A stretch of 64,000 nt of DNA from Nymphaea colorata (Eukaryota > Streptophyta > Magnoliopsida > Nymphaeales > Nymphaeaceae): assembly GCF_008831285.2 (NCBI RefSeq), contig NC_045139.1, forward strand, positions 18,272,354 through 18,336,353, read 5' to 3'. Of this stretch, positions 1-64,000 are shown one piece after another. The translations under genes and the position numbers were made by a program. Numbering within the stretch: the stretch's first letter is position 1; each line of letters starts with the position of its first letter. The notes under the pieces were generated by a model. That model did no database searches, was not told where the DNA came from, and saw only the letters and a list, made by a program, of their open reading frames with translations.

Positions 1-59
1 TATTGTCATGGTCATGCGCATGAATCGCAAACAAGAATAAGGCGAATATTAGTTTTTTA

Positions 60-600
60 AAAAAATTTAAGCAAGGAAAAAATTATGATTAGTGACCCGC
101 AAAGCCCGACTCAAAAGTTATCATTAATTTAACATTACAAGCAACATGTTGTAAATTATTGAGCAAAATAATTTGAGAGCCATAATTAATTAGTTCACAT
201 TGTTCTTATACCACATGTGGGTATGCCAAATTGTCAGCACATCCAATAAGATCTTTTATCTGCAGACCGGTTAACCTCAAATTTTATATATTTATATACA
301 CAATATCTCTCCAATATATAGTAATTGCCTCTTAACCAAATATATCTGGCTTAGCCACTGCATGTTAGTTAATTTCATATATATATATATATCAAGAGAA
401 AACATCTAATTTCATCCATGAACACGGTAGATATCGCGATCAGTCTAAGTTTCCACCCCTTTTTATCATAAAACTTATTATGCATGAACACTAGTTACAT
501 GCACATTCAAGTGCATAAAAAATTGTTCAGATAGGTATGTAATGGATAAATATCGTTGAAAGAAAATGAGACTTTTAGAAAGATGAAAAGTAGTTTAAAA
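60..600. repeat. Upstream repeat unit of copy A
   Basis: AT-rich sequence that recurs, diverged, upstream of copy B (about 8,060-8,640) and copy C (about 14,340-14,640). Shared landmarks are a 'gacccg(c/t)aaa' segment, the 'aattagttcacat(t/a)gttctta' phrase and the 'catgaacac' region. It marks the 5' side of the segmental duplication unit. No coding sequence is seen here or in 1-60. Confidence 0.55.
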
Positions 601-659
601 AAATGTTAAAAAGTTTAACGTGTATATTTTTTCTAAAAAAATTCTAAAAATACCCCGAT

Positions 660-1125
660 CTCCTTCTTTTTTCTTCAGTGTATATTCGTTGCGTACACAC
701 GCCGCCGGTGCACGCAACTCAATCTCACTTTGATGTTCAGCAACAAACCTTTTCTCTATCGTTTGCGATGAAGAGAAGATCAAGAGCAAAGAGCATTTGG
801 GACAAGAGACTTTGTCTAACTAACTAGCCTTATCAGTGTTTTCAAAATATTTTGAATCGGTGAATGCATGAGCGATAAATTCGAGTCCATCATCCTTTAT
901 TGGATCTCTAGCTAAAAATACTTTTGGCTGCGATTTTGTGATCTTTAGCGTCTGTTGACAATTTCATCGCATCCGCTACTATTGGCCCACCGGCATTAAA
1001 TCGTCGCCGTCTTCTGAAAACGATGAAGCCGTTGATTGGGTCTCCATTCGGCTGATGATCTTCTCTACAAGAACCTCCGCCGGCAGAGCAGCCCCTCACT
1101 CTCGTAAAAACTCCAGCCACAGGGA
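660..1125 (+). repeat. Leader duplicate P1 with an exon-1 scrap at its end
   Basis: This block resembles 1,245-1,618 and 4,545-5,007. All three carry the same promoter/leader sequence, from 'caatctcac..tttgatgtt' through 'gggtctccattcggctgatg'. At about 1,088-1,121 it ends in a scrap of the middle of exon 1, matching the segment that encodes 'PLTLVTTPATG' in copy C. The start of exon 1 is missing, so this is a deleted copy of the leader plus exon 1. Confidence 0.55.
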
Positions 1126-1244
1126 AATATATTATTATTGTTATGCATTAGAATACTGTTGAGGGAGAAAAACTCTTGATTGATTCCTGCATTTAAGGAT
1201 TTTATGTAACGTGTTTGTGTATAACCAACTCCATTTCTTTTTTT

Positions 1245-1618
1245 TCTCCCTACCCCATTTTTTTTAAGTGTATGTACACAATCGATCTCACTATTCTATC
1301 CATATGCAATTTTGATCTTCACCAACAAATCTTTTCTCGATCGTTTGCTATCAAGAGAAGTTCGAGAGAAAAGAAGGCAATCGGGACAAGAGACTTTGTC
1401 CAATTAACTAGTCTTTTCTGTGTCGTCATAATCATCTTAATCGGTCAATACATGGACGGTTAACCAGTCTTTTCAGTGTTCAATGCAATGTCATTAAATC
1501 CGCGACTCTTGGCCACCGGCATTAAATCGGAGTCGTTGTTCTGAAAACGATGGAAAGGTTGAATGGGTCTTCGTTCGGCTGATGCCGGGGAGCTAGCGGA
1601 GTTGTAGTGCAGAGTGCC
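1245..1618 (+). promoter_or_regulatory. Leader/promoter region P2 of copy A
   Basis: Second copy of the shared leader, directly in front of the copy A start codon. It parallels 9,230-9,360 (copy B) and 15,110-15,208 (copy C): the 'ttcggctgatg' and 'ggggagctagcggagttgtagtg' blocks precede the ATG in each. No TATA box is asserted. Confidence 0.4.
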
Positions 1619-2130
1619 ATGGCCGGGACTATAACCCATTTCAGCCACAGGGGGCACGCTCTCACGGCCATGGCTCCCAGTGTTTCGGTGCCATGCTCTG
1701 TCAACAAGACGGGCAAATGCAGGGATTTTATGCTTGCCAGACATGCCAGTATTACCTGGGCTTCGTCTGCGCTAAGCTCGAGAAGAGAAGACTCACATCC
1801 AGGCTCATGAACAGCATCCTCTCACTCTCGTAACAACTCCAGCCACAGGAAACGTCCCCATAATTTGCAGGGCCTGTGGGGGCTGGATTCTAGGCTGGAG
1901 ATATAGCTGCAGCTGCCGCTGCAACTATTACCTGCACGCTGCCTGCGCCCATTGGCCGAAGACGATAGAAACGGCCGGAGATCACGAGCACCCGCTTAAC
2001 CTGCACTTTTCGGCCGGTCCTCAGCCCCGCTCCGACGAAGGAATCAACTACACGCGGTGTGGTCATGGAGACAAAGGGCTGTGGGGTTACGACTGCAGTA
2101 CCTGCGGCAGTGGGTTCTTCCAGCACTTAG
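1619..2130 (+). pseudogene. DC1-type zinc-finger gene, exon 1, copy A (frameshifted)
   Basis: Homologous to the open exon 1 of copy C (15,209-15,731). The first 25 or so codons match (MAG.., then HFSH-x-x-HAL). A 7-base deletion relative to copy C near 1,718 and small net insertions near 1,780 then break the frame. After the breaks the remaining sequence still encodes recognisable modules (RACGG.., SYxLHAACAHWPKTI, HPLNLHF, CSTCGSGFF). The exon ends at ...CACTTAG with a good donor (gtaaca) in phase 1. DC1 (C1-like, PF03107) modules are Cys/His zinc-binding units of plants. I infer this copy no longer makes the full protein. Confidence 0.65.
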
Positions 2131-2748
2131 GTAACAGCAGTTCTACCGGCCACAGAATCTGAAAATCTGTTCTCAAATCTTTCAATTTGTATATACCATA
2201 GTGTTCAAAATTTTGGGTGCCACCGTACTTTGATGTAGAGATTATATAATTTCCTTCCTACAAGTTGATTCTTGATTACTTTAATCATAACTACAAATAT
2301 CACCTTTCAGATTCAGATGATAAGGCTTTGTGCGGGTCTAAAATGACTTTTTTTAACAAGAAAAAGGTGGAAAGTTTTAGCAAATTTTGACACAATGAAT
2401 CTTTCAGTGAAAAAAAGGTGGTCAAAACCTTAAAAATAAAATGTGAAAATAAGAAACTGGTAACTAAAAACTGTAAAAAAACACAAAAATGAAAAAAATG
2501 AAAAAAAGAAGAGTTAAATTGAAGGCATTATTAATACACCTACACAACCGACTGATTGTGCTACTCATCAATGAAACAAACAAATAAAAAGAGAGAATGA
2601 GCGCTACGGTGCTAAGTGAAATCGCATCATTAATGATTATTTTCGTGCTATCTTGACTTATTTAAGTTGATACTCAATATACAACAATAATTTAGATTTT
2701 AATTATTAATTTATCGGTATTAACACTTCTTTTTTTATCATTTTTCAG

Positions 2749-2789
2749 ATTGCGCAGCCGCTATAGCGTTTGTTGCTTCCGAAGACCCT
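2749..2789 (+). CDS. Copy A exon 2 (41 bases)
   Basis: A tiny exon bounded by tttttcag and gtaagt. With the single G left from exon 1 it reads D-C-A-A-A-I-A-F-V-A-S-E-D-P. The phase (1 in, 0 out) matches copy B exon 2 at 10,481, which differs by one residue (N for D). The Cys at its second codon would complete the third DC1 module begun in exon 1. Conservation of frame and splice sites between two copies with diverged introns supports it as a real exon of the ancestral gene. Confidence 0.6.
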
Positions 2790-2826
2790 GTAAGTCCTCT
2801 TCTACGTTCCTATTTTCCTTAGATTG

Positions 2827-2830
<4 letters not shown>

Positions 2831-2899
<69 letters not shown>

Positions 2900-2919
2900 A
2901 GAGAGAAAGAGAGAGAGAA
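2831..2919. repeat. (TA)n followed by (GA)n microsatellite
   Basis: About 67 bp of TA repeat (2,831-2,897) then a GA-rich run, inside intron 2 of copy A. Copy B intron 2 has only a short TA stretch at the equivalent place (10,565-10,576). The rest of the intron (to 3,957) has a TA tract near 3,328-3,345 and a segment at 3,513-3,670 shared with copy B intron 2 (10,580-10,800). Confidence 0.9.
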
Positions 2920-3957
2920 TGCACACTTCTATACCACCATATCTATCATATTTGATCAAAAATTGACACTAAACAATAAAAAAAATGATGGTTGACTCTC
3001 TTTCTTTTAAACCACTGGGAAGCCCTACCAGGCAGTCCCATTTTAGATTTTTTTTTTTAAGTGCTGTACATTTTAGTTTTTTATATTTTCATAATTCTCA
3101 TTTTATTTTTCAAAAGTAGTTTTTTTTTCACTTTAATGAAAATATTTTAGTCATTACATACACCTATGCACGCACAAGGAAGAGTTCCATCAACCCAACC
3201 CCCTCCGCGCCCACCTATTGAAGATGATGGGTAGACTTCCCTTGCAAAGAACGGAGGGAAGGCAAAATGTTACCTCCCTCATCATACGTTTTTTTATATT
3301 AAAAAAAGGATCAAATGGTGTCAAATATATATATATATATATAAATTTTTGTATATATAAATTTTTGTTTGGTAGGATACTCATTCAATACCTTTAATGT
3401 AAGTACAACAATCAAATATATCAAAACATTAACATACATATTAAACAAACTTTGTGAGGCTGGTGTGGGCAGATGCCCACACCAACCACCAACCACCATG
3501 TGGCTGATATAAGGTAAGATTAATTAAAAGCAGCTGTAGATGTTTAAAAAGTTACGGAGACCACTATGAATATAAATATTCAATGTTGTTGCAAGCACCG
3601 GTAATACCTTTTATAGCAAGGGTTTACAACCAGGCAATGAAAATGAGGAGACATGTATGGCTGATGTAGACCATGGTTCGCAAATTAGTGAGTCGGACTT
3701 AGATTGGCTGATGACCAGGTCATTAGGTCAATCAGTTAATATGATTCGTTCGATCGAGTTTTAAAATAACCTGAGTTCGGGAGCAAACGAAGCGAAACCT
3801 TGACTTGTGAGTCTATGACTAGGTTTTCTAGCGATCCAAATAGATTCAGGTAATTAATTCTCAAGTCCAGTCGGCCAGTCAGCTTTGATTTCAACTAAAA
3901 GTAACACGTTTGTCTCCGCTCTCACCTGCTTAAGTCGTGCATCTTCTGGTGGCGCAG

Positions 3958-4245
3958 CTTGATGTAGGTGAAACGGTGGATACGATGGTGGATGTTGCGA
4001 ACGGCATAGGCAACAATGATGGAGGTGGCGCTGCCATTGACGGGCCGGGTTCCTTGTGGGAACTGGTTGAGCTCCTAGTACCCAACCGCTTCTCTGCACC
4101 TATTTCTCTCGTAACACAATTGGTTCCCCCTGATCCAGCGCAAACAGTGTCTGCAACAGCCCCCAATGCTGCACCAGCGAATAACCAAACAAGCCATCAT
4201 GACGACGACTGCTGCTGTGATGATGTCGACGATTCTTGCTGCTAA
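3958..4245 (+). CDS. Copy A exon 3: Asp/Cys-rich tail
   Basis: Exon opening after an ag acceptor (ggcgcag) with L-D-V-G-E-T-V-D-T and ending at TAA 4,243-4,245. It encodes a Gly/Asp loop, a conserved 'SLWELVELLVP' helix-like segment, a Pro-rich 'QLVPPDP' segment and a tail HHDDDCCCDDVDDSCC. Exon 3 also occurs at 6,484, 11,055 and 16,138. The high Asp and Cys content suggests metal binding, which is inference. The tail here is shorter than in copy B. The reading frame is phase-compatible with exon 2. Because exon 1 of this copy is frameshifted, a full protein is unlikely. Confidence 0.55.
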   Translation, partial: LDVGETVDTMVDVANGIGNNDGGGAAIDGPGSLWELVELLVPNRFSAPISLVTQLVPPDPAQTVSATAPNAAPANNQTSHHDDDCCCDDVDDSCC

Positions 4246-4305
4246 GTTCTTGAATGTATTTGTTCGTAGCATAAGTTAGAACATTAGTTCTATTCTACCT
4301 CAGCA

Positions 4306-4311
4306 AATAAA
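4306..4311 (+). terminator. Poly(A) signal AATAAA, copy A
   Basis: AATAAA 61 bases after the copy A stop, inside a 3'UTR block ('tttgttcgtagcataagtt') that is conserved in all four exon 3 copies. Confidence 0.55.
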
Positions 4312-4544
4312 GTCTTTTCTGTTTGAATGTTGGAGAATCAGTTTGTGCATTGATATGTAAAGTAGCGAAGCAATATTAATGGAGTAGGAGCATCAGAGCT
4401 GTGTTGAAGATCAGAGAAATAAATCATGTTGATGGTTTGAGACTTAGAGCTCCATTTAGTTCTTCTTCCACTACCTGTTTGACTGTGACTGTTGTTATAG
4501 TTGTTTCCCCCAAGCTTGTTCCCAACTTGTAAATCTCTTTCTTT

Positions 4545-5007
4545 TTTCTTGTGCACCCAAGTCAATCTCACTTTGATGTTTACCAACAAACCTTTTCTCT
4601 ATCGTTTCCGATCAAGCGAAGATCAAGAGCAAAGGGCACTAGGGACAAGAGAGTTTGTCTAATTTAACTAGCCTTATCAGTGATGTCAAAATATTTTGAA
4701 TCGGTCAATGCATGAATAATAAATTCGAGTCCATCATCCTTTGTCGGATATCTAGCTAAAAATACTTTTGGCTACGGTTTTGTGATCTTTAGCGACTGTT
4801 GAGAATTTCATCGCATCGGCTACTATTGGCCCACCGGTATTAAATCGTCGTTGCTGTTCTGAAGAGGATGAAGCCGTTGATTGGGTCTCCATTGGCTGAT
4901 GATCTTAGAACCTCCGCCGACTGCACGGGAGCTAGAAGTGGCGTAGAGCAAGGTGCCATGGTCGGGACGAATACGATAACCTATTTCAGCCACTGGGAGC
5001 ACGCTCT
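4545..5007 (+). repeat. Leader duplicate P3 with 5' scrap of exon 1
   Basis: Third copy of the leader (compare 660-1,110 and 1,245-1,618). It runs into an ATG at 4,958 and 17 codons of exon 1 (MVGT.., FSHWEHAL). At 5,007 the homology to exon 1 stops abruptly and continues with sequence like 1,211-1,250, so the rest of exon 1 was deleted. This is the 5' part of the broken copy A'. Confidence 0.6.
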
Positions 5008-5079
5008 GTGTATAACTAACTCCATTTCTTTTTTTTCTCCGCCCTAAGTATTCAACTCCATCTATTTCAACTTTATCGT

Positions 5080-5330
5080 GTTCTTAAATTGAAGCTGAAC
5101 GCAATAGAAGGTTAACTTTAAGCACCTTTGTAAAAATCTGACTAGAGAATATAAGGTAAAAATCTGAGTGCAAATTCGAGCTCGGCTCGTTTGCATGCAC
5201 ACAAAAAAGGGAAAGCAGTTCATGTTTGGATTCCAAGGAAGGCCATGGAAATGATGTGTTGAGTTTCAGTTTATAAGTTGATCTATGATTCAATAACCAA
5301 GTTTACTTTGAGCACCCACAACTTAGAAAT
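5080..5330. repeat. Repeat shared with 12,950-13,215
   Basis: Near-identical in long stretches to 12,950-13,215 in the same orientation (for example the 'gggaaagcagttcatgtttg' phrase). Both lie downstream of leader or exon 3 copies, so they mark duplicated flanks. A reverse-strand ORF of 62-69 codons occurs in both, but it has no recognisable domain and I do not call it a gene. Confidence 0.7.
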
Positions 5331-5867
5331 GCCTACAACAATAATACACGCACGATAATAATCTATGATTCAAAAAACTAAACTACAGTAATATACCATA
5401 CGCACAACATAGAAATGCAAAAGTCTGCCTTCATGCATTTCAGCAATCACTGGGTGAACATCTTGGCAAGTCCATGGAACCGGCGGGGAGGAAAAGAGAG
5501 AGAGACAGAGATTCCGGATAGCTCTCAAGTCTCACCGGTGGATGCTGATGCACAGAGGAAGAAAGCTTCAGTTGCAGTTGCCTGTTGGTGAGGAGGAGGA
5601 ACTCAAACATTCTGTTGGCTTGTTGCCTTGAATGCCGCCCAAAAACAATAGGGTGTGGAAAAACCAATAGATTTTGAAAGCCGCTGCTTTGAAAGCTGCT
5701 GGTCTGCTGTTGCTGCCTGCACAGGCACAGCCTGTGGGAGGAGGGTCGGTGACCAGCCGACAGGAGGGGTCGATTGAGAGAAGAGAGTTAGAGAGAGAAA
5801 CAGAAAAAAAAGAGAGAAATTAGTCCAAATTGAAATGCATATGAAGACAATAAAAGCAGAATGAGAA
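5331..5867. other. Intergenic, no gene seen
   Basis: Unique-looking sequence with a (GA) run near 5,492-5,507 and a GA-rich stretch at 5,775-5,818. Reverse-strand ORFs here lack any domain. Confidence 0.5.
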
Positions 5868-5996
5868 AAGTGAGGATCGAATTCCCTCGTTTACAAACTC
5901 GAGTTTCAATTGAAACTTGACCTTGGAGCCCAGCTCGAGTCAGTATTTTTGAACGAATTCGAGCCGAGCATGGCTCGTTGTACATTCCTACTTATT
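5868..5996. repeat. Dispersed 'ctcgagctcg'-type repeat
   Basis: Palindrome-rich sequence (ctcgag, gagctcg, cgagccgagc) resembling 13,280-13,380 and, more loosely, 36,895-37,400. Such tracts are common in plant non-autonomous DNA transposons; that assignment is inference. Confidence 0.45.
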
Positions 5997-5999
5997 CTT

Positions 6000-6200
6000 C
6001 TCCGGTCTCCACAACTTAGCCTGATTTAATTTCTCCCTCATTAACTGTCCACGTAAACACGTGAGATGTTCAATATGATGGGGAAGGTAAGATCTAATGC
6101 TTGGAAATTTAATTCGTTTACCATTTACCTATGAATCCCCATGTCGACCCAATAATTTAGACGCGGCCTGTTCAGATAGCTATGACCTCAGCTTGACTTT
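6000..6200. repeat. Repeat block, copies at 7,095-7,320 and 13,380-13,600
   Basis: Contains 'cctgatttaatttctccctc' followed by 'cacgtaaacacgt' and 'gacgcggcctgtt'. Three copies occur in the array, each near an exon 3 copy or its flank. It is a boundary marker of the segmental duplications. Confidence 0.65.
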
Positions 6201-6483
6201 GTCCAATCTGACTCCCTTGGAAAAAAAAAAAAAGGATTGAGGGAATTTAAGATTTTTTTATAAAAAAATGTATATTTTAGACTTTTATTATTTTCGTAAT
6301 CTTCTTTTTAACTTTTTCAAAATCTTTTTTTTATAAAAAAAGAAACTGTAGTAGGGGTACTTTCTTTATTGCATGCCCATATTGTGCACACAATTTCCCT
6401 TTAGGTGGTTAAGTTGACAGAGTGATAGTTCCTTTTTTTCCTCTCTCTCTCTTTCTATATATATATTACTTTCGTGTTTTCTC

Positions 6484-6715
6484 TGAACTGGTGGAGCTGC
6501 TGCTACCCCATCGCTTCTCTGAACCTATTTCTTTCGTAACACAGTTGGTTCCCCCTGATCCTCTCCAAACAATGTCTGCAAATGCTGCACCTCCGAACAA
6601 CCAAACAAGCCCTGATGACGACGACTGCTGCTGTGATGATGACGACGACGACTGCGACTGTGATGATGATGACGGCGATTGTTGCTGCTGCATTCTTCAA
6701 TGTATTTGTTCGTAG
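6484..6715 (+). pseudogene. Copy A' exon 3, truncated at 5' end
   Basis: Homology to exon 3 begins at ELVELL.. (about 6,486). The upstream part, the acceptor and exons 1-2 are missing. The tail is open to TAG 6,713-6,715 and encodes PDDDDCCCDDDDDDCDC and then four further acidic residues and a Cys run, followed by ILQCICS. The Cys run arises where other copies stop, so the 3' end has extended by loss of a stop. It is probably not expressed as a protein. The 3'UTR block follows. Confidence 0.6.
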
Positions 6716-6746
6716 CATAAGTTGGAACGTTAATTCTGCCTCAAGA

Positions 6747-6752
6747 AATAAA
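6747..6752 (+). terminator. Poly(A) signal AATAAA, copy A'
   Basis: Same conserved 3'UTR context as in copies A, B and C. Confidence 0.45.
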
Positions 6753-7094
6753 GTCTTTTCTATTTGAATGTTGAAGCATCAGTTTGTGCATTGATATGTA
6801 AAGTAGGGGAGCAATATTGATGGAGTAGGAGCATCAGAGCTGTGTTGAAGATCAGAGAAATAGAAGTGAAGGGGCGAAGCATATTGGTGGTTAGAGTGAC
6901 TTAAGAGCTCCATTTAGTTCTTGCTCCGCTACCTGTTTGACAGTGACCGTGACTGTAACTGAAAATCTATGTTGCATTCTAAGTTAGAAAATTGATTCAT
7001 GACGCAAACGGGGCCCCCATTGAGGGTTGGGCCTCTCCCTGTTATGTCAAAAACATATAAGTAGATTGATCCGTACTTAGAAATAGACTCACAT

Positions 7095-7320
7095 AAAGTA
7101 TCAAAACTTAGCCTGATTTAATTTCTCCCTCATTAATGGCCTTCGATTATCCACTCAAACACGTCTAAATGTTCAATACGATGGGAAAGGTGAGATTTGA
7201 TGCTTGGAGATTTAATTCTTTGACAACTTAGCTATAAATCCCAACGTGGACGCAATAATTTAGACGCGGCCTGTTGAAATAGGTATGATCTCAGCTAGGC
7301 TTTCTCTCCAATGTTCCGTG
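7095..7320. repeat. Repeat block, second copy of 6,000-6,200
   Basis: Shares 'cctgatttaatttctccctc' and 'gacgcggcctgttgaaatag' with 6,000-6,200 and 13,380-13,600. The segment that follows (7,320-7,560) continues to match 13,580-13,830. Confidence 0.65.
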
Positions 7321-7768
7321 GCCCCAAGATATGAACCTTCCACATGATGAAGTGGAGGCTTTCTCCACTCAAACACGACTCGTCATTGAATTGGACATGA
7401 CAATTTGTTCAATTAATTGAAATTTAATGATGAGGAAAAGGTTGTACATAATTCCCAGGGAAGAAATTAGAATTCACGTTACATCGGAGGTGTCTCAAGG
7501 GTGGGTTAGGAGACTAATTAATTTTGAGGACTGTGTCTTAGGGAGCTCCCTGCCTTCTTCCCCTTTTTCTTTTCTTTCTTACTACATCACAACAACTAGC
7601 GTTAGGTGGTGCGTTTCATGTATGCATTGGTTTGTGCATGCAACAAATATACATTAGATAAAAAAAGGGGGGTTGAGGAATTTAAGAATTCTTTATGACG
7701 AAATGTATATTTTATACTTTTGTTATTTTAATAATCTCCTTTTCAACCTTCTCAAAATCTCTTTTTTA

Positions 7769-7970
7769 AATATCAAATACCTTTTTTAAAGTTTTAAATT
7801 GAATAATTTTAAAAATGCTTATTCTCTGTGAATTCAAGTCGAGTCGTGTTAAAATAGTCTCTGTGAATTTTCTATTTCAAATACCTTTTTAAAAGTTTCA
7901 AATTGAATGATTTTAAAATACTTATTCCCTGTGAATTCAAGTCGAGTCGTGTTAAAATATTCTCTGTAAA
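7769..7970. repeat. Tandem duplication of about 100 bp
   Basis: Two adjacent copies (7,769-7,867 and 7,873-7,970) share 'tgtgaattcaagtcgagtcg' and flanks. A single copy is present at about 14,216-14,312, so the duplication happened in this unit only. Confidence 0.7.
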
Positions 7971-8059
7971 TTTTTAATTCCTTTTTATTTCCAGTACAAC
8001 CGTCGCCTATAGACCGGTCGAGCTTAGATTGACCACGAAAATTAGTCCTCCGGTGGTGC

Positions 8060-8810
8060 ATGTCACTCCCTGGTCGTGCATGTTACTCCCTTCTGACCCG
8101 TAAAACCCCTCAAAAGTTATCATTTTTTTTTAAAATATAACATTTACATGCAATTAGGGTCCCGTGAGAATTTTTTTTTTTTTGTCCAGGCCAAATTATT
8201 AGTACGGTCTAAATAAATTTTTCAAAATATTTTATATATTAAACTAATTTTTTTAAAATTTATAAGCAAAATTTTGATTTTCTAAAATCTGATACTTACA
8301 ACTAATTAGTTCACATAGTTCTTATACCACATGCACGTATGTCTGAGTAATTATCCACACGGTCCAATAAAAATCATTTATTAGATGTTGGTGAACATTA
8401 AGTTTTTATATAATTACATATAAAATGCCTCTCAAATATATATCATATCCCTTTAACTCTCAAATATATATCATATCCCTTTAACTAAATACGTCTGGCT
8501 CTGCCATTATATGTCGGCTAAATATCAAAAAGAAAACATTTAATTTGATCATGAACATATTGAATATTGTGATCAATCCATTTTTGCACCTATTCTTTTC
8601 CATGAAACTAACTGTGTATAAAGACTGGTTAAGAATATGCTCAAAAAGTTGTGAATAAAAAAGAGGGAGATTTTTAAAAGTATAAAAAAGATACTATAAA
8701 AATATTTAAAATTTTAAAATATACTTTATAATAAATTATAAAGTACCCTGCCCCTGTCACGGGCTCACGGCGTGTGTGTGTGTGTATGAAGGGCAATTCT
8801 CTCGATGGAC
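8060..8810. repeat. Upstream repeat unit of copy B
   Basis: Matches 60-600 and 14,330-15,110. The part at 8,640-8,810 matches both arms of the inverted duplication at 14,760-15,110. A tandem duplication of a 31-base phrase ('ctcaaatatatatcatatcc' plus 11 bases) lies at about 8,431-8,488. The stretch 8,810-9,230 shows no gene. Confidence 0.55.
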
Positions 8811-9360
8811 GCATATGCGGTGTCCACAATCGCGTAGAGTCACACGGGGAAGAGCAAATGAAAGCTCATCGTCGAGTAGGGCAATGGTCAGTCGCTTTAA
8901 TGACATAGTGTCGACAACTGACTTTGGATGGAGACTTTTTCTTAAAAAGAAATCTACCCCCTCTTAGATTCCGAATGGAAGTAGATAAACGCTTAGAGAA
9001 ATGATAGTGTTTGGAAAGGCTTCATGGTCACAGCTTGTCGAGGGTTTATTGGGGGACAATCCTAGATGGTGTACTGAGTGCCTAGAACTTTTTGTCTAAT
9101 CACAGTTTCAAAAACATTGATATATTAAAATTGAGTTAAAACTGACCAAAGGATTGAACCATTGAAAAACCATTGATGTGGTCAAATAAAACTTGACAAA
9201 GTCAGCCGTAACTGTTTTTCTTTCCTTAAAGTGTATGTTGGTTGCACACACTACACAAGTAGATGGAGCCGTTGAATTGGTCTTCGTTCGGCTGATGATC
9301 TTCTGTATAAGAAGCTTCGCCGACAGCCGGGGAGCTGGCGGAGTTGTAGTGCAGAGTGCC

Positions 9361-9857
9361 ATGGCCGGGATGATAACCCATTTCAGCCACAGGGAGCACG
9401 CTCTCACGGCCATGGCTCCCGATCTTCGGTGCAATGCTCTGTCTGCAAGAGGAGCAAATGCGTTGCCAAGGGATTTTATGGTTGCAAGACATGCCAGTAT
9501 TACCTGGGCTTCGTCTGCGCTATGCTCGAAGAGAAGACTCACATCAGGGCTCATGAACAGCACCCCCTCACTCTTGTAACAACTCCAGCCACAGGGAACG
9601 TCCCCAGAATTTGTAGGGCCTGTGGGGGCCAGATTCTACGCAGGAGAAGTAGCTGCAGCTGCAGCTATGACCTGCACGCTGCGTGCGCCCATTGGCCGAA
9701 GACGATAGGGACGAGCACCCGCTTAACCTGCACGTTCCCGCCGGTCCTCAGCCTCGCCCCGGCAAAGGAATCAACTGCAGGCGGTGTGGTCATGGCGATA
9801 AAGGGCTGTGGCGTTACGGCTGCAGCACCTGCGGTAGTGGGTTCTTCCACCACTTAG
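9361..9857 (+). pseudogene. DC1-type zinc-finger gene, exon 1, copy B (two frameshifts)
   Basis: Starts at ATG 9,361 with the same MAG..THFSHREHALTAMAPD opening as copy C. A 1-base deletion near 9,423 moves the frame. The second frame encodes QCSVCKRSKC..AMLEEKTHI and continues to AHWPKTI. A 13-base deletion near 9,707 then shifts it again into HPLNLHV..INCRRCGHGDKGL..CSTCGSGFFHHLG. The donor at 9,858 (gtaaac) is intact in phase 1. Exons 2 and 3 of this copy are intact, so the lesion is limited to exon 1. An internal start could give a shortened protein but I see no in-frame ATG before the first CxxC. Confidence 0.7.
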
Positions 9858-10480
9858 GTAAACAGCAGTTTCTACCAGTCCATCAGAATCTGAAAACATG
9901 TTCAATCTTTCAATTTGTATATACCATAGTGCTCAAAATTATGGGTGCCATCGTACTTTAATGTAGAGATTATATTATTCCCTTCCTACAAGTTGATTCT
10001 TGATTACTTTAACCATAACTACAAATATCATCTCCCAGATTCAAATGATAAGGCTTTGTGCGGGTATAAAATGACGAAGCTTTTTTTACAAGAAAAAAAT
10101 GGAAAAATGTTAACAAATTTTAGCAGAATAATCTTTCAGTGCAAAAATGTGAAACGTGAAAATAAGAAACTGACAACTAAAAACTGTAAAAAACACAAAA
10201 ATGGGAAAAAATAAAAAAAAGAAAGAAAAATTAAATTGAAGGCATTATTAATACACCTATTCACCCGACTGATTGTGCTACCCATCATTGGAAGAAAGAA
10301 ATAAAGAGAGAGAATGAGTGCTACGGACTACGGTGCTAAGTGAAGTTGCTTCGTTAATGATTATTTTCGTGCAATCTTGACTTACCTAAATTTGATTCTC
10401 AATATACAACAACAAATAATTAGATTTTAATTACTAATTTATCGGTATTAACACACTTTCTCTTTTTCTTCATTTTTCAG

Positions 10481-10521
10481 ATTGCGCCGCAGCTATTGCA
10501 TTTGTTGCTTCTGAAAACCCT
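10481..10521 (+). CDS. Copy B exon 2 (41 bases)
   Basis: Bounded by catttttcag and gtaagt. With the phase-1 G of exon 1 it reads D-C-A-A-A-I-A-F-V-A-S-E-N-P. It is the best-preserved exon 2 in the window. Its Cys aligns with the last Cys of the DC1 consensus (CxxC..HxxC), so the intron splits module 3 just before its final ligand. Confidence 0.6.
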
Positions 10522-10674
10522 GTAAGTTCTCTTCTATGTTCCTCTCTTCCTCAATTTACTTATACATATATATATAAAAGGTAAGATTAATTAAAAGCAG
10601 TTGAATGCTAAATGTTGCTGGATGTTTAGAAAATTTAAGAAGATCATGGAGACCACCATGAATATAAATATTCA

Positions 10675-10795
10675 ATGTTGTTGCAAGTATCGCTAATTCA
10701 TTTTATAGTCTAGGGCTTAATAGCTAAAGAACATGGGGAGATGTTGTTGCAAGTATCGCTAATTCCTTTTATAATCAAGGGCTTAATAGCTTATG
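10675..10795. repeat. Tandem duplication in intron 2 of copy B
   Basis: The phrase 'atgttgttgcaagtatcgct' and about 40 following bases occur twice, at 10,675 and 10,742. Copy A intron 2 has only one such block (about 3,583). Confidence 0.7.
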
Positions 10796-11054
10796 AAAAT
10801 GGGCTGACATGTATGTAGACAAATTCGTGAGTTGGACTTGAATTGGCTGATGACCGCCAACCTTGACTTATGGCTAGGTTTTTTAGCGACCTGAGTTGAT
10901 GAGAGTAATTCTGAAGTCTAACTCGGCAAATCAGCCAACTATGATGTGAACAATTATTCACACCAAGCAACGTAAATAGTCTTTTCATTTCAACTAAAAG
11001 TTACAGGTTTGTTTGTCTGCGCTCTCACCTGCTTAAGTCGAGCATCATTTGCAG

Positions 11055-11399
11055 GCGGAGCTTGATATTGGTGAAACGGTGGATACGATACAAATTGTGG
11101 TGGACGTTTTGAACGGCATGGGCAACGATGATGGGGGTGGCGCTGCCATTGACGGGCCCGATTCCTTGTGGGAACTCTTTGAGCTCCTAGTACCCGACCG
11201 CTTCTCTCAACCTCTTTCTCTCATAGCACAATTGGTTCCCCCTGATCCTGTGCAAATAATGTCTCCAAATGCTGCACCCGCCAGTAACCAAACAAGCTCT
11301 GATGATGACGACGACTGCAACTGTGATGATGACAACGACTGCAACTGTGATGACGATGACGACGACTGCAACTGTGATGACGACGACGACTGTTGCTGA
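11055..11399 (+). CDS. Copy B exon 3: longest Asp/Cys repeat tail
   Basis: The acceptor tttgcag leads to A-E-L-D-I-G-E-T in frame with exon 2, ending at TGA 11,397-11,399 (114 residues). The order is a short beta/turn opening, VVDVLNGMGN, an acidic Gly loop, SLWELFELLVPDRF, QLVPPDP, a Ser/Asn linker, then four acidic blocks each ending in Cys: (D)5CNC, DDDNDCNC, (D)6CNC, (D)5CC. The DNA is an in-frame minisatellite of gay/gac and tgcaactgt codons, which explains the length variation between copies. About 30 bases after the stop, another partial acidic unit is seen out of use. The composition suggests binding of divalent or soft metals, which is inference. I know no described family with this tail. 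Confidence 0.6.
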   Translation, partial: AELDIGETVDTIQIVVDVLNGMGNDDGGGAAIDGPDSLWELFELLVPDRFSQPLSLIAQLVPPDPVQIMSPNAAPASNQTSSDDDDDCNCDDDNDCNCDDDDDDCNCDDDDDCC

Positions 11400-11484
11400 T
11401 TCTTGTGATGATGACGACGATTGTTGCTGATTCTTCAGTGTCTTTGTTCGTAGCATAAGTTAGAACAGTAATTCTGCCTCAACA

Positions 11485-11490
11485 AATAAA
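11485..11490 (+). terminator. Poly(A) signal AATAAA, copy B
   Basis: Inside the conserved 3'UTR block, 86 bases after the stop. Confidence 0.55.
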
Positions 11491-11879
11491 GTCTTTGCTA
11501 TTTGAATGTTGGAGCATCAGTTTGTGAATGTAAAGTAGGGGAGCAATATTAATGGAGTAGGAGTATCAGAGCTGCGTTGAACATTAGAGAAACAGAAGTG
11601 AAGGGGCGAAGCCTATTGATGGTTAGAGTGACTTAGAGCTCCATTTGGTTCTTCTTCCAGTACCTGTTTGACTGTGTCTGTGACTGTGAAAATCTATGTT
11701 GCATTCTTGGGTGTTGTGCATAAGTTAGAAATAACGTATTAATTTTTCAGGGGCAATTTTAACTTCTAATTTTGCTCCCTCAGAACAAGGCTCGTTTTCA
11801 CTATGCACCTTAACCACCCATGCAAAAAAAAAAGGGGGCGAGAAGCTTTGTAGTCGAATTTAACAGGAAGAGTCCATTA

Positions 11880-12250
11880 TTTTTCTAAACTTTTTTTTCC
11901 CTTAATGACAAAAACCTGTCATCCTTTAACTGAAAATTTTAGAAACAAATAAAATAAGGTGTATAAGTTTGAGGCCAATAAAAAAAAAACAACTTCCAGC
12001 TCAACTTTTGAAAGTTCATAAATGGGCAATCCACTTCTAAGAGAAAAATACATATTAAAAAAACAGTAAACTTTGTTATAAAGCTGTAAAAATATCCCTA
12101 ACCATTTTTCCATTGGTTGAAAAAAGATATTTTCCTCCTCAATAGAGTTATTTTTGTTATTTAATACCAAAAATTGATGTTTCCTTCTAATAGACGGATA
12201 TTTAAAAATTTTATTTCTAAAGTCGGATTGAGGTTCAAGGCTGAGCATTA
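11880..12250. repeat. 3' flank repeat, pair with 16,905-17,290
   Basis: Long matching stretches (for example 'ataaggtgtataagtttgag' and 'aattgatgtttcctt') in direct orientation, each following an exon 3 copy. They define the 3' end of the B and C duplication units. Confidence 0.75.
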
Positions 12251-12289
12251 GTTTTTTACTTGCCTAAATGTTAACTTTTTATTTCTAAT

Positions 12290-12935
12290 TTTTCTGCTTC
12301 TGTTTCTGCTTTCAGCCGGGTTTCATCCACAAACATTTATATGATACAATATAGATCTACAACTGTATACACTAATAAAATATTCAAATGTTTAAAATTT
12401 ATGTATTACGTATAATGTGGTCCGTCAAAATTGAAATGCACTTATACGTAATACAGCTCGAGGAATTGATCTTCTTCTTCTTCTTTCTTCTTTCTTCTTT
12501 CTTCTTTCTTCTTTTCTTTTAAGAGTCAAGCGGAATTCTATCAGCTTAAACATGCCTCTAGTATGAAACTTTCTCTGAAACTTTCTCTTTTTATTGCTGA
12601 TGTTACAGAAAGGGATATTTGAGCCCTTTTTTTGTTTTGGATTGGTTAAATAATCGGTTGCCGAAGTATAAAGCACGTAGAGATTGCAAGAGTCAGGTTC
12701 CCGAATGTCTGTCATGCACCAAATAAATTACTTTAGTAAATAAATGTCATCTATAATATTAGTATATGGACTAACGGACGCTTTGAGGGCGTAGCGCACC
12801 TTGCGTTGGTGGCTCAATTTAACAGTTCGGTCATCAGCTTGATTCTTGTGGGCACTATTCATCTGTATTGTAAATGGTGGTAATGCAACACTTTAGTTGA
12901 TGGTATACACGGGCCCAACCAAGTCTCCAAGTAAC
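12290..12935. repeat. 0.6-kb repeat, direct pair with 27,145-27,740
   Basis: Matches 27,145-27,740 nearly end to end ('tttcatccacaaac', 'tatgtattacgtataat', 'aagcacgtagagattgcaag', 'ggtatacacgggcccagcca' or one-base variants). This copy contains an extra (ttcttct)n tract at about 12,472-12,517. No coding sequence or terminal repeats were recognised. Confidence 0.75.
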
Positions 12936-12949
12936 TCGTTAAATTAAAG

Positions 12950-13215
12950 GTAAACGCAATGGAGCGTTAACTTTAAGCAGAGCAGCTTCGTAAAAAATCT
13001 GAGTAGAGAATATAAGATAAACTTTGGGCAAATTCGAGCTCGACTCGTTTAAGCTCGTTTGCATGCACACAAAAAAGGGAAAGCAGTTCATGTTTGGATT
13101 CCAAGGAAGGCCATGGAAATGATGTGTTGAGTTTCAGTTTATAAGTTAATCTATGATTCAATAACCAAGTTTACTTTCTCATTTGTGCACCCACAACATA
13201 GGAATGCACAACAAT
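12950..13215. repeat. Repeat shared with 5,080-5,330
   Basis: See the pair at 5,080. It lies in the spacer between copies B and C. Confidence 0.7.
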
Positions 13216-13279
13216 GAAAGTTCGTCTTCAATCTTCGAAACAGGGTTTCTTCAAGACGCGGTAAAAGTTTTCGTTTGAA

Positions 13280-13830
13280 AGGAAGACAATCGAGTCGAGT
13301 TCCCTCGTTTCCAAACTCGAGTTTCAATTGGAACTCGAGCTCGGAGCCGAGCTCGAGTCGAATATTTTCGAACGAGTCTCCAAAACTTCTGCATGATTTA
13401 ATTTCTCCCCCATCAATAGCCTTCGGTCGTCCACGCAAACACGTCTAAATGTTGGGAAGGTAAGATTTCATGTTTGGAGATTTAATCCATTGACCGTTTA
13501 CCTATAAATCCCCACGTCGACGCAAGAATTAAGACGCGGCCTGTTGAAATAGGTTTGATCTCAGCACGACTTGGTCCAATGTCAGTCTGAGTCCATGAAC
13601 CTTCCACATGATCAAGTGGAGACTTTCTCCACTCAAACACGACTCGTGATTGAATCAAACATGATAATTGGTTCAATTAATTGAAATTTAATGGCGAGCG
13701 AGGAAAAGTTTGTAAATAATTCCCAGGGAAGACAGGCTTCTGGGGGAATTAGAATTCATGTTACGTCAGATGTGTCAGAAGGGTGGGTTAGGAGATCAAT
13801 TAATTTTGAAGACTGGATCCATAGCCACAA
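13280..13830. repeat. Repeat cluster between copies B and C
   Basis: 13,280-13,380 is the 'ctcgagctcg' palindromic repeat (compare 5,868-5,996). 13,380-13,830 matches 6,000-6,200 and 7,095-7,560. The stretch 13,830-14,215 is AT-rich with no gene seen. Confidence 0.6.
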
Positions 13831-14215
13831 GAAATGGAGAGAGTTTTCTCGGGTTTAAAACCGCAAAGTCGTAATTTTTTTAATTTTAAAACTATCAATG
13901 TTTTGGTGAGAAGGAGAAAGGTCGCCACAATCTTTAAAAGAAAATATGAAAATAAAAATTTGGTAACTTAAAAAAAATGTAAAAACAAGTGAAAAAAATA
14001 GTTAAGAAAGGGGAAAGGTTAACATTTTTTTAATTTATAAGCCAAAATAGGTATGGATCATTGCTTTCTTAATCCTCCTCATGATAAAACGACACCTATA
14101 GTCTCATGATTTCGTTGAAATTTCTCATGATTGAGAACATTTGAGCTGAATGATTGCAGCTTATTTTGGAGTTATCAAACGAAAATGTGGATCTGATCAA
14201 ACTAAAACACACGAT

Positions 14216-14640
14216 TTCAAATACCTTTTTAAATGTTTTAAATTGAAAAAATGCTTATTCTCTGTGAATTCAAGCCGAGTCGTGTTAAAATATTGTCTGT
14301 GATTTTTCAATTTCTTTTTATTTCCAGTACAACCGACACCTATAGACTAGTCAAGCTTAGAATGACCCGTAAAAACCCACTCAAAATTTATCCTTTTTTT
14401 TTTTTGAAAAAATAACATTTACATGCAATTAGGGGTCGACGAGAAATTTTTGTCGTTGGTGGGGTCGAATTATAGTTTCAATATTTAAACAATATTTAAA
14501 TACAATTTTCAATTTTTCATGTATATTAAACCAAAATTTTAAAAATTTATAAGCAAAATTTTGTTTTTTTCTAAAATATGATGCTTATAACAAATTAGTT
14601 CACATAGTTCTGCCATTACATGTCAATTAAAAAAGAAAGT
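14216..14640. repeat. Upstream repeat unit of copy C
   Basis: Matches 7,769-8,350 and part of 60-200. It lies directly 5' of the inverted duplication. Confidence 0.6.
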
Positions 14641-14654
14641 ATCGAATTTCATCA

Positions 14655-15190
14655 TTTAGAGAATCCGCTAGCTCCCGAGCAGTCGGCGAAGCTTCGATCA
14701 TCAGCCCAACGAAGACCCATTCAACGGCTCCATCATTTTCAGAACAATTTGATTGATTGAGAAGAATTGTCCTTAACCCACGCACACTCCATTCACCCCG
14801 GGACAGGGACGGAGCACTTTATAATTTTATTATAAAATACATTTTTACTTTTAAATATTTTTGTTGTATTTTTTATTCTTTTAAAATTCACCCTTTTTGC
14901 TTTGTCAGGTGTATTTTGATTATTACAAATGGGTGTGCACTTAATGTGCATATGTAGTGATCAAAATGCACCTGACAAAGCAAAAAGGAAGATTTTTAAA
15001 AGAATAAAAAAGATACTATAAAAAATTTTAAAAATTAAAATATACTTTCTGGTGTTCCTGTCATGGCAGAAGTGTGTGAGTGTGTTAGGGGCAATTCTTC
15101 GGTGAACCTATATCATAGGAGCGGTTGAATGAGTCGTCTTTCGGCAGACAAGAAGCTCCGCCGACTACCCGGGAGCTAGCGGAGTTGTAG
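14655..15190. repeat. Head-to-head inverted duplication of the copy C leader
   Basis: The left arm (about 14,655-14,935) is the reverse complement of leader sequence like 8,640-8,810 and 9,255-9,345. The right arm (about 14,950-15,190) is the normal leader of copy C. Near the centre (about 14,944) the arms are close matches: 'ctttttgctttgtcaggtg' on the left against 'cacctgacaaagcaaaaag' on the right. The outer ends carry inverted 'ctagctcccgagcagtcggc' on the left against 'gccgactacccgggagctag' on the right. A transcript crossing it could fold into a long imperfect hairpin. Confidence 0.7.
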
Positions 15191-15208
15191 TGCGGACTGC
15201 AGAGTGCC

Positions 15209-15731
15209 ATGGCCGGGATCGGGATGATAACCCATTTCAGCCACAGGGAGCATGCTCTTACGGCCATGGCTCCCGATGTTTCGGTGCGATGCTCTGTCTG
15301 CAAGAGGAGCAAATGCGTTGCCAAGGGATTTTATGCTTGCAAGACATGCCAGTATTACCTGGGCTTCGTCTGCGCTATGCTCGAAGAGAAGACGCACATC
15401 CCGGCTCATGAACAGCACCCCCTCACTCTCGTAACAACTCCAGCCACAGGGAACGTCTCTAGAATTTGCAGGGCCTGTGGGGGCCAGATTCGAGGCTGGA
15501 GATATAGCTGCAGCTGCCACTGCAGCTATGACCTGCACGCTGCCTGCGCCCATTGGCCGAAGACGATAGAAACGACCGCAGTTCACGTGCACCCGCTTAA
15601 CCTGCACTTTCCCGCCGGTCCTCAGCCTCGCCACGACAGGGGAATCAACTGCAGGGGGTGTGGTCATGGCGACAAAGGGCTGTGGGGTTACAGCTGCAGC
15701 ACCTGCGGTAGTGGGTTCTTCCACCACTTAG
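15209..15731 (+). CDS. DC1-type zinc-finger gene, exon 1, copy C (open)
   Basis: Open from ATG 15,209 through 174 codons to a phase-1 donor (TTAG|gtaaac). Module 1 (residues about 9-55) has HFSHREHAL and two CxxC-like pairs, but Gly stands where the usual last His of the DC1 consensus would be (YYLGFVC). Module 2 (about 67-113) has HEQHPLTL, CRAC, CSCHCSYDLHAAC. Module 3 (about 126-175) has HVHPLNL, CRGC, CSTC and FFHHLG, and would need the Cys of exon 2. DC1 (PF03107) modules bind zinc, and in plants such proteins are linked to stress, hormone and defence responses. Exon 2 and its intron are deleted in this copy, so the natural product is uncertain; reading into the intron gives only a short extension. 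This is the best-preserved exon 1 in the window. Confidence 0.65.
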
Positions 15732-16137
15732 GTAAACAGCAGTTTCTACCAGTCCATCAATTTGTATATACCATAGTGTTCAAAATTTTGGGTGCCATCG
15801 TATTTTGATGTAGAGATTCAATAATTCCCTTCCTACAAGTTGATCCTTGGTTACTTTAGTCATAACTACAAATATCATCTTCCAGATTCAAATGATAAGG
15901 CTTTGTGCGGGTATAAAATGACAAAAAAAAAAAAGGAAAAATTTTAGCAAATTTTAACATAACTAATCTTTCAGTGAAAAATTGTGAAATGAGAAAATAA
16001 GTAACTGGTAACTAAAACCTTAAAAAACACAAAATAGGAAAAAAAAAATGAGAAAACTTAAATTGAAGGCATTATTTATACACCTATTCAACCGACTGAT
16101 TGTGCTACCGCTCATTGTTGCCTACCGCTTGATATAG

Positions 16138-16391
16138 GTGAAGCGGTGGATACGATGCAAATTGTGGTGGACGTTTTGAACGGCATAGGCAACAATGAAG
16201 GGGGTGGCGCTGCCATTGACGGGCCGGATTGCTTGTGGGAACTGGTTGAGCTCCTAGTACCCCACCGCTTCTCTGCACCTATTTCTCTCGTAACACAATT
16301 GATTCCCCCATATCCTGTGCAAATAATGTCTGCAATCGCTGCACCCATCAGTAACCAAACAAGCCCTCATCATGACGACGATTGCAACTGA
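16138..16391 (+). pseudogene. Copy C exon 3, lacking acceptor, tail cut short
   Basis: Homology to exon 3 starts at L-D-I-G-E-A-V-D-T (16,138) and is fused directly to intron 1 sequence: about 0.8 kb that includes exon 2 and intron 2 in copy B is absent, and no AG acceptor sits at the junction. The frame is open through SLWEL-type sequence (here CLWELVELLVP) to HHDDDCN, where TGA 16,389-16,391 replaces a Cys codon of copy B. The acidic/Cys repeat DNA continues for about 70 bases after this stop. Two independent lesions make it a pseudogene exon. Confidence 0.65.
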
Positions 16392-16518
16392 GATGATGAC
16401 GACGATTGCAACTGTGATGACGACGACGACTGCAACTGTGATGACGACGATGACTGCAACTACATTCTTCAGTGTCTTTGCTCGTAGCATAAGTTAGAAC
16501 ATTAATTCTGCCTCAACA

Positions 16519-16524
16519 AATAAA
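16519..16524 (+). terminator. Poly(A) signal AATAAA, copy C
   Basis: Same conserved 3'UTR context as the other copies. Confidence 0.5.
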
Positions 16525-16904
16525 GTCTTTTCTATTTGAATGTTAGAGCATCAGTTTGTGCATTGATATGTAAAGTAGTGAAGCAATATTAATGGAGTAG
16601 GAGTATCAGAAATGTGTTGATCGTTAGAGTGACTTAGAGCTCCATTTGGTTCTTCTTCCAGTACCTGTTTGACTGTGTCTGTGACTGTGAAAATCTATGT
16701 TGCATTCTTGGGTGTGGTGCATAAGTTAGAAAATTCATTCATGTTGCAAACGGCCCCCCCGTTGAGGGTTGGGCTTTCACCCCTCTCCCTGTTATGTCAA
16801 AACATATAAGTAGATTGATCCATGGTTGGAAATAGACTCACATAAAGTATTAACTTTTCAGGGGCAATTTTAACTTCTAATTTCGCTCCCCTTGAGTGTC
16901 TTAT

Positions 16905-17290
16905 TTTTCTAATTTTTTTTTTCCTTAATGACAAAAACCTCTCATCCTTTAACTGAAAATTTTAGAAACAAATAAAATAAGGTGTATAAGTTTGAGGCAA
17001 ATAAATAGAAAAAAACATCTTCCAGCTCAACTTTTGAAAGCTAATAAATGGGCATTCCACTTCTAAGAGAAAAATACATACTAAAAAAACACTAATCTTT
17101 ATTACAAAACTGTGAAAATATCCATAACTATTCTTCCATTGGTCGAAGAAAGATATTTTCCTCCTCAATAGAGTTATTTTTGTTATTTTATACCAAAAAT
17201 TGATGTTTCCTTTTAATATATGGCTATTTAGCAATTTATCTCTAAAGTTAGAATGAGGTTCAAGGCTAAGCATTTTATTTCTAAATATTT
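16905..17290. repeat. 3' flank repeat, pair with 11,880-12,250
   Basis: See the entry at 11,880. From 17,290 to 17,768 no repeat is recognised; this stretch should hold the MTP5 promoter and 5'UTR. Confidence 0.75.
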
Positions 17291-17768
17291 AGAAATATAA
17301 AATTTTTTAATTCAATTTTTATGGGTGTTATTTTTATAGACTATAGACGGTAGTATATGAATATATTATGAAAACCAGCAAGTAACTTTTGAACCCTGGC
17401 ACGGTCAAGGATATTACTGTGATTGTCGAACCCCTAACACACTGTCCCATGTTAGGGCCTCAACGTATAACTTGTGCTGGCCGAGTGTGGCCATTGACGA
17501 AATAATTAGCTAATGGGACGTTATTTTGCAATATTTTCCTGTGGGGAGGACTGTTTTCGCAAAAAATTGCGTCGGGCAACGTGGCATAAGATGGCACTGT
17601 GGTCTTTTTTTTTAGTTGCTCAACGTAGCCATGCTGCTATTTCTCCGATTTGAAAAAGGAAGCTGCGAGCCTGCTTCTCTCGTAGACGAGGATTAGGCTT
17701 GAGGGGCTGCTGCTGCTTCTTCTATTCTTTGGAACTGGGGAATTTCTCCTGGTCGCTTCCTCGAGGGG

Positions 17769-20700
17769 ATGGCGAGGAAGCCGACGGAGTCGGGAGGGGA
17801 TATGTCCAGGGTTTCTTCCTCCAACTCCAGATCTGCCGGCGGCCGAGAGTTTGAGTATCTTCATGGAGCAGGAGGAGACACGGCCGCCGATCGGAGGATC
17901 GCCTTTTCCCGCCACCCGTCTTTCCGGCAATCGGACGATCCCGTCCGCCAGCCTCTTCTTTCCAGGAGTTTCGCTGCGTCGCTCGAGACCCCGAAAGGAG
18001 ACGTAGGTTTGGAGTTCCCGATGGAGAGCGGCTCCGGCGAGGAATATCGAGCCTCTCCTTCCGGGGATTCGGTTCTTTCGCTCGTTGTGGATTTCTTGAC
18101 GATGATCCGATGCGGAAACCGGCCGATGAAACGGCTATCGTTGATGATCCTGCTAAATGTTGCTTATTCCTCAACTGAATTGCTCGTCGGGCTATTCACT
18201 AGCCGTGTAGGTGGGTTCCAATTTCTCCTGAAAATTATGAAAATTGAAGTGGATCTGCTGTCATTCTCTGTAGAGGAAGTCCTTCTACTGCGTTTGCGTC
18301 GATGAAGGTTGATATGTTTACATTTGCTTTACAAATTATTATCTGGTCGGCCCCTTGAATGAGTATTACTGTGAAACCATGATCCGTTCTCCCTGTGATT
18401 TTCTTGATTTCGGTACGTAATTTCCACCTTTTTTGTGTGGAACTCTCGGCATTGGTATGTTGATTGCGTGGAGTTCACGTCACTGAATGAACATTAGAAA
18501 TTTTGACAGTTGGTATATTGTTAGTGTTGGAACAGTATAGAACGGGTTGGTTGAAGTGGTACTCCCTTATCCGTCATAACTAGATTTAAATGTATAATCC
18601 AGATACATGTCTCAGTGTGGACAGTTTTGCATCAATATTTTTTTAACCGGTTTTGGGTTTGAGACCTCATGGAACATTTTTTCCTATGGGACTGCAAGCG
18701 TGTGGATAATTGGTGTCAACAAAGTATTTTCAGATAAATCAAGGATTCCTGATCAACGTGTGAAATTTCTCCCTACTACGGTTAGAGAATATGTTAAATT
18801 GATGGCTATATGTATGAGTTGCATGCCTCAAAAAGGAGGCCATGAAAACCTAATCGCTGAATCAGTAAAACAGTGTCATTACTGTAATTTTTTCTTACTT
18901 CCAATGATTCAACCGGAGGGTGTCATTCTCCCGGAATCATGTAGTTATAGTCGAATCGTATTCCATTCCGGCAGACAAGACGATCAATCTTCTTCCTTTA
19001 ACCTGTTGGGGTCCCCGCCCTCCCCCTCTCCCATCTGTCAAGGTAAGACATTGAAGAGATGGCTGATCGAGCAGGTGAACCATTTGTTCCTCCGCCAGGA
19101 TCAGTCTCTCACTTCACGTTGTGGGCTGGGAGCCATATTGGACCATCCTTTCTTTCAGAACGTTTTGGCTCTTGAATGTTAGCTTCGGAACCTTACCTGA
19201 GAAAATAACTAGGGCATGTAGTTTCAGGCTTGTAGGGTCTTGCATAATTTCGCAAACTTTGAAGCTCCATGGCAGCAAAAGCAACACTGAAAATGGATCC
19301 TTCAATACCAAGCTATCAGGGAAATTCATCTCCCTCTACCTTGTAGGATTCTTATTTAGCATGGATGAAAGAAAGCATATGACAGCTGTGCACGTGAGAA
19401 GGCTCTATGGTTGCTTTCTTTTTATCAAGCATGTCATTAGCCGCTAGAGCCTTAATCTTTGAGTACTTGGCAAAAAAAAAATGTAAGTCAATTCATCTAT
19501 ATTTCTAACTTAGCTGTTGTCTGAGTGTGGGAATGTATAATTGGTTTCACTTCTTTGTGGTTTTCTGGTTGCTCCCCTTCATTGCAATGAATTCTCAGAG
19601 AAATCTCTCCATAAAACAGCCGATCTACTTAGCTAGATGTAAGTAGCCCTTAACTTGTGTCCATTTTTTGTAAATTAGCAGGAAATAAAGTACTTTAAAT
19701 GACAATCTTATCGATCCATTAATGTTGTAATTCCATTTGCATTATAAATGAGTCAATGACATGCATGAATGAAGAAAACTTTGTTGAATCAGCATTTATT
19801 ATCTCTGAATATGCATGAATAGGATGTCATATCTGGCAATGGGCTCTATTCAGTCTTTTCTGGACTTACTCCCTTGTCCTAGATGAGGACTTGCTTGCTC
19901 GCTTGTACCAGTTGAGAACTTGCACCTTTTAAATGCAAAGCATTGCCGTAAATGAATGCTCCCTTTTTGGATATGTGACTATATGGTAATCATTGATATA
20001 GTCCAAGTCTATATGCTTCATTGATGAAAACAACTTAAAGGAGCTCGTCAAATTTCTTGATGATATTTTTATTTTCATTTCAGGTTATCACTAGTATTAC
20101 TTAGATCATCAATTCTTTTGTGCTTTCATATATTTAAGCTCGATTCATGTCACGTTTGTTCCTGTCATGCGCCCATCTCTCACAGGTTTCCCACAATAAA
20201 TGTACTTTTCCCAAAATTGATAGAATCAACCTCTGGGAATATCAGCATGGTATTTTTTTGGCCTTAAAGTTGTGGGTTGAATAATAGCTTTTTAGGTTGA
20301 TGTTGAGTGCCTGTGAGACAGTATTTTGCCCGGAAGTATTACTTTTCCTATTGCAACACTAGTATTGATACTCTTGTTTGCCAGAACAATCAAGCAACTT
20401 TCTTCCCTTGGTTTGTTTTATCTGGTAGGGATAATGGATGGCCAATATACATAAATATCAACTGAAAAGTGGTATGTTTGCTTACATATCACCTGAAAAG
20501 TGGTATGTTTGCTGCATGCTTGTCGAATTCTAGAGATGAATGAGAAAGGATTTCTCCTGGAATGAGAAGGGAAGTTGCACTGTGATTCAGCAGATTGACT
20601 TCTGCAGCTTCAGGAATACATTTGACAATATTGTCTGATTTTCACTTAACAAGTTAAATTTTAGCAATTAAAAGGCAACAGAATAGCAGAAAAAATGTGT

Positions 20701-23700
20701 CATTTTAATTTAATTACGTAGAATGTATGACTTGAAATAATGTAATGTCACCGAAAACAGTAGGTTGTTTATGTTGAAGCTTAAACTGTGGGTTTTACAT
20801 GTGCCTTTCTTTCTCTTTTATTTCTTGTGCAGTTACTCTTTGAATTGTACATGTGATCTGCTTGGTTGCTTATGAAGATTTCTTTTTCTTGTAGGTTTTG
20901 TTTCAGACGCTTTTCATCTCACATTTGGATGCAGTCTTCTAACATTTTCCTTATTTTCCATGGCTATGGCTAGGAGAAAGGCTACTAGTAGTTACAGTTA
21001 TGGGTAAGATTTTCGCAACCTGCTTTCTTCTGTTATGATGCCACTGAAAACTGTGAATTTGTTGTCATGTTATAAGCATACCACAGTGTGAGGATTCATT
21101 TTCTTATGCAATGTAAAATGACTATAGTAGTTAATATTTTATGTCATGTGGGCTGTAAAGTGTTTAATGTGGTTTCAAGCGGGAGTTTAAATTGTGCCAC
21201 CATTCAACTATATGCAGTGCAAAAGCAAACAGAAAAAAAAAAAAAGAATATTCTTCTTTTAATAGTTAATTCTTGCAGTGCCATTTGCAGCTCCTGTAGT
21301 TCTAGAGGTGGCAAAGTTACAAACTCATGCATAATTCAAGTTCTCGTTTCTTATACTATTTGTTAGTCAATTTTGTGAGAAGCTAAGTCACACTTTTACT
21401 AGTAAGTAGTAACTATGATTTGTTTGCTAACAAATGTTATGGAATAAAAAAAAAAAAACAAAAACATGATTACCAAGTAGCAAGAAGAAATTATTGGAAA
21501 TTGCAGAACTTGAAGTATTTGTTTTGATTATGGCAGCTGCACACTACCTTATTTGGTTTTTGGACTTGAAAACTTGAAACAGGGAACACATTGTAGGTGA
21601 AGTTTGACTAGTCTCTGTTTAATGTGATTGGAATTAAAAAGATTAATCTGTATTCTGAAGTTCTTTATGTATGTATAATTTTCTGAATGTGGCTCAGGCT
21701 CTCCTTCCCTAATCCCATATGGCGGAGCATGACCATCATCAGAGATGTGGAAACACTTCATGGGATGTTAAATTGTTTGATACACTAAGAACACCATGCT
21801 CATTACTTCATTTATGTGTCATTCATGAATCTGAATGGTGTTACGTATGTGGGTTTTGCTATGCCCATATTGATATTTACCTTTTACCCTTTGTCATTTT
21901 GTTCGAGTCATTAGTTGCAGTTCTCCAATAGGAATTTGATCTTACTGAAAATATATATTATCCGTATCATGCATATCTCATCCTACTTTTTCTTGATGGG
22001 AACATGTGAAGGATGGTGGGGTATCCATATTTATTCCTGGTTTGCAATTTGGACTGGTTTAAACTGCATTTGATGGATATATGTATTGGCTGGATGGGGG
22101 GATTATCTGGCGCAAATAGTTCCAATGGCGTCAACTTGAAGATTTTGACTTAAAAACTGATTAGTTCTGAGTTATGGCCTTTTCTTAGGGGGCTTTGTGA
22201 TTCAGTTGGGTATAAGTCAGACGGTTCTACATTAACTCCTTCCTTCCCCTCTAACAACACCCCACAGTCAAAAAAAAAAAAAATGCTTTCTACCTTTCTG
22301 GAGTTTGTATTAAAATGTTTCATCCATCCATGCTTCTCAATGGTAATTTCTTGATGGAATCATAGAAGCCAGTTCGATGTGGCAGTGTGTGCATCACATG
22401 CATGATATGTGCATGTGTTTGTGGCAGTGTGTGCATCATCATGATATGTTCCCTGTGTTTGTGTGTTGTTGGTTGGCATGCTTCAGTTGATCACAAAAAT
22501 GTGCTGTTTGTTCACTCTGTTTTTTTTTTTTTTTTTTTTTTGCTACCATAAAGTTCAGGAGGCATGCAATATCCTGCAAAAATTTGATGGCTTCTTTTTC
22601 ATTTTCAGGTACAAAAGGCTGGAAGTACTATCTGCTTTTACTAATGCTGTAAGTGCTTCGCAAGAATATCCCTTTTCTGCAATTATGTTTTACGCTTTCG
22701 AGATAAGTCATCAACTACACTGGCCACTACGTTCCTACTTCCAATAGTTTTGATTTACATCAAACAGTTGGAAACGTGCTATTTTCAAATGAAAAATTTC
22801 CACATAATTGAGAACAATTAAAACCCACATTTTAATGCTATATCACATAGGTGCCGGTGCGGGGAAGATGTATATATTTGTGTGTGTGTGTGTGTGTGTC
22901 TGTATATCATTTGTTATATAGTTAAATGTTTAACTGTTTAGTATCCTTATTGATCTCTATTTACATATGAACTTTTTGTATTAGAGCTAGTTTAGTCATG
23001 TGCACATCTAAAATGGTCAGTTTTATTTTTTTTTCGGCTTACCAAACCGGACGTGGTGTGTTGGAGAAGCACCAGCACCAACATTGACACGGGTGCGGCA
23101 TCCATTTAGGAGCACCCATGTGACATAGCTTTAATGTCTTAATACTCGGCAGGAAAAGAAAATGTAAAAATATGGGTCGCTCGTAGCCCCAACACTCACC
23201 TAGGCATCTATGATCCTAGTCGTTACTATGTGCCTATGCTTTGCACGTTTCTGAATTATCAAGATAATTGAGAAATATTCGACATTTTCTATATTGTTCC
23301 AAATTATTTGTAGTCCATTGCATTGTTCACCCTTTAGGCGTTGAGCTAATACAAGAATATGAATGCTTCCTCTGTAGACAGCTATTCCTATTGTTCATGT
23401 CATTTTCCCTTGCCGTCGAAGCACTTCATGCATTTGTACAGGACGAGTCAGAACATAAGTAAGTTATTCTTAGCTTTACTTGCCCTACATTTTTCTCTTC
23501 TACCTTTTAGCTAAATTCTTGCAGATTCTCACTATTATACTAGATATAGTAACTATGTGAATTTCTTTTCCAGGCATTACTTAATTTTGTCAGCAGTGAC
23601 AAATCTGTTGGTCAACCTACTAGGAGTATGGTTCTTTAGAAGTTATGCCCGTGTCAATATTGGTAATTTCCGCACTGATTTTTATCAGATTATTTTGTGT

Positions 23701-25501
23701 TGTGGTTTTGTTCTAGATAAATGGAGACTTAAGTTTTGGGTGGACAAAATGTTGAGAGCATGTATGTGGAATCTGACCATACTATTTCAGCTTTGTTAAG
23801 AATCCCCTCCCAGTCTAATTACCCATTGATGTCATGCTGTATCAGTGATATGAGATCTTGCATGTCATTCAACTTATCATACCTTTTTTTTTTTTTTTCC
23901 TTATGGAGTACCATCTTCAGTCTACAGGAGAGCTGAGGACATGAACTGTCATTCTGTCTGCTTGCATGTCATTGCAGATTCTATTCGAAGGTGAGAACAG
24001 TAGTTGCTTTCTCTGTTCCTTTAAGCATGTTTGCTGCTATTATTTTACAATCTAATAATGTCACTAACTATGCTTACATTTCCAATTCAGTGCAGGCTTG
24101 ATTCTTGCATCATGGTTTTTGGCACTTGGGTATGTTCAACCTACACGATGTTCAATTGGATATGTTGCATTTTGGGACCTGTTATCACTTCTAATTCCGA
24201 ACATGTTCCCTTCTTTTTTTAACAGAGTTGAGAATGCTGAGGTTTTGTGCCTTGGGCTGGTTTCAGTTGCTGTTTTCATGCTCACCATGCCACTTTTTAA
24301 AGCAACTGGTGCCATTTTGCTGCAAACGGCACCATGCAGCATACCACCTTCCGCTTTCAGTAAATGCTGGAGACAGGTTATCCACACAAGTTAAATATGC
24401 CTTTTATAGTTTAGAGTTGCCTTGGACTATAATTGCAGCATGATATTGCAATAACATGCATATTATTTCCTGAAACATTCTACTCAGTTTTGCCACGTAG
24501 TAGAACTGCTTGTCTCCTAGCCCCCAATTTGGGTTTTAAATTATTTGGATCTAGTCTCCTTTTGGGATTCGACTTGGACCTGCACTCACAACATCAAGGT
24601 TTGAATGTGCAATGATGTAATACATTGAGTCCAGCCAAAATCTGTTCTTTCAATTAAAGAAAGCTAGCCCCTTGTTCGTTGGGCACTTGAACCTCATACT
24701 CTTTTCTTTTGGCGTTTTCATTTGTATAAGATTGCCATGTTAGCTCTTTCTGTATGGCTCACAGTTAGTGAAAACACAGAAGAATACTAGAAACATGTTC
24801 TTCCAATCGTTTATAGATGTAAGAGGACAAAAAAAATGAAAAAGGTGTTAGGGACACATATTTTGTTACTTACGGTGAAATATTTTTATACCTTATCATA
24901 GAAACGATTGATTTTTTATAGGAAATATATTTTGACATTTACTGACAAATTGGATTCATTTATCATGCTTTGTTGGTCTTGCCCCTCTTAAATATGCTTT
25001 ATTTGTTTTCCATTCACTTTTTGGTTCATTTCTCAATCAATTATCAGTTCCTAGCACATGCGCCTAAAGAAACTTAATTTTGTTATTTCCATTTAAAAGC
25101 GATTTTCTGCTTCCGTTTCCTTTGCTGGGAAACTTGCCATGGAACCAGGAACCTTCAGCAGTCACTCTCATAAACCATTTTTTTCATAAGCCTATATGTA
25201 CCTTATGACTTTTCTTTGGTGGCAGATAGTTGCACTAGGAGACGTTTCGGAAGTTTCACAGGCTCGATTTTGGGAGTTGGTGCCTGGATATGTTGTTGGA
25301 TCTTTGTCCATTCAGGTAAATCCCAGAAAAAAAAAAATCCATGTGCAATTTGTTACGGTTGATGTTTAATCATCCAAGATTGATCATTTGTGGCAGGTGA
25401 AGAGGGAGGTAGTAGATACTCGGCCGATACTCCAGTTCGTTCACAGTTTGTATCATGACATAGGGATACATGATTTGACCGTGCAAACTGAGTTTGTGTA
25501 A
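17769..25501 (+). CDS. MTP5: Metal tolerance protein 5 / C2 type (CDF zinc transporter), 10 exons
   Basis: Exons, each checked for frame and GT-AG: 17,769-18,210; 20,895-21,003; 22,609-22,648; 23,382-23,458; 23,574-23,662; 23,921-23,990; 24,091-24,129; 24,226-24,376; 25,226-25,315; 25,397-25,501 (TAA). They join to 403 residues. Residues 1-110 are a Ser/Arg-rich soluble N-terminus. The CDF core follows: FVSDAFHLTFG (the HxxxD-like metal site), YGYKRLEVLSAFTNA, a FMSFSLAVEALHAF membrane helix, HYLILSAVTNLLVNLLGVWF, CHSVCLHVIADSIRSAG (second metal site, HxxxD), and a cytosolic C-terminal fold ending in VQTEFV. From memory of the family, Arabidopsis MTP5 (MTPC2) is about 390 residues and works as a Golgi zinc transporter partner of MTP12. 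The length fits MTP5 and not the roughly 800-residue MTP12. Intron 1 is 2.7 kb; ORFs inside it (for example 18,607-19,182) show no domain. Confidence 0.9.
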
Positions 25502-25747
25502 TTGCTTTAGCAGCAGTATTTGCTTGGCTAAAATTCCGTTAGTGAGATAAGCTTGTATATTGACTCTATTCATCAATTATGGAAGAGAAAAAAAATTGCA
25601 GTTTCTTGCAGAGGATCTTTTTTCCGCTAAGCAGGCAGTTTGATTGGGAAGGGTGCCTTTGGTTGGACCGACTTCTGGGAGTGTACCTTGGAAATGGAAT
25701 AGTTGTAAGTGATGAAACTAAAAGTTGTTTGGCAACAGTAACACGGT

Positions 25748-25855
25748 CCTTTGAATCTATTGCAAAAGAAGAAACAGATTCATGGATGTTACAAAAAAAT
25801 CCTTTGAATCTATTGCAAAAGAAGAAACAGATTCATGGATGTTACAAAAAAAAAA
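25748..25855. repeat. Tandem duplication of about 51 bp
   Basis: 'cctttgaatctattgcaaaa' and the following 30 bases occur twice back to back, downstream of MTP5. The two copies are almost identical, so the event is recent. Confidence 0.85.
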
Positions 25856-26528
25856 AGGCAGATTCATGAAACACTTGTTTTAGTATTTCATGGATTTGCT
25901 TCAGTTTTGAAAATAGACTCATGAACAATAACAGTGTTTTACTATTGCCAAACAAGCCCCTAAAGCCACATGCTCCTCTTTCTTTTGACTCGGTTCACGT
26001 CAATACATGAGCAATCGAACTGAGACTTCAAACCAATGTTGTAAAAATCAGTTTCCATCTCAGATCATTTGATGGTATGCATAGGCCTGTATCGGCTGAT
26101 AAAATTTAGTTACATTTTTCAAATAATGTCCTTTCTTATTTTGGGCCTCCTTGTATTTAGCTGATTTATGAGGGGATCATATTTGGAAAGTTGCCAATCT
26201 CAATGTTTTCCAACATTGGGTGAGGAAGAACAAAAATCCCTAATATAGAACCTAGACTCATTTACTGTCCTAAATCAGCCTGATGGTTGAACCCAAGTTG
26301 TGATGTTTCTTACCAGGCCTGAGCAGTCTTATTTTCTTCAGGATGTTGCTTTCGATTGTTAAAGTTTTCAGCTGAAAAAGGACAGACACCAAGAAGATGT
26401 TAAGCTTTTGCACAAGGTCTCAAGCTTTTCTACAAAAGCTGACGTCGTAAAAAACATGAGACTATTAAGACCAGTTCCCATGAAAGGAGCGCACTGCTCA
26501 TTTAACTCATTTTTCAGAACCAAATAAT

Positions 26529-26829
26529 ATGGCGGTAACAGGACAGAGCAATCTTCCGTACTCATTCAAAGTGAACAGTACGTTAACAATCGATGGCTTG
26601 AAGTTCAAAAGAGGCTTGAAGGCTGCCCATTCTCCTTATGCATCAGCTATGGTAAGGATGTACCTTCAACTTAAGCATGGTGTCCTACCATTTAAGATCT
26701 AGAGACATAATATCTACGGAATCAAACTAGAGACATACATTTTCATAGGCTTCCAACCTGGAGAGTGGGAGGAAACCCACCACCTTTGTGAGAGGCCCAA
26801 AAATCTTCGAACTTGTCAAATACGCGTGA
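26529..26829 (+). CDS. Possible short two-exon gene or gene remnant, unknown
   Basis: An acceptor-like ttttcag precedes an ATG at 26,529. The frame reads 41 codons (MAVTGQSNLPYSFKV.. to ..HSPYASAM) to a good donor (gtaagg) at 26,652. After 97 bases an acceptor (tttcatag) at 26,748 leads in phase to 26 more codons (ASNLESGRKPTTFVRGPKIF..) and a stop at 26,827. Composition and phase agreement look coding-like, but I do not recognise the protein. It could equally be the 3' end of a decayed gene, since other frames stay open beyond the stop. The flanking stretches 25,860-26,500 and 26,830-27,140 show nothing further. Confidence 0.25.
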
Positions 26830-27144
26830 TTCCATCGGTGGTGGGGATCAACGAGATGTTCATCACCACCTCCCCAATTACTCGGCTTAGCAAACCAAAG
26901 AAAATAACAGGCGAGTGCTCTTACGCGGTGGGGCACAATGGCGACAAGCATGTCTCCGTCCGAGGTCAGTCAACAGCCACAAGCAAGTGAGAATAGGGAT
27001 CGGACAAAGGACTCCGAAAGAACCACGCAACATCCTGCCCCATACTTCAAGACTGAACCTTGTTCATGATTCCCTACTTTACAACATGGGGTTCGGTGGT
27101 ATGTGCTTTGCTTATATTGCCTTGTATTAAGTATTTCTATAATA

Positions 27145-27740
27145 CTTCTGCTTCTGCTTTCAGCTGGGTTTCATCCACAAACGTTTATATGATATAATGT
27201 AGATCTACAACTGCATACACTAATAAAATATTCAAATGTTTAAATTTTATGTATTACGTATAATATGGTCTGTGAAAATTGAAATGCACTTATACGTAAA
27301 ATTTCTATATAATAATTTGAAAAAAATGGAATTATTTGGGAATAGACTTTTATCAGCTTAAACATGCCTCATGCCTCTAGTATGAAACTTTTTTTTTTCT
27401 TTTTTTTTTCTTGTTGAAGTTACTGAAGGGAATATTTAAGCCCTTTTTTTGTTTGGGATTGGCGAGATAATCGGTTGCTCAGGTATAAAGCACGTAGAGA
27501 TTGCAAGAGTCAGGGTTCCCGAATGGCTGTCCTGCACCAAATAAATTATTTTAATAAATAAATGTCAACGATAATATTAGTATATGAACTAACAGACGCT
27601 TTGAAGGCGTAACGTACTAGTAATTGGGTTGGTGGGTCAATAACAGCTTGATTCTAGTGGGCGCTATTCATCTGTATTACAATACTTTGATTGACGGTAT
27701 ACACGGGCCCAGCCAAGTCCCCAAGTAGTTTATCTGTTCT
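27145..27740. repeat. 0.6-kb repeat, direct pair with 12,290-12,935
   Basis: See the entry at 12,290. This copy has a T-rich insertion at about 27,387-27,411. The stretch 27,741-28,600 carries no gene that I can support. Confidence 0.75.
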
Positions 27741-28606
27741 TGAGGCTGCTTTCCCTCGCCCGAAGAATAACAGGTGTGCTGCTACCGTCTGTTTCTTTAT
27801 CTCATCATCTCCAATGTTTTGACTGAGAAATTTCAGCTCCCAACTATGTGATCCCTAAGAATCAATGAGAACTTTCCATCTTTGTCTACAAAATCTCTCT
27901 GAAAATCTTTTGTTTTGAGTTCTTCTTGATGCCCTCATCCTGTGAAGGAGAAGTAAGCTTCATTATCTGTGGTCTCGCAAAGTCAAGGCCATCCCCATGG
28001 TCTAACTTCAGGATGTAGAGGAAAATTCTCAGCGTCTTTACTTAACGAAGGAGTCAATTTTGTTTCTTTCAGCCTCAAGGGAAAATGAACAAACAAAGAA
28101 CTGATCTCATTCCTGAAAACAGTGGGCCGGCCGCATGATCGGTGCCAGACGATATGTTTCATATGGAATAAACCTAACAAAATAATAAGGAAACAAATGA
28201 TTGGCCTTTGACCCGTTCACGGTTCTAAATAATACTCAACTTTCCCTTTACTACTTGCACGACAATTTTTTTAATTATAAAAACTGCCCTTCTTGCTAAC
28301 ATCGACTCGATCGGAACAGCTTGAATTTGCTGGTTTTTATTGAATCAACATAAAAAGAAAAAAAGGAACAGTAGTTTGCATCAATGAGGTTGCCACCCTT
28401 TGGTTTTCTTTAAAGTTGCCCTCGCTCTATTCTTCTTCATCTTTGTCTAAGCAACTTTGTTTTTTTTTTTTACAAAAAAGTTTCTGTTGTTTTTATATTT
28501 TTACTGGTTACATTCAAAACATCAAAATTTTGAATGAGTCTTTTTTTGTTCTAATCCTTTGAAACCGATGGCTTGTAAAGAGCGATAGAACGGCAATGAA
28601 GAGCCG

Positions 28607-28618
28607 AGTCAAGTCAAG
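28607..28618. promoter_or_regulatory. Tandem W-box cores upstream of the 28,709 DC1 gene
   Basis: agtcaagtcaag gives two TTGACT cores on the reverse strand, about 90 bases before the ATG. TTGAC(C/T) is the established WRKY-factor site. Similar pairs precede other DC1 genes in the window. Confidence 0.4.
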
Positions 28619-28708
28619 CATCGTACAGCTATAGATCTGGCTCCATGTCACCATTAAATGTCAACAAAACTCTAGGAGCATCTCAGAAAAAGAGAGAGAG
28701 AGAGAGAG

Positions 28709-29863
28709 ATGGGGAGGACAGCGATGACGACGGTGCACCATTTCAGCCATGGCCACCCTCTGCAACTAGTCTCTTTCACCCAGGCCCAGCAGCCCAATCT
28801 CAAGACCCAGTGCTGCGGCCCCCCCTTCTCCTCCTGGACTAACCATGGCCGCTCCTCCGAGCCTCTCTACGCCTGCGAGCACTGCAACTTCTACGTCCAC
28901 AAGGGCTGCTTGCAGCTTCCCCAGCTCATCACCCATCCCTCCCACCCCGCCCACCCCCTCACCCTCCTGCCCGTCTGCCACTACCCCGACGCCACCTTCT
29001 CCTGCGACGCCTGCTCCCGATCTTCCAGCTGCTTCTCCTACAACTGTGCCCACTGCTCCTTCGACCTCCACGTCTACTGCGCCTCCATGCCCCTCGCCGT
29101 CAGCCATGGCTCCCACCCTCACCGGCTTTCCCTCTCTTTCGCCTGCCCCTACCCTGAAGACGGCGACTTCCAATGTGATCTCTGCAGAGGGAAGGGAGGA
29201 AGCGCCTGGCTCTACCGCTGCGCCCCTTGTGGCTTCGACGCCCACCTCGACTGCGCTAGACGCATCGGCCCCGTGACCGGTGTGCCCGCTCAGCCCATGG
29301 GAGCTCCGAGAGCAGTGGCACCCACCCAACCTGTCCGACCATACTCACCGGCGCCCAATTACCAGGTCGGCCCAAGACCACCCGTCCATCCCCTCCGACC
29401 ATCTGCCGGCCAGCCATATGCAGTTGCACAGGCTCCAAGACTAACCGGAACAGGTCTTCCGCCACAGTTCAGGCCGGTAGGTTTGAGACCGGTGATGCCT
29501 GGTCGGCCACAGGCAGCGCAGGCTCAACCAATGGCTTGGAACCAACCAGCCACCCAGCCGACCGTGGAGGCGTCTCTGCAACTTAACTTTGGGGATGGCG
29601 GTGACCAAAGCGGGGGACAAGGGGATGGAGGGCAGAACGGTACTTCTGGAGATCAAAGTCAAGATGGTTATTCTGATAATGGAGGAGCAAATGCAGGGAA
29701 TTGCGATTCAGGGAGTCAAGGGGTGGACTACGCCGGTGACGGAGGAGCGGAGTATTGTAGTTACGAAGCTTCGGCTGGCGAAGCCTACTTTATTAATAGC
29801 GATGAAGGACAGAATTTTGTTGGGTGTGAGGTGGAGTGTGATGATTTTGTGTGTGACGATTGA
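28709..29863 (+). CDS. DC1 domain protein with Pro-rich and acidic Gly/Asp tail (384 aa)
   Basis: Single exon. The ATG directly follows a (GA)n run at 28,691-28,708, the arrangement seen in its paralogues. There are three C1-like modules: residues about 11-67 (HFSHGHPL, CC, CEHCNFYVHKGC), 79-124 (HPLTL, CDAC, CAHCSFDLHVYC) and 136-182 (HRLSL, CDLC, CAPCGFDAHLDC). Each keeps the Cys/His ligands of PF03107. Residues 185-290 are Pro/Gln-rich. Residues 290-384 are Gly/Asp/Ser-rich and end in an acidic Cys cluster (CEVECDDFVCDD). The DNA of the N-terminal half is strongly GC-rich compared with its surroundings, which creates long spurious ORFs on both strands. DC1 proteins are plant zinc-binding proteins; some act in defence, UV-B or salt responses, but I cannot infer the role here. 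Confidence 0.88.
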   Translation: MGRTAMTTVHHFSHGHPLQLVSFTQAQQPNLKTQCCGPPFSSWTNHGRSSEPLYACEHCNFYVHKGCLQLPQLITHPSHPAHPLTLLPVCHYPDATFSCDACSRSSSCFSYNCAHCSFDLHVYCASMPLAVSHGSHPHRLSLSFACPYPEDGDFQCDLCRGKGGSAWLYRCAPCGFDAHLDCARRIGPVTGVPAQPMGAPRAVAPTQPVRPYSPAPNYQVGPRPPVHPLRPSAGQPYAVAQAPRLTGTGLPPQFRPVGLRPVMPGRPQAAQAQPMAWNQPATQPTVEASLQLNFGDGGDQSGGQGDGGQNGTSGDQSQDGYSDNGGANAGNCDSGSQGVDYAGDGGAEYCSYEASAGEAYFINSDEGQNFVGCEVECDDFVCDD

Positions 29864-31193
29864 AGGTGGGATTTGTGATTGAAGAGCCTTTTTTTTTTTT
29901 CTGGGTTGCAGTATGGTGATCTTGAGGTGAATGTATGGTTGGTCAAATTAATTATTTGCAGTTTCTGAATGCCTGTGTGGATATTGTAAATAGTTGGGTC
30001 TGCTCTTGAGAAAAGTAATCAAGATTATGCTTTTGAATGGCTATGTACTCAATAGTTATGCTGGATCTGTTTATTTTTTACTTTAAGATTTTGATTTAAA
30101 AAAAAATCTGAAAATTATGGAGTACTGTTGATTGCTTTATCATGAAACGAGTTTGAAGACTTAAAAAAGTGGGCAAATGGATGGCATACAACTTTTATAC
30201 ATTACTTAGCCCGTTGACAAATATAGGAATGAAGATCGATTTAGAATATATAGTTCCTTGAAATAGAGCATCACTTTTTCTCCCTTTCTGCTGGTTAAGC
30301 AAGCAATCAAAGGTAGTGCTGGTTTCCCCAAGGATGAAGCTTCTCTTGTCATCATGGATTAATTAGCCTTTCTTCCTGGGGCAAGCTATTATGATTTCTC
30401 AACCAGCCTCAGCCGAGCCACATGGTGTTACCATAATTTTCAATGCGCTTCTTAAGTTTCATAGGTCTTCTAATGCTGCTGATTGCACGTAAGATATCGG
30501 CCCAAGTTTGTTAAGAATGCCTACATTTTTTTTCTTTTAAATAAGCAAGTTGGATTGAGGCGAATTATTATCAGATTATTATGTTAGCTGATCTACAATT
30601 TAAATATTGAACTCTTGACTTGAACATTTTATATGTACCTAACTCCTAGCTATTTTTATATGTCAATTTATTCCACTTGAGTACAGTTGATCGGAAGCGG
30701 TGTCCGCACAGTATGCTTTGGGACGCTCTGTCCGACCGAACAAACACGCGATGAATTGAAATCATAGATCAGTCCTTGGTCAACGTACGCCAAGTAGCAA
30801 GAAGTTGGTCTCTTTCAATTGACGTCACAACTTTATTCTCTCCCCTTCTGATATTCCTAACATTATAAACTCAAGTACTGGACATATATGAATTAAAGTT
30901 TAGAAGCAAATAAGTGTGAAGCAAGTCAATGCAACAGCTGACTATGATTCTCTTGTGCTTTAAATGTCTAAGGCACGTAAGCTATATGAAGAATTTCTAC
31001 TCACAAAACTGAATCCTTCAAAGACGGTGACTCATGATCCAATCTTATTAAAAAAACCTTGCTAACGTTGGTTGGCAACTCGCATCCACAATTTCCTGCT
31101 CTTAAATTGTTCCTTACCTCTATTAATACTCGCAGTGAAAAGAGAGAGAGGGAGAGAGGTGGCCATGAATGAGGAAACGTAGAGCAGTCATCA
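29864..31193. other. Intergenic, no gene seen
   Basis: AT-rich spacer. A W-box-like ttggtcaacg lies at 30,776-30,785, and a GA-rich run (31,139-31,160) lies in the presumed leader of the next gene. Confidence 0.5.
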
Positions 31194-32864
31194 ATGGCGA
31201 AACAAAAGTGCACTACTGTTTGCTGGTTTCTCATAGTATGTTGCCTCACATTCTTAACTGTTCCCCTATTATTATCCCTCTCTTATTTTTCAGTATCCTC
31301 CTTTCATGTCTGTTTTTCTTCACAAAAAATGAAGGCTTACTGCCTTAGTTCCGGCTTCAATGCCACTGAAGCCCAAGCACCCAGTCCCCATGTCAAGCCT
31401 ACAAATGCTTCGCTCACTGAAGGAGATCAACCACTCTGTGCAACAGATAGCCTTAAAGGCCTAAGTTATACCAATGCAATGGCAGAGGGCAATGGCACCA
31501 AGTATGTTCAGGCCGGCGGCAAATCTACATCGGCGGGGACGCATACGGATACGAAAACAATATCCAATCGCTTCCACGGCTGCTCGATGCGAAGATCAAA
31601 TCAAAGCAAGAACATAGATTATGCAATTTCAACAGTGGCGCACCAAGTTCACAAACTAAGATCTCTAGCACATAACAGCACATGCAAAGGCACATGCAAT
31701 GACACCATATGCCAAGGGAAGGGGATATTTGTCTATGATCTGCCTCCAAAGTTCAACAAAGAAGTGCTGGATGGATGTGCTAAAATCTTCCCATGGATGA
31801 ATTTTTGTGGGCACCTCTCCAATCAAGGCCTTGGGCGCCTAGTCCACGAACTGGGTTCGAATTGGTACGCGACCAACCAGTTCTCGCTCGAGCCGATCTT
31901 CCATTCGCGGATCAAGAATCACCCTTGCCGGGTTCTTGAAGAAGAAAAGGCCTCACTTTTCTACATACCATTTTATGCAGGATTGAATGCAATGAAGGGC
32001 AATTCCCATAATTCCCCAGTTCATACTAAGGACCAGCTTGGATTGGAGCTAGTAGAGTGGATGAAGACCAAGAAGTCATGGGTCAAGAACCAGGGAAGAG
32101 ACCATTTTATAGCTGTGGGCACTATCTCTTGGGACCTTAGAAGAAAGACTAATGGTCAGGGCTGGGGAACAAACTTATTGGAGCTTAATGAAATGCAAAA
32201 CCCAATTAAACTAATAATAGAGCGCCAACCTTGGCACAGTAATGATGTAGGGATTCCTTACCCCACCAACTTTCACCCTACCTCTGATCAGGACATCATC
32301 AGTCTACAATCCAAGCTCTCTGAATCCAAACGGAAAACTTTGATTAGTTTCGCCGGCAGCGGGAGACCGAGAATGAAGAAGAACATCCGCAGGATCTTAA
32401 TCGAGGAATGCATGAGAAACTCTAGTGTTTGCACATACCTTGACTGCAAGTTAGTTGATTGTGTGAGCCCAGGCACTGTGGCGAAGCTTTTGATGGAGTC
32501 AGAGTTTTGCCTGCAGCCTCCAGGTGACAGTCCGACAAGGAAATCGTTCTTTGATTCTCTGGTTTATGGTTGCATTCCTGTTGTATTCGATCCTTTCACG
32601 GCGCACTTCCAGTATTCGTGGCACTTGCCGGAGGACTGCCGGCGGTACTCGGTTTATATAGATCAAGAGCTAGTGAAGCAGGGGAAGGTGGATGTCATGA
32701 ATGTTCTCAGTGGGATCTCGACTGAAGAGAGAAGGAAGATGAGAAGATACATAATTTTTGAGCTCATGCCGCGAATTATCTACGCGAATTATGACTCGAA
32801 ACTTGTGAATTTTCGGGATGCCTTTGAGATTTCTATTGATAATATGCTACGGATGGCAGCTTGA
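31194..32864 (+). CDS. GT47 glycosyltransferase, MUR3/exostosin-like (556 aa)
   Basis: Intronless, open from ATG 31,194 to TGA. Residues about 8-36 form one hydrophobic signal anchor (CTTVCWFLIVCC.. LLLSLSYFSV), giving a type II Golgi membrane topology. Residues 40-170 are a variable stem with N-glycosylation sequons (NAT, NAS, NST). The exostosin domain starts at about 176 (GKGIFVYDLPPKFN). It includes NFCGHLSNQGLG, YATNQFSLEPIFH, SLFYIPFYAGL, ISFAGSGRPRMKKNIR and, at about 437-466, ESEFCLQPPGDSPTRKSFFD followed by YGCIPVVF, the signature of the GT47 nucleotide-sugar site. The family includes the xyloglucan galactosyltransferase MUR3/KATAMARI1 and relatives that add galactose or other sugars to xyloglucan side chains. 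The exact acceptor is not predictable. It is a single gene unrelated to the DC1 genes on either side. Confidence 0.9.
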   Translation: MAKQKCTTVCWFLIVCCLTFLTVPLLLSLSYFSVSSFHVCFSSQKMKAYCLSSGFNATEAQAPSPHVKPTNASLTEGDQPLCATDSLKGLSYTNAMAEGNGTKYVQAGGKSTSAGTHTDTKTISNRFHGCSMRRSNQSKNIDYAISTVAHQVHKLRSLAHNSTCKGTCNDTICQGKGIFVYDLPPKFNKEVLDGCAKIFPWMNFCGHLSNQGLGRLVHELGSNWYATNQFSLEPIFHSRIKNHPCRVLEEEKASLFYIPFYAGLNAMKGNSHNSPVHTKDQLGLELVEWMKTKKSWVKNQGRDHFIAVGTISWDLRRKTNGQGWGTNLLELNEMQNPIKLIIERQPWHSNDVGIPYPTNFHPTSDQDIISLQSKLSESKRKTLISFAGSGRPRMKKNIRRILIEECMRNSSVCTYLDCKLVDCVSPGTVAKLLMESEFCLQPPGDSPTRKSFFDSLVYGCIPVVFDPFTAHFQYSWHLPEDCRRYSVYIDQELVKQGKVDVMNVLSGISTEERRKMRRYIIFELMPRIIYANYDSKLVNFRDAFEISIDNMLRMAA

Positions 32865-35496
32865 TTGGTATCTTTCCGCATTTTTCATTATGTTGCTTTC
32901 AGTGTACATGTTATCTTATCTAAAGAATATAACCATAAGCATATTACAGGTTGCATGAATTTCTGCATTTTGTTTATGGTAGCAACTGCCACCCCGAAGC
33001 TGGCTACGGCATTGGGAGATTTCTTACTTTATAGTTTTTACGGATGTCGATGAATCGGATTTAGCTTTAAAAGCCAGATCTGGAAGCAAATTTAGTATAA
33101 GAAACTAATCAGAGAAGATTCATGTTTAAGAAATGACATCTGATCAAATTCGGAGGTGGATAGGGATTTAAATAAATATTTTATTGGATTTAGATTTAGA
33201 TTTTGGTTTGTATTTAGTTTTAAATAAATTTGTTATATCTAATACCCATATATTTTGAAAGTGGACTGCAGCTTGGATTCAGTTGTGTATTTAACAGGTG
33301 GATTCTGATTCTGTTGTGAATTTAAATGTTGGATTTGGATTGGATTCAAATTATGAATTTAAAGTCAAATTCAGATATCATACAGACTTTTCTTTATTTG
33401 CATTTGAATCCATTTAGAATCTAAGATCTGCCAATTAATCAGATATGGTAAAGAGTGCAGCTAATTCAAATCCAATTGATTGACATCCCTAGTTATCATG
33501 AACATTTAGAATCTAAGTTTCCATTTTATGTCCTAGGAAAGCAATCTAAAAAAAAAATGGGCGATTAAATGTTCAGGATAGGATCTTACTGTATCCAAAA
33601 CCCAAAATTCTACTGTTAGATTATTAGAATGAATCCAATTACAAAATTAAGTGGTAAAAACAAATCCAGATCAGGAAATTATATGACAATTTGGCGTTTA
33701 GAATGTGGTCAAAGACAAGTTGGACCTCTTAAAGTGCAATATATTTAACATGCAAAAATAACGTTACCTAATTTGGATTTTGGTCCTTCACCAAGCACGC
33801 TTTTCCTTTCAATACCTGTGAAGTGGCACACATTTAAAATGCCATTGTCATTGGTTGGCAGATTCGTGCAAACACTATACAGCGACACATCTCACATGCC
33901 ACAAAATTAATATTGGAGTGTGGGACGTCAATAACCCAACATATTTGTTTTAGATTAACTGTTTTGAATAAATCAGATATAGGAAAAAAATTAATATCCG
34001 ATTAGGAAATCAGATCTGATTTTGATTTAAGAAATGACATTCAAATCGGTTTTGGATTCAGATATACATAATTATCTGATCAAATTTCATTCAGAGTAGA
34101 TTTCGTTTTAAATCAATATTATATATCTAATGCTCTTACATCTTGAAAATCTGTCGGATTTGAATTTGCTTTCAGATATGAATGTGAAAATCGGATTCTA
34201 ATTGTGAAATCAGATTTTGGATTCAGATATGGATATGACTTTTCTTCATTCGTATTTAAATCCAAACTCGAGTCCGAATACATAAATAGCTAAGAAAATG
34301 AATATGAGTAAGAACATATTTGATTTGAATCCGATCCGTTGACATTCATACTTTTTAGTGATGTAGAGCCCATTGCGATGAAAGAAAGGCTTTTCCAAAA
34401 GCAAACAGGTCTTCCAGGGCTACAAAAGCTGCTCTTTCCTGCAACGAAAAGACTTTAACAGATTTCCCTCGTCATTAGACTCCAACATAATATTGTTTAC
34501 CTTCTAATAAAGACGTCAGGGCTTCCTTGTCATGATCAGCACAACCTCATGAACCACCAAATCTGATAGCCGGGGACGTGCAAACAAAACCACTATTTAG
34601 GTTAATTGTCCAACATGCATCCTACAAACACCTCACATTTTACAAGACACTAATTTCTACATATTCCTTTTATTTTCTTGTTCTTATAGACGATCAATCA
34701 TTGAGTTGGCTTTCTAAGTGAATTATGTGCTCGTTTCATTATTTAAGAATAAAAACCTTATGAAACTACAATAATATCTGAATTATGTGCTCATGTAATT
34801 AATTTTTTGAAAACATACAATTTCATAGAAATAAGTGCAATTACATTGTCTTGTACTTCTCCTCCTCCCAACCTCGCAGCACATGGGTTGAAGCAAGGAG
34901 GCTCAGATCGTCAATGCTCCATGGTCAAGTCAACTCATTTATATACGTCTAAGGCCCTCATCTTCCGCCATAACTTATGGTCGGACCACACTCAGTTTCG
35001 CAAGTCAACTTATTGCTTTATCATGGTGATCACGTACGTACATCGGTTAGCTTCTAAGTCCCATATCCACGAGTTTTAAGACGTCGACTTTCTATGATAC
35101 CACAAGTTTGAAGCTTACACTTAATTAGATGATTAATTGACATCTCAATTAAATCAAACTATGGACGTTTATAAGTACGTTTCGATCGTATTCCTTGTAT
35201 AGATCAGTAGAACAAGTGGATATATATCACCGTAAAATTAACATGATGGTAGAATTTCAACTTGATTTGTCTTCAAATACTTACATATAAAGCAATCGAT
35301 CGCTCTTGTAACATAAGTATTCGATGGTTAAAAACTTAGTTACTTTGCAAAAATCAATTTGAATCAAAGGATGTTTCATGAGGAAACAGCAACATCTACT
35401 TGGCTGGTTGAAGTTGAAAACACACTAAGTGTGGTCGATCTATCGATTTGTTTCAAGATAAATTCCATTAAGAGTTACCATGTGAGTATAATTATC

Positions 35497-35500
<4 letters not shown>
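32865..35500. other. Intergenic with degenerate dispersed repeats
   Basis: Two blocks, about 33,120-33,500 and 33,960-34,360, are rich in 'gatttggattcagatat'-like phrases and resemble 38,548-38,960, 47,400-47,870 and 49,550-49,830. The block at 33,500 ends in ttgacatccctag, the reverse complement of the ctagggatgtcaa at 38,547. I infer a non-autonomous DNA transposon family (hAT-like ends). No gene is supported. Confidence 0.45.

Positions 35501-35503
<3 letters not shown>

Positions 35504-35584
<81 letters not shown>
35504..35584. repeat. (TA)n microsatellite, 81 bp, in a DC1 promoter
   Basis: A perfect TA run ending 40 bases before the ATG of the 35,625 gene, followed by an (acagag)n/GA-rich leader at 35,603-35,624. 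Confidence 0.95.
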
Positions 35585-35587
<3 letters not shown>

Positions 35588-35624
35588 CCATGTGTGAATC
35601 ATAGACAGAGACAGAGACAGAGAG

Positions 35625-36431
35625 ATGGAGATTGTGGCAGAAGAAGAGAGCGTGATCTACCACTTCAGCCATGTCCATGCCCTGCAACTCAACCCGGCCC
35701 TCAAACCAGTTTCTTCCCAAAATGGCCGCAGCAAAACACATTGCTGCGGATCCGTCCTGGACGCGGCAGAGCCAGATCCGATCTATGGCTGCAACCGCTG
35801 CAACTTCTTCATCCACAAGGCCTGCGCCGAGCTGCTCCCTTACATCCGCCACCCGTCTCACCCTTCTCACACCCTCACCCTCGTCCCCACCTCCCCTTAC
35901 CTAGACTACGGCACCGCGGAATGCGATGCCTGTGCTAAGACCATCAATGGCGGTTTCTTCTACCACTGCACCCACTGCGACTACGATCTTCACTCCCACT
36001 GCGCCTTCCTCCCCCACTCCCTCGGCCATGGCTCCCACAGGCATCGCCTCTTCCTCGACTTTCCCTCTGCTTATGGCACAAGCGCTTTTGATTGCGACAT
36101 CTGCGGGGGAAGAATTGTGCGGAAGACATGGTTCTACCACTGTAGGGCGGCCTGCGACTATGAAGCTCATGTTGACTGCGCCGTCGCTCGGCCTGATGGT
36201 GCCGTAATTCCCCGAGAAGATCGAGCTGCAGATCGTGGTGCGGAGATTCACCACCATGGAGAGCAATCTGAAGGTGAGGATGAGGACGAACTTCAGAACC
36301 ATTTAGAAGTCGCCAGAAAATTGCTTCATATGAGAATGTTGGAGGGTTCTTCCCTTCAGCAACAGAAGATGCAGGAAATGGCCGTGAACCAATATGCAAA
36401 GGGACAAGCAATCAGAAACAGCATGTTCTGA
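35625..36431 (+). CDS. DC1 domain protein, three modules (268 aa)
   Basis: Single exon with an ATG directly after an agacagagacagagag leader. Modules: residues about 13-67 (HFSHVHAL, CC, CNRCNFFIHKAC), 79-126 (HTLTL, CDAC, CTHCDYDLHSHC) and 138-185 (HRLFL, CDIC, YHCRAACDYEAHVDC). Module 3 has three residues, not two, between the second Cys pair (CRAAC), which is unusual. Residues 190-268 are charged and helix-prone, with a Gln/Met-rich end (SLQQQKMQEMAVNQYAKG). It lacks the WPGQ repeat of the neighbouring paralogues. The spacing of GPIRHPSH-like linkers and 'LTLVPxSPYL' groups it with the genes at 45,438, 48,689, 50,172 and 53,042. Confidence 0.88.
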   Translation: MEIVAEEESVIYHFSHVHALQLNPALKPVSSQNGRSKTHCCGSVLDAAEPDPIYGCNRCNFFIHKACAELLPYIRHPSHPSHTLTLVPTSPYLDYGTAECDACAKTINGGFFYHCTHCDYDLHSHCAFLPHSLGHGSHRHRLFLDFPSAYGTSAFDCDICGGRIVRKTWFYHCRAACDYEAHVDCAVARPDGAVIPREDRAADRGAEIHHHGEQSEGEDEDELQNHLEVARKLLHMRMLEGSSLQQQKMQEMAVNQYAKGQAIRNSMF

Positions 36432-36894
36432 ACGCAAACGAAACGGAAGTTATCACCGGTCGAGAAGGGTATAGACCAAATTAACGATGATATCTGGTTT
36501 TGTTTCTGCTCCCTTGCAGATCGATTCCTTCATGGAAGATATGATGGAAGAGCAAAGAGGCGATCGTAGTTGCAGAAGTGAAAGTTCCTAGCCAACAGTT
36601 TAAATTTGTAGTCATATTCATATAAAAACGTTGCTTTTAGTAAATTATGCACAATTCAGTTGCCAAAATAAGATTTCATGAATTTGATTATATCTAATCA
36701 TTTTGCTAGATTCATTTAGTTTTCCATAACATTCTGATCCCGTGCATGTTAAGACTTTGTTCCTTTGGTCGTCTGTTTGCTCTTTGATCTCGAACGATCA
36801 GATTATCGCAGATCCTAGCTTCACTTTACTTGTAACTTTTCTATTCTCAAACGATCCAAGACACTTTGTGTCTTTTTTATGCTGCACAACTAGC

Positions 36895-37400
36895 TGATTG
36901 ATTCGAACTCGCTGGAAAAAGCTCCGTTCATGCTCGACTTGTTTATAAACGAGCCAAGTTCACGCTTACAAAGATACTTAAAATGTTAAACGAGTTAAGT
37001 TTGAGTTTCAAGAACTCCACTCATTTATACTCGACTCGACTCGCAAACCAATACTCTATATAATACTGTCAAAACCGATTCACCAGTTTAACTTGGTAAA
37101 GACAAATTTTTACAAGTTATACTAACGCTTACATGAGTTAAACAAGTCAAAGAGTTACATAAATTAATGCTTACACAAGTTAAACTAATTAATGCTTACA
37201 AGAGTTAATGCCAAATGAGTTAACGCCTAAACTAGTTAAATAGGTTAAACGAGTCGAGTTCGAACTCGATTTTGTGAAGTCGAGTCGAGCTCGAGCTTGC
37301 TATAAGGAGCTCGACTTGAGTTCAAGCTTGAGTTTTTGAGCTGAATCGAGCTCTAGTAGCTGGCCAAGCTCGTGTTCGACTAGGCTTGTGTGCAGTCCTA
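36895..37400. repeat. 'Gag-ctcg' palindromic dispersed repeat
   Basis: Dense direct and inverted 'ctcgagctcg/aactcga' motifs with a run of 'gagttaa(c/a)' units (37,080-37,260). Similar in style to 5,868-5,996 and 13,280-13,380. Flanking 36,432-36,890 and 37,400-38,545 show no gene. Confidence 0.45.
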
Positions 37401-38547
37401 GTGTCCTTTGGTTTCTTAGTGGATCCAGACGGAAATGAACATTGACAATTGAGGTTTATATGATGTTATGAATTTTGAAGCTCAGTGGGCAAACCTCTGA
37501 TCGGATACCAAAGGTAAAGGTCGTTGAGTTTTGAAAAATCTCTCCCATCTTAAATTTAAGATAGAAACCTTGAAACTCGTCCTGGACAATTCCTTGGAAA
37601 GTAGTAAATCCTGATTAACTCGTCTCATCATTTGAAATATTCCTCCGCAAACCTCTCAAACGTGCAAATGCGATCGACCGAAATTGGCGTTTGATTCGCC
37701 CTAGTTTAAGATCCTTAAAGGTCAAGAATGTAGATCTAAGGTCACACCCTCGACCCTCCCCTGATCTTTAAGTCTGACTTTTTGTCAATTTAAAAAAATA
37801 AATAAGGATTTTAAGTGTCTTAGCTAGGTTTAAACTAAGATCCATAATCTAATATTAATGAGCCATAGATTTTATGGTAGATCTATTGTCACATCAGATC
37901 CCTATGAGGTGCATGGATTTTAAATATGAAGTAATCATAAGTCGACCTAGTCTTTTGCCATAAGAATTTGATGTAAGTTTTACTTGGGAATGTTTTTATT
38001 TCATGGGTCTGTAATTCTTTCTTTCTGATTATTATTTTTTTATTTTTTCTTTTAATACTATTATTATTTTTAGTTAATTTCTCTCTCCTCATTATTAATT
38101 ATTGTACTTAAGCCAGGAAAAAAGCTTCACACAAAACTGTTTCAATGTAGGGCACAAGAAAATCTTTTCATCTCCCACAGTCCGTCATTTCCCCTTGAAA
38201 TCTGCCTTTTTAAGGTTTAAATATGAGATATATATATATATAAAAGAAGTATGAAACCTGTAGGTCCTAGCCTTTTAAGGAATCATCTTAATTAATCGTT
38301 GATTTTATCAAAACGAAAGATTGAAAGAAAAATAAAAAGAAAACAGTTTGGCTTTCTATATTTGTAACTTAATTTTTATTGTTTGATACTTTTAAATCAA
38401 CAGCCGAGATTATTTCAATCAAAGTTTACATGTGTGTGGCTTGGTAAGTATACAAGTGTGCACCATGGTGGTGCAAGCAACATGGCCTAACTGAATATAG
38501 GTAAACCTAAACTTAGTCAATGAGAATACCACATATTAGGGATGTCA

Positions 38548-38960
38548 ATGGATTGAATTTCAATTACATCTACTGTTAATTTTATTTGTTTTTATGGATG
38601 TTCACATATTTATATTTGAAAGTGCACGAAAAAAAAGTCATATATGAATCTGAATCCAAAAACTGATTTCACAATCTGAATCAAATATTTGAATTCACAT
38701 CCCAAGTTTAAATTGATCTATCTTACTATCAAAATGCAGGGGATGTAAGGTGACCTTGCTTTTTCCAGGGTAAGAAGGGGTAGAGGAAATGCCTCAAGCC
38801 AATGTCTGAGTATCAGGCGCTACGGTGCTATAGGATATTAAGTCTGATCCAAATTTGAATTCGATAAAATATTTATGTATATCTGAATCTAAAATCTGAT
38901 CGTTTAATAAAATAATAATTTCTTCTTCATATATATCCAATTTCTTTTGAACTGTTCTTC
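38548..38960. repeat. Dispersed repeat with 'agggatgtcaa' end
   Basis: Starts tagggatgtcaatggattg and contains 'gaatctgaatcc' phrases shared with 33,120-34,360 and 47,400-47,870. Sequence from 38,960 to 39,660 is AT-rich without a gene. Confidence 0.4.
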
Positions 38961-39796
38961 CAAATTCTGCTTCCATGTGTGTGATATGTATGAATAGCTA
39001 TCCAACGAGCGTGTGCAAAGCTAATTTAGTTATATGTGTCATATTGTCTACTAATTTTCATGTGCCAATATAATTAATGACTAAAATACTTTTAGTTCAC
39101 ATTAAAAAAATTTGTAAAGACAAAAATGAAAATGAAAAAAAAAAGTAAAAAAAATATAAAAAACATTTTTTTAATAAACTATTAAAATGTTCTTTTTTTT
39201 TAGTACACAACTTTCTCTCGATGCAAATTAATAAGGGGTAAAAAGTCAACTAGGCTTGTTTGATGTCATGGTTAAATTTGAAATATTAAAGTTACCATAA
39301 GAAAAGTCATCGTAAAAAGTCGGGCCTCAAAGAGTCTTACTTTGAGGATTGGGTAAAATTACTCTCTTCTTCCATCCGATTTACCACAGTAATTCTTTCA
39401 ATGTGTGGTTGGAAAAGAGAAAGCCCAACAAAAACTTGCATAAAATTCCTTTGCATCAAATGGGGTCCTAAAGAGATCCGTTTGTTGCGCCCCCTTTCCC
39501 GTTGCGAAGATCAATGACCTCCCCTGCCAAATATGAACGTCTCCATATGTATAATATTGGAACAATGGAGGTAATGAAATCTTCAGTTTACCGTGAAACT
39601 CCAGTCTGCATATCAAATCCACCGCGGTCGGCCCTGAGTTTGCAGTAAGAACTCATATCATAAAATTTTTGTAGTCGACAACCCACGGTGTCTCACTCGA
39701 CTCGCCGTTTCGCCAAAGCAAATTTCCATTCGTCCACTTCGGCCATCGTAAGCGACAATGAAAAGCAGTACGCGTTAACTAGTAACTGTATCCCCC

Positions 39797-39809
39797 AAGT
39801 CAAGTCAAC
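39797..39809. promoter_or_regulatory. Tandem W-box cores upstream of the interrupted DC1 gene
   Basis: aagtcaagtcaac, 128 bases before the ATG at 39,937. The surrounding 39,670-39,840 aligns with 49,938-50,105 (upstream of the 50,172 gene), so this promoter block was duplicated with the genes. Confidence 0.45.
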
Positions 39810-39936
39810 GGGCCCATGATTTAGCTCTTCATATGCATCATCGTCTTCCCCTTACCATTCACCGATCTACACAATATAGATCACTATCCATCTTCCCCTG
39901 TCATCGAAACTTTGAGAGAGACAGACAGTCAGAGAG

Positions 39937-40088
39937 ATGGAAGGAATTTATCCTGAAGAAGAGATGGGCTCGATCTATCACTCCAGCCATCTTCATGTTC
40001 TGCAGCTCATCCCCGCCGACCATGGCTGCCCCCAAACCCGCTGCTGCGATCCCACCGCCGCCGCCATGATGAACACGAAGAAGAGAAC
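39937..40088 (+). pseudogene. DC1 gene, 5' fragment cut off by a retrotransposon
   Basis: ATG 39,937 follows a GA-rich leader (39,914-39,936). It encodes about 50 residues: MEGIYPEEEMG, the HSSHLHVLQL of module 1 and the RCCDP pair, like the genes at 48,689 and 50,172. At 40,084-40,088 (AGAAC) the copia LTR begins. Reading on into the LTR meets TGA at 40,099-40,101. The continuation of this gene lies at 45,438-46,610 in the same frame, with AGAAC counted once, so apart from the insertion no other lesion is seen. Confidence 0.85.
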
Positions 40089-40385
40089 TGTTAGAATTTG
40101 AGAGAAAGAGGAGGAAGGAGAGTGCACGCACGGATTTACGTGGTTCGGATTTGTAAATCCTACATCCACGGCAAAAACATCACGCAGTCTCGCTCTGGTT
40201 TTCCATTACATTATTTTCCAGACTTACAAGGAATAGATATACGTTGGGGAAAGATTTACAATAAAAGAATATTTCTCAACGTCCCATTAACGGCTAGATG
40301 AGGCATGAATGGCAACAGTAGCAGAGTTAATAAGGAAGGAAAACTTGCCAAATCCATGCGTGATGTTGCAACGGTTTTCTCATCA
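40089..40385 (-). repeat. 3' LTR of the copia element (left side)
   Basis: 297 bp, starts TGTTAGAATTTG and ends TTTTCTCATCA as read on the + strand. It differs from the other LTR at three positions by my count (near 40,179, 40,236 and 40,249). Confidence 0.95.
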
Positions 40386-41750
40386 CTCCCCCTCAAGTGG
40401 GGCGTACAAGTCATGGCAGCCCCACTTGTTAATAGCATCATGTAATTCTTTTCTTGATATCGCTTTGGTTAATCCATCTGCAAGTTGTCTTGAGCTCGGT
40501 GTGAAGGGAGTACTGATTTCACCATTTTGAACTTTTTCTCGTATGAAATGACAGTCAATTTCTATATGTTTTGTTCTTTCATGAAACACAGCATTTGCTG
40601 CGATGTGTATAGCAGCTTGATTGTCGCAATGCATTGGCGTGGGAGAATTGAATTCTAAGCCAATTTCAAATAAAAGAGTGCGAATCCAAATGATTTCACT
40701 AGCTGTAGTGGCCATCGCCCTGTACTCTGCTTCTGCACTGGACCTAGAAGTGACTCGTTGTTTCTTACTTCGCCAAGATACAAGGTTCTCACCCACGTAA
40801 ATACAATAACCGGTAGTGGATTTACGATCTGTGCTTCCTCCCCAATCTGCATCAGAATATGCTCTAATGTTAACATGACCATTTCGTTTATATAATAATC
40901 CTTGGCCGGGAGACTTTTTCAAATACTTGAGAATCCGTTCAACCATATTCCAATGTTTCTCAGTTGGATCATGCATATGTTGACTAACAAGGTTTACTGC
41001 GTAGGTGATGTCGGGTCTTGTAACAGTGAGATATATAAGTTTCCCTACCAATCGTTGATATCTTGAAATTTCTGGGATGTCATTTCTCTTTGTGATATCT
41101 TCTTTGTGGTTGAAAACCATAGGTGTATCTGCAGGGCGACATCCAAGTTTTCCGGTTTCTTTGAGTAGATCAATGACATATTTTCTTTGTGACATAAACA
41201 ACCCTTTCCTTGACTGAGCAATCTCTATCCCTAGAAAATATTTTAACCTTCCCAAATCCTTTATGTCGAAGGTTTTCTGAAGCAATTCTTTTGCGTCCTT
41301 GATTTTGAGACCGTTGCTACCTGTGATAATTATGTCATCTACATATATAAGCACCAAAGTAATGTCATTGTCTTTCTTACTGATAAACAGAGAGTTGTCG
41401 GCTTTGCTCCTATAGAATCCATATTGTTCGAGAGCTTTGCTCAATTTGAAGTGCCACATTCGAGGAGATTGTTTAAGTCCGTATATCGATTTTCGTAACT
41501 TGCATACTGATGTAGAGTTCTCTTGAGACCATCCAGGAGGTAGCTTCATATATACTTCTTCTTGTAAGTCTCCCTGCAAAAAGGCATTTTTTACATCTAA
41601 TTGAAATAATGGCCAATCATAATTACAAGCGATCGAGAGCAATATTCGAACAGTATTCATCTTGGCTACCGGGGCAAAAGTTTCCTCATAATCCAATCCT
41701 TGTGTTTGAGTGTACCCTTTTGCAACAAGCCTAGCCTTGTATCTTTCCAC
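40383..41750 (-). CDS. Copia reverse transcriptase-RNase H part of the polyprotein
   Basis: Open reading frame of about 465 codons after the in-frame stop at 41,784 (a GTG-initiated reading gives 455 residues; no natural start is implied). It carries RVT_2 motifs LDVKNAFLQGDL and YVDDIIITG, and RNase H-type SSAEAEYRAM with DADWGG and HCDNQAAIHIA. These enzymes copy element RNA into DNA and remove the RNA strand. Apart from the upstream stop the frame is undamaged to its end at the LTR edge. Confidence 0.93.
   Translation of the reverse strand: MERYKARLVAKGYTQTQGLDYEETFAPVAKMNTVRILLSIACNYDWPLFQLDVKNAFLQGDLQEEVYMKLPPGWSQENSTSVCKLRKSIYGLKQSPRMWHFKLSKALEQYGFYRSKADNSLFISKKDNDITLVLIYVDDIIITGSNGLKIKDAKELLQKTFDIKDLGRLKYFLGIEIAQSRKGLFMSQRKYVIDLLKETGKLGCRPADTPMVFNHKEDITKRNDIPEISRYQRLVGKLIYLTVTRPDITYAVNLVSQHMHDPTEKHWNMVERILKYLKKSPGQGLLYKRNGHVNIRAYSDADWGGSTDRKSTTGYCIYVGENLVSWRSKKQRVTSRSSAEAEYRAMATTASEIIWIRTLLFEIGLEFNSPTPMHCDNQAAIHIAANAVFHERTKHIEIDCHFIREKVQNGEISTPFTPSSRQLADGLTKAISRKELHDAINKWGCHDLYAPLEGE
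40386..40394 (-). other. Polypurine tract of the copia element
   Basis: Reads GAGGGGGAG on the minus strand, directly next to the 3' LTR. This is the expected plus-strand priming site. It is also the last coding part of the polyprotein: the stop codon TGA is the first three bases of the LTR. Confidence 0.85.
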
Positions 41751-41783
41751 TGTACCATCGCTATTGTATTTGATTTTAAAAAC

Positions 41784-44615
41784 TCATTTGCAGCCAACTA
41801 CGCGTTTTCCTTCAGGCAATTGAGTAATTTCCCATGTTTGATTTTTGTTTAGGGCATCAATCTCTTCCTGCATGGCTTTGATCCAAACGGGGTTATCTTT
41901 GGCCTCCTCATATGATCTTGGTTCTACTTCTTTTTCTATGGTGGCCAAAAAAGCACAGTGTTTCTCGGAGAAATTTTTGAATGTCACACATTTTTCGATG
42001 GGATGCATGACTGCCTTGTATGTAACATAATCTTTCAAGTGCCTAGGCGCTTGAATGATTCTTTGTGATCTTCTTGGCTCGGCGACTCCAGTTGTGTGGC
42101 CTTCAATTTCAACTTCATGAGCTCCCATGCTTTCGATCAAGGTTTGCACTTGAGCTTCTTCTTGTTCATTTGGATATCCTTGGTTTGTAGAAATAGCGAC
42201 CAAATCATCATATATGCTAATATTTGGTAAGGTAGTCTCCCCCTGTCGCCTTTCTTGATGACGGTGATTTTTAAAATATGGCACTGACTCATCAAATTTG
42301 ACATCTCTAGAAATATACATGCGCTGGTCATGAGGGTTGTAGCATCTATAGCCCTTTTTGCTGACTGAATATCCCATAAACACACATTTGTGAGCTTTCG
42401 GACTAAGTTTGTCGCGTTCAGTTTTGTCGATCATAACATACACGGTACTGCCAAACAACTTCAAGTGATTGATACTGATCTTGCGCCCAGTAAGGATGTG
42501 AAGTGGTGATCTTCCTCTTAGTCTGCAACTAGGAGTTCGGTTAATCAAATAGCAAGCACTCATAATCGCCTCGCTCCAAAACTGTTTAGGCATACAAGAC
42601 TGAAAAAGTAAGGAACGAGTAATTTCAAGAATATGACGATTTTTCCTCTCGACTACTCCATTTTGTTGCGGAGTTTTTACACATGAGTATTGATGCATCA
42701 TACCACTCGTATTTTCAAAATTTTCAAAAAAACAATTTTTAAACTCAGTCCCATTATCAGTTCTCAAGGTCTTAATACGAACATTGTATTGAGTTCTTAC
42801 CATATTATAGTAAATCACAAAATTTTCAAAAACTTGGTCCTTGGAATTAAGAAGATATAACCAAGTTACCTTAGAGAAATCATCAATAAAAGATAAGTAG
42901 TATTTAAAACCATTATAAGAGACTACTGGGGCAGGACCCCAAACATCGGCATGTACCAAATCAAATGGTTTACTAGCAATAGTTTCAGACAAACCAAAAG
43001 GAGGGCGAGTCATTTTCGCATATTGACAAATTTCACACACATGTAAGTCAAATATTTCATGAGGAAAAACTAAAGACATGACTCTATTGGAGGGGTGACC
43101 AAGTCTGCAATGCCACAAGTGAAAATCAAATCCCGAACTAGCAATCATAGCAACATTATGATTTTGATTGATCACATACACTCCATTCTCTTCTTTTCCT
43201 TCACCAATCGTCCTCTTCGTCAACCTGTCCTGAAAGATTACATTGTTGGGAGAAAAAATAACATTGCAATTTAGATCATGTGTAATCTTAGAGACAGATA
43301 AAAGATTGGATGCAAGATTAGGCATATAAAGAGTCTTCAATTCCTTTTCAAAGAGATTTGTTTTTCCAACTCCAACAATTTTAAGGGAGGTACCATCAGC
43401 TATAGTGACAGTTCTATTTTCACTTTTATTTTCTATATCTTTCAAGTTATTGTGAAAACAAGACATATGTTCGGATGCGCCGGAATCCACGATCCAAGAG
43501 TATTTTCTAGTAAGAGAGAAGTTTGAATTCATACCTGGCTGATTCCCGGGTGAAGTGAATGCCGATGCGGCTGTTACCGTGTTGGTGTGTCTCTGGCCAT
43601 TCATATTTTTAATCATCTTTGCAATAGTGGCAAGTGTAACCTCACCTTCGTCGGATTGAACATCGGACTGAACTAGCTGGGCCTGAGGCTTATACTGCTG
43701 CTTTGGAAAATCTCCCTTGTTTGTAGGTTTTTCGTGTAAATTCCAGCACTTTTCTCGAACATGCCCTTCTTTTTTGCAATAAGTGCACACTGGTCGTTTG
43801 CCTCTATTTATGAACGACTGCTGAGCTTCTATTTTTCCTTCAAATCTTTTGCTGGCCGAGACATTAAAAGCAACTTTTTCAATATTTTCACTGGTGGTTT
43901 TAGTATCAATAGTGTCACTGGTCTTCATCACCTTTCTCCTTTTCTCTTCTCGTAAAAGGGTGTTACACACCATATCCAAAGAGGGCAAATCAGGGGTCAT
44001 TAATATTTGGCTTCTTGCTTGTTCATAATCCTCGCCTAAACCAGCTAAGAGTTTGAAAGTTCTTTCTTGGTCTCGCTGCCTCTTAATGCGAGCAAGATCG
44101 GTTGAGAGGGGGCAATGTGAGTCCATCTCATTCCACTTTCCTTTGAGTGTAGCAATATAGTCACTCAAGGACATATGACCTTTCTTCAACTCATAGATTT
44201 CATGGGAGAGTTGATACATGCGCGCCGTACTATATTTTTCACTATATAATTCTTTAGCAGCATTCCATATTTCTTCGGCCGTATCAAAGTAATAAAAGCT
44301 TTCAGCGATTTTATAATCCATCGAGTTTAATAACCAAGACATGACCATATGATTTCCAGACTCCCATTCATCATAGTTAGGATCGTCAATGGCTGGTTTT
44401 GGTTTTTTTCCATTAACGTACCCTAGTTTAAGTTTCCCACTCAAAAACAAAGTAGCAGCTTTGGACCATGACATATAATTTAAGCCATTTAATGGAACAT
44501 TTGTAATTTTGAGAATAGTGGTACCTGTCTCCACGACGATATGTTGTTGTGTAGAAGATCCATTTGTCGAGTTCTGTCCCTGAGAGTCATTGGTTCCATC
44601 GTACGACGATGCCAT
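41784..44615 (-). CDS. Copia gag-protease-integrase part of the polyprotein (943 aa)
   Basis: ATG 44,615 on the minus strand. Gag region with LNYMSWSKAATLFL and an UBN2-type helical domain (residues about 40-250), then a CCHC zinc knuckle (CTYCKKEGHVREKCW, about 275-290), an aspartic protease site (WIVDSGASEHMS, about 380), GAG-pre-integrase (LWHCRLGHPSNRV), an integrase core with DVWGP, LRTDNGTEF and NGVVERKNRH (the D-D-E set), and the first residues of the RT domain. It ends at TGA 41,784-41,786 inside the conserved RT N-terminus, where the family normally reads through. This is a premature stop. Confidence 0.95.
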   Translation of the reverse strand: MASSYDGTNDSQGQNSTNGSSTQQHIVVETGTTILKITNVPLNGLNYMSWSKAATLFLSGKLKLGYVNGKKPKPAIDDPNYDEWESGNHMVMSWLLNSMDYKIAESFYYFDTAEEIWNAAKELYSEKYSTARMYQLSHEIYELKKGHMSLSDYIATLKGKWNEMDSHCPLSTDLARIKRQRDQERTFKLLAGLGEDYEQARSQILMTPDLPSLDMVCNTLLREEKRRKVMKTSDTIDTKTTSENIEKVAFNVSASKRFEGKIEAQQSFINRGKRPVCTYCKKEGHVREKCWNLHEKPTNKGDFPKQQYKPQAQLVQSDVQSDEGEVTLATIAKMIKNMNGQRHTNTVTAASAFTSPGNQPGMNSNFSLTRKYSWIVDSGASEHMSCFHNNLKDIENKSENRTVTIADGTSLKIVGVGKTNLFEKELKTLYMPNLASNLLSVSKITHDLNCNVIFSPNNVIFQDRLTKRTIGEGKEENGVYVINQNHNVAMIASSGFDFHLWHCRLGHPSNRVMSLVFPHEIFDLHVCEICQYAKMTRPPFGLSETIASKPFDLVHADVWGPAPVVSYNGFKYYLSFIDDFSKVTWLYLLNSKDQVFENFVIYYNMVRTQYNVRIKTLRTDNGTEFKNCFFENFENTSGMMHQYSCVKTPQQNGVVERKNRHILEITRSLLFQSCMPKQFWSEAIMSACYLINRTPSCRLRGRSPLHILTGRKISINHLKLFGSTVYVMIDKTERDKLSPKAHKCVFMGYSVSKKGYRCYNPHDQRMYISRDVKFDESVPYFKNHRHQERRQGETTLPNISIYDDLVAISTNQGYPNEQEEAQVQTLIESMGAHEVEIEGHTTGVAEPRRSQRIIQAPRHLKDYVTYKAVMHPIEKCVTFKNFSEKHCAFLATIEKEVEPRSYEEAKDNPVWIKAMQEEIDALNKNQTWEITQLPEGKRVVGCK

Positions 44616-45128
44616 GGATAAGTAAGAAAATAAAAAAAGAACTTGACCCTTTGAAGGCTATCACTGCTTTATGATCAACTGAACATAGAGGATGAAGAAT
44701 ATCACATAGAACAAAAACGTCCTTATCAGATTTGGGGAGCGGATGAGAGTTGGTCACTGGCTGTCTCACACAACTTCGTGAAAAAAAAACGGAACTGCAA
44801 AAATCGACTGCTTCCTCCAGAGTTCTCCAAAAAAATATGGGATAGTGCAGGAACGATCTTCAAAGACCTAGAATTCAATTCGTTCCATGCTCGACAGCTG
44901 AGATTATGGGAGAAAACAACGCCATAGGTTGGAATCACGGACTGAGCAGAGACTCCTCTGTCGGTCCTCTGTTTTCAAGCGTTGCGTCTATCTCTGTCCG
45001 TTCTTCCTGTACTCCACAGCAACTCCTATCGCTGGAATTCTCACAGTCGACAGAATTTCTCTGCTGCATATGTCAGAGATGAACCGATTCAGCTCCTCAC
45101 TAATTATCTCCAAGTGCTCAGGTAAACT

Positions 45129-45140
45129 TCTCTGATACCA
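45129..45140 (-). other. Primer binding site of the copia element
   Basis: TGGTATCAGAGA on the minus strand, directly inside the 5' LTR. It is complementary to the 3' end of plant initiator Met-tRNA, the usual primer for copia elements. Confidence 0.9.
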
Positions 45141-45437
45141 TGTTAGAATTTGAGAGAAAGAGGAGGAAGGAGAGTGCACGCACGGATTTACGTGGTTCGG
45201 ATTTGTAAATCCTACATCCACGGCAAAAACGTCACGCAGTCTCGCTCTGGTTTTCCATTACATTATTTTCCAGACTTACAAGGAATGGATATACGTTGGG
45301 TAAAGATTTACAATAAAAGAATATTTCTCAACGTCCCATTAACGGCTAGATGAGGCATGAATGGCAACAGTAGCAGAGTTAATAAGGAAGGAAAACTTGC
45401 CAAATCCATGCGTGATGTTGCAACGGTTTTCTCATCA
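45141..45437 (-). repeat. 5' LTR of the copia element (right side)
   Basis: 297 bp. Its + strand contains an ATG at 45,357 that is in frame, without stop, with the downstream DC1 fragment. The internal leader (44,616-45,128) has no ORF of note. Confidence 0.95.
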
Positions 45438-46610
45438 AGAACGAACCCAGTCTATGGCTGCAGACCCTGCAACTTCTACATCCACAAAAACTGCGCGGAG
45501 CTGCTCCCTTACATCCGCCACCCATCCCACGCTTCTCACACCCTCACCCTCGTCCACGCCTCCCCTTATCTTCAAGGCACCAGCGAATGCGACGCCTGCT
45601 GTAAGCCCATCGACAGCAGCACCGGCTTCTCCTACCATTGCACCCAATGTTCCTTCGACCTCCACACCCACTGCGCCTTCCTGCCTCCCACCATCAACAA
45701 CCCCAGCTCCGGCCACCCTCACCTTCTCTCCCTCCAATGCCCCGATGTCTTCTCTTTCGCTACCTACAAGTGCGATCTTTGCCGGAAAATGATTCCAACG
45801 AAGGCTTGGCTCTACTATTGCTCACCGTGCGACTTCCAAGCCCACACCGCCTGCGTACTGGCCCTCCTAGGTGGTTCCCCGTTGGGTTCAGCTGCGCCTC
45901 GGCCTATGGAGGGACAACCGACTGAAGCTGGCCGGCCACCGAACCCACTGATGACAGGCCTGACGCCGGCCGTTTGCCCTGGTCAAGTGGGCACGCCTAA
46001 TTGGCCCATGGGTGGACACCCAACTACTGCAGCCGGCCAGCCACTGAGTGGCCAGACGCCGGCGTTTTGGCCTGGTCAAGTGGGTGCGCCCGGTATCTCT
46101 TGCGGGCTAGATCCCAGTCATAATCATGCATCGGCGCCGGCCCAAGGGACTCATGCAGGAAACTATGGTTTCGAGGAGTGGAAGAGAGTGGATGGTAGTC
46201 ATCACATGGATGGACAAACAATGGCGCCGGGCCAGCCACCGAACCCACTGGGGGGTTCGACACAGACCATTTGGCCTGGTCAAGTGGGTGCATCAAGTGG
46301 GCTCGACGCGAGTCATGATCAGGGAGTGTCACCGGTACAAGGGACTCATGGAGAAAGCAGTTTTGAGGAACCGAAGGGAGCAAACAATAGTCTACAAAAC
46401 CATGGCGATAGTGTGGCTAGTGATCACACAGGGACTTCAAGCCAGGCTGATGTTCCCGAAAAGACCAGCAGCAATGGGCAGCAGGGAGAGGTTCCTGACT
46501 ACGTTGCTCTGCAACTCGAAATGATGAAGTTGCAGATGAGCCTGAATGTGGCCCAAACGACGAATAATATCATAAGTAACTGGGGGCGCCCACGGCACTA
46601 TTGGTTTTAA
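45438..46610 (+). pseudogene. DC1 gene, 3' fragment after the retrotransposon
   Basis: Continuation of the gene begun at 39,937. It starts after the target duplication with RTNPVYGCRPCNFYIHKNC (the second half of module 1). Module 2 follows (HTLTLVHASPYL, CDAC, CTQCSFDLHTHC), then module 3 (HLLSLQ, CDLC, CSPCDFQAHTAC). The C-terminal 230 residues carry three variants of a repeat: TPAVCPGQVGTP, TPAFWPGQVGAPG, TQTIWPGQVGASSG, with SSGLDxSH-like followers. They end in a helix-prone tail (ALQLEMMKLQMSLNVAQ) to TAA. The frame is open from 45,357 inside the LTR, so an N-terminally replaced protein with modules 2 and 3 remains possible. Its product before insertion would have been about 440 residues. 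Confidence 0.85.
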
Positions 46611-48603
46611 GTAATATGTGGTGAGAAAGGAAGCTCAATAATGGAGGTGGGTCTCTGATAAGGCTGCTCTGCCTAACCTGTCCAGGACTGTTTGCTACCG
46701 TTGAATAGTATTTGAATGGTTGTAATTTATTGGCATATATATGAAATTTCTTCTGGTACTCACAAGTCACAAAGGCCCAATGCACTAATTAGTTGTTGAA
46801 AGTCTAATATTTAAAGATTCCAAATTCAAAAAGGTCTAGAATTTAAAAACCAAGTTCGGTGTTCTTCAAAATCACTTAATCAAAGTTCACTATGCTCTTG
46901 GTCTAGCATATATATATATATATATATAAAAGTTTCTCAAGTCTCTCAAAGTGACTTGTGCCAACCAAACGCGTATTTGACAACGTAGTCAAGATGAGCC
47001 AAAGAAATTCAAAGGCTCGATCGATCAGGCCAAAATAAGAATCCATGTTAACACGTATATATAAATCCATATCCTTGTCGTTCTTGTCTACTTGATTCTA
47101 AAGCAAAAAATAGTTAATGAAACAAAAGGACATAAAAGACATGATCCATTAGACTATACCTACAACATGTTAAGTGGAATTTATCATTCAACCATATCAT
47201 AATCTTCACGTACAAATGAGGAGGAAAAATCCCTTACTTACAAGCTTTCATTATCCATGCCGGCAGAACCACCTTGGTCGTCCTTGATCCCACTGCAATT
47301 CATAAAAGATACGCCATGAAAGACTGCAAGGTTTTGTTTCTTTTCTTAGTAGGAAATTAAGATCGCGATGCAGAACAGTTGAAACTTGACTTCATCTATC
47401 AAGATAATATCTCCTATATATTCGGATCGCATATACTTAATCCTATTTAGTTATTGGAATTTCACATGTTTACATTTGAATTCGGATTTGAATACTAATA
47501 AATAAAAAAGTCTATGTCATTTTCTAAATCTGGTTTTTAAATTGTCAATCTGAATGCAATTCAAAGTCAGCTTCTTGATTCACATCCAAAGATGAATCTG
47601 ATTATTATATATATAATCTGCACACATTACAATGTATTATGAAACAACTCTAAAAAATGTATGCATATTGGACATATAAGGATATTTATTTAAAACTAAA
47701 TCTGAATTAAAATCCGAATCCGATCAAATATTTATTTAAAACTGATCAATCATATTGGGTGTCATTTTATATTCAAATCTGACCCAATCTTGACCAAATG
47801 TTAAATTTATTTTCCTCATACGACCTTTTGGATACATATCAAATCCGGTTCATACCAATTAACATCCCTATTCATGGCTCTTCTTTTCCCATATTGTTAT
47901 GAAAAAATTTCGATCATCTCCAAAGATCAATGTCCATGGGATGAATAATCAGAATCGAGCTTAAATGTGAATGACAAGAAGGAAATGCTAAAACTTAAAA
48001 GAAAAGAGCAAGATGTTGCACCGTTGACTTGATTAGAGAGTTGACCATGTGCTGGCACAACAACTTACATGGTCAACTCTTCAATCAAGTCAACCCCTCA
48101 AAAAGCCAGATCAAGCCCAACCCTTTGCGTGTGTGTCTGTGTATAGGCGCCTCAAATTCTATATCCTCTTTCACAAGCAAAACATATATAATATATATAT
48201 ATAGTGGAGTATTCAGTCATTAATATTCTCAAGTCCTAACCCTTCGTTGTCAACAGCAGTGACAGGACATATGCATTCTACGTAGTCGTAATCTATTTGC
48301 TTCATTCTAAAGAAAAAAAAAAGTCAAATAATCACAACCTGCTAGCAACTTTTAAAATTAATATATGAACTTCCGTGCATAACATCAATCGGATATGACA
48401 TATATTTTTTAAGAGGAATACCAACATTTCCTTGCACGTAAACTTAACACAATCCACACAAATCCTCAAACTTACAATATGAAATAACCTTTACCCAACA
48501 TCCAAAGATTTCTAGTCAACAATCCTTGGAGTCATACATGCAAATTTCACGAGAGAAAGAGACATTAATACTCGTGAATTAGTCGCCATTACCGCCAAAT
48601 TCA
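46611..48603. other. Intergenic; duplicated 3' flank and dispersed repeats
   Basis: 46,930-47,060 ('gacttgtgccaaccaaacgcg' and neighbours) matches 51,500-51,575, which lies downstream of the 50,172 gene, so these flanks were copied with the genes. 47,400-47,870 is a dispersed repeat of the 33,120 family. W-box-like gtcaac motifs cluster at 48,020-48,096. No gene is seen. Confidence 0.5.
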
Positions 48604-48610
48604 GGTCAAT
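48604..48610. promoter_or_regulatory. Single W-box core before the 48,689 gene
   Basis: ggtcaat (TTGACC on the reverse strand) in the block aggtcaatgggcaggattta, which aligns with the tandem-W-box blocks at 39,797 and 50,066. One of the two cores has been lost. Confidence 0.35.
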
Positions 48611-48688
48611 GGGCAGGATTTAGTTCTACATATACATCACTTTCTTCTCCCCACAATGCGTCCCTGTAGTTGAGAGACACACACAAAG

Positions 48689-49441
48689 ATGGAAGGCTAT
48701 CCTCCACAAGAGATGGGCTGGATCCAGCACTCCAGTCATCTTCATGCTCTGCAGCTCATCCCCTCCGACCATACCCACCCGCAAACCCGCTGCTGTCAGC
48801 TGACGGCCGCCACCGGGAGACCGGACCCAGTCTATGGCTGCAGGCCCTGCAATTTCTACATCCATAAGACCTGCGCCGAGCTGCCCGCTTATCTCCGCCA
48901 CCCTTCCCACCCTTCTCACACCCTCATTCTCGCTCCAACTCCCCCTTACCTTCAGGGCACCGCCCAATGCGACGGCTGCTGGAAGCAAGTCAATGGCTTC
49001 TCCTACCACTGCACCAACTGCTCCTTCGACCTCCACGCTCAGTGTGCCTTCCTGCCTCCCACCGTCAACCAGCCAAGCACTAATGCAGCCGGCCGGGCAC
49101 CAAACGCAGTGAGCAGCATGCCGCCGGCCATTTGGCCCGGTCAAGCGGTTGCACCTTGGCCCATGAATGGACGGCCAGAACCTACTGCAGCCGGCGGCCA
49201 GCCCTTGAACCCACTGAGTAGCTTGACGCCGGCCGTTTGGCCTGGTCAGGCGGGTGCACCGGGTCACGTGTCAAGTGGGCTCGACCCCATTCACGGCCAG
49301 GGTGGTGGTGTGTTGCAGAGTACTGGTTCGGGCCATTATCCAAGCCAAGCCGACCATCTTAGACTGATTAGGAATGCGGCTGCTGCTATCGCTGCTATTC
49401 AAGCCAACTCAGCGCAAGCCTGTCTAGACCTAATTGGGTGA
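48689..49441 (+). CDS. DC1 domain protein with two modules and WPGQ repeats (250 aa)
   Basis: Single exon, ATG 48,689 (MEGYPPQEMG, like its paralogues). Module 1 at about 14-62 (HSSHLHALQL, CC, CRPCNFYIHKTC) and module 2 at about 74-119 (HTLIL, CDGC, CTNCSFDLHAQC). Module 3 of the paralogues is missing: the sequence goes from FLPPTVNQPS straight to the repeat region. Two repeats follow, PPAIWPGQAVAP and TPAVWPGQAGAPG with SSGLDPIH. The end is a short Ala-rich amphipathic helix (AAAAIAAIQANSAQACLD). Loss of module 3 looks like an internal in-frame deletion. Confidence 0.88.
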   Translation: MEGYPPQEMGWIQHSSHLHALQLIPSDHTHPQTRCCQLTAATGRPDPVYGCRPCNFYIHKTCAELPAYLRHPSHPSHTLILAPTPPYLQGTAQCDGCWKQVNGFSYHCTNCSFDLHAQCAFLPPTVNQPSTNAAGRAPNAVSSMPPAIWPGQAVAPWPMNGRPEPTAAGGQPLNPLSSLTPAVWPGQAGAPGHVSSGLDPIHGQGGGVLQSTGSGHYPSQADHLRLIRNAAAAIAAIQANSAQACLDLIG

Positions 49442-50065
49442 TATCTTTAATAAAGCCAAGCTACTGTAAAGATATTGGTATGAATGTCGTAAGTCTCGTT
49501 CGAATAGGATATCCAAACCACTGCTTCAAACAAAAAAAAGAAAGTGGACATGTTAGAAAATGAGATCAAATTGAAGTAATGACATCTGATGATATTCCAA
49601 TTTGGATTCAATAACTATCCAACCGGATTCATATTTATATGTTAGTTTCAAATAAATATTAGTAGATGCAATATCCATGCATTATGAAAGTCGTTCTCAA
49701 CATACAATGATTTACCTTGGATTAGATTTAAAAGTTGAATCAAATTAAAAATCTAATTCGGATTGGTGAATTTAGGTTCAGATTCGAATATGCTTTTTCA
49801 TTCATAAAGTTATCAATCTGGATGAGGCCTTGATCCAACGCACCACATACATCCATCCAAAAAGATGTAGGAATCTTCACTTTACACTGGATCTCCTGTA
49901 TTTCTGCCAACCAAATCCACCAATCCAAACATTTCTAGTCAACAACCCTTGGATCTTACTGATCAAGTCCCCATTTCAGGGAAGCAAATCTCAATTCGAA
50001 CACTTCGGTCATCATAACAAAAAAGGAAAACAATATCACGCGTTAATTAGTACTCCCCACCACCC
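49442..50065. other. Intergenic; dispersed repeat and duplicated promoter block
   Basis: 49,550-49,830 resembles the 33,120-type repeat. 49,938-50,065 matches 39,670-39,796 and partly 48,510-48,600. Confidence 0.5.
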
Positions 50066-50078
50066 AAGTCAAGTCAAT
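50066..50078. promoter_or_regulatory. Tandem W-box cores before the 50,172 gene
   Basis: aagtcaagtcaat, about 95 bases before the ATG, followed by a conserved catgatttggttctacata block also found upstream of 39,937 and 48,689. Confidence 0.45.
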
Positions 50079-50171
50079 GGACATGATTTGGTTCTACATA
50101 AAGATCACCATCTTCCCCTGGTAACACCCCCTGTAATCGAGACTCTGGGAGACAACAACGTTGAGAGAGAG

Positions 50172-51119
50172 ATGGAAGGTTATCCTCATGGAGAGATGAG
50201 CTGGATCTATCACTCCAGTCATCTTCATGCTCTGCAGCTCATCTCCTCCGGCCATGGCCACCCCAAAAGGCGCTGTTGTGATGAGCCCACAGTCATCAGC
50301 TTGATCAACGCGAAGGGGAGATCGAACCCGGTCTACGGCTGCCGGCCCTGCAACTTCTACATCCACAAGGCCTGCGCGGAGCTAGTCCCCTACATCCGCC
50401 ACCCCTCCCACCGTCATCACACCCTTACCCTCGTCCCCAACTCCCCTTACCTGCTTAATGGTGGCGGCACCACCTGCGACGCCTGCTGGAAGCCGGCCGG
50501 TGGCTTCTCCTACCACTGCACCCATTGCTCCTTCGACCTCCACACCCACTGCGCCTTTCTGCCTCCCACCATCGAGCAACCCACCTCCCACCCCCACCTT
50601 CTCTCCCTAAGCTTCTCCTCTGGCATGTCTAGCTACGATTGTGATCTCTGCAGGAGGAAGATTGCCGCAACAGCCTGGTTTTACTACTGCCAGCCGTGCG
50701 ACTTTCAGGCCCACACCGACTGCATCGACCAGGCTCGGCGACGTTGTCCGCCGTCGGGTGCAGCCGAGCCTTGGCCCGTGGATGGACAACCGACAGCACC
50801 GGCCGCCGGCCGGCCCCTGAACCCACTGACCGGTCTGACGCCGGCCACTTGGCATGGTCAGGTCATAGGTGCCCCTGGTTTATCAAGTGGGCTCGAGCCG
50901 AATCGTGGAAATAGTTTTGAGGAGTTGAAGATTGCGTATAATAGTCTTAACGATAAGCATGGTGAAGATGTGGGGAATTCAGGTCATGCTGATGTTGTTG
51001 AAGAGCTCAAGAATACGGCTGCTGACATTAACGCTGTTCAACTGGCCGCAGCGCAATGTAACTTGCAGATTAATACGGTTTCTTCAATGTGTAATCTGTT
51101 GTATAACGTCAGGATCTAA
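50172..51119 (+). CDS. DC1 domain protein, three modules, one WPGQ-type repeat (315 aa)
   Basis: Start chosen at ATG 50,172, after a gagagagag leader, because it aligns with the MEGxxP starts of its paralogues; the frame is open further upstream but without homology. Modules: about 14-68 (HSSHLHALQL, CC, CRPCNFYIHKAC), 80-127 (HTLTL, CDAC, CTHCSFDLHTHC) and 140-184 (HLLSLS, CDLC, CQPCDFQAHTDC). Then a Pro-rich linker with one repeat (TPATWHGQVIGAPG, SSGLEP) and a helical C-terminus (ELKNTAADINAVQLAAAQC). It is the closest intact relative of the gene broken by the retrotransposon; both code and flanks match. Confidence 0.9.
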   Translation: MEGYPHGEMSWIYHSSHLHALQLISSGHGHPKRRCCDEPTVISLINAKGRSNPVYGCRPCNFYIHKACAELVPYIRHPSHRHHTLTLVPNSPYLLNGGGTTCDACWKPAGGFSYHCTHCSFDLHTHCAFLPPTIEQPTSHPHLLSLSFSSGMSSYDCDLCRRKIAATAWFYYCQPCDFQAHTDCIDQARRRCPPSGAAEPWPVDGQPTAPAAGRPLNPLTGLTPATWHGQVIGAPGLSSGLEPNRGNSFEELKIAYNSLNDKHGEDVGNSGHADVVEELKNTAADINAVQLAAAQCNLQINTVSSMCNLLYNVRI

Positions 51120-52856
51120 AAGCATAATATGATATTGGGACGTGCGGCAAGCTCGATAAGCACAATGCTTTTATAAGATGGGGAAATCAATACGATTTGA
51201 AGATGAATTATTTTATGTTGAATCATTGTCTTCTTGTTGGGATGTATAAGTTCTTAAGGGGAAGTCGATTATTTGAAGACTTCTCAAGTTCAGAGAGGTG
51301 GAGAAATTCGTAATTAAGCAAGTTTCGTGTTTGTGTTCTTGAAAGTACTTAACCAAAGTTAATTTACTTAAAAGTCCTTGGTGGCATGGGGTTTGCTTTC
51401 TTTTTGTACTATTGTTCTTGTATAATTGTGGAATCCATGACATAATTGAAGGTTCACATGGCGCTACTTGAAAGCAAACTTGTCTGCTTCCCAAAGTTTC
51501 TCATGAGTGTGACTTGTGCCAACCAAACGCGCATCTAACAAATTCAAAATCAGCCGAAGAAAAATCCATGTCAAGACAAATTTCCAGTACAAAGGTTCCA
51601 CTATCCATGTCGGCAAGCAACTTCTTTGGGTGTGAATCAAGGAACTAAGAACCAGGATGAGCGTCAAGCACTACTCGAGCCGCATTATTTACAAAGAGAA
51701 AAAAAAAGACTCAATCATTTCCAAAGATTAATCTCCATGAGATGGGAAAAGAACTTAAACATTAATGACAAGAATAATGCAGTCACCAACCAGCATTAGC
51801 CCACTCTTGCGCCACAGTTTAGGCCCTTGGTTCGACGGATCTCAATCCGCCACTAGTAGCTTCTGTACCAATCCAAAAAGCTAGGGATCATGATAGTCAA
51901 TCACTTGATAACACTTTTATAAGTTTCTCTATATTCCTCACAATCTTAAATACATAATTAAACTTTTGTGCATAACAACCTATTCTCCTTAAGGCACACT
52001 CAACTGCATGAGTGTTGAACCAATTCTATTATCACTATAACAACCTGACCTACTCATGCATCGAATTTGGGATCTTGGTTTGACAGATCCCAACCTGCCT
52101 TTAAGAAACTTTAGTTTTGATAAAAAAAAAAAAAAGAACTATGAATCATGACAACCAATCACTTGACGACCTCTTTTATAAGTTTATCAATATTCTTAAC
52201 ATTCTTAAATATGAAACTAGACGTTTGGGGTGATACAGAAAGGACACACCGACATTAGCACATATTGAAAAAGCACAAACCAATAGTGGTAACAAAGCGA
52301 ACCCAATTGATAAAAATGAGCCCACTATGGTCTTAGTGATGCATCTAATTATTATCATGATGACCCAATATTTGATCTATAATCTGAGATGACATGTATA
52401 AGCGAATCTAGACAAGCAAACCTATGTTTTGCCAAGCCGAAGACATTAATTGAACTATTGACCTCATATAGCTTAAATGTCTTAAAGCTGATTCCCTTAG
52501 CCAAACAAATGAAGCCTTTTGTAAACATTGAACTACTTAAATTACACATTGTTTGATGATGATTCGCGTGTTTGATGTGGGATTAATTTATATGATATAT
52601 TGAACTCATGCAAAGTCAAAATTTAGATTGCGGTAGATTGCTTGAGTACTATCCACATTTAGTTTAACTTGTAAAGGCTGAAGATAAGTTGCCAATGAAT
52701 TTACAAGAAGTTCAATTTTAAATTAAAATAAATTAGATATTTATTATTTTTCATTAAAAGGCACAATTGAAGAGTGTATTATTGGATAAGCCCATACAGT
52801 AGTTGTTTTAAAAGAAGAGAGCAAGTTGTGCCTCTACACGGTCTACTCCTCCAATC
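51120..52856. other. Intergenic with a diverged direct repeat
   Basis: 51,500-51,575 is the duplicated 3' flank (see 46,930). Two diverged direct copies of about 170 bp lie at 51,826-52,000 and 52,070-52,235 ('cttggtt(c/t)gac', 'aatcacttga', 'ttttataagttt'). No gene is supported. Confidence 0.5.
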
Positions 52857-52883
52857 AAGTCAACCCCTCTCAGGCAAGTCAAC
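52857..52883. promoter_or_regulatory. Two W-box cores before the 53,042 gene
   Basis: aagtcaac occurs at 52,857 and 52,876. A (TA)n tract at 52,901-52,919 follows and may act as a TATA region. Confidence 0.4.
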
Positions 52884-52989
52884 CCCTCCAAACTGAACCA
52901 TATATATATATATATATATCGCCTTCCATGTTCCCCTAGACAACTAAATTTGTGTCTACATTTGGGTATATACATATACATATATGCTT

Positions 52990-52996
52990 AGAGAGA

Positions 52997-53027
<31 letters not shown>

Positions 53028-53041
53028 CTAGAGAGAGAGAG
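52990..53041. repeat. (GA)n tract abutting a start codon
   Basis: About 52 bp of GA repeat with two interruptions, ending at the ATG of the 53,042 gene. GA repeats are known binding sites for plant BBR/BPC factors; whether that applies here is inference. Confidence 0.9.
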
Positions 53042-53596
53042 ATGGGATGTTCCCCACAAGGACAAGATGTAATATACCACTGGAGCCATGTCCATGCCCT
53101 CCAACTCATGGACTCCTTTTCCCCATCCCGACGTGCCCACTGTTGCGGACCCACCACGGACCCAGACCCAGACCGAGGGCTCTATGGCTGTATACCCTGC
53201 AACTTCTTCATTCACAAATCCTGCTCTAAGCTGCCTCCCTTCATCAGGCACCCATCCCACCAGCACCACTCCCTCACCCTCGTCCCTGTCTCCCCTTATC
53301 TTCGGGGCTTCGCATTCTGCGATGCCTGCCGGAAGCCACTGATCGGCAGCTTCTTCTACCACTGCACCCACTGCTCCTACGATCTCCACGCGGGCTGCGC
53401 CTTCATGTCTCCTAGCGTCACTCATGCAGCCTCTCACCCGCATGCGCTCTCTCTCAACTCCTCCTCTCATTATTCTGTTGGTAGTGTTTATAGTTGTGAC
53501 TTTTGCAAGAGTGATATTTCAAGGATGGCTTGGTTCTACCACTGCAAACCGTGCGACCTCCGGGTGCATGTTGACTGTATCCCCTACTTGGCCTAG
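53042..53596 (+). CDS. Compact DC1 domain protein, three modules (184 aa)
   Basis: Start set at ATG 53,042, since upstream codons are only GA repeat. Modules: about 13-61 (HWSHVHALQL, CC, CIPCNFFIHKSC), 73-119 (HSLTL, CDAC, CTHCSYDLHAGC) and 132-179 (HPHALSL, CDFC, CKPCDLRVHVDC). The protein stops five residues after the last Cys, so it is the minimal form of the family in this cluster, with no tail. All expected zinc ligands are present. Its upstream W-boxes and GA leader resemble those of the other members. Confidence 0.88.
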   Translation: MGCSPQGQDVIYHWSHVHALQLMDSFSPSRRAHCCGPTTDPDPDRGLYGCIPCNFFIHKSCSKLPPFIRHPSHQHHSLTLVPVSPYLRGFAFCDACRKPLIGSFFYHCTHCSYDLHAGCAFMSPSVTHAASHPHALSLNSSSHYSVGSVYSCDFCKSDISRMAWFYHCKPCDLRVHVDCIPYLA

Positions 53597-55724
53597 TCTG
53601 TTTGCCCAGTTCACCCACTTGGCTAGCTTACTTGGGGAGGCGAGGCTTGGGATGGTAAAGCCCTTCAAAGAGTGATGTTCTTTAAATGGTGGATGCGCTG
53701 CATTCTAGTTGATGGGTGTCTCGCTTCTGCTCAAATCGAGAAGAAAATGGGTGCATGCACTTCAGAGTGGAGATAATAACGGCCTCTCAAGCATTGTAAC
53801 AAAGCTTGTAACTTCTTCAATCTACTTCCATGTGATTCAATAATCTCATAAAAGAAGACCACACAGTAAACAACCTTTTTGTTATCCATCTGTTCAAATA
53901 ATTTTAGTTCTTGTTTTGTGAATGGAGTGAAAGCAGTTTGTTGGCTATACTAAATTGTAACAAAGCTTGTAACTTGTTTGTTGTCACAGACTCACAGTCG
54001 CTCCAATGATTGAACTGATTGGACCAAGTATGAGAGTGAATTGTGTGCACCAGGGTGGTGCAGGGACAGATATACAATGGGAAAAAATGAAGGGGAGAGT
54101 TGGTGTATTTTGGTGATTTTTAAAAAGTAAATGTCTTTTTTTTTCTTTTTCTTTTTTACTTTTAATTTTTACTGATCAGGGTATTATGGTCATTGTACCT
54201 CCCAGTGCATAATGTTTTGTGCACTTGGCAGTGGATATAACGAGCTTCAACCATGCACACTTCATTCTTAATGTTCAGTTGGCTTCGCCAAACTATACAT
54301 CAAACACATAAGGGAGACTTAGATGACCAAAATGTCATTTTTGCCTCTAAAACGCTATTTTGGAAGTGTTTGAGTGGTAACAAAATTAGGCTTGATCTTA
54401 AAGAATGGGAAAATACAATGCAAGAAAAGGTGCTTTCATTGGGGTCGGACAAAGATCTTAAAGATTTCCCCAATTTTTTCTGCCGACCGTTTGCGTTATT
54501 GGGTATATGTAAATGAGAGGAAGTTTGGGGTAGTAAATGAGGAGGGTATTTTAGTAATTTGTCAAAAAATGTCCTTCACTATCTTTATTCTTTAGGCTTT
54601 TTTCCATTTTCAATTTTAGGTTTACAATCCTTTTTTTTTTATTTATTGTGAACTAAGGGTGTTTTAGTCATTAATTATACTGATACACAAAAAAAATCAT
54701 GTAGTAGCATGGCGCGTTAGTATATAAATAAGTAGGGGTACCGACTTCACTCCAACAAGGCTTGACTTGGGCTCTCACACGTATGTAGGGAAACAAATTC
54801 ACATGTACCCAGCATTCAACTGATCAATGTTAAAGGATTAAAAGATGAAAATGGCTCTAAATAAAAAAAAAATGGAAACGAAATAGAAACCCCTCCTCCA
54901 TAAGGACAAGGTTGGAAAGTAAAAAAAACTCCTTTTTCCACAAAAAGGTTTTGGAAATCATGTTTTATCAAATTAAACTGAGTTTTTCTCAAACCTAAAC
55001 ACTAAAAAAAAGGCAGCATGTTTTGAAGTGCCATCCAAAACATGCGGTTATAATGAAATAAAATTTTAATCCATTCATGCGGTTATAATGGTGTAGTAAA
55101 TTAAGATATAAAATATCAAAACTCGTATTGTTTTCCAACCAAACAGCGACTAGAAAGTTAGGAACATATGTTTTAATATACTTGCAAATTCGAACTGCGA
55201 ACTGATTAGGACTTAATTATATTAGGCTGCTGGTTGCTTAAAAACGAACAGAATCTTCAAACAAGGAACAGAGCACTTTCACCCCTATTGCCAATGACTC
55301 AGTTGTATTACTTTTAGTTTTGTAAGTCTGATTTGACACACCCTGTAATGCACTAAGCTATTTTCCCTTCTCTCTGCTCGAAACTTTTTGATTATTTCCA
55401 CTAGGCATAGACTGCTGTCTAAGAGGCCATTCATTCTACAATAGAAACGATAACAAACATTTCTATGAATATACCCAAAAAACATTATGGTAGGTTCATT
55501 GCACACTATGTCACAGTCTTTCATGAATCCATCATATTTTTTTTGAAATGGTTAATTTATCAGTTTGTTACTGTTCTCATTGTCAAATGATCTGTTGACA
55601 ACAAAAACATCAATATAGTTTTTCATGAATCTGTGGGTAGATTCATAGAACATTGTACTTTAACATTCCATAAACATGCACTAATGTTTTTAAATAAATT
55701 TACGGAACAATGTGTTAGTGTTCC

Positions 55725-55756
<32 letters not shown>

Positions 55757-57340
55757 CAAACATATCAAAGTATTAACATAAAAATGAACATACTTTTTTG
55801 TAGCATTGTCTTATCTTCTAAAGGTTATCACGATTCTGACCGTATGCTATACAATATATGATGCGATTTTATAATAAGCACAACCTTGGCGTATTCTATT
55901 AAATATGGTTTCGTTTGTTGAACTGTTACGTCCTCATTTTCTTGGACATGATTATCTTTCATGTCCACATTGCGATTTCATTGTCATTTTTTAGCTTCCT
56001 TTGGGGAGGCCATGAATGTTATTAGGTGTCTCTCTCTTTTCCAACAGTTAAAAAACTGAAAAGAAATCTCTCTCTCTCTCTCCAGAGAGAGAGAGAGAGA
56101 TTTTTGTTTTCAGTTTTTTAATCGTTGGTGGTTAGAGGAGGATCATCTAATATAGAATGGAAAGGACATCCGTCGCTTATTGCTGCCACTGTAGCTTTGA
56201 ATATTTCATTGACAACAAATAATCCAAAACACCAACTTAACAAGGTCTCGTGCTAAATTGTTTAGTTCAGTAAATTGGAAGGGTCCATCTAAAACTGACA
56301 ACTAATGTTAAATTAATCTGTTCAGCGTCGCTGCTGTTGAGAAGGACAAGGAGATCTCAAACACATAAGAGAGACCACAACAAAGTATGGAATTAATGAC
56401 AGGGCACAGAAGCTCTTAATATCACCTTTTCAAATACTCAACAAATGTTTCATAATTAATCGATATGTAAATAATGAAATAAGAAATTTTACTTTCCTGT
56501 GGGCAATTTGCCCACACGAGCTTCCACGAACTTCTCCCTAATTTTAACCATCACTCAAACATGCTTTAAAAAGACGCAATGCCATTATAGGGTGTCAACC
56601 AACTGTATTATTAATTTTTGTTGACTGGTTGTGCTTTGGGAGTGGAGATAGGCTCCATCCCATTTATTATTCCCAGCAAAATTATATTTATTTACAAAAA
56701 TGCAAAGCATCAAGGAGGCTGCAAGTAGATTGGCCAACTTGCAAGTTGAAAGGCTGCAAGTCCTCAATCCAGTTCAGTTTGTTCACCTCAAACTAGAAAC
56801 AAGGTTTAGTTCAATTTGCATGAATTTTAATTAATTAAAAGAGATAAAAACGATTTGAAATAAATTTCTTCTTAATTTAAGCACTGATATGCAATATTTC
56901 AAACAACGAGCTTTACAACTAATTATATCAAAAGGCGGAAGAGGATATTCATATTCTAAACAGCAAAAAGCATAAAAGCCGAAATTTGTACAAACAACAT
57001 GACCCACCTTGGAAAACCGAAGCAAGAAAGGAAAGGATTCGAACCATCAATTTGAAGATGGACGGTCAGAAAGACTCTACCTTTCTCTTCGCTGTATGCC
57101 AGTCACGTGACCACGATGGCAGAGAAGCGTTCGACGTCGTGGTCGGTGGGTCCCACTGGAAGGGAAATGGCGGACGAAAAGGAAAGGGGTTTCGAAATCG
57201 TCTTTCGTACGGAGGCAACGGTTAGTAGCCGGTTATCAGGTTAATGGGCGCGCGAAATCGGACCAACGAAGCCCCTGGCTGACCCGAAACTTGGCCGCGC
57301 TTTCTCTCGCTCTCTTTCCCTCCTCCGTCTTCCTTCTCCT
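53597..57340. other. Intergenic, no gene seen
   Basis: AT-rich. Contains a (TA)n run at 55,724-55,752 and the hairpin described at 56,041. From about 57,040 the GC content rises toward the next gene; this is probably its promoter and first 5'UTR exon (CT-rich at 57,300-57,340). Confidence 0.5.
56041..56128. repeat. Near-perfect 88-bp inverted repeat (hairpin)
   Basis: The arms of about 40 bases run from ccaac(a)gttaaaaaactgaaaa through (tc)n and back through (ga)n to cagttttttaatcgttgg, with a spacer of only a few bases. I count about three mismatches and a short length difference. It is a fold-back or small MITE-like element; no target duplication was recognised. Confidence 0.8.
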
Positions 57341-57872
57341 GTAAGCATGTCGCCGTTCTGCTAATCTCTTGCGTCCCGTTTTTTTCTTCGGTTGTTTTGA
57401 TTGTTCGTCCATCGTCATGGGTTTACCGATCGTTCTGGATTAGGTGTGGCTGCTTCCTTCCATCGACTCTGTTTCAATCAATTCCCTCCTTTCTTGGGTC
57501 ATTTGGATGTCACTTTCGTTTCTGTACCTTTTGGTTTTGGCGCTAGGGTTTTCGTTTTTGGTTGGACATTTTAGGTGAGATTTTGGCTTGTTTCGAGAAC
57601 GTTGATCTAGTTTTTATGTTTCATGGTCCCCTTTTCTGGGTTATCGTTTCTCTGTTTAGTTTCTTTATTGATCTCATTGACGTCGACGTTTCTTGTTTTG
57701 GCGCTTAGTGGTTGTCTTGTCGATCAGGGTTTTGGTCCTTTACTTCATTTTCTGGACGTTGATTTGGAGCCCGATACTTGTAGTTCGTTTGAATTTCTCT
57801 TTCTTCTTTTTGCGTTCGGCGGATTGTTGATTGCTTACTTGGCTATTGGTCGTTCTATGTATCTTGGTGCAG
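57341..57872 (+). other. Intron in the 5'UTR of the callose synthase gene
   Basis: Donor gtaagc at 57,341 after a CT-rich leader and acceptor ttggtgcag ending at 57,872, 35 bases before the start codon. The T-rich, GC-poor composition fits an intron. Long leader introns often raise expression of plant housekeeping genes. Confidence 0.6.
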
Positions 57873-57907
57873 TGACAGAGAGGAGTTTAATGTTTTGAGC
57901 GGGCAAG

Positions 57908-60590
57908 ATGTCGAGAGTGGAGACCAATTGGGAGAGGCTGGTGGAGGCGGTCCTGAGTAGGGAACGCCGGGGTGGGGCTGATGCGTTCGGTCAAGCTGTT
58001 AGCGGCATTGCGGGAAACGTCCCCTCCTCTCTTGCGAGGAGCGCAGATATTGATGCGATACTCAGAGCAGCTGACGAAGTACAAGAAGATGATCCCAACG
58101 TCGCTCGGATTTGTGAGTTCTTTCAAGCTTACGGCTTGAAATTTTCTGGGTTTGCTGATGCGGTAGCGTGATTGTGTTTTACTTTCAGTTGCTTCATGGG
58201 CTCGTGTTCCTGTGAAGTTTAGGTGTCATTTGACCTGAAAATGAAGTTTGCCATTTTGGTATACCCGGTTTCCAGTTCCTTCGATGATGATGACCTTTGA
58301 TTCATTTAATAACAGATGCTCTTCTCCGATGCATTGACGAAGTTCGGTATTCTTTCGAAATGAAATATTTCTGTTGTAGAAACCATGCCCAACCTAGAAG
58401 CAAGTACCACACGTGTTTCTTTGTCTTCAATTCTGCGATAGATGTCCTTTTCAATGCTTAGTTAGCTGGATTTCCGTGAAAATTCTGATCATAACAAACC
58501 CATATGGAGTGTCATGATCTCCAGGCCCTTATTTTGGGGTCTCCCAAGACTGGATTTGAGTCGCATAGTGTGTACAAATAATTGGGTACAATAAAGAAAA
58601 TAAAACACCCTGATGTTAGTTTCCTGAAAATTATCAAGAGCCTGATTGTTTGGCGAATACTGCTTGAACATCTTCTAGAAGTTGAAAACACTGGCCTTAT
58701 TGAATTTATGCATCAAGTTTCTATTTTTAGTTTCAATAAGTGTGGGCAGTGAAGTTTATGCATCGTACTTTCTATATTTGTTTCTGATTACCAATGTACT
58801 TGAAAGAATAAAGTATTTATTAGGTAGGGGTTTTTCAATTATATTCTTCTTGACCAAAAACCTGGGTTCTCTAATGGTTCATTGGACAGTAACTATTTGC
58901 ATGAAGCTAGCATGATTTGCGGATCCCTAATCTTGCACTAGAAGCTCTAGCCTGCTAGCAAGTGCTTAGTCACGGGCCTGTGAATGTGGACTTGTTGGCA
59001 TTACTTAATGGAAAAATTACAATCAAGAAAGATAAAGATATTGAGAGTTTTCTATTTGTCTATCTTTGTGGATAACTTTGAGCTGAATTTAGACATTCTT
59101 TCAGAAAAGAGTATTGTCTACAACTCATTGAAGATGGATCCCAAACACTAGGCTACTGTTCTCACCGATCCTTGAAAGTTTTGTTGAATGTGTCGTTACT
59201 GATAAGACAGTCCAGAGCTGCAGGCCAATCTGTGATGGTTTTTATAATTCAGATCCTTCAGATACCATAACTCCCTTGAAACTTTTCCTTTTCACTGTTT
59301 AGTTAGGTAAAGTTCCTTCTGATCACTAATGAAGAAGTTTGACATAATGAAAAGCCAAATTTTGGTATTTAGTTTCAGCAGAACTGTTTGAAATGATGTA
59401 AGCATGATGTATTCCATTATTGGTTCAATAGTTCCAAAAGGCTACTTTGTAGTCCCTCCACTCATAGTTGGCCTACCCAATGATTTGGCAAAAACTTGTT
59501 TGGGCTTGCACTTTTGACTTGATGAGTCAACTTAGACAACTTTAGCTGGATCAAGACTGACTTTTATGATTTTTTTAGTACGGTCAAGAGCATGTTGTGA
59601 GGAGAAGTTATCTTGGACAACTTCACCCGTGCTTGATGGCCTGATATGAATCATGTATACAACTTTCACCTGAGTGAAGAATGTTTCATAAATCAAACAC
59701 ACTCTTAATTCAAAGGAGATTCAGAGTTTAATGCCCTCCGAGTGTCTCTCTTGAAACTTGTCAAAGCTTGTCTAAATGTGTAAGTCCAACAACACAAATT
59801 AAGGAGAAAGAAACCTAACGGTCAATAAGGAAATACTTTATTCTTCACATGTTTGGGAGTTATTAGAATTTATAACTTGATGGTTCTGAATCAACCTCTC
59901 AGTAAAGACTGTTAAGCTCTTATTAGTAAATTCCAGAGTTGGTGTAAACAAATGAACCCAATTTGAACAGTTTGAATACACACTTGTAGCTTGGATGAGT
60001 TGATCAAGTTACACGGTCTTAGCCAGGTTTTGGTTGTAACCAGTTCAATCCAAAGCTATGAGTGGGTGGTTGCCTACTTGGACTGTGTTGCCAGGTCACT
60101 AGTTGGGATTCAGTGAGCTTTCCAATTTATGATGTCACTTAGTTCATTAGTCCCATTCACAATGAAATACCCCTTGGTGTTGGATGTATTGGGGGGAGTA
60201 GCTGAGGGCTATCGCTGCTCCATCGATGTGTGACTAAAAATGTTTGAGATGGTTTGCTTCTTGTAGGTGTTAAATTCACAAATTCTGACATGTTTGAAAA
60301 CCTAATATAGAAATAAGGATTGAGCAAGATTAGCTGCCTAGCATATGCCATGATGAAGAAAAACTGGTGAAGGAAAGTGAAAGTAGTCAAAGTAGTCAAT
60401 ATAGGCTAGGGACAGATAAACATTGTTGCATCTTAGAATAATTTAGACGAATATGAAACATCAACTTGAAAAAAAATAGCATTAGGAGGATGATGATGGT
60501 TAATTGAAACAAGTTATGAACAGAAATCAGTATGATGGATAACCTTTTCCTTATAGACTGGAGTTATAAGATACAGTGTTGTGAAGCTTC

Positions 60591-60637
<47 letters not shown>

Positions 60638-62728
60638 ATATTATATAATATGCATAGAATGATTCTATTTTTAGATAGTTTCTGTGATTGATTAGATGCA
60701 ATTCTTGTGTAGAACACCTGTAAAATGCATGGAGTTGAACCTTCATTGAAAGATGGGCATAAATGGGTGGAAAAGAAGAAAATATCATGCTGGATACAAA
60801 TGGAAATAAGAAGGAGAGGGCTGAAAGATAGTGTAGGAAGAGAGATGGAATTAGGATAACATGAAGATGTTTTTTGGAGTTTACTTCAATAATGTTATAC
60901 TCTAATATCACATTAACAGTGAAGGAAGAGATAGGGAATTAGGATAACATGAAGAAGGCTTTTGGGAGTTTACTTCAGTAATGATATACTCTAATGTCAC
61001 ATTAACAAGTATAACAGTATGCTGTGGAATGTGAACTGTGGTCAAGTAATATCCAAATTATGGACTTGGTGCTATGGGCAGGGTTGGTTGGGAGCAATAT
61101 ACTGTGCGGGTAACTTGATCTTATGTAATGAGATCCATATCCAGAAATAAAGGAGGCATGAAATAGCATCTTCTTCTCATAAGGTGCTGGGAATTGTGCA
61201 TTGCTTGATAGCATCCTGTTAGTACCGTTCTTGCTAACTCCGGTTTCGCACTCTCCCACAAGAGAGACAGACCCAACTTTGTCTTAATGACTCAAATTCT
61301 TCATTACCTTTTAGGGTTAACCCTCCTTACAATATATATGAGTGCTGTGGGCTGGGTCTATTCCATAACTGGACTGGCCACCCGACCCGATTACAAGCTA
61401 ACAGACTGCTGGGCCATAACTAAGGACTTGAAACACACAAGAGTCTGAAGACTGAAACTAAGAAATGCATGACAGGCTCCCCACACAAGCCTTATTGATA
61501 CTGTGCCCAACACATCCCTTGTTATTTCTCAATGACATTCTTTCAATGTGTCGATAAGATCTTATAAAGGCCTGAGACTCACTTTTTGTTTTGTTTTGTT
61601 TCTGTCTTATAGAATACATGTCACATGTCCAAATATGTTTTTGTAGTGTTTTTTATGTTTTTGGACATGGGAATAATTTATATAGTTTTGTAGAAAAAAT
61701 AAGCGTCCACTTGACTGGTCCTGTACAAGTGTTGATAGATATGTCCGAGCGTTTATTTTGCCAAGATCAGCCGTGTTGAGCATGTTAAACTTGTTGGGCA
61801 CTGACATTGGTACCATATTATCAATGGCCACACAACATAGTTTTTGTTTCTTCTAATTCATTGATTTGCATGCTAGTTTTTGTTTCTTCTAATTCATTGA
61901 TTTGTATGCAGAGTTGCTTGAATAAATCATGCAAAGAAGGCCTGTTAGGCTGTTAATGATAGGTTTTGTTTTGTAATGCAAGACTTTGTGGAATGTGAAC
62001 AAACCGGTAAAAAGGGTAGTGATAAACTTTTTTCTTAGCAATAGCTGCTTAGCTTGAGTATGTCCTTTTACACATTGAGAGAAGATAATTAACTCTGTGA
62101 ACTTTAATTCTCCTTTTACTCACATGGTGCCTGGTGTTTATCAAGGATAGGTCACCGTTTGGCTTCCGCTGTGTTGTCAAATATCTAACATATGGGTTGT
62201 GGAATTGTTATGCAGTATGTGAACATGCATATGCCTTGGCACAAAACTTGGATCCTGATAGTGAAGGAAGGGGTGTCTTGCAATTCAAAACTGGTCTGAT
62301 GTCAGTTATCAAGGTACACAAATGTTTATGACTTCAAGTCATTTAGTTAGACTAATGTATTTGAAGCTAATGTTGATGTCATCTTTTTTGACATATATTT
62401 TTTTAATTTGCTTGTAAATCTTTATCTCTTTTTCTTCACCTTTTTAGTAGCAAACTTTTATTTTTTTCTCTCTCCAATCATCCTTGAGATGAACTTTTCC
62501 AAAGCTCTGATGTGAGTTCTGTTTTCAAAATCAATTTACAGCTCCCCATTTTTATTTTTTCCAGCAAAAACTTGCCAAACGAGAAGCAGGAGTCATAGAT
62601 AGGACCCAGGACATTGCCCGTTTGCAGGAGTTTTACAAACTATACAGGGAAAAACACAAAATAGACGAGTTACAGGAGGAAGAATTGAGGTTGAGAGAAT
62701 CTGGTGCTTTCAGCGGCAACCTTGGCGA
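57908..62728 (+). CDS. CALS9: Callose synthase 9 (GSL10-type), first three coding exons, partial
   Basis: Exons 57,908-58,112, 62,216-62,313 and 62,565-62,728 join in phase to 155 complete codons; the gene continues beyond the window. The protein starts MSRVETNWERLVEAVL and continues with VPSSLARSADIDAILRAADEVQ, DDPNVARI-LCEHAYALAQNLDP, GRGVLQFKTGLMSVI-KQKLAKRE and LQEFYKLYREKH. From memory of the family this matches the N-terminus of Arabidopsis CALS9/GSL10 better than CALS10/GSL8. It is the Vta1-like N-terminal domain, which precedes the FKS1 and glucan synthase domains. The enzyme makes beta-1,3-glucan at the plasma membrane, and GSL10 is needed for pollen development. Intron 1 is 4.1 kb. 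ORFs within the introns are not coding. Confidence 0.9.
60595..60625. repeat. (TA)n microsatellite in callose synthase intron 1
   Basis: 31 bp of TA repeat followed by (tatg)n. A tandem duplication of about 80 bp ('gggaattaggataacatgaa' type) is visible nearby at 60,847-60,915 and 60,933-61,005. Confidence 0.85.
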
Positions 62729-64000
62729 GTATGAATCAAACTTAACGTTGTTCACAACCTTCTGCTTTCTATATCTGCTGTAAAACTTCCATGACTGTTT
62801 GTTCCATTCTGTTATGAAATGCAAAGTGATGCCTCTTTACCATTTTAGTTACAATGGTAACTATTTGCTGCTGCGAACACGCAAATACACATATATAAAC
62901 CTGGCGGTCTTAAACTCTTAGATGATGCTGTTTCGAGATGTATAGTTCATGACGCCTAGGGCTATTTGACAGATTCTTCGTTTTGACTCAACACTGTATA
63001 ACCTATGCAAATTACATTTTGAATCCCAAGAATGATGTTGCTTTCTGTTTCTAGTGCCACATCCATGTGACATAAATCTAGGTAATGTTGAGGAAATCTG
63101 GAAAGTGTAATGAAGAAAAGGATTCTTCCCATGAATTTTGCTGTTACGTGCATTATCTTGTTAACATTTTAGAAGAGGGTTCAACCCTAAACATTTGGCT
63201 GTGTGGTCAAAAGTGATTGATAGCCTAAGGTGACACACTTCTAAAAAGGCCTTGGTGGAACTTGCTGGAAACTGGTAAGCCCTTTTAATACAAATAAAAG
63301 AGAAAAGGAGAATAGAGAAAAGAAAAAGAAGAAGAACAATAAACATAGGAGGAGAAGTAGTAGAATAATGGAAAAAGGTAAGTAGGAAAACTAGAAAAGC
63401 AGAAGAGGATAGGGATTTCAGATCTCCCTTGCCCCAACTAACGTAGAAGAAGATGGGATAAGGACAGCAAAAGTTATTCAAGTAAAAATGCAAAATTTCC
63501 TTCTTTATTCTTAGTATGGGCTGCCTATGTCCCTAGTTTGGTGCCTGAGCCTGCTTTTGGTTGCACAACTCTTGGAGGTTGCTCTTATGATTGGGATAGG
63601 GTTGACATCTTCACAATATTTCAGTTGGTTAGTCTTTTGAATAGCTTAGAACCTTAAAATGACCAAAAGGTTCACAATTTTTTTTAGATATTGGTACTTT
63701 AAAAACAATCTGATAATAACGTTCAAGTACTGCAACATTGTAAAAAATGTCATACCATTATTATGGTATTATTTATTGCCATAGAATCAGACTACTTTTA
63801 CATGTTTTCATATAATTCATATATTACATTATACATATTGAAGGAACTTTGTCTTTGTTTTTGTTTCTTTTATATGTAATGAGCTTATGATGTTTTTCTT
63901 TTGAAAATATTGTAAAAAAGTGCTATAGGTCCTTTTACCATATTTTGGTGAAATTGATGGCTTTAGCTTGTAAACTAGTTTAGTAGTTTTTAGGGTCCTT
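62729..64000 (+). other. Intron 3 of the callose synthase gene, runs off the window
   Basis: I searched for the next expected exon (a KRKRVFATLK-like segment) on the + strand and did not see it before the window ends. Confidence 0.5.

Follow-up and report, generated by a model that had tools for sequence, protein, structure and literature searches.

The window analysed here, 64,000 nucleotides of Nymphaea colorata contig NC_045139.1, carries copies A, A', B and C of a DC1 gene in tandem. A first-pass annotation had proposed a metal-binding or metal-sensing protein with three zinc modules, a middle region and an Asp/Cys tail. The locus raises the question of whether any copy still encodes such a protein and, if not, what the copies record. 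The favoured reading is a tandem array in decay, built from a single DC1 gene with three exons, whose copies are now DC1 pseudogenes with a once-coding minisatellite (probability roughly 0.8). At present it chiefly documents birth-and-death decay.

Layout of the array

Features are listed by window position, with the evidence used in brackets.

1619–2130, + strand: copy A exon 1, DC1 modules (alignment, translation, borders)
2749–2789, + strand: copy A exon 2, encoding DCAAAIAFVASEDP together with the final base of exon 1 (aligned to exon 2 of B; AG/GT borders)
3958–4245, + strand: copy A exon 3, middle and short tail HHDDDCCCDDVDDSCC (alignment, translation, borders)
4551–5008, + strand: A' unit, 5' part, flank and start of exon 1 (ATG at 4,958), then broken off (self-BLAST, alignment)
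6485–6715, + strand: copy A' exon 3, 5'-truncated, tail PDDDDCCCDDDDDDCDCDDDDGDCCCCILQCICS at 6,611–6,712 (self-BLAST, alignment, translation)
9361–9857, + strand: copy B exon 1 (alignment, translation)
10481–10521, + strand: copy B exon 2, completing the third DC1 module (alignment, Pfam test, borders)
11055–11399, + strand: copy B exon 3, tail SDDDDDCNCDDDNDCNCDDDDDDCNCDDDDDCC at 11,298–11,396 (alignment, translation)
11373–11435, + strand: 31-bp duplication across the copy B stop codon, not a multiple of three (Tandem Repeats Finder)
15209–15731, + strand: copy C exon 1, an uninterrupted frame with three DC1 modules (Pfam PF03107; fold match)
16128–16391, + strand: copy C exon 3 remnant, ending at TGA after DDDCN (self-BLAST, alignment, translation, borders)
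16392–16461, + strand: copy C tail repeats behind the stop codon (Tandem Repeats Finder, translation)
28709–29863, + strand: DC1 reading frame with three modules, Pro-rich middle and acidic Gly/Asp/Cys tail ending ECDDFVCDD (Pfam, alignment)

Copies A, A', B and C were similar at the scale of the whole unit, introns and flanks included (self-BLAST). Further self-BLAST matches joined 708–1082 to 4551–4919 (88.9%) and 1087–1126 to 15414–15453 (95%). Identity between copies was 90–94% in exon 1 versus 86–88% in intron 1, so the exons have been kept only slightly better than the introns. The pattern shows that the gene was duplicated repeatedly together with flanking DNA, giving Z, A, A', B and C, and that each copy then lost its capacity to encode the full protein through lesions of its own.

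Membership of the DC1 / C1_2 family (PF03107), as first annotated, was borne out by Pfam scores above the 26-bit gathering cut-off in pieces of A, B and C. The copy A ORF piece scored 46 bits and the first copy B piece 42 bits (second piece 21.1, below the cut-off). The ORF at 15,191–15,808, which contains copy C exon 1, scored 79.3 bits over three stretches.

The proposed three-exon structure was confirmed in A and B. GT...AG borders were present at the splice points suggested for B (9,857/10,481 and 10,521/11,055). In copy A the counterpart of the B exon 3 acceptor is changed, and the frame is preserved by an AG lying 6 bases downstream. Exon 2 contributes the final Cys of DC1 module 3: on joining this exon, the end of the C1_2 match moved from position 44 to 48 of the 48 profile positions and the score rose from 14.0 to 19.4 bits relative to the read-through peptide, both peptides lying below the curated cut-off of 26 because the pieces are short. 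No trace of exon 2 was found in A' or C, where the best 41-base match gave 19–22 identities against a shuffled maximum of 19–23 (positive controls in A and B, 35–41). In C, exon 2 and intron 2 are missing and the exon 3 remnant directly abuts intron 1 sequence.

Coding capacity and past constraint

An open frame from ATG to tail was found in none of A, A', B and C. In copy A exon 1 the frame is shifted by a deletion of 7 bp and again by an insertion of 2 bp, and it stops after 63 aa (alignment, translation). Copy B exon 1 carries frameshifting deletions of 1 bp and 13 bp plus one 6-bp deletion, with a stop after 72 aa, and A' exon 1 is reduced to about its first 17 codons. The three N-terminal zinc modules described earlier are consequently uninterrupted in C only. 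Given the lesions of all four copies, modules, middle and tail never stand in one readable frame, and the present-day protein with all these parts, as first envisaged, is not encoded by any copy in the window. Assembly error may account for some of the lesions, the 1-bp lesion in B most of all.

Substitution patterns were compared with neutral simulation. The dN/dS values among A, B and C were 0.67, 0.72 and 0.45 for exon 1 and 0.75, 0.99 and 1.47 for exon 3, and none of these six comparisons reached P < 0.05. Exon 3 of A' showed fewer amino-acid changes than neutral against both A (0.28, P 0.024) and C (0.31, P 0.009), from which it follows that this exon was constrained at some time. Some observations speak against decay. 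The exon 3 frame is kept in A, A' and B, and in C up to the tail. Where A, B and C differ by gaps in the exon 3 middle, every gap is a multiple of three, but only two real events lie behind them. The simulated chance of an open exon 3 was P 0.27 (three lineages, 0.06 changes per site), ranging from 0.51 to 0.06 across 0.03 to 0.12 changes per site. Read in the C frame, exon 1 held no nonsense codons in A (168 codons) or B (162); under drift in three lineages such an outcome had P of about 0.05 at 0.06 changes per site and 0.19 at 0.03. The lack of nonsense codons in A and B suggests that decay of the array may be recent.

Copy C is the one in which exon 1 is open, and it may still yield a shorter DC1 product lacking the tail repeats, by splicing of exon 1 to exon 3 or by ending in intron 1. 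We consider a functional, remodelled gene of this kind unlikely. It would agree with the exon 1 dN/dS of B versus C (the 0.45 above, P 0.064) and with in-frame acceptors such as those at 16,137 (258 aa) and 16,068 (281 aa). These acceptors, however, are weak evidence, as six of the eight AGs tried yield a frame ending DDDCN. The deletion also costs module 3 its final Cys, and the match of this module stays at position 44 of 48; the TGA is premature, and the case is argued from DNA rather than from transcripts.

The predicted model of copy C exon 1 (mean pLDDT 79.0) has a DC1 / C1-like fold. Its best PDB match was the DC1 domain 1v5n (Foldseek probability 1.00, E 0.042; 31% identity over 65 columns), although none of the 61 Foldseek matches reached E 0.001. 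This domain belongs to the Arabidopsis PDI-like protein At1g60420, which we take to be a nucleoredoxin-type protein without such a tail. PDB sequence hits of the same exon (20 weak hits, E 0.01–0.08) were left unused; aspartate aminotransferases and sequestosome ZZ domains stood among them beside 1v5n (E 0.024). Module 1 of copy C is without the His present in the other DC1 ORFs of the window (LGFVCA versus IHKxCA). Modules 2 and 3 (module 3 taken with exon 2) align with those ORFs.

The Asp/Cys tail

Exon 3 had been described as encoding acidic runs closed by CNC, CDC, CCC or CC in every copy. In A, A' and B its frame does continue into an Asp/Cys tail, and copy B has the longest open run of such units. 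The copy C frame instead finishes PHHDDDCN: an in-frame TGA (16,389–16,391) precedes the repeats, so that C ends DDDCN without CxC. Exon 3 translations agreed with the earlier observation that tail length and Cys pattern vary between copies. The in-frame minisatellite was recovered as 24/27-bp arrays in A', B and C, whereas Tandem Repeats Finder called none in A.

Tail codons follow GAY/TGY/AAY: of the 108 codons in the four tails, with A' taken to 6,688 and C through its stop, 107 have C or T as third base and 97 start with GA, TG or AA. The tails differ by 24/27-bp units and by single GAY codons, a pattern presumably produced by replication slippage or unequal exchange.

The tail could instead be non-coding low-complexity DNA, open by chance downstream of a shorter gene. 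In each of the four copies the tail can also be read without a stop in one other forward frame and two reverse ones, and the open frames of exon 3 are not improbable under drift. Against this, the frame of the exon 3 middle has a splice phase that suits exons 1 and 2 of A and B, and the exon 3 middle bears the past constraint seen in A' versus A and C. In each of the four copies, moreover, the Asp/Cys frame carries on from that of the exon 3 middle, and for this reason chance was dropped as the main reading of the tail and is regarded as improbable.

Ancestral protein and relatives

The ancestor of the decaying array probably had three DC1 zinc modules, a hydrophobic/Pro middle and an acidic, Cys-bearing, flexible tail. 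It would have worked like other plant DC1 proteins, with a tail that was possibly metal-binding through chelation. Metallothioneins have Cys-x-Cys and Cys-Cys pairs, as does the DC1 tail; unlike them, the tail here is mostly Asp and is joined to DC1 modules, and its metal binding is putative. The evidence for metal sensing is the composition of the tail, from which such a role could be no more than suggested. That an intact paralogue elsewhere in this genome or in relatives encodes a DC1 protein with an Asp/Cys tail acting as a slippage-tuned metal buffer or sensor, its length varying between copies and individuals like a rheostat, would be a long shot.

The first-pass annotation had also placed the array next to a zinc transporter gene, MTP5, perhaps by chance. 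No Pfam cation-efflux match was found on the eight ORF pieces tested, the exons perhaps being too short, and one piece gave a sub-cut-off match to PDE8. The adjoining gene lends no support and a metal link through it was dropped, because its identity is unconfirmed and further DC1 frames extend beyond it over tens of kilobases.

DC1 proteins form a large plant family for which few functions are known, and a DC1 gene with a coding (Asp)n-CxC minisatellite would give the family a link to metal handling that experiments could probe. Plant DC1 (CHP/CHR, PF03107) proteins carry C1_2 stretches as does the copy C frame, which has three. The Asp/Cys minisatellite tail, and the His-less module 1 in copy C, set the array gene apart from them. 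None of the papers searched paired a DC1 domain with the term aspartate-rich, and no acidic or repeat tail of this kind on DC1 proteins appeared in titles or abstract openings among the matches listed. Three studies offer points of comparison. The DC1 genes of tomato likewise comprise a cluster, on chromosome 1, and two possible pseudogenes, and three is their commonest number of C1 domains (PMC10707348). The Ipomoea DC1 genes comprise 19 without introns, 13 with one and few with two (PMC13033517), so the two introns of the array gene differ from the usual none or one. GWAS candidates for trichome shape and metal accumulation in Arabidopsis held more Cys/His-rich C1 proteins than expected (PMC11963502).

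Searches of virus, prokaryote and plasmid collections (plasmids by tblastn) gave no relatives of C exon 1. Likewise, none were found for B exon 3 in viral contigs or for the exon 3 alignment in prokaryote genome contigs; plants lay outside the scope of these searches. Rfam gave no matches at gathering scores in the window.

Another copy outside the window, for instance to its left, may be alive and encode a protein with three DC1 modules and a metal-binding Asp/Cys tail; the window copies would then be its dead relatives. This is a tentative possibility. The constraint signal of A' versus A or C, the kept exon 3 frame and a downstream DC1 frame with three modules and an acidic tail are consistent with it, but the window contains no intact copy. 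A living relative is compatible with the decaying-array explanation.

Six further DC1 reading frames lie 12–37 kb downstream of the array, as part of a larger cluster beside it, and align with the copy C frame at 30–34% identity. That at 28,709–29,863 shares the strand of the array gene and resembles it in having three DC1 modules, a Pro-rich middle and an acidic tail with Cys; its DC1 part is 32% identical to copy C exon 1. The frame is uninterrupted, so its coding part is without introns, unlike the two-intron array gene. Its last 90 residues contain 5 Cys and no Lys or Arg, and the tail is Gly/Asp/Gln-rich with scattered Cys, whereas that of the array is an (Asp)n-CxC repeat.

Array layout and gene plan

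Plant-type DC1 genes, genes with introns and a Copia element mark the window as probable plant DNA. Self-comparison resolved its first 17 kb into repeated units, each comprising a DC1 zinc-finger gene and its flanks.

Units of the DC1 array, from self-comparison
708-1,126: remnant Z, a further piece of the array
about 1,311-4,492: copy A
4,551-5,008 and 6,485-7,104: gutted unit A'
about 9,257-12,296: copy B
about 15,118-17,323: copy C

Intergenic DNA was likewise duplicated (7,102-8,333 matches 13,381-14,622, for instance), and the array therefore arose by tandem duplication of whole segments. An inverted piece of DC1 5' flank at 14,664-14,747 (minus strand) was identified in the same comparison as another array remnant. 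A dispersed repeat pair (12,280-12,933 and 27,132-27,727, 75% identity) flanks the region labelled MTP5, a zinc transporter gene, in the first-pass annotation.

The gene comprised an exon 1 of three DC1 modules, an exon 2 of 41 bp and an exon 3 encoding a middle part and an Asp/Cys-rich tail. The splice points previously proposed for copy B (9,857/10,481 and 10,521/11,055) held, and the borders of copy A matched those of B, except for a shifted exon 3 acceptor. Alignment with other DC1 frames placed the end of exon 1 just ahead of the last Cys of the third module, which ends H-two residues-C (e.g. AHLDCA) in all five of the other DC1 frames retaining that module. Joining exon 2 added DCA and completed this end. 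Relative to the same stretch read on into the intron, the match to C1_2 (Pfam PF03107, the DC1 profile; cut-off 26 bits) then ended at profile position 48 of 48 instead of 44, and its score rose to 19.4 bits from 14.0. Over three C1_2 stretches, the frame of copy C that contains exon 1 (15,191-15,808) scored 79.3 bits. A predicted model of C exon 1, built from an alignment of seven sequences, had a mean pLDDT of 79.0. Its best solved-structure match was the Arabidopsis DC1 domain 1v5n (probability 1.00, E 0.042), and none was found at E 0.001.

Lesions and the Asp/Cys tail

Alignment of exon 1 from A, B and C showed that A had lost 7 bp at one point and gained 2 bp at another, and that B carried 1-bp and 13-bp deletions; there were additional 6-bp differences. 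Uncorrected translation reached a stop after 63 residues in A and 72 in B. In A', exon 1 was reduced to roughly its first 17 codons and exon 3 was truncated. Copy C lacked exon 2 and intron 2, such that intron 1 sequence abuts exon 3 (self-comparison), and carried a TGA at 16,389-16,391, ahead of the repeats. Searches for exon 2 in the A' gap and between the C exons gave at best 19-22 of 41 bases, against 19-23 in shuffled sequence and 35-41 in the A and B controls. An in-frame splice in C from 15,731 to 16,137 is possible on paper, with a predicted product of 258 residues; six of the eight AGs tried likewise gave a frame ending HHDDDCN, so the open frame argues only weakly for this candidate. 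With lesions in A, A', B and C, the protein of three modules, middle and Asp/Cys tail envisaged in the first-pass annotation was encoded by none of the copies.

In exon 3 of all four copies, a conserved NQTS was followed by runs of Asp carrying paired or tripled Cys, copy C reading only up to DDDCN. Tail length and Cys pattern differed in each copy, as had been claimed. With A' taken to 6,688 and C through its stop, 97 of 108 tail codons began GA, TG or AA, and 107 ended in C or T. Repeat finding detected the tail repeats of A', B and C, with units of 24/27 bp. It also located a 31-bp duplication spanning the stop codon of B; this length, not divisible by three, suggests duplication of the tract irrespective of reading frame.

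The most likely history is that of a tandem DC1 gene undergoing birth and death, its tail being a coding minisatellite. The gene was duplicated, and each copy lost full coding function. Slippage or unequal exchange probably altered tail length. An ancestral protein of this plan presumably existed, with putative metal binding.

Selection and drift

Pairwise dN/dS, with P against neutral simulation (12 uncorrected comparisons of short sequences)
Exon 1: A-B 0.67 (P 0.27), A-C 0.72 (P 0.35), B-C 0.45 (P 0.064)
Exon 3 middle: A-B 0.75 (P 0.44), A-C 0.99 (P 0.62), B-C 1.47 (P 0.86)
Short stretch shared with A': A'-A 0.28 (P 0.024), A'-C 0.31 (P 0.009), A'-B 0.43 (P 0.09)
Same stretch, pairs without A': A-B 1.07, A-C 0.79, B-C 1.53

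These ratios fit past constraint, followed by little or none after A, B and C split. When exon 1 of A and B was translated in the C frame, nonsense codons were absent from all 168 codons of A and all 162 of B. With 0.06 changes per site, the probability of this under drift in three lineages was about 0.05, and with 0.03 it was 0.19; the absence counts against full neutrality from the start.

Gaps off a multiple of three made up 4/5 (A-B), 3/4 (A-C) and 3/5 (B-C) of those in exon 1, the latter two counts each including a 1-base end gap of intron bases, and 10/12 in intron 1 (A-B). The corresponding counts for the exon 3 middle were 0/4, 0/4 and 0/2 across the A, B and C pairs, several of these gaps being boundary end effects and only two real events. 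In the stretch shared with A', each of the three A' comparisons had one gap off a multiple of three, at the chosen boundary. The probability of exon 3 staying open by chance in three lineages was 0.27 at 0.06 changes per site, and is thus not improbable.

Downstream DC1 frames

Six additional DC1 reading frames were located downstream (28,709-53,596), all on the plus strand.

Downstream DC1 reading frames
28,709-29,863, plus: DC1 reading frame
35,625-36,431, plus: DC1 reading frame
45,354-46,610, plus: DC1 reading frame without the HxSHxHALQL module 1 start of its neighbours; a damaged N-terminal part, or one in another frame, is possible
48,689-49,441, plus: DC1 reading frame with two C1_2 stretches only; no third module, Pro-containing part directly after
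50,172-51,119, plus: DC1 reading frame
53,042-53,596, plus: DC1 reading frame

All six scored above the C1_2 cut-off, with three stretches matched in five of them and two in the sixth, and were 30-34% identical to C exon 1. Their low-complexity C-terminal parts differed (Pro-rich, acidic, Gln/Asn-rich). Compared with these frames, the regular (Asp)n-CxC repeat was found only in the decaying copies. The frame at 28,709-29,863 resembles the array gene: a Pro-rich middle separates its three modules from an acidic tail. Its last 90 residues comprise 14 Asp, 6 Glu, 5 Cys and no Lys or Arg, and a plan of DC1 modules, Pro-rich middle and acidic Cys-bearing tail thus exists uninterrupted 12 kb away.

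In tomato, 21 DC1 genes were reported; a cluster on chromosome 1 holds ten of them, and two may be pseudogenes (PMC10707348). Among Ipomoea DC1 genes, 19 were described as intronless, 13 with one intron and a few with two (PMC13033517). Cys/His-rich C1 proteins were reported as enriched among Arabidopsis GWAS candidates for trichome shape and metal accumulation (PMC11963502). In A. halleri, the genes with reduced copy number were reported to be enriched for DC1 genes (PMC5259951).

A Copia-type retrotransposon (40,383-44,657, minus strand; gag, integrase, SH3-like domains and reverse transcriptase RVT_2) lies between two of the DC1 frames, and an uninterrupted exostosin GT47 glycosyltransferase frame was found at 31,173-32,864 (253.3 bits).
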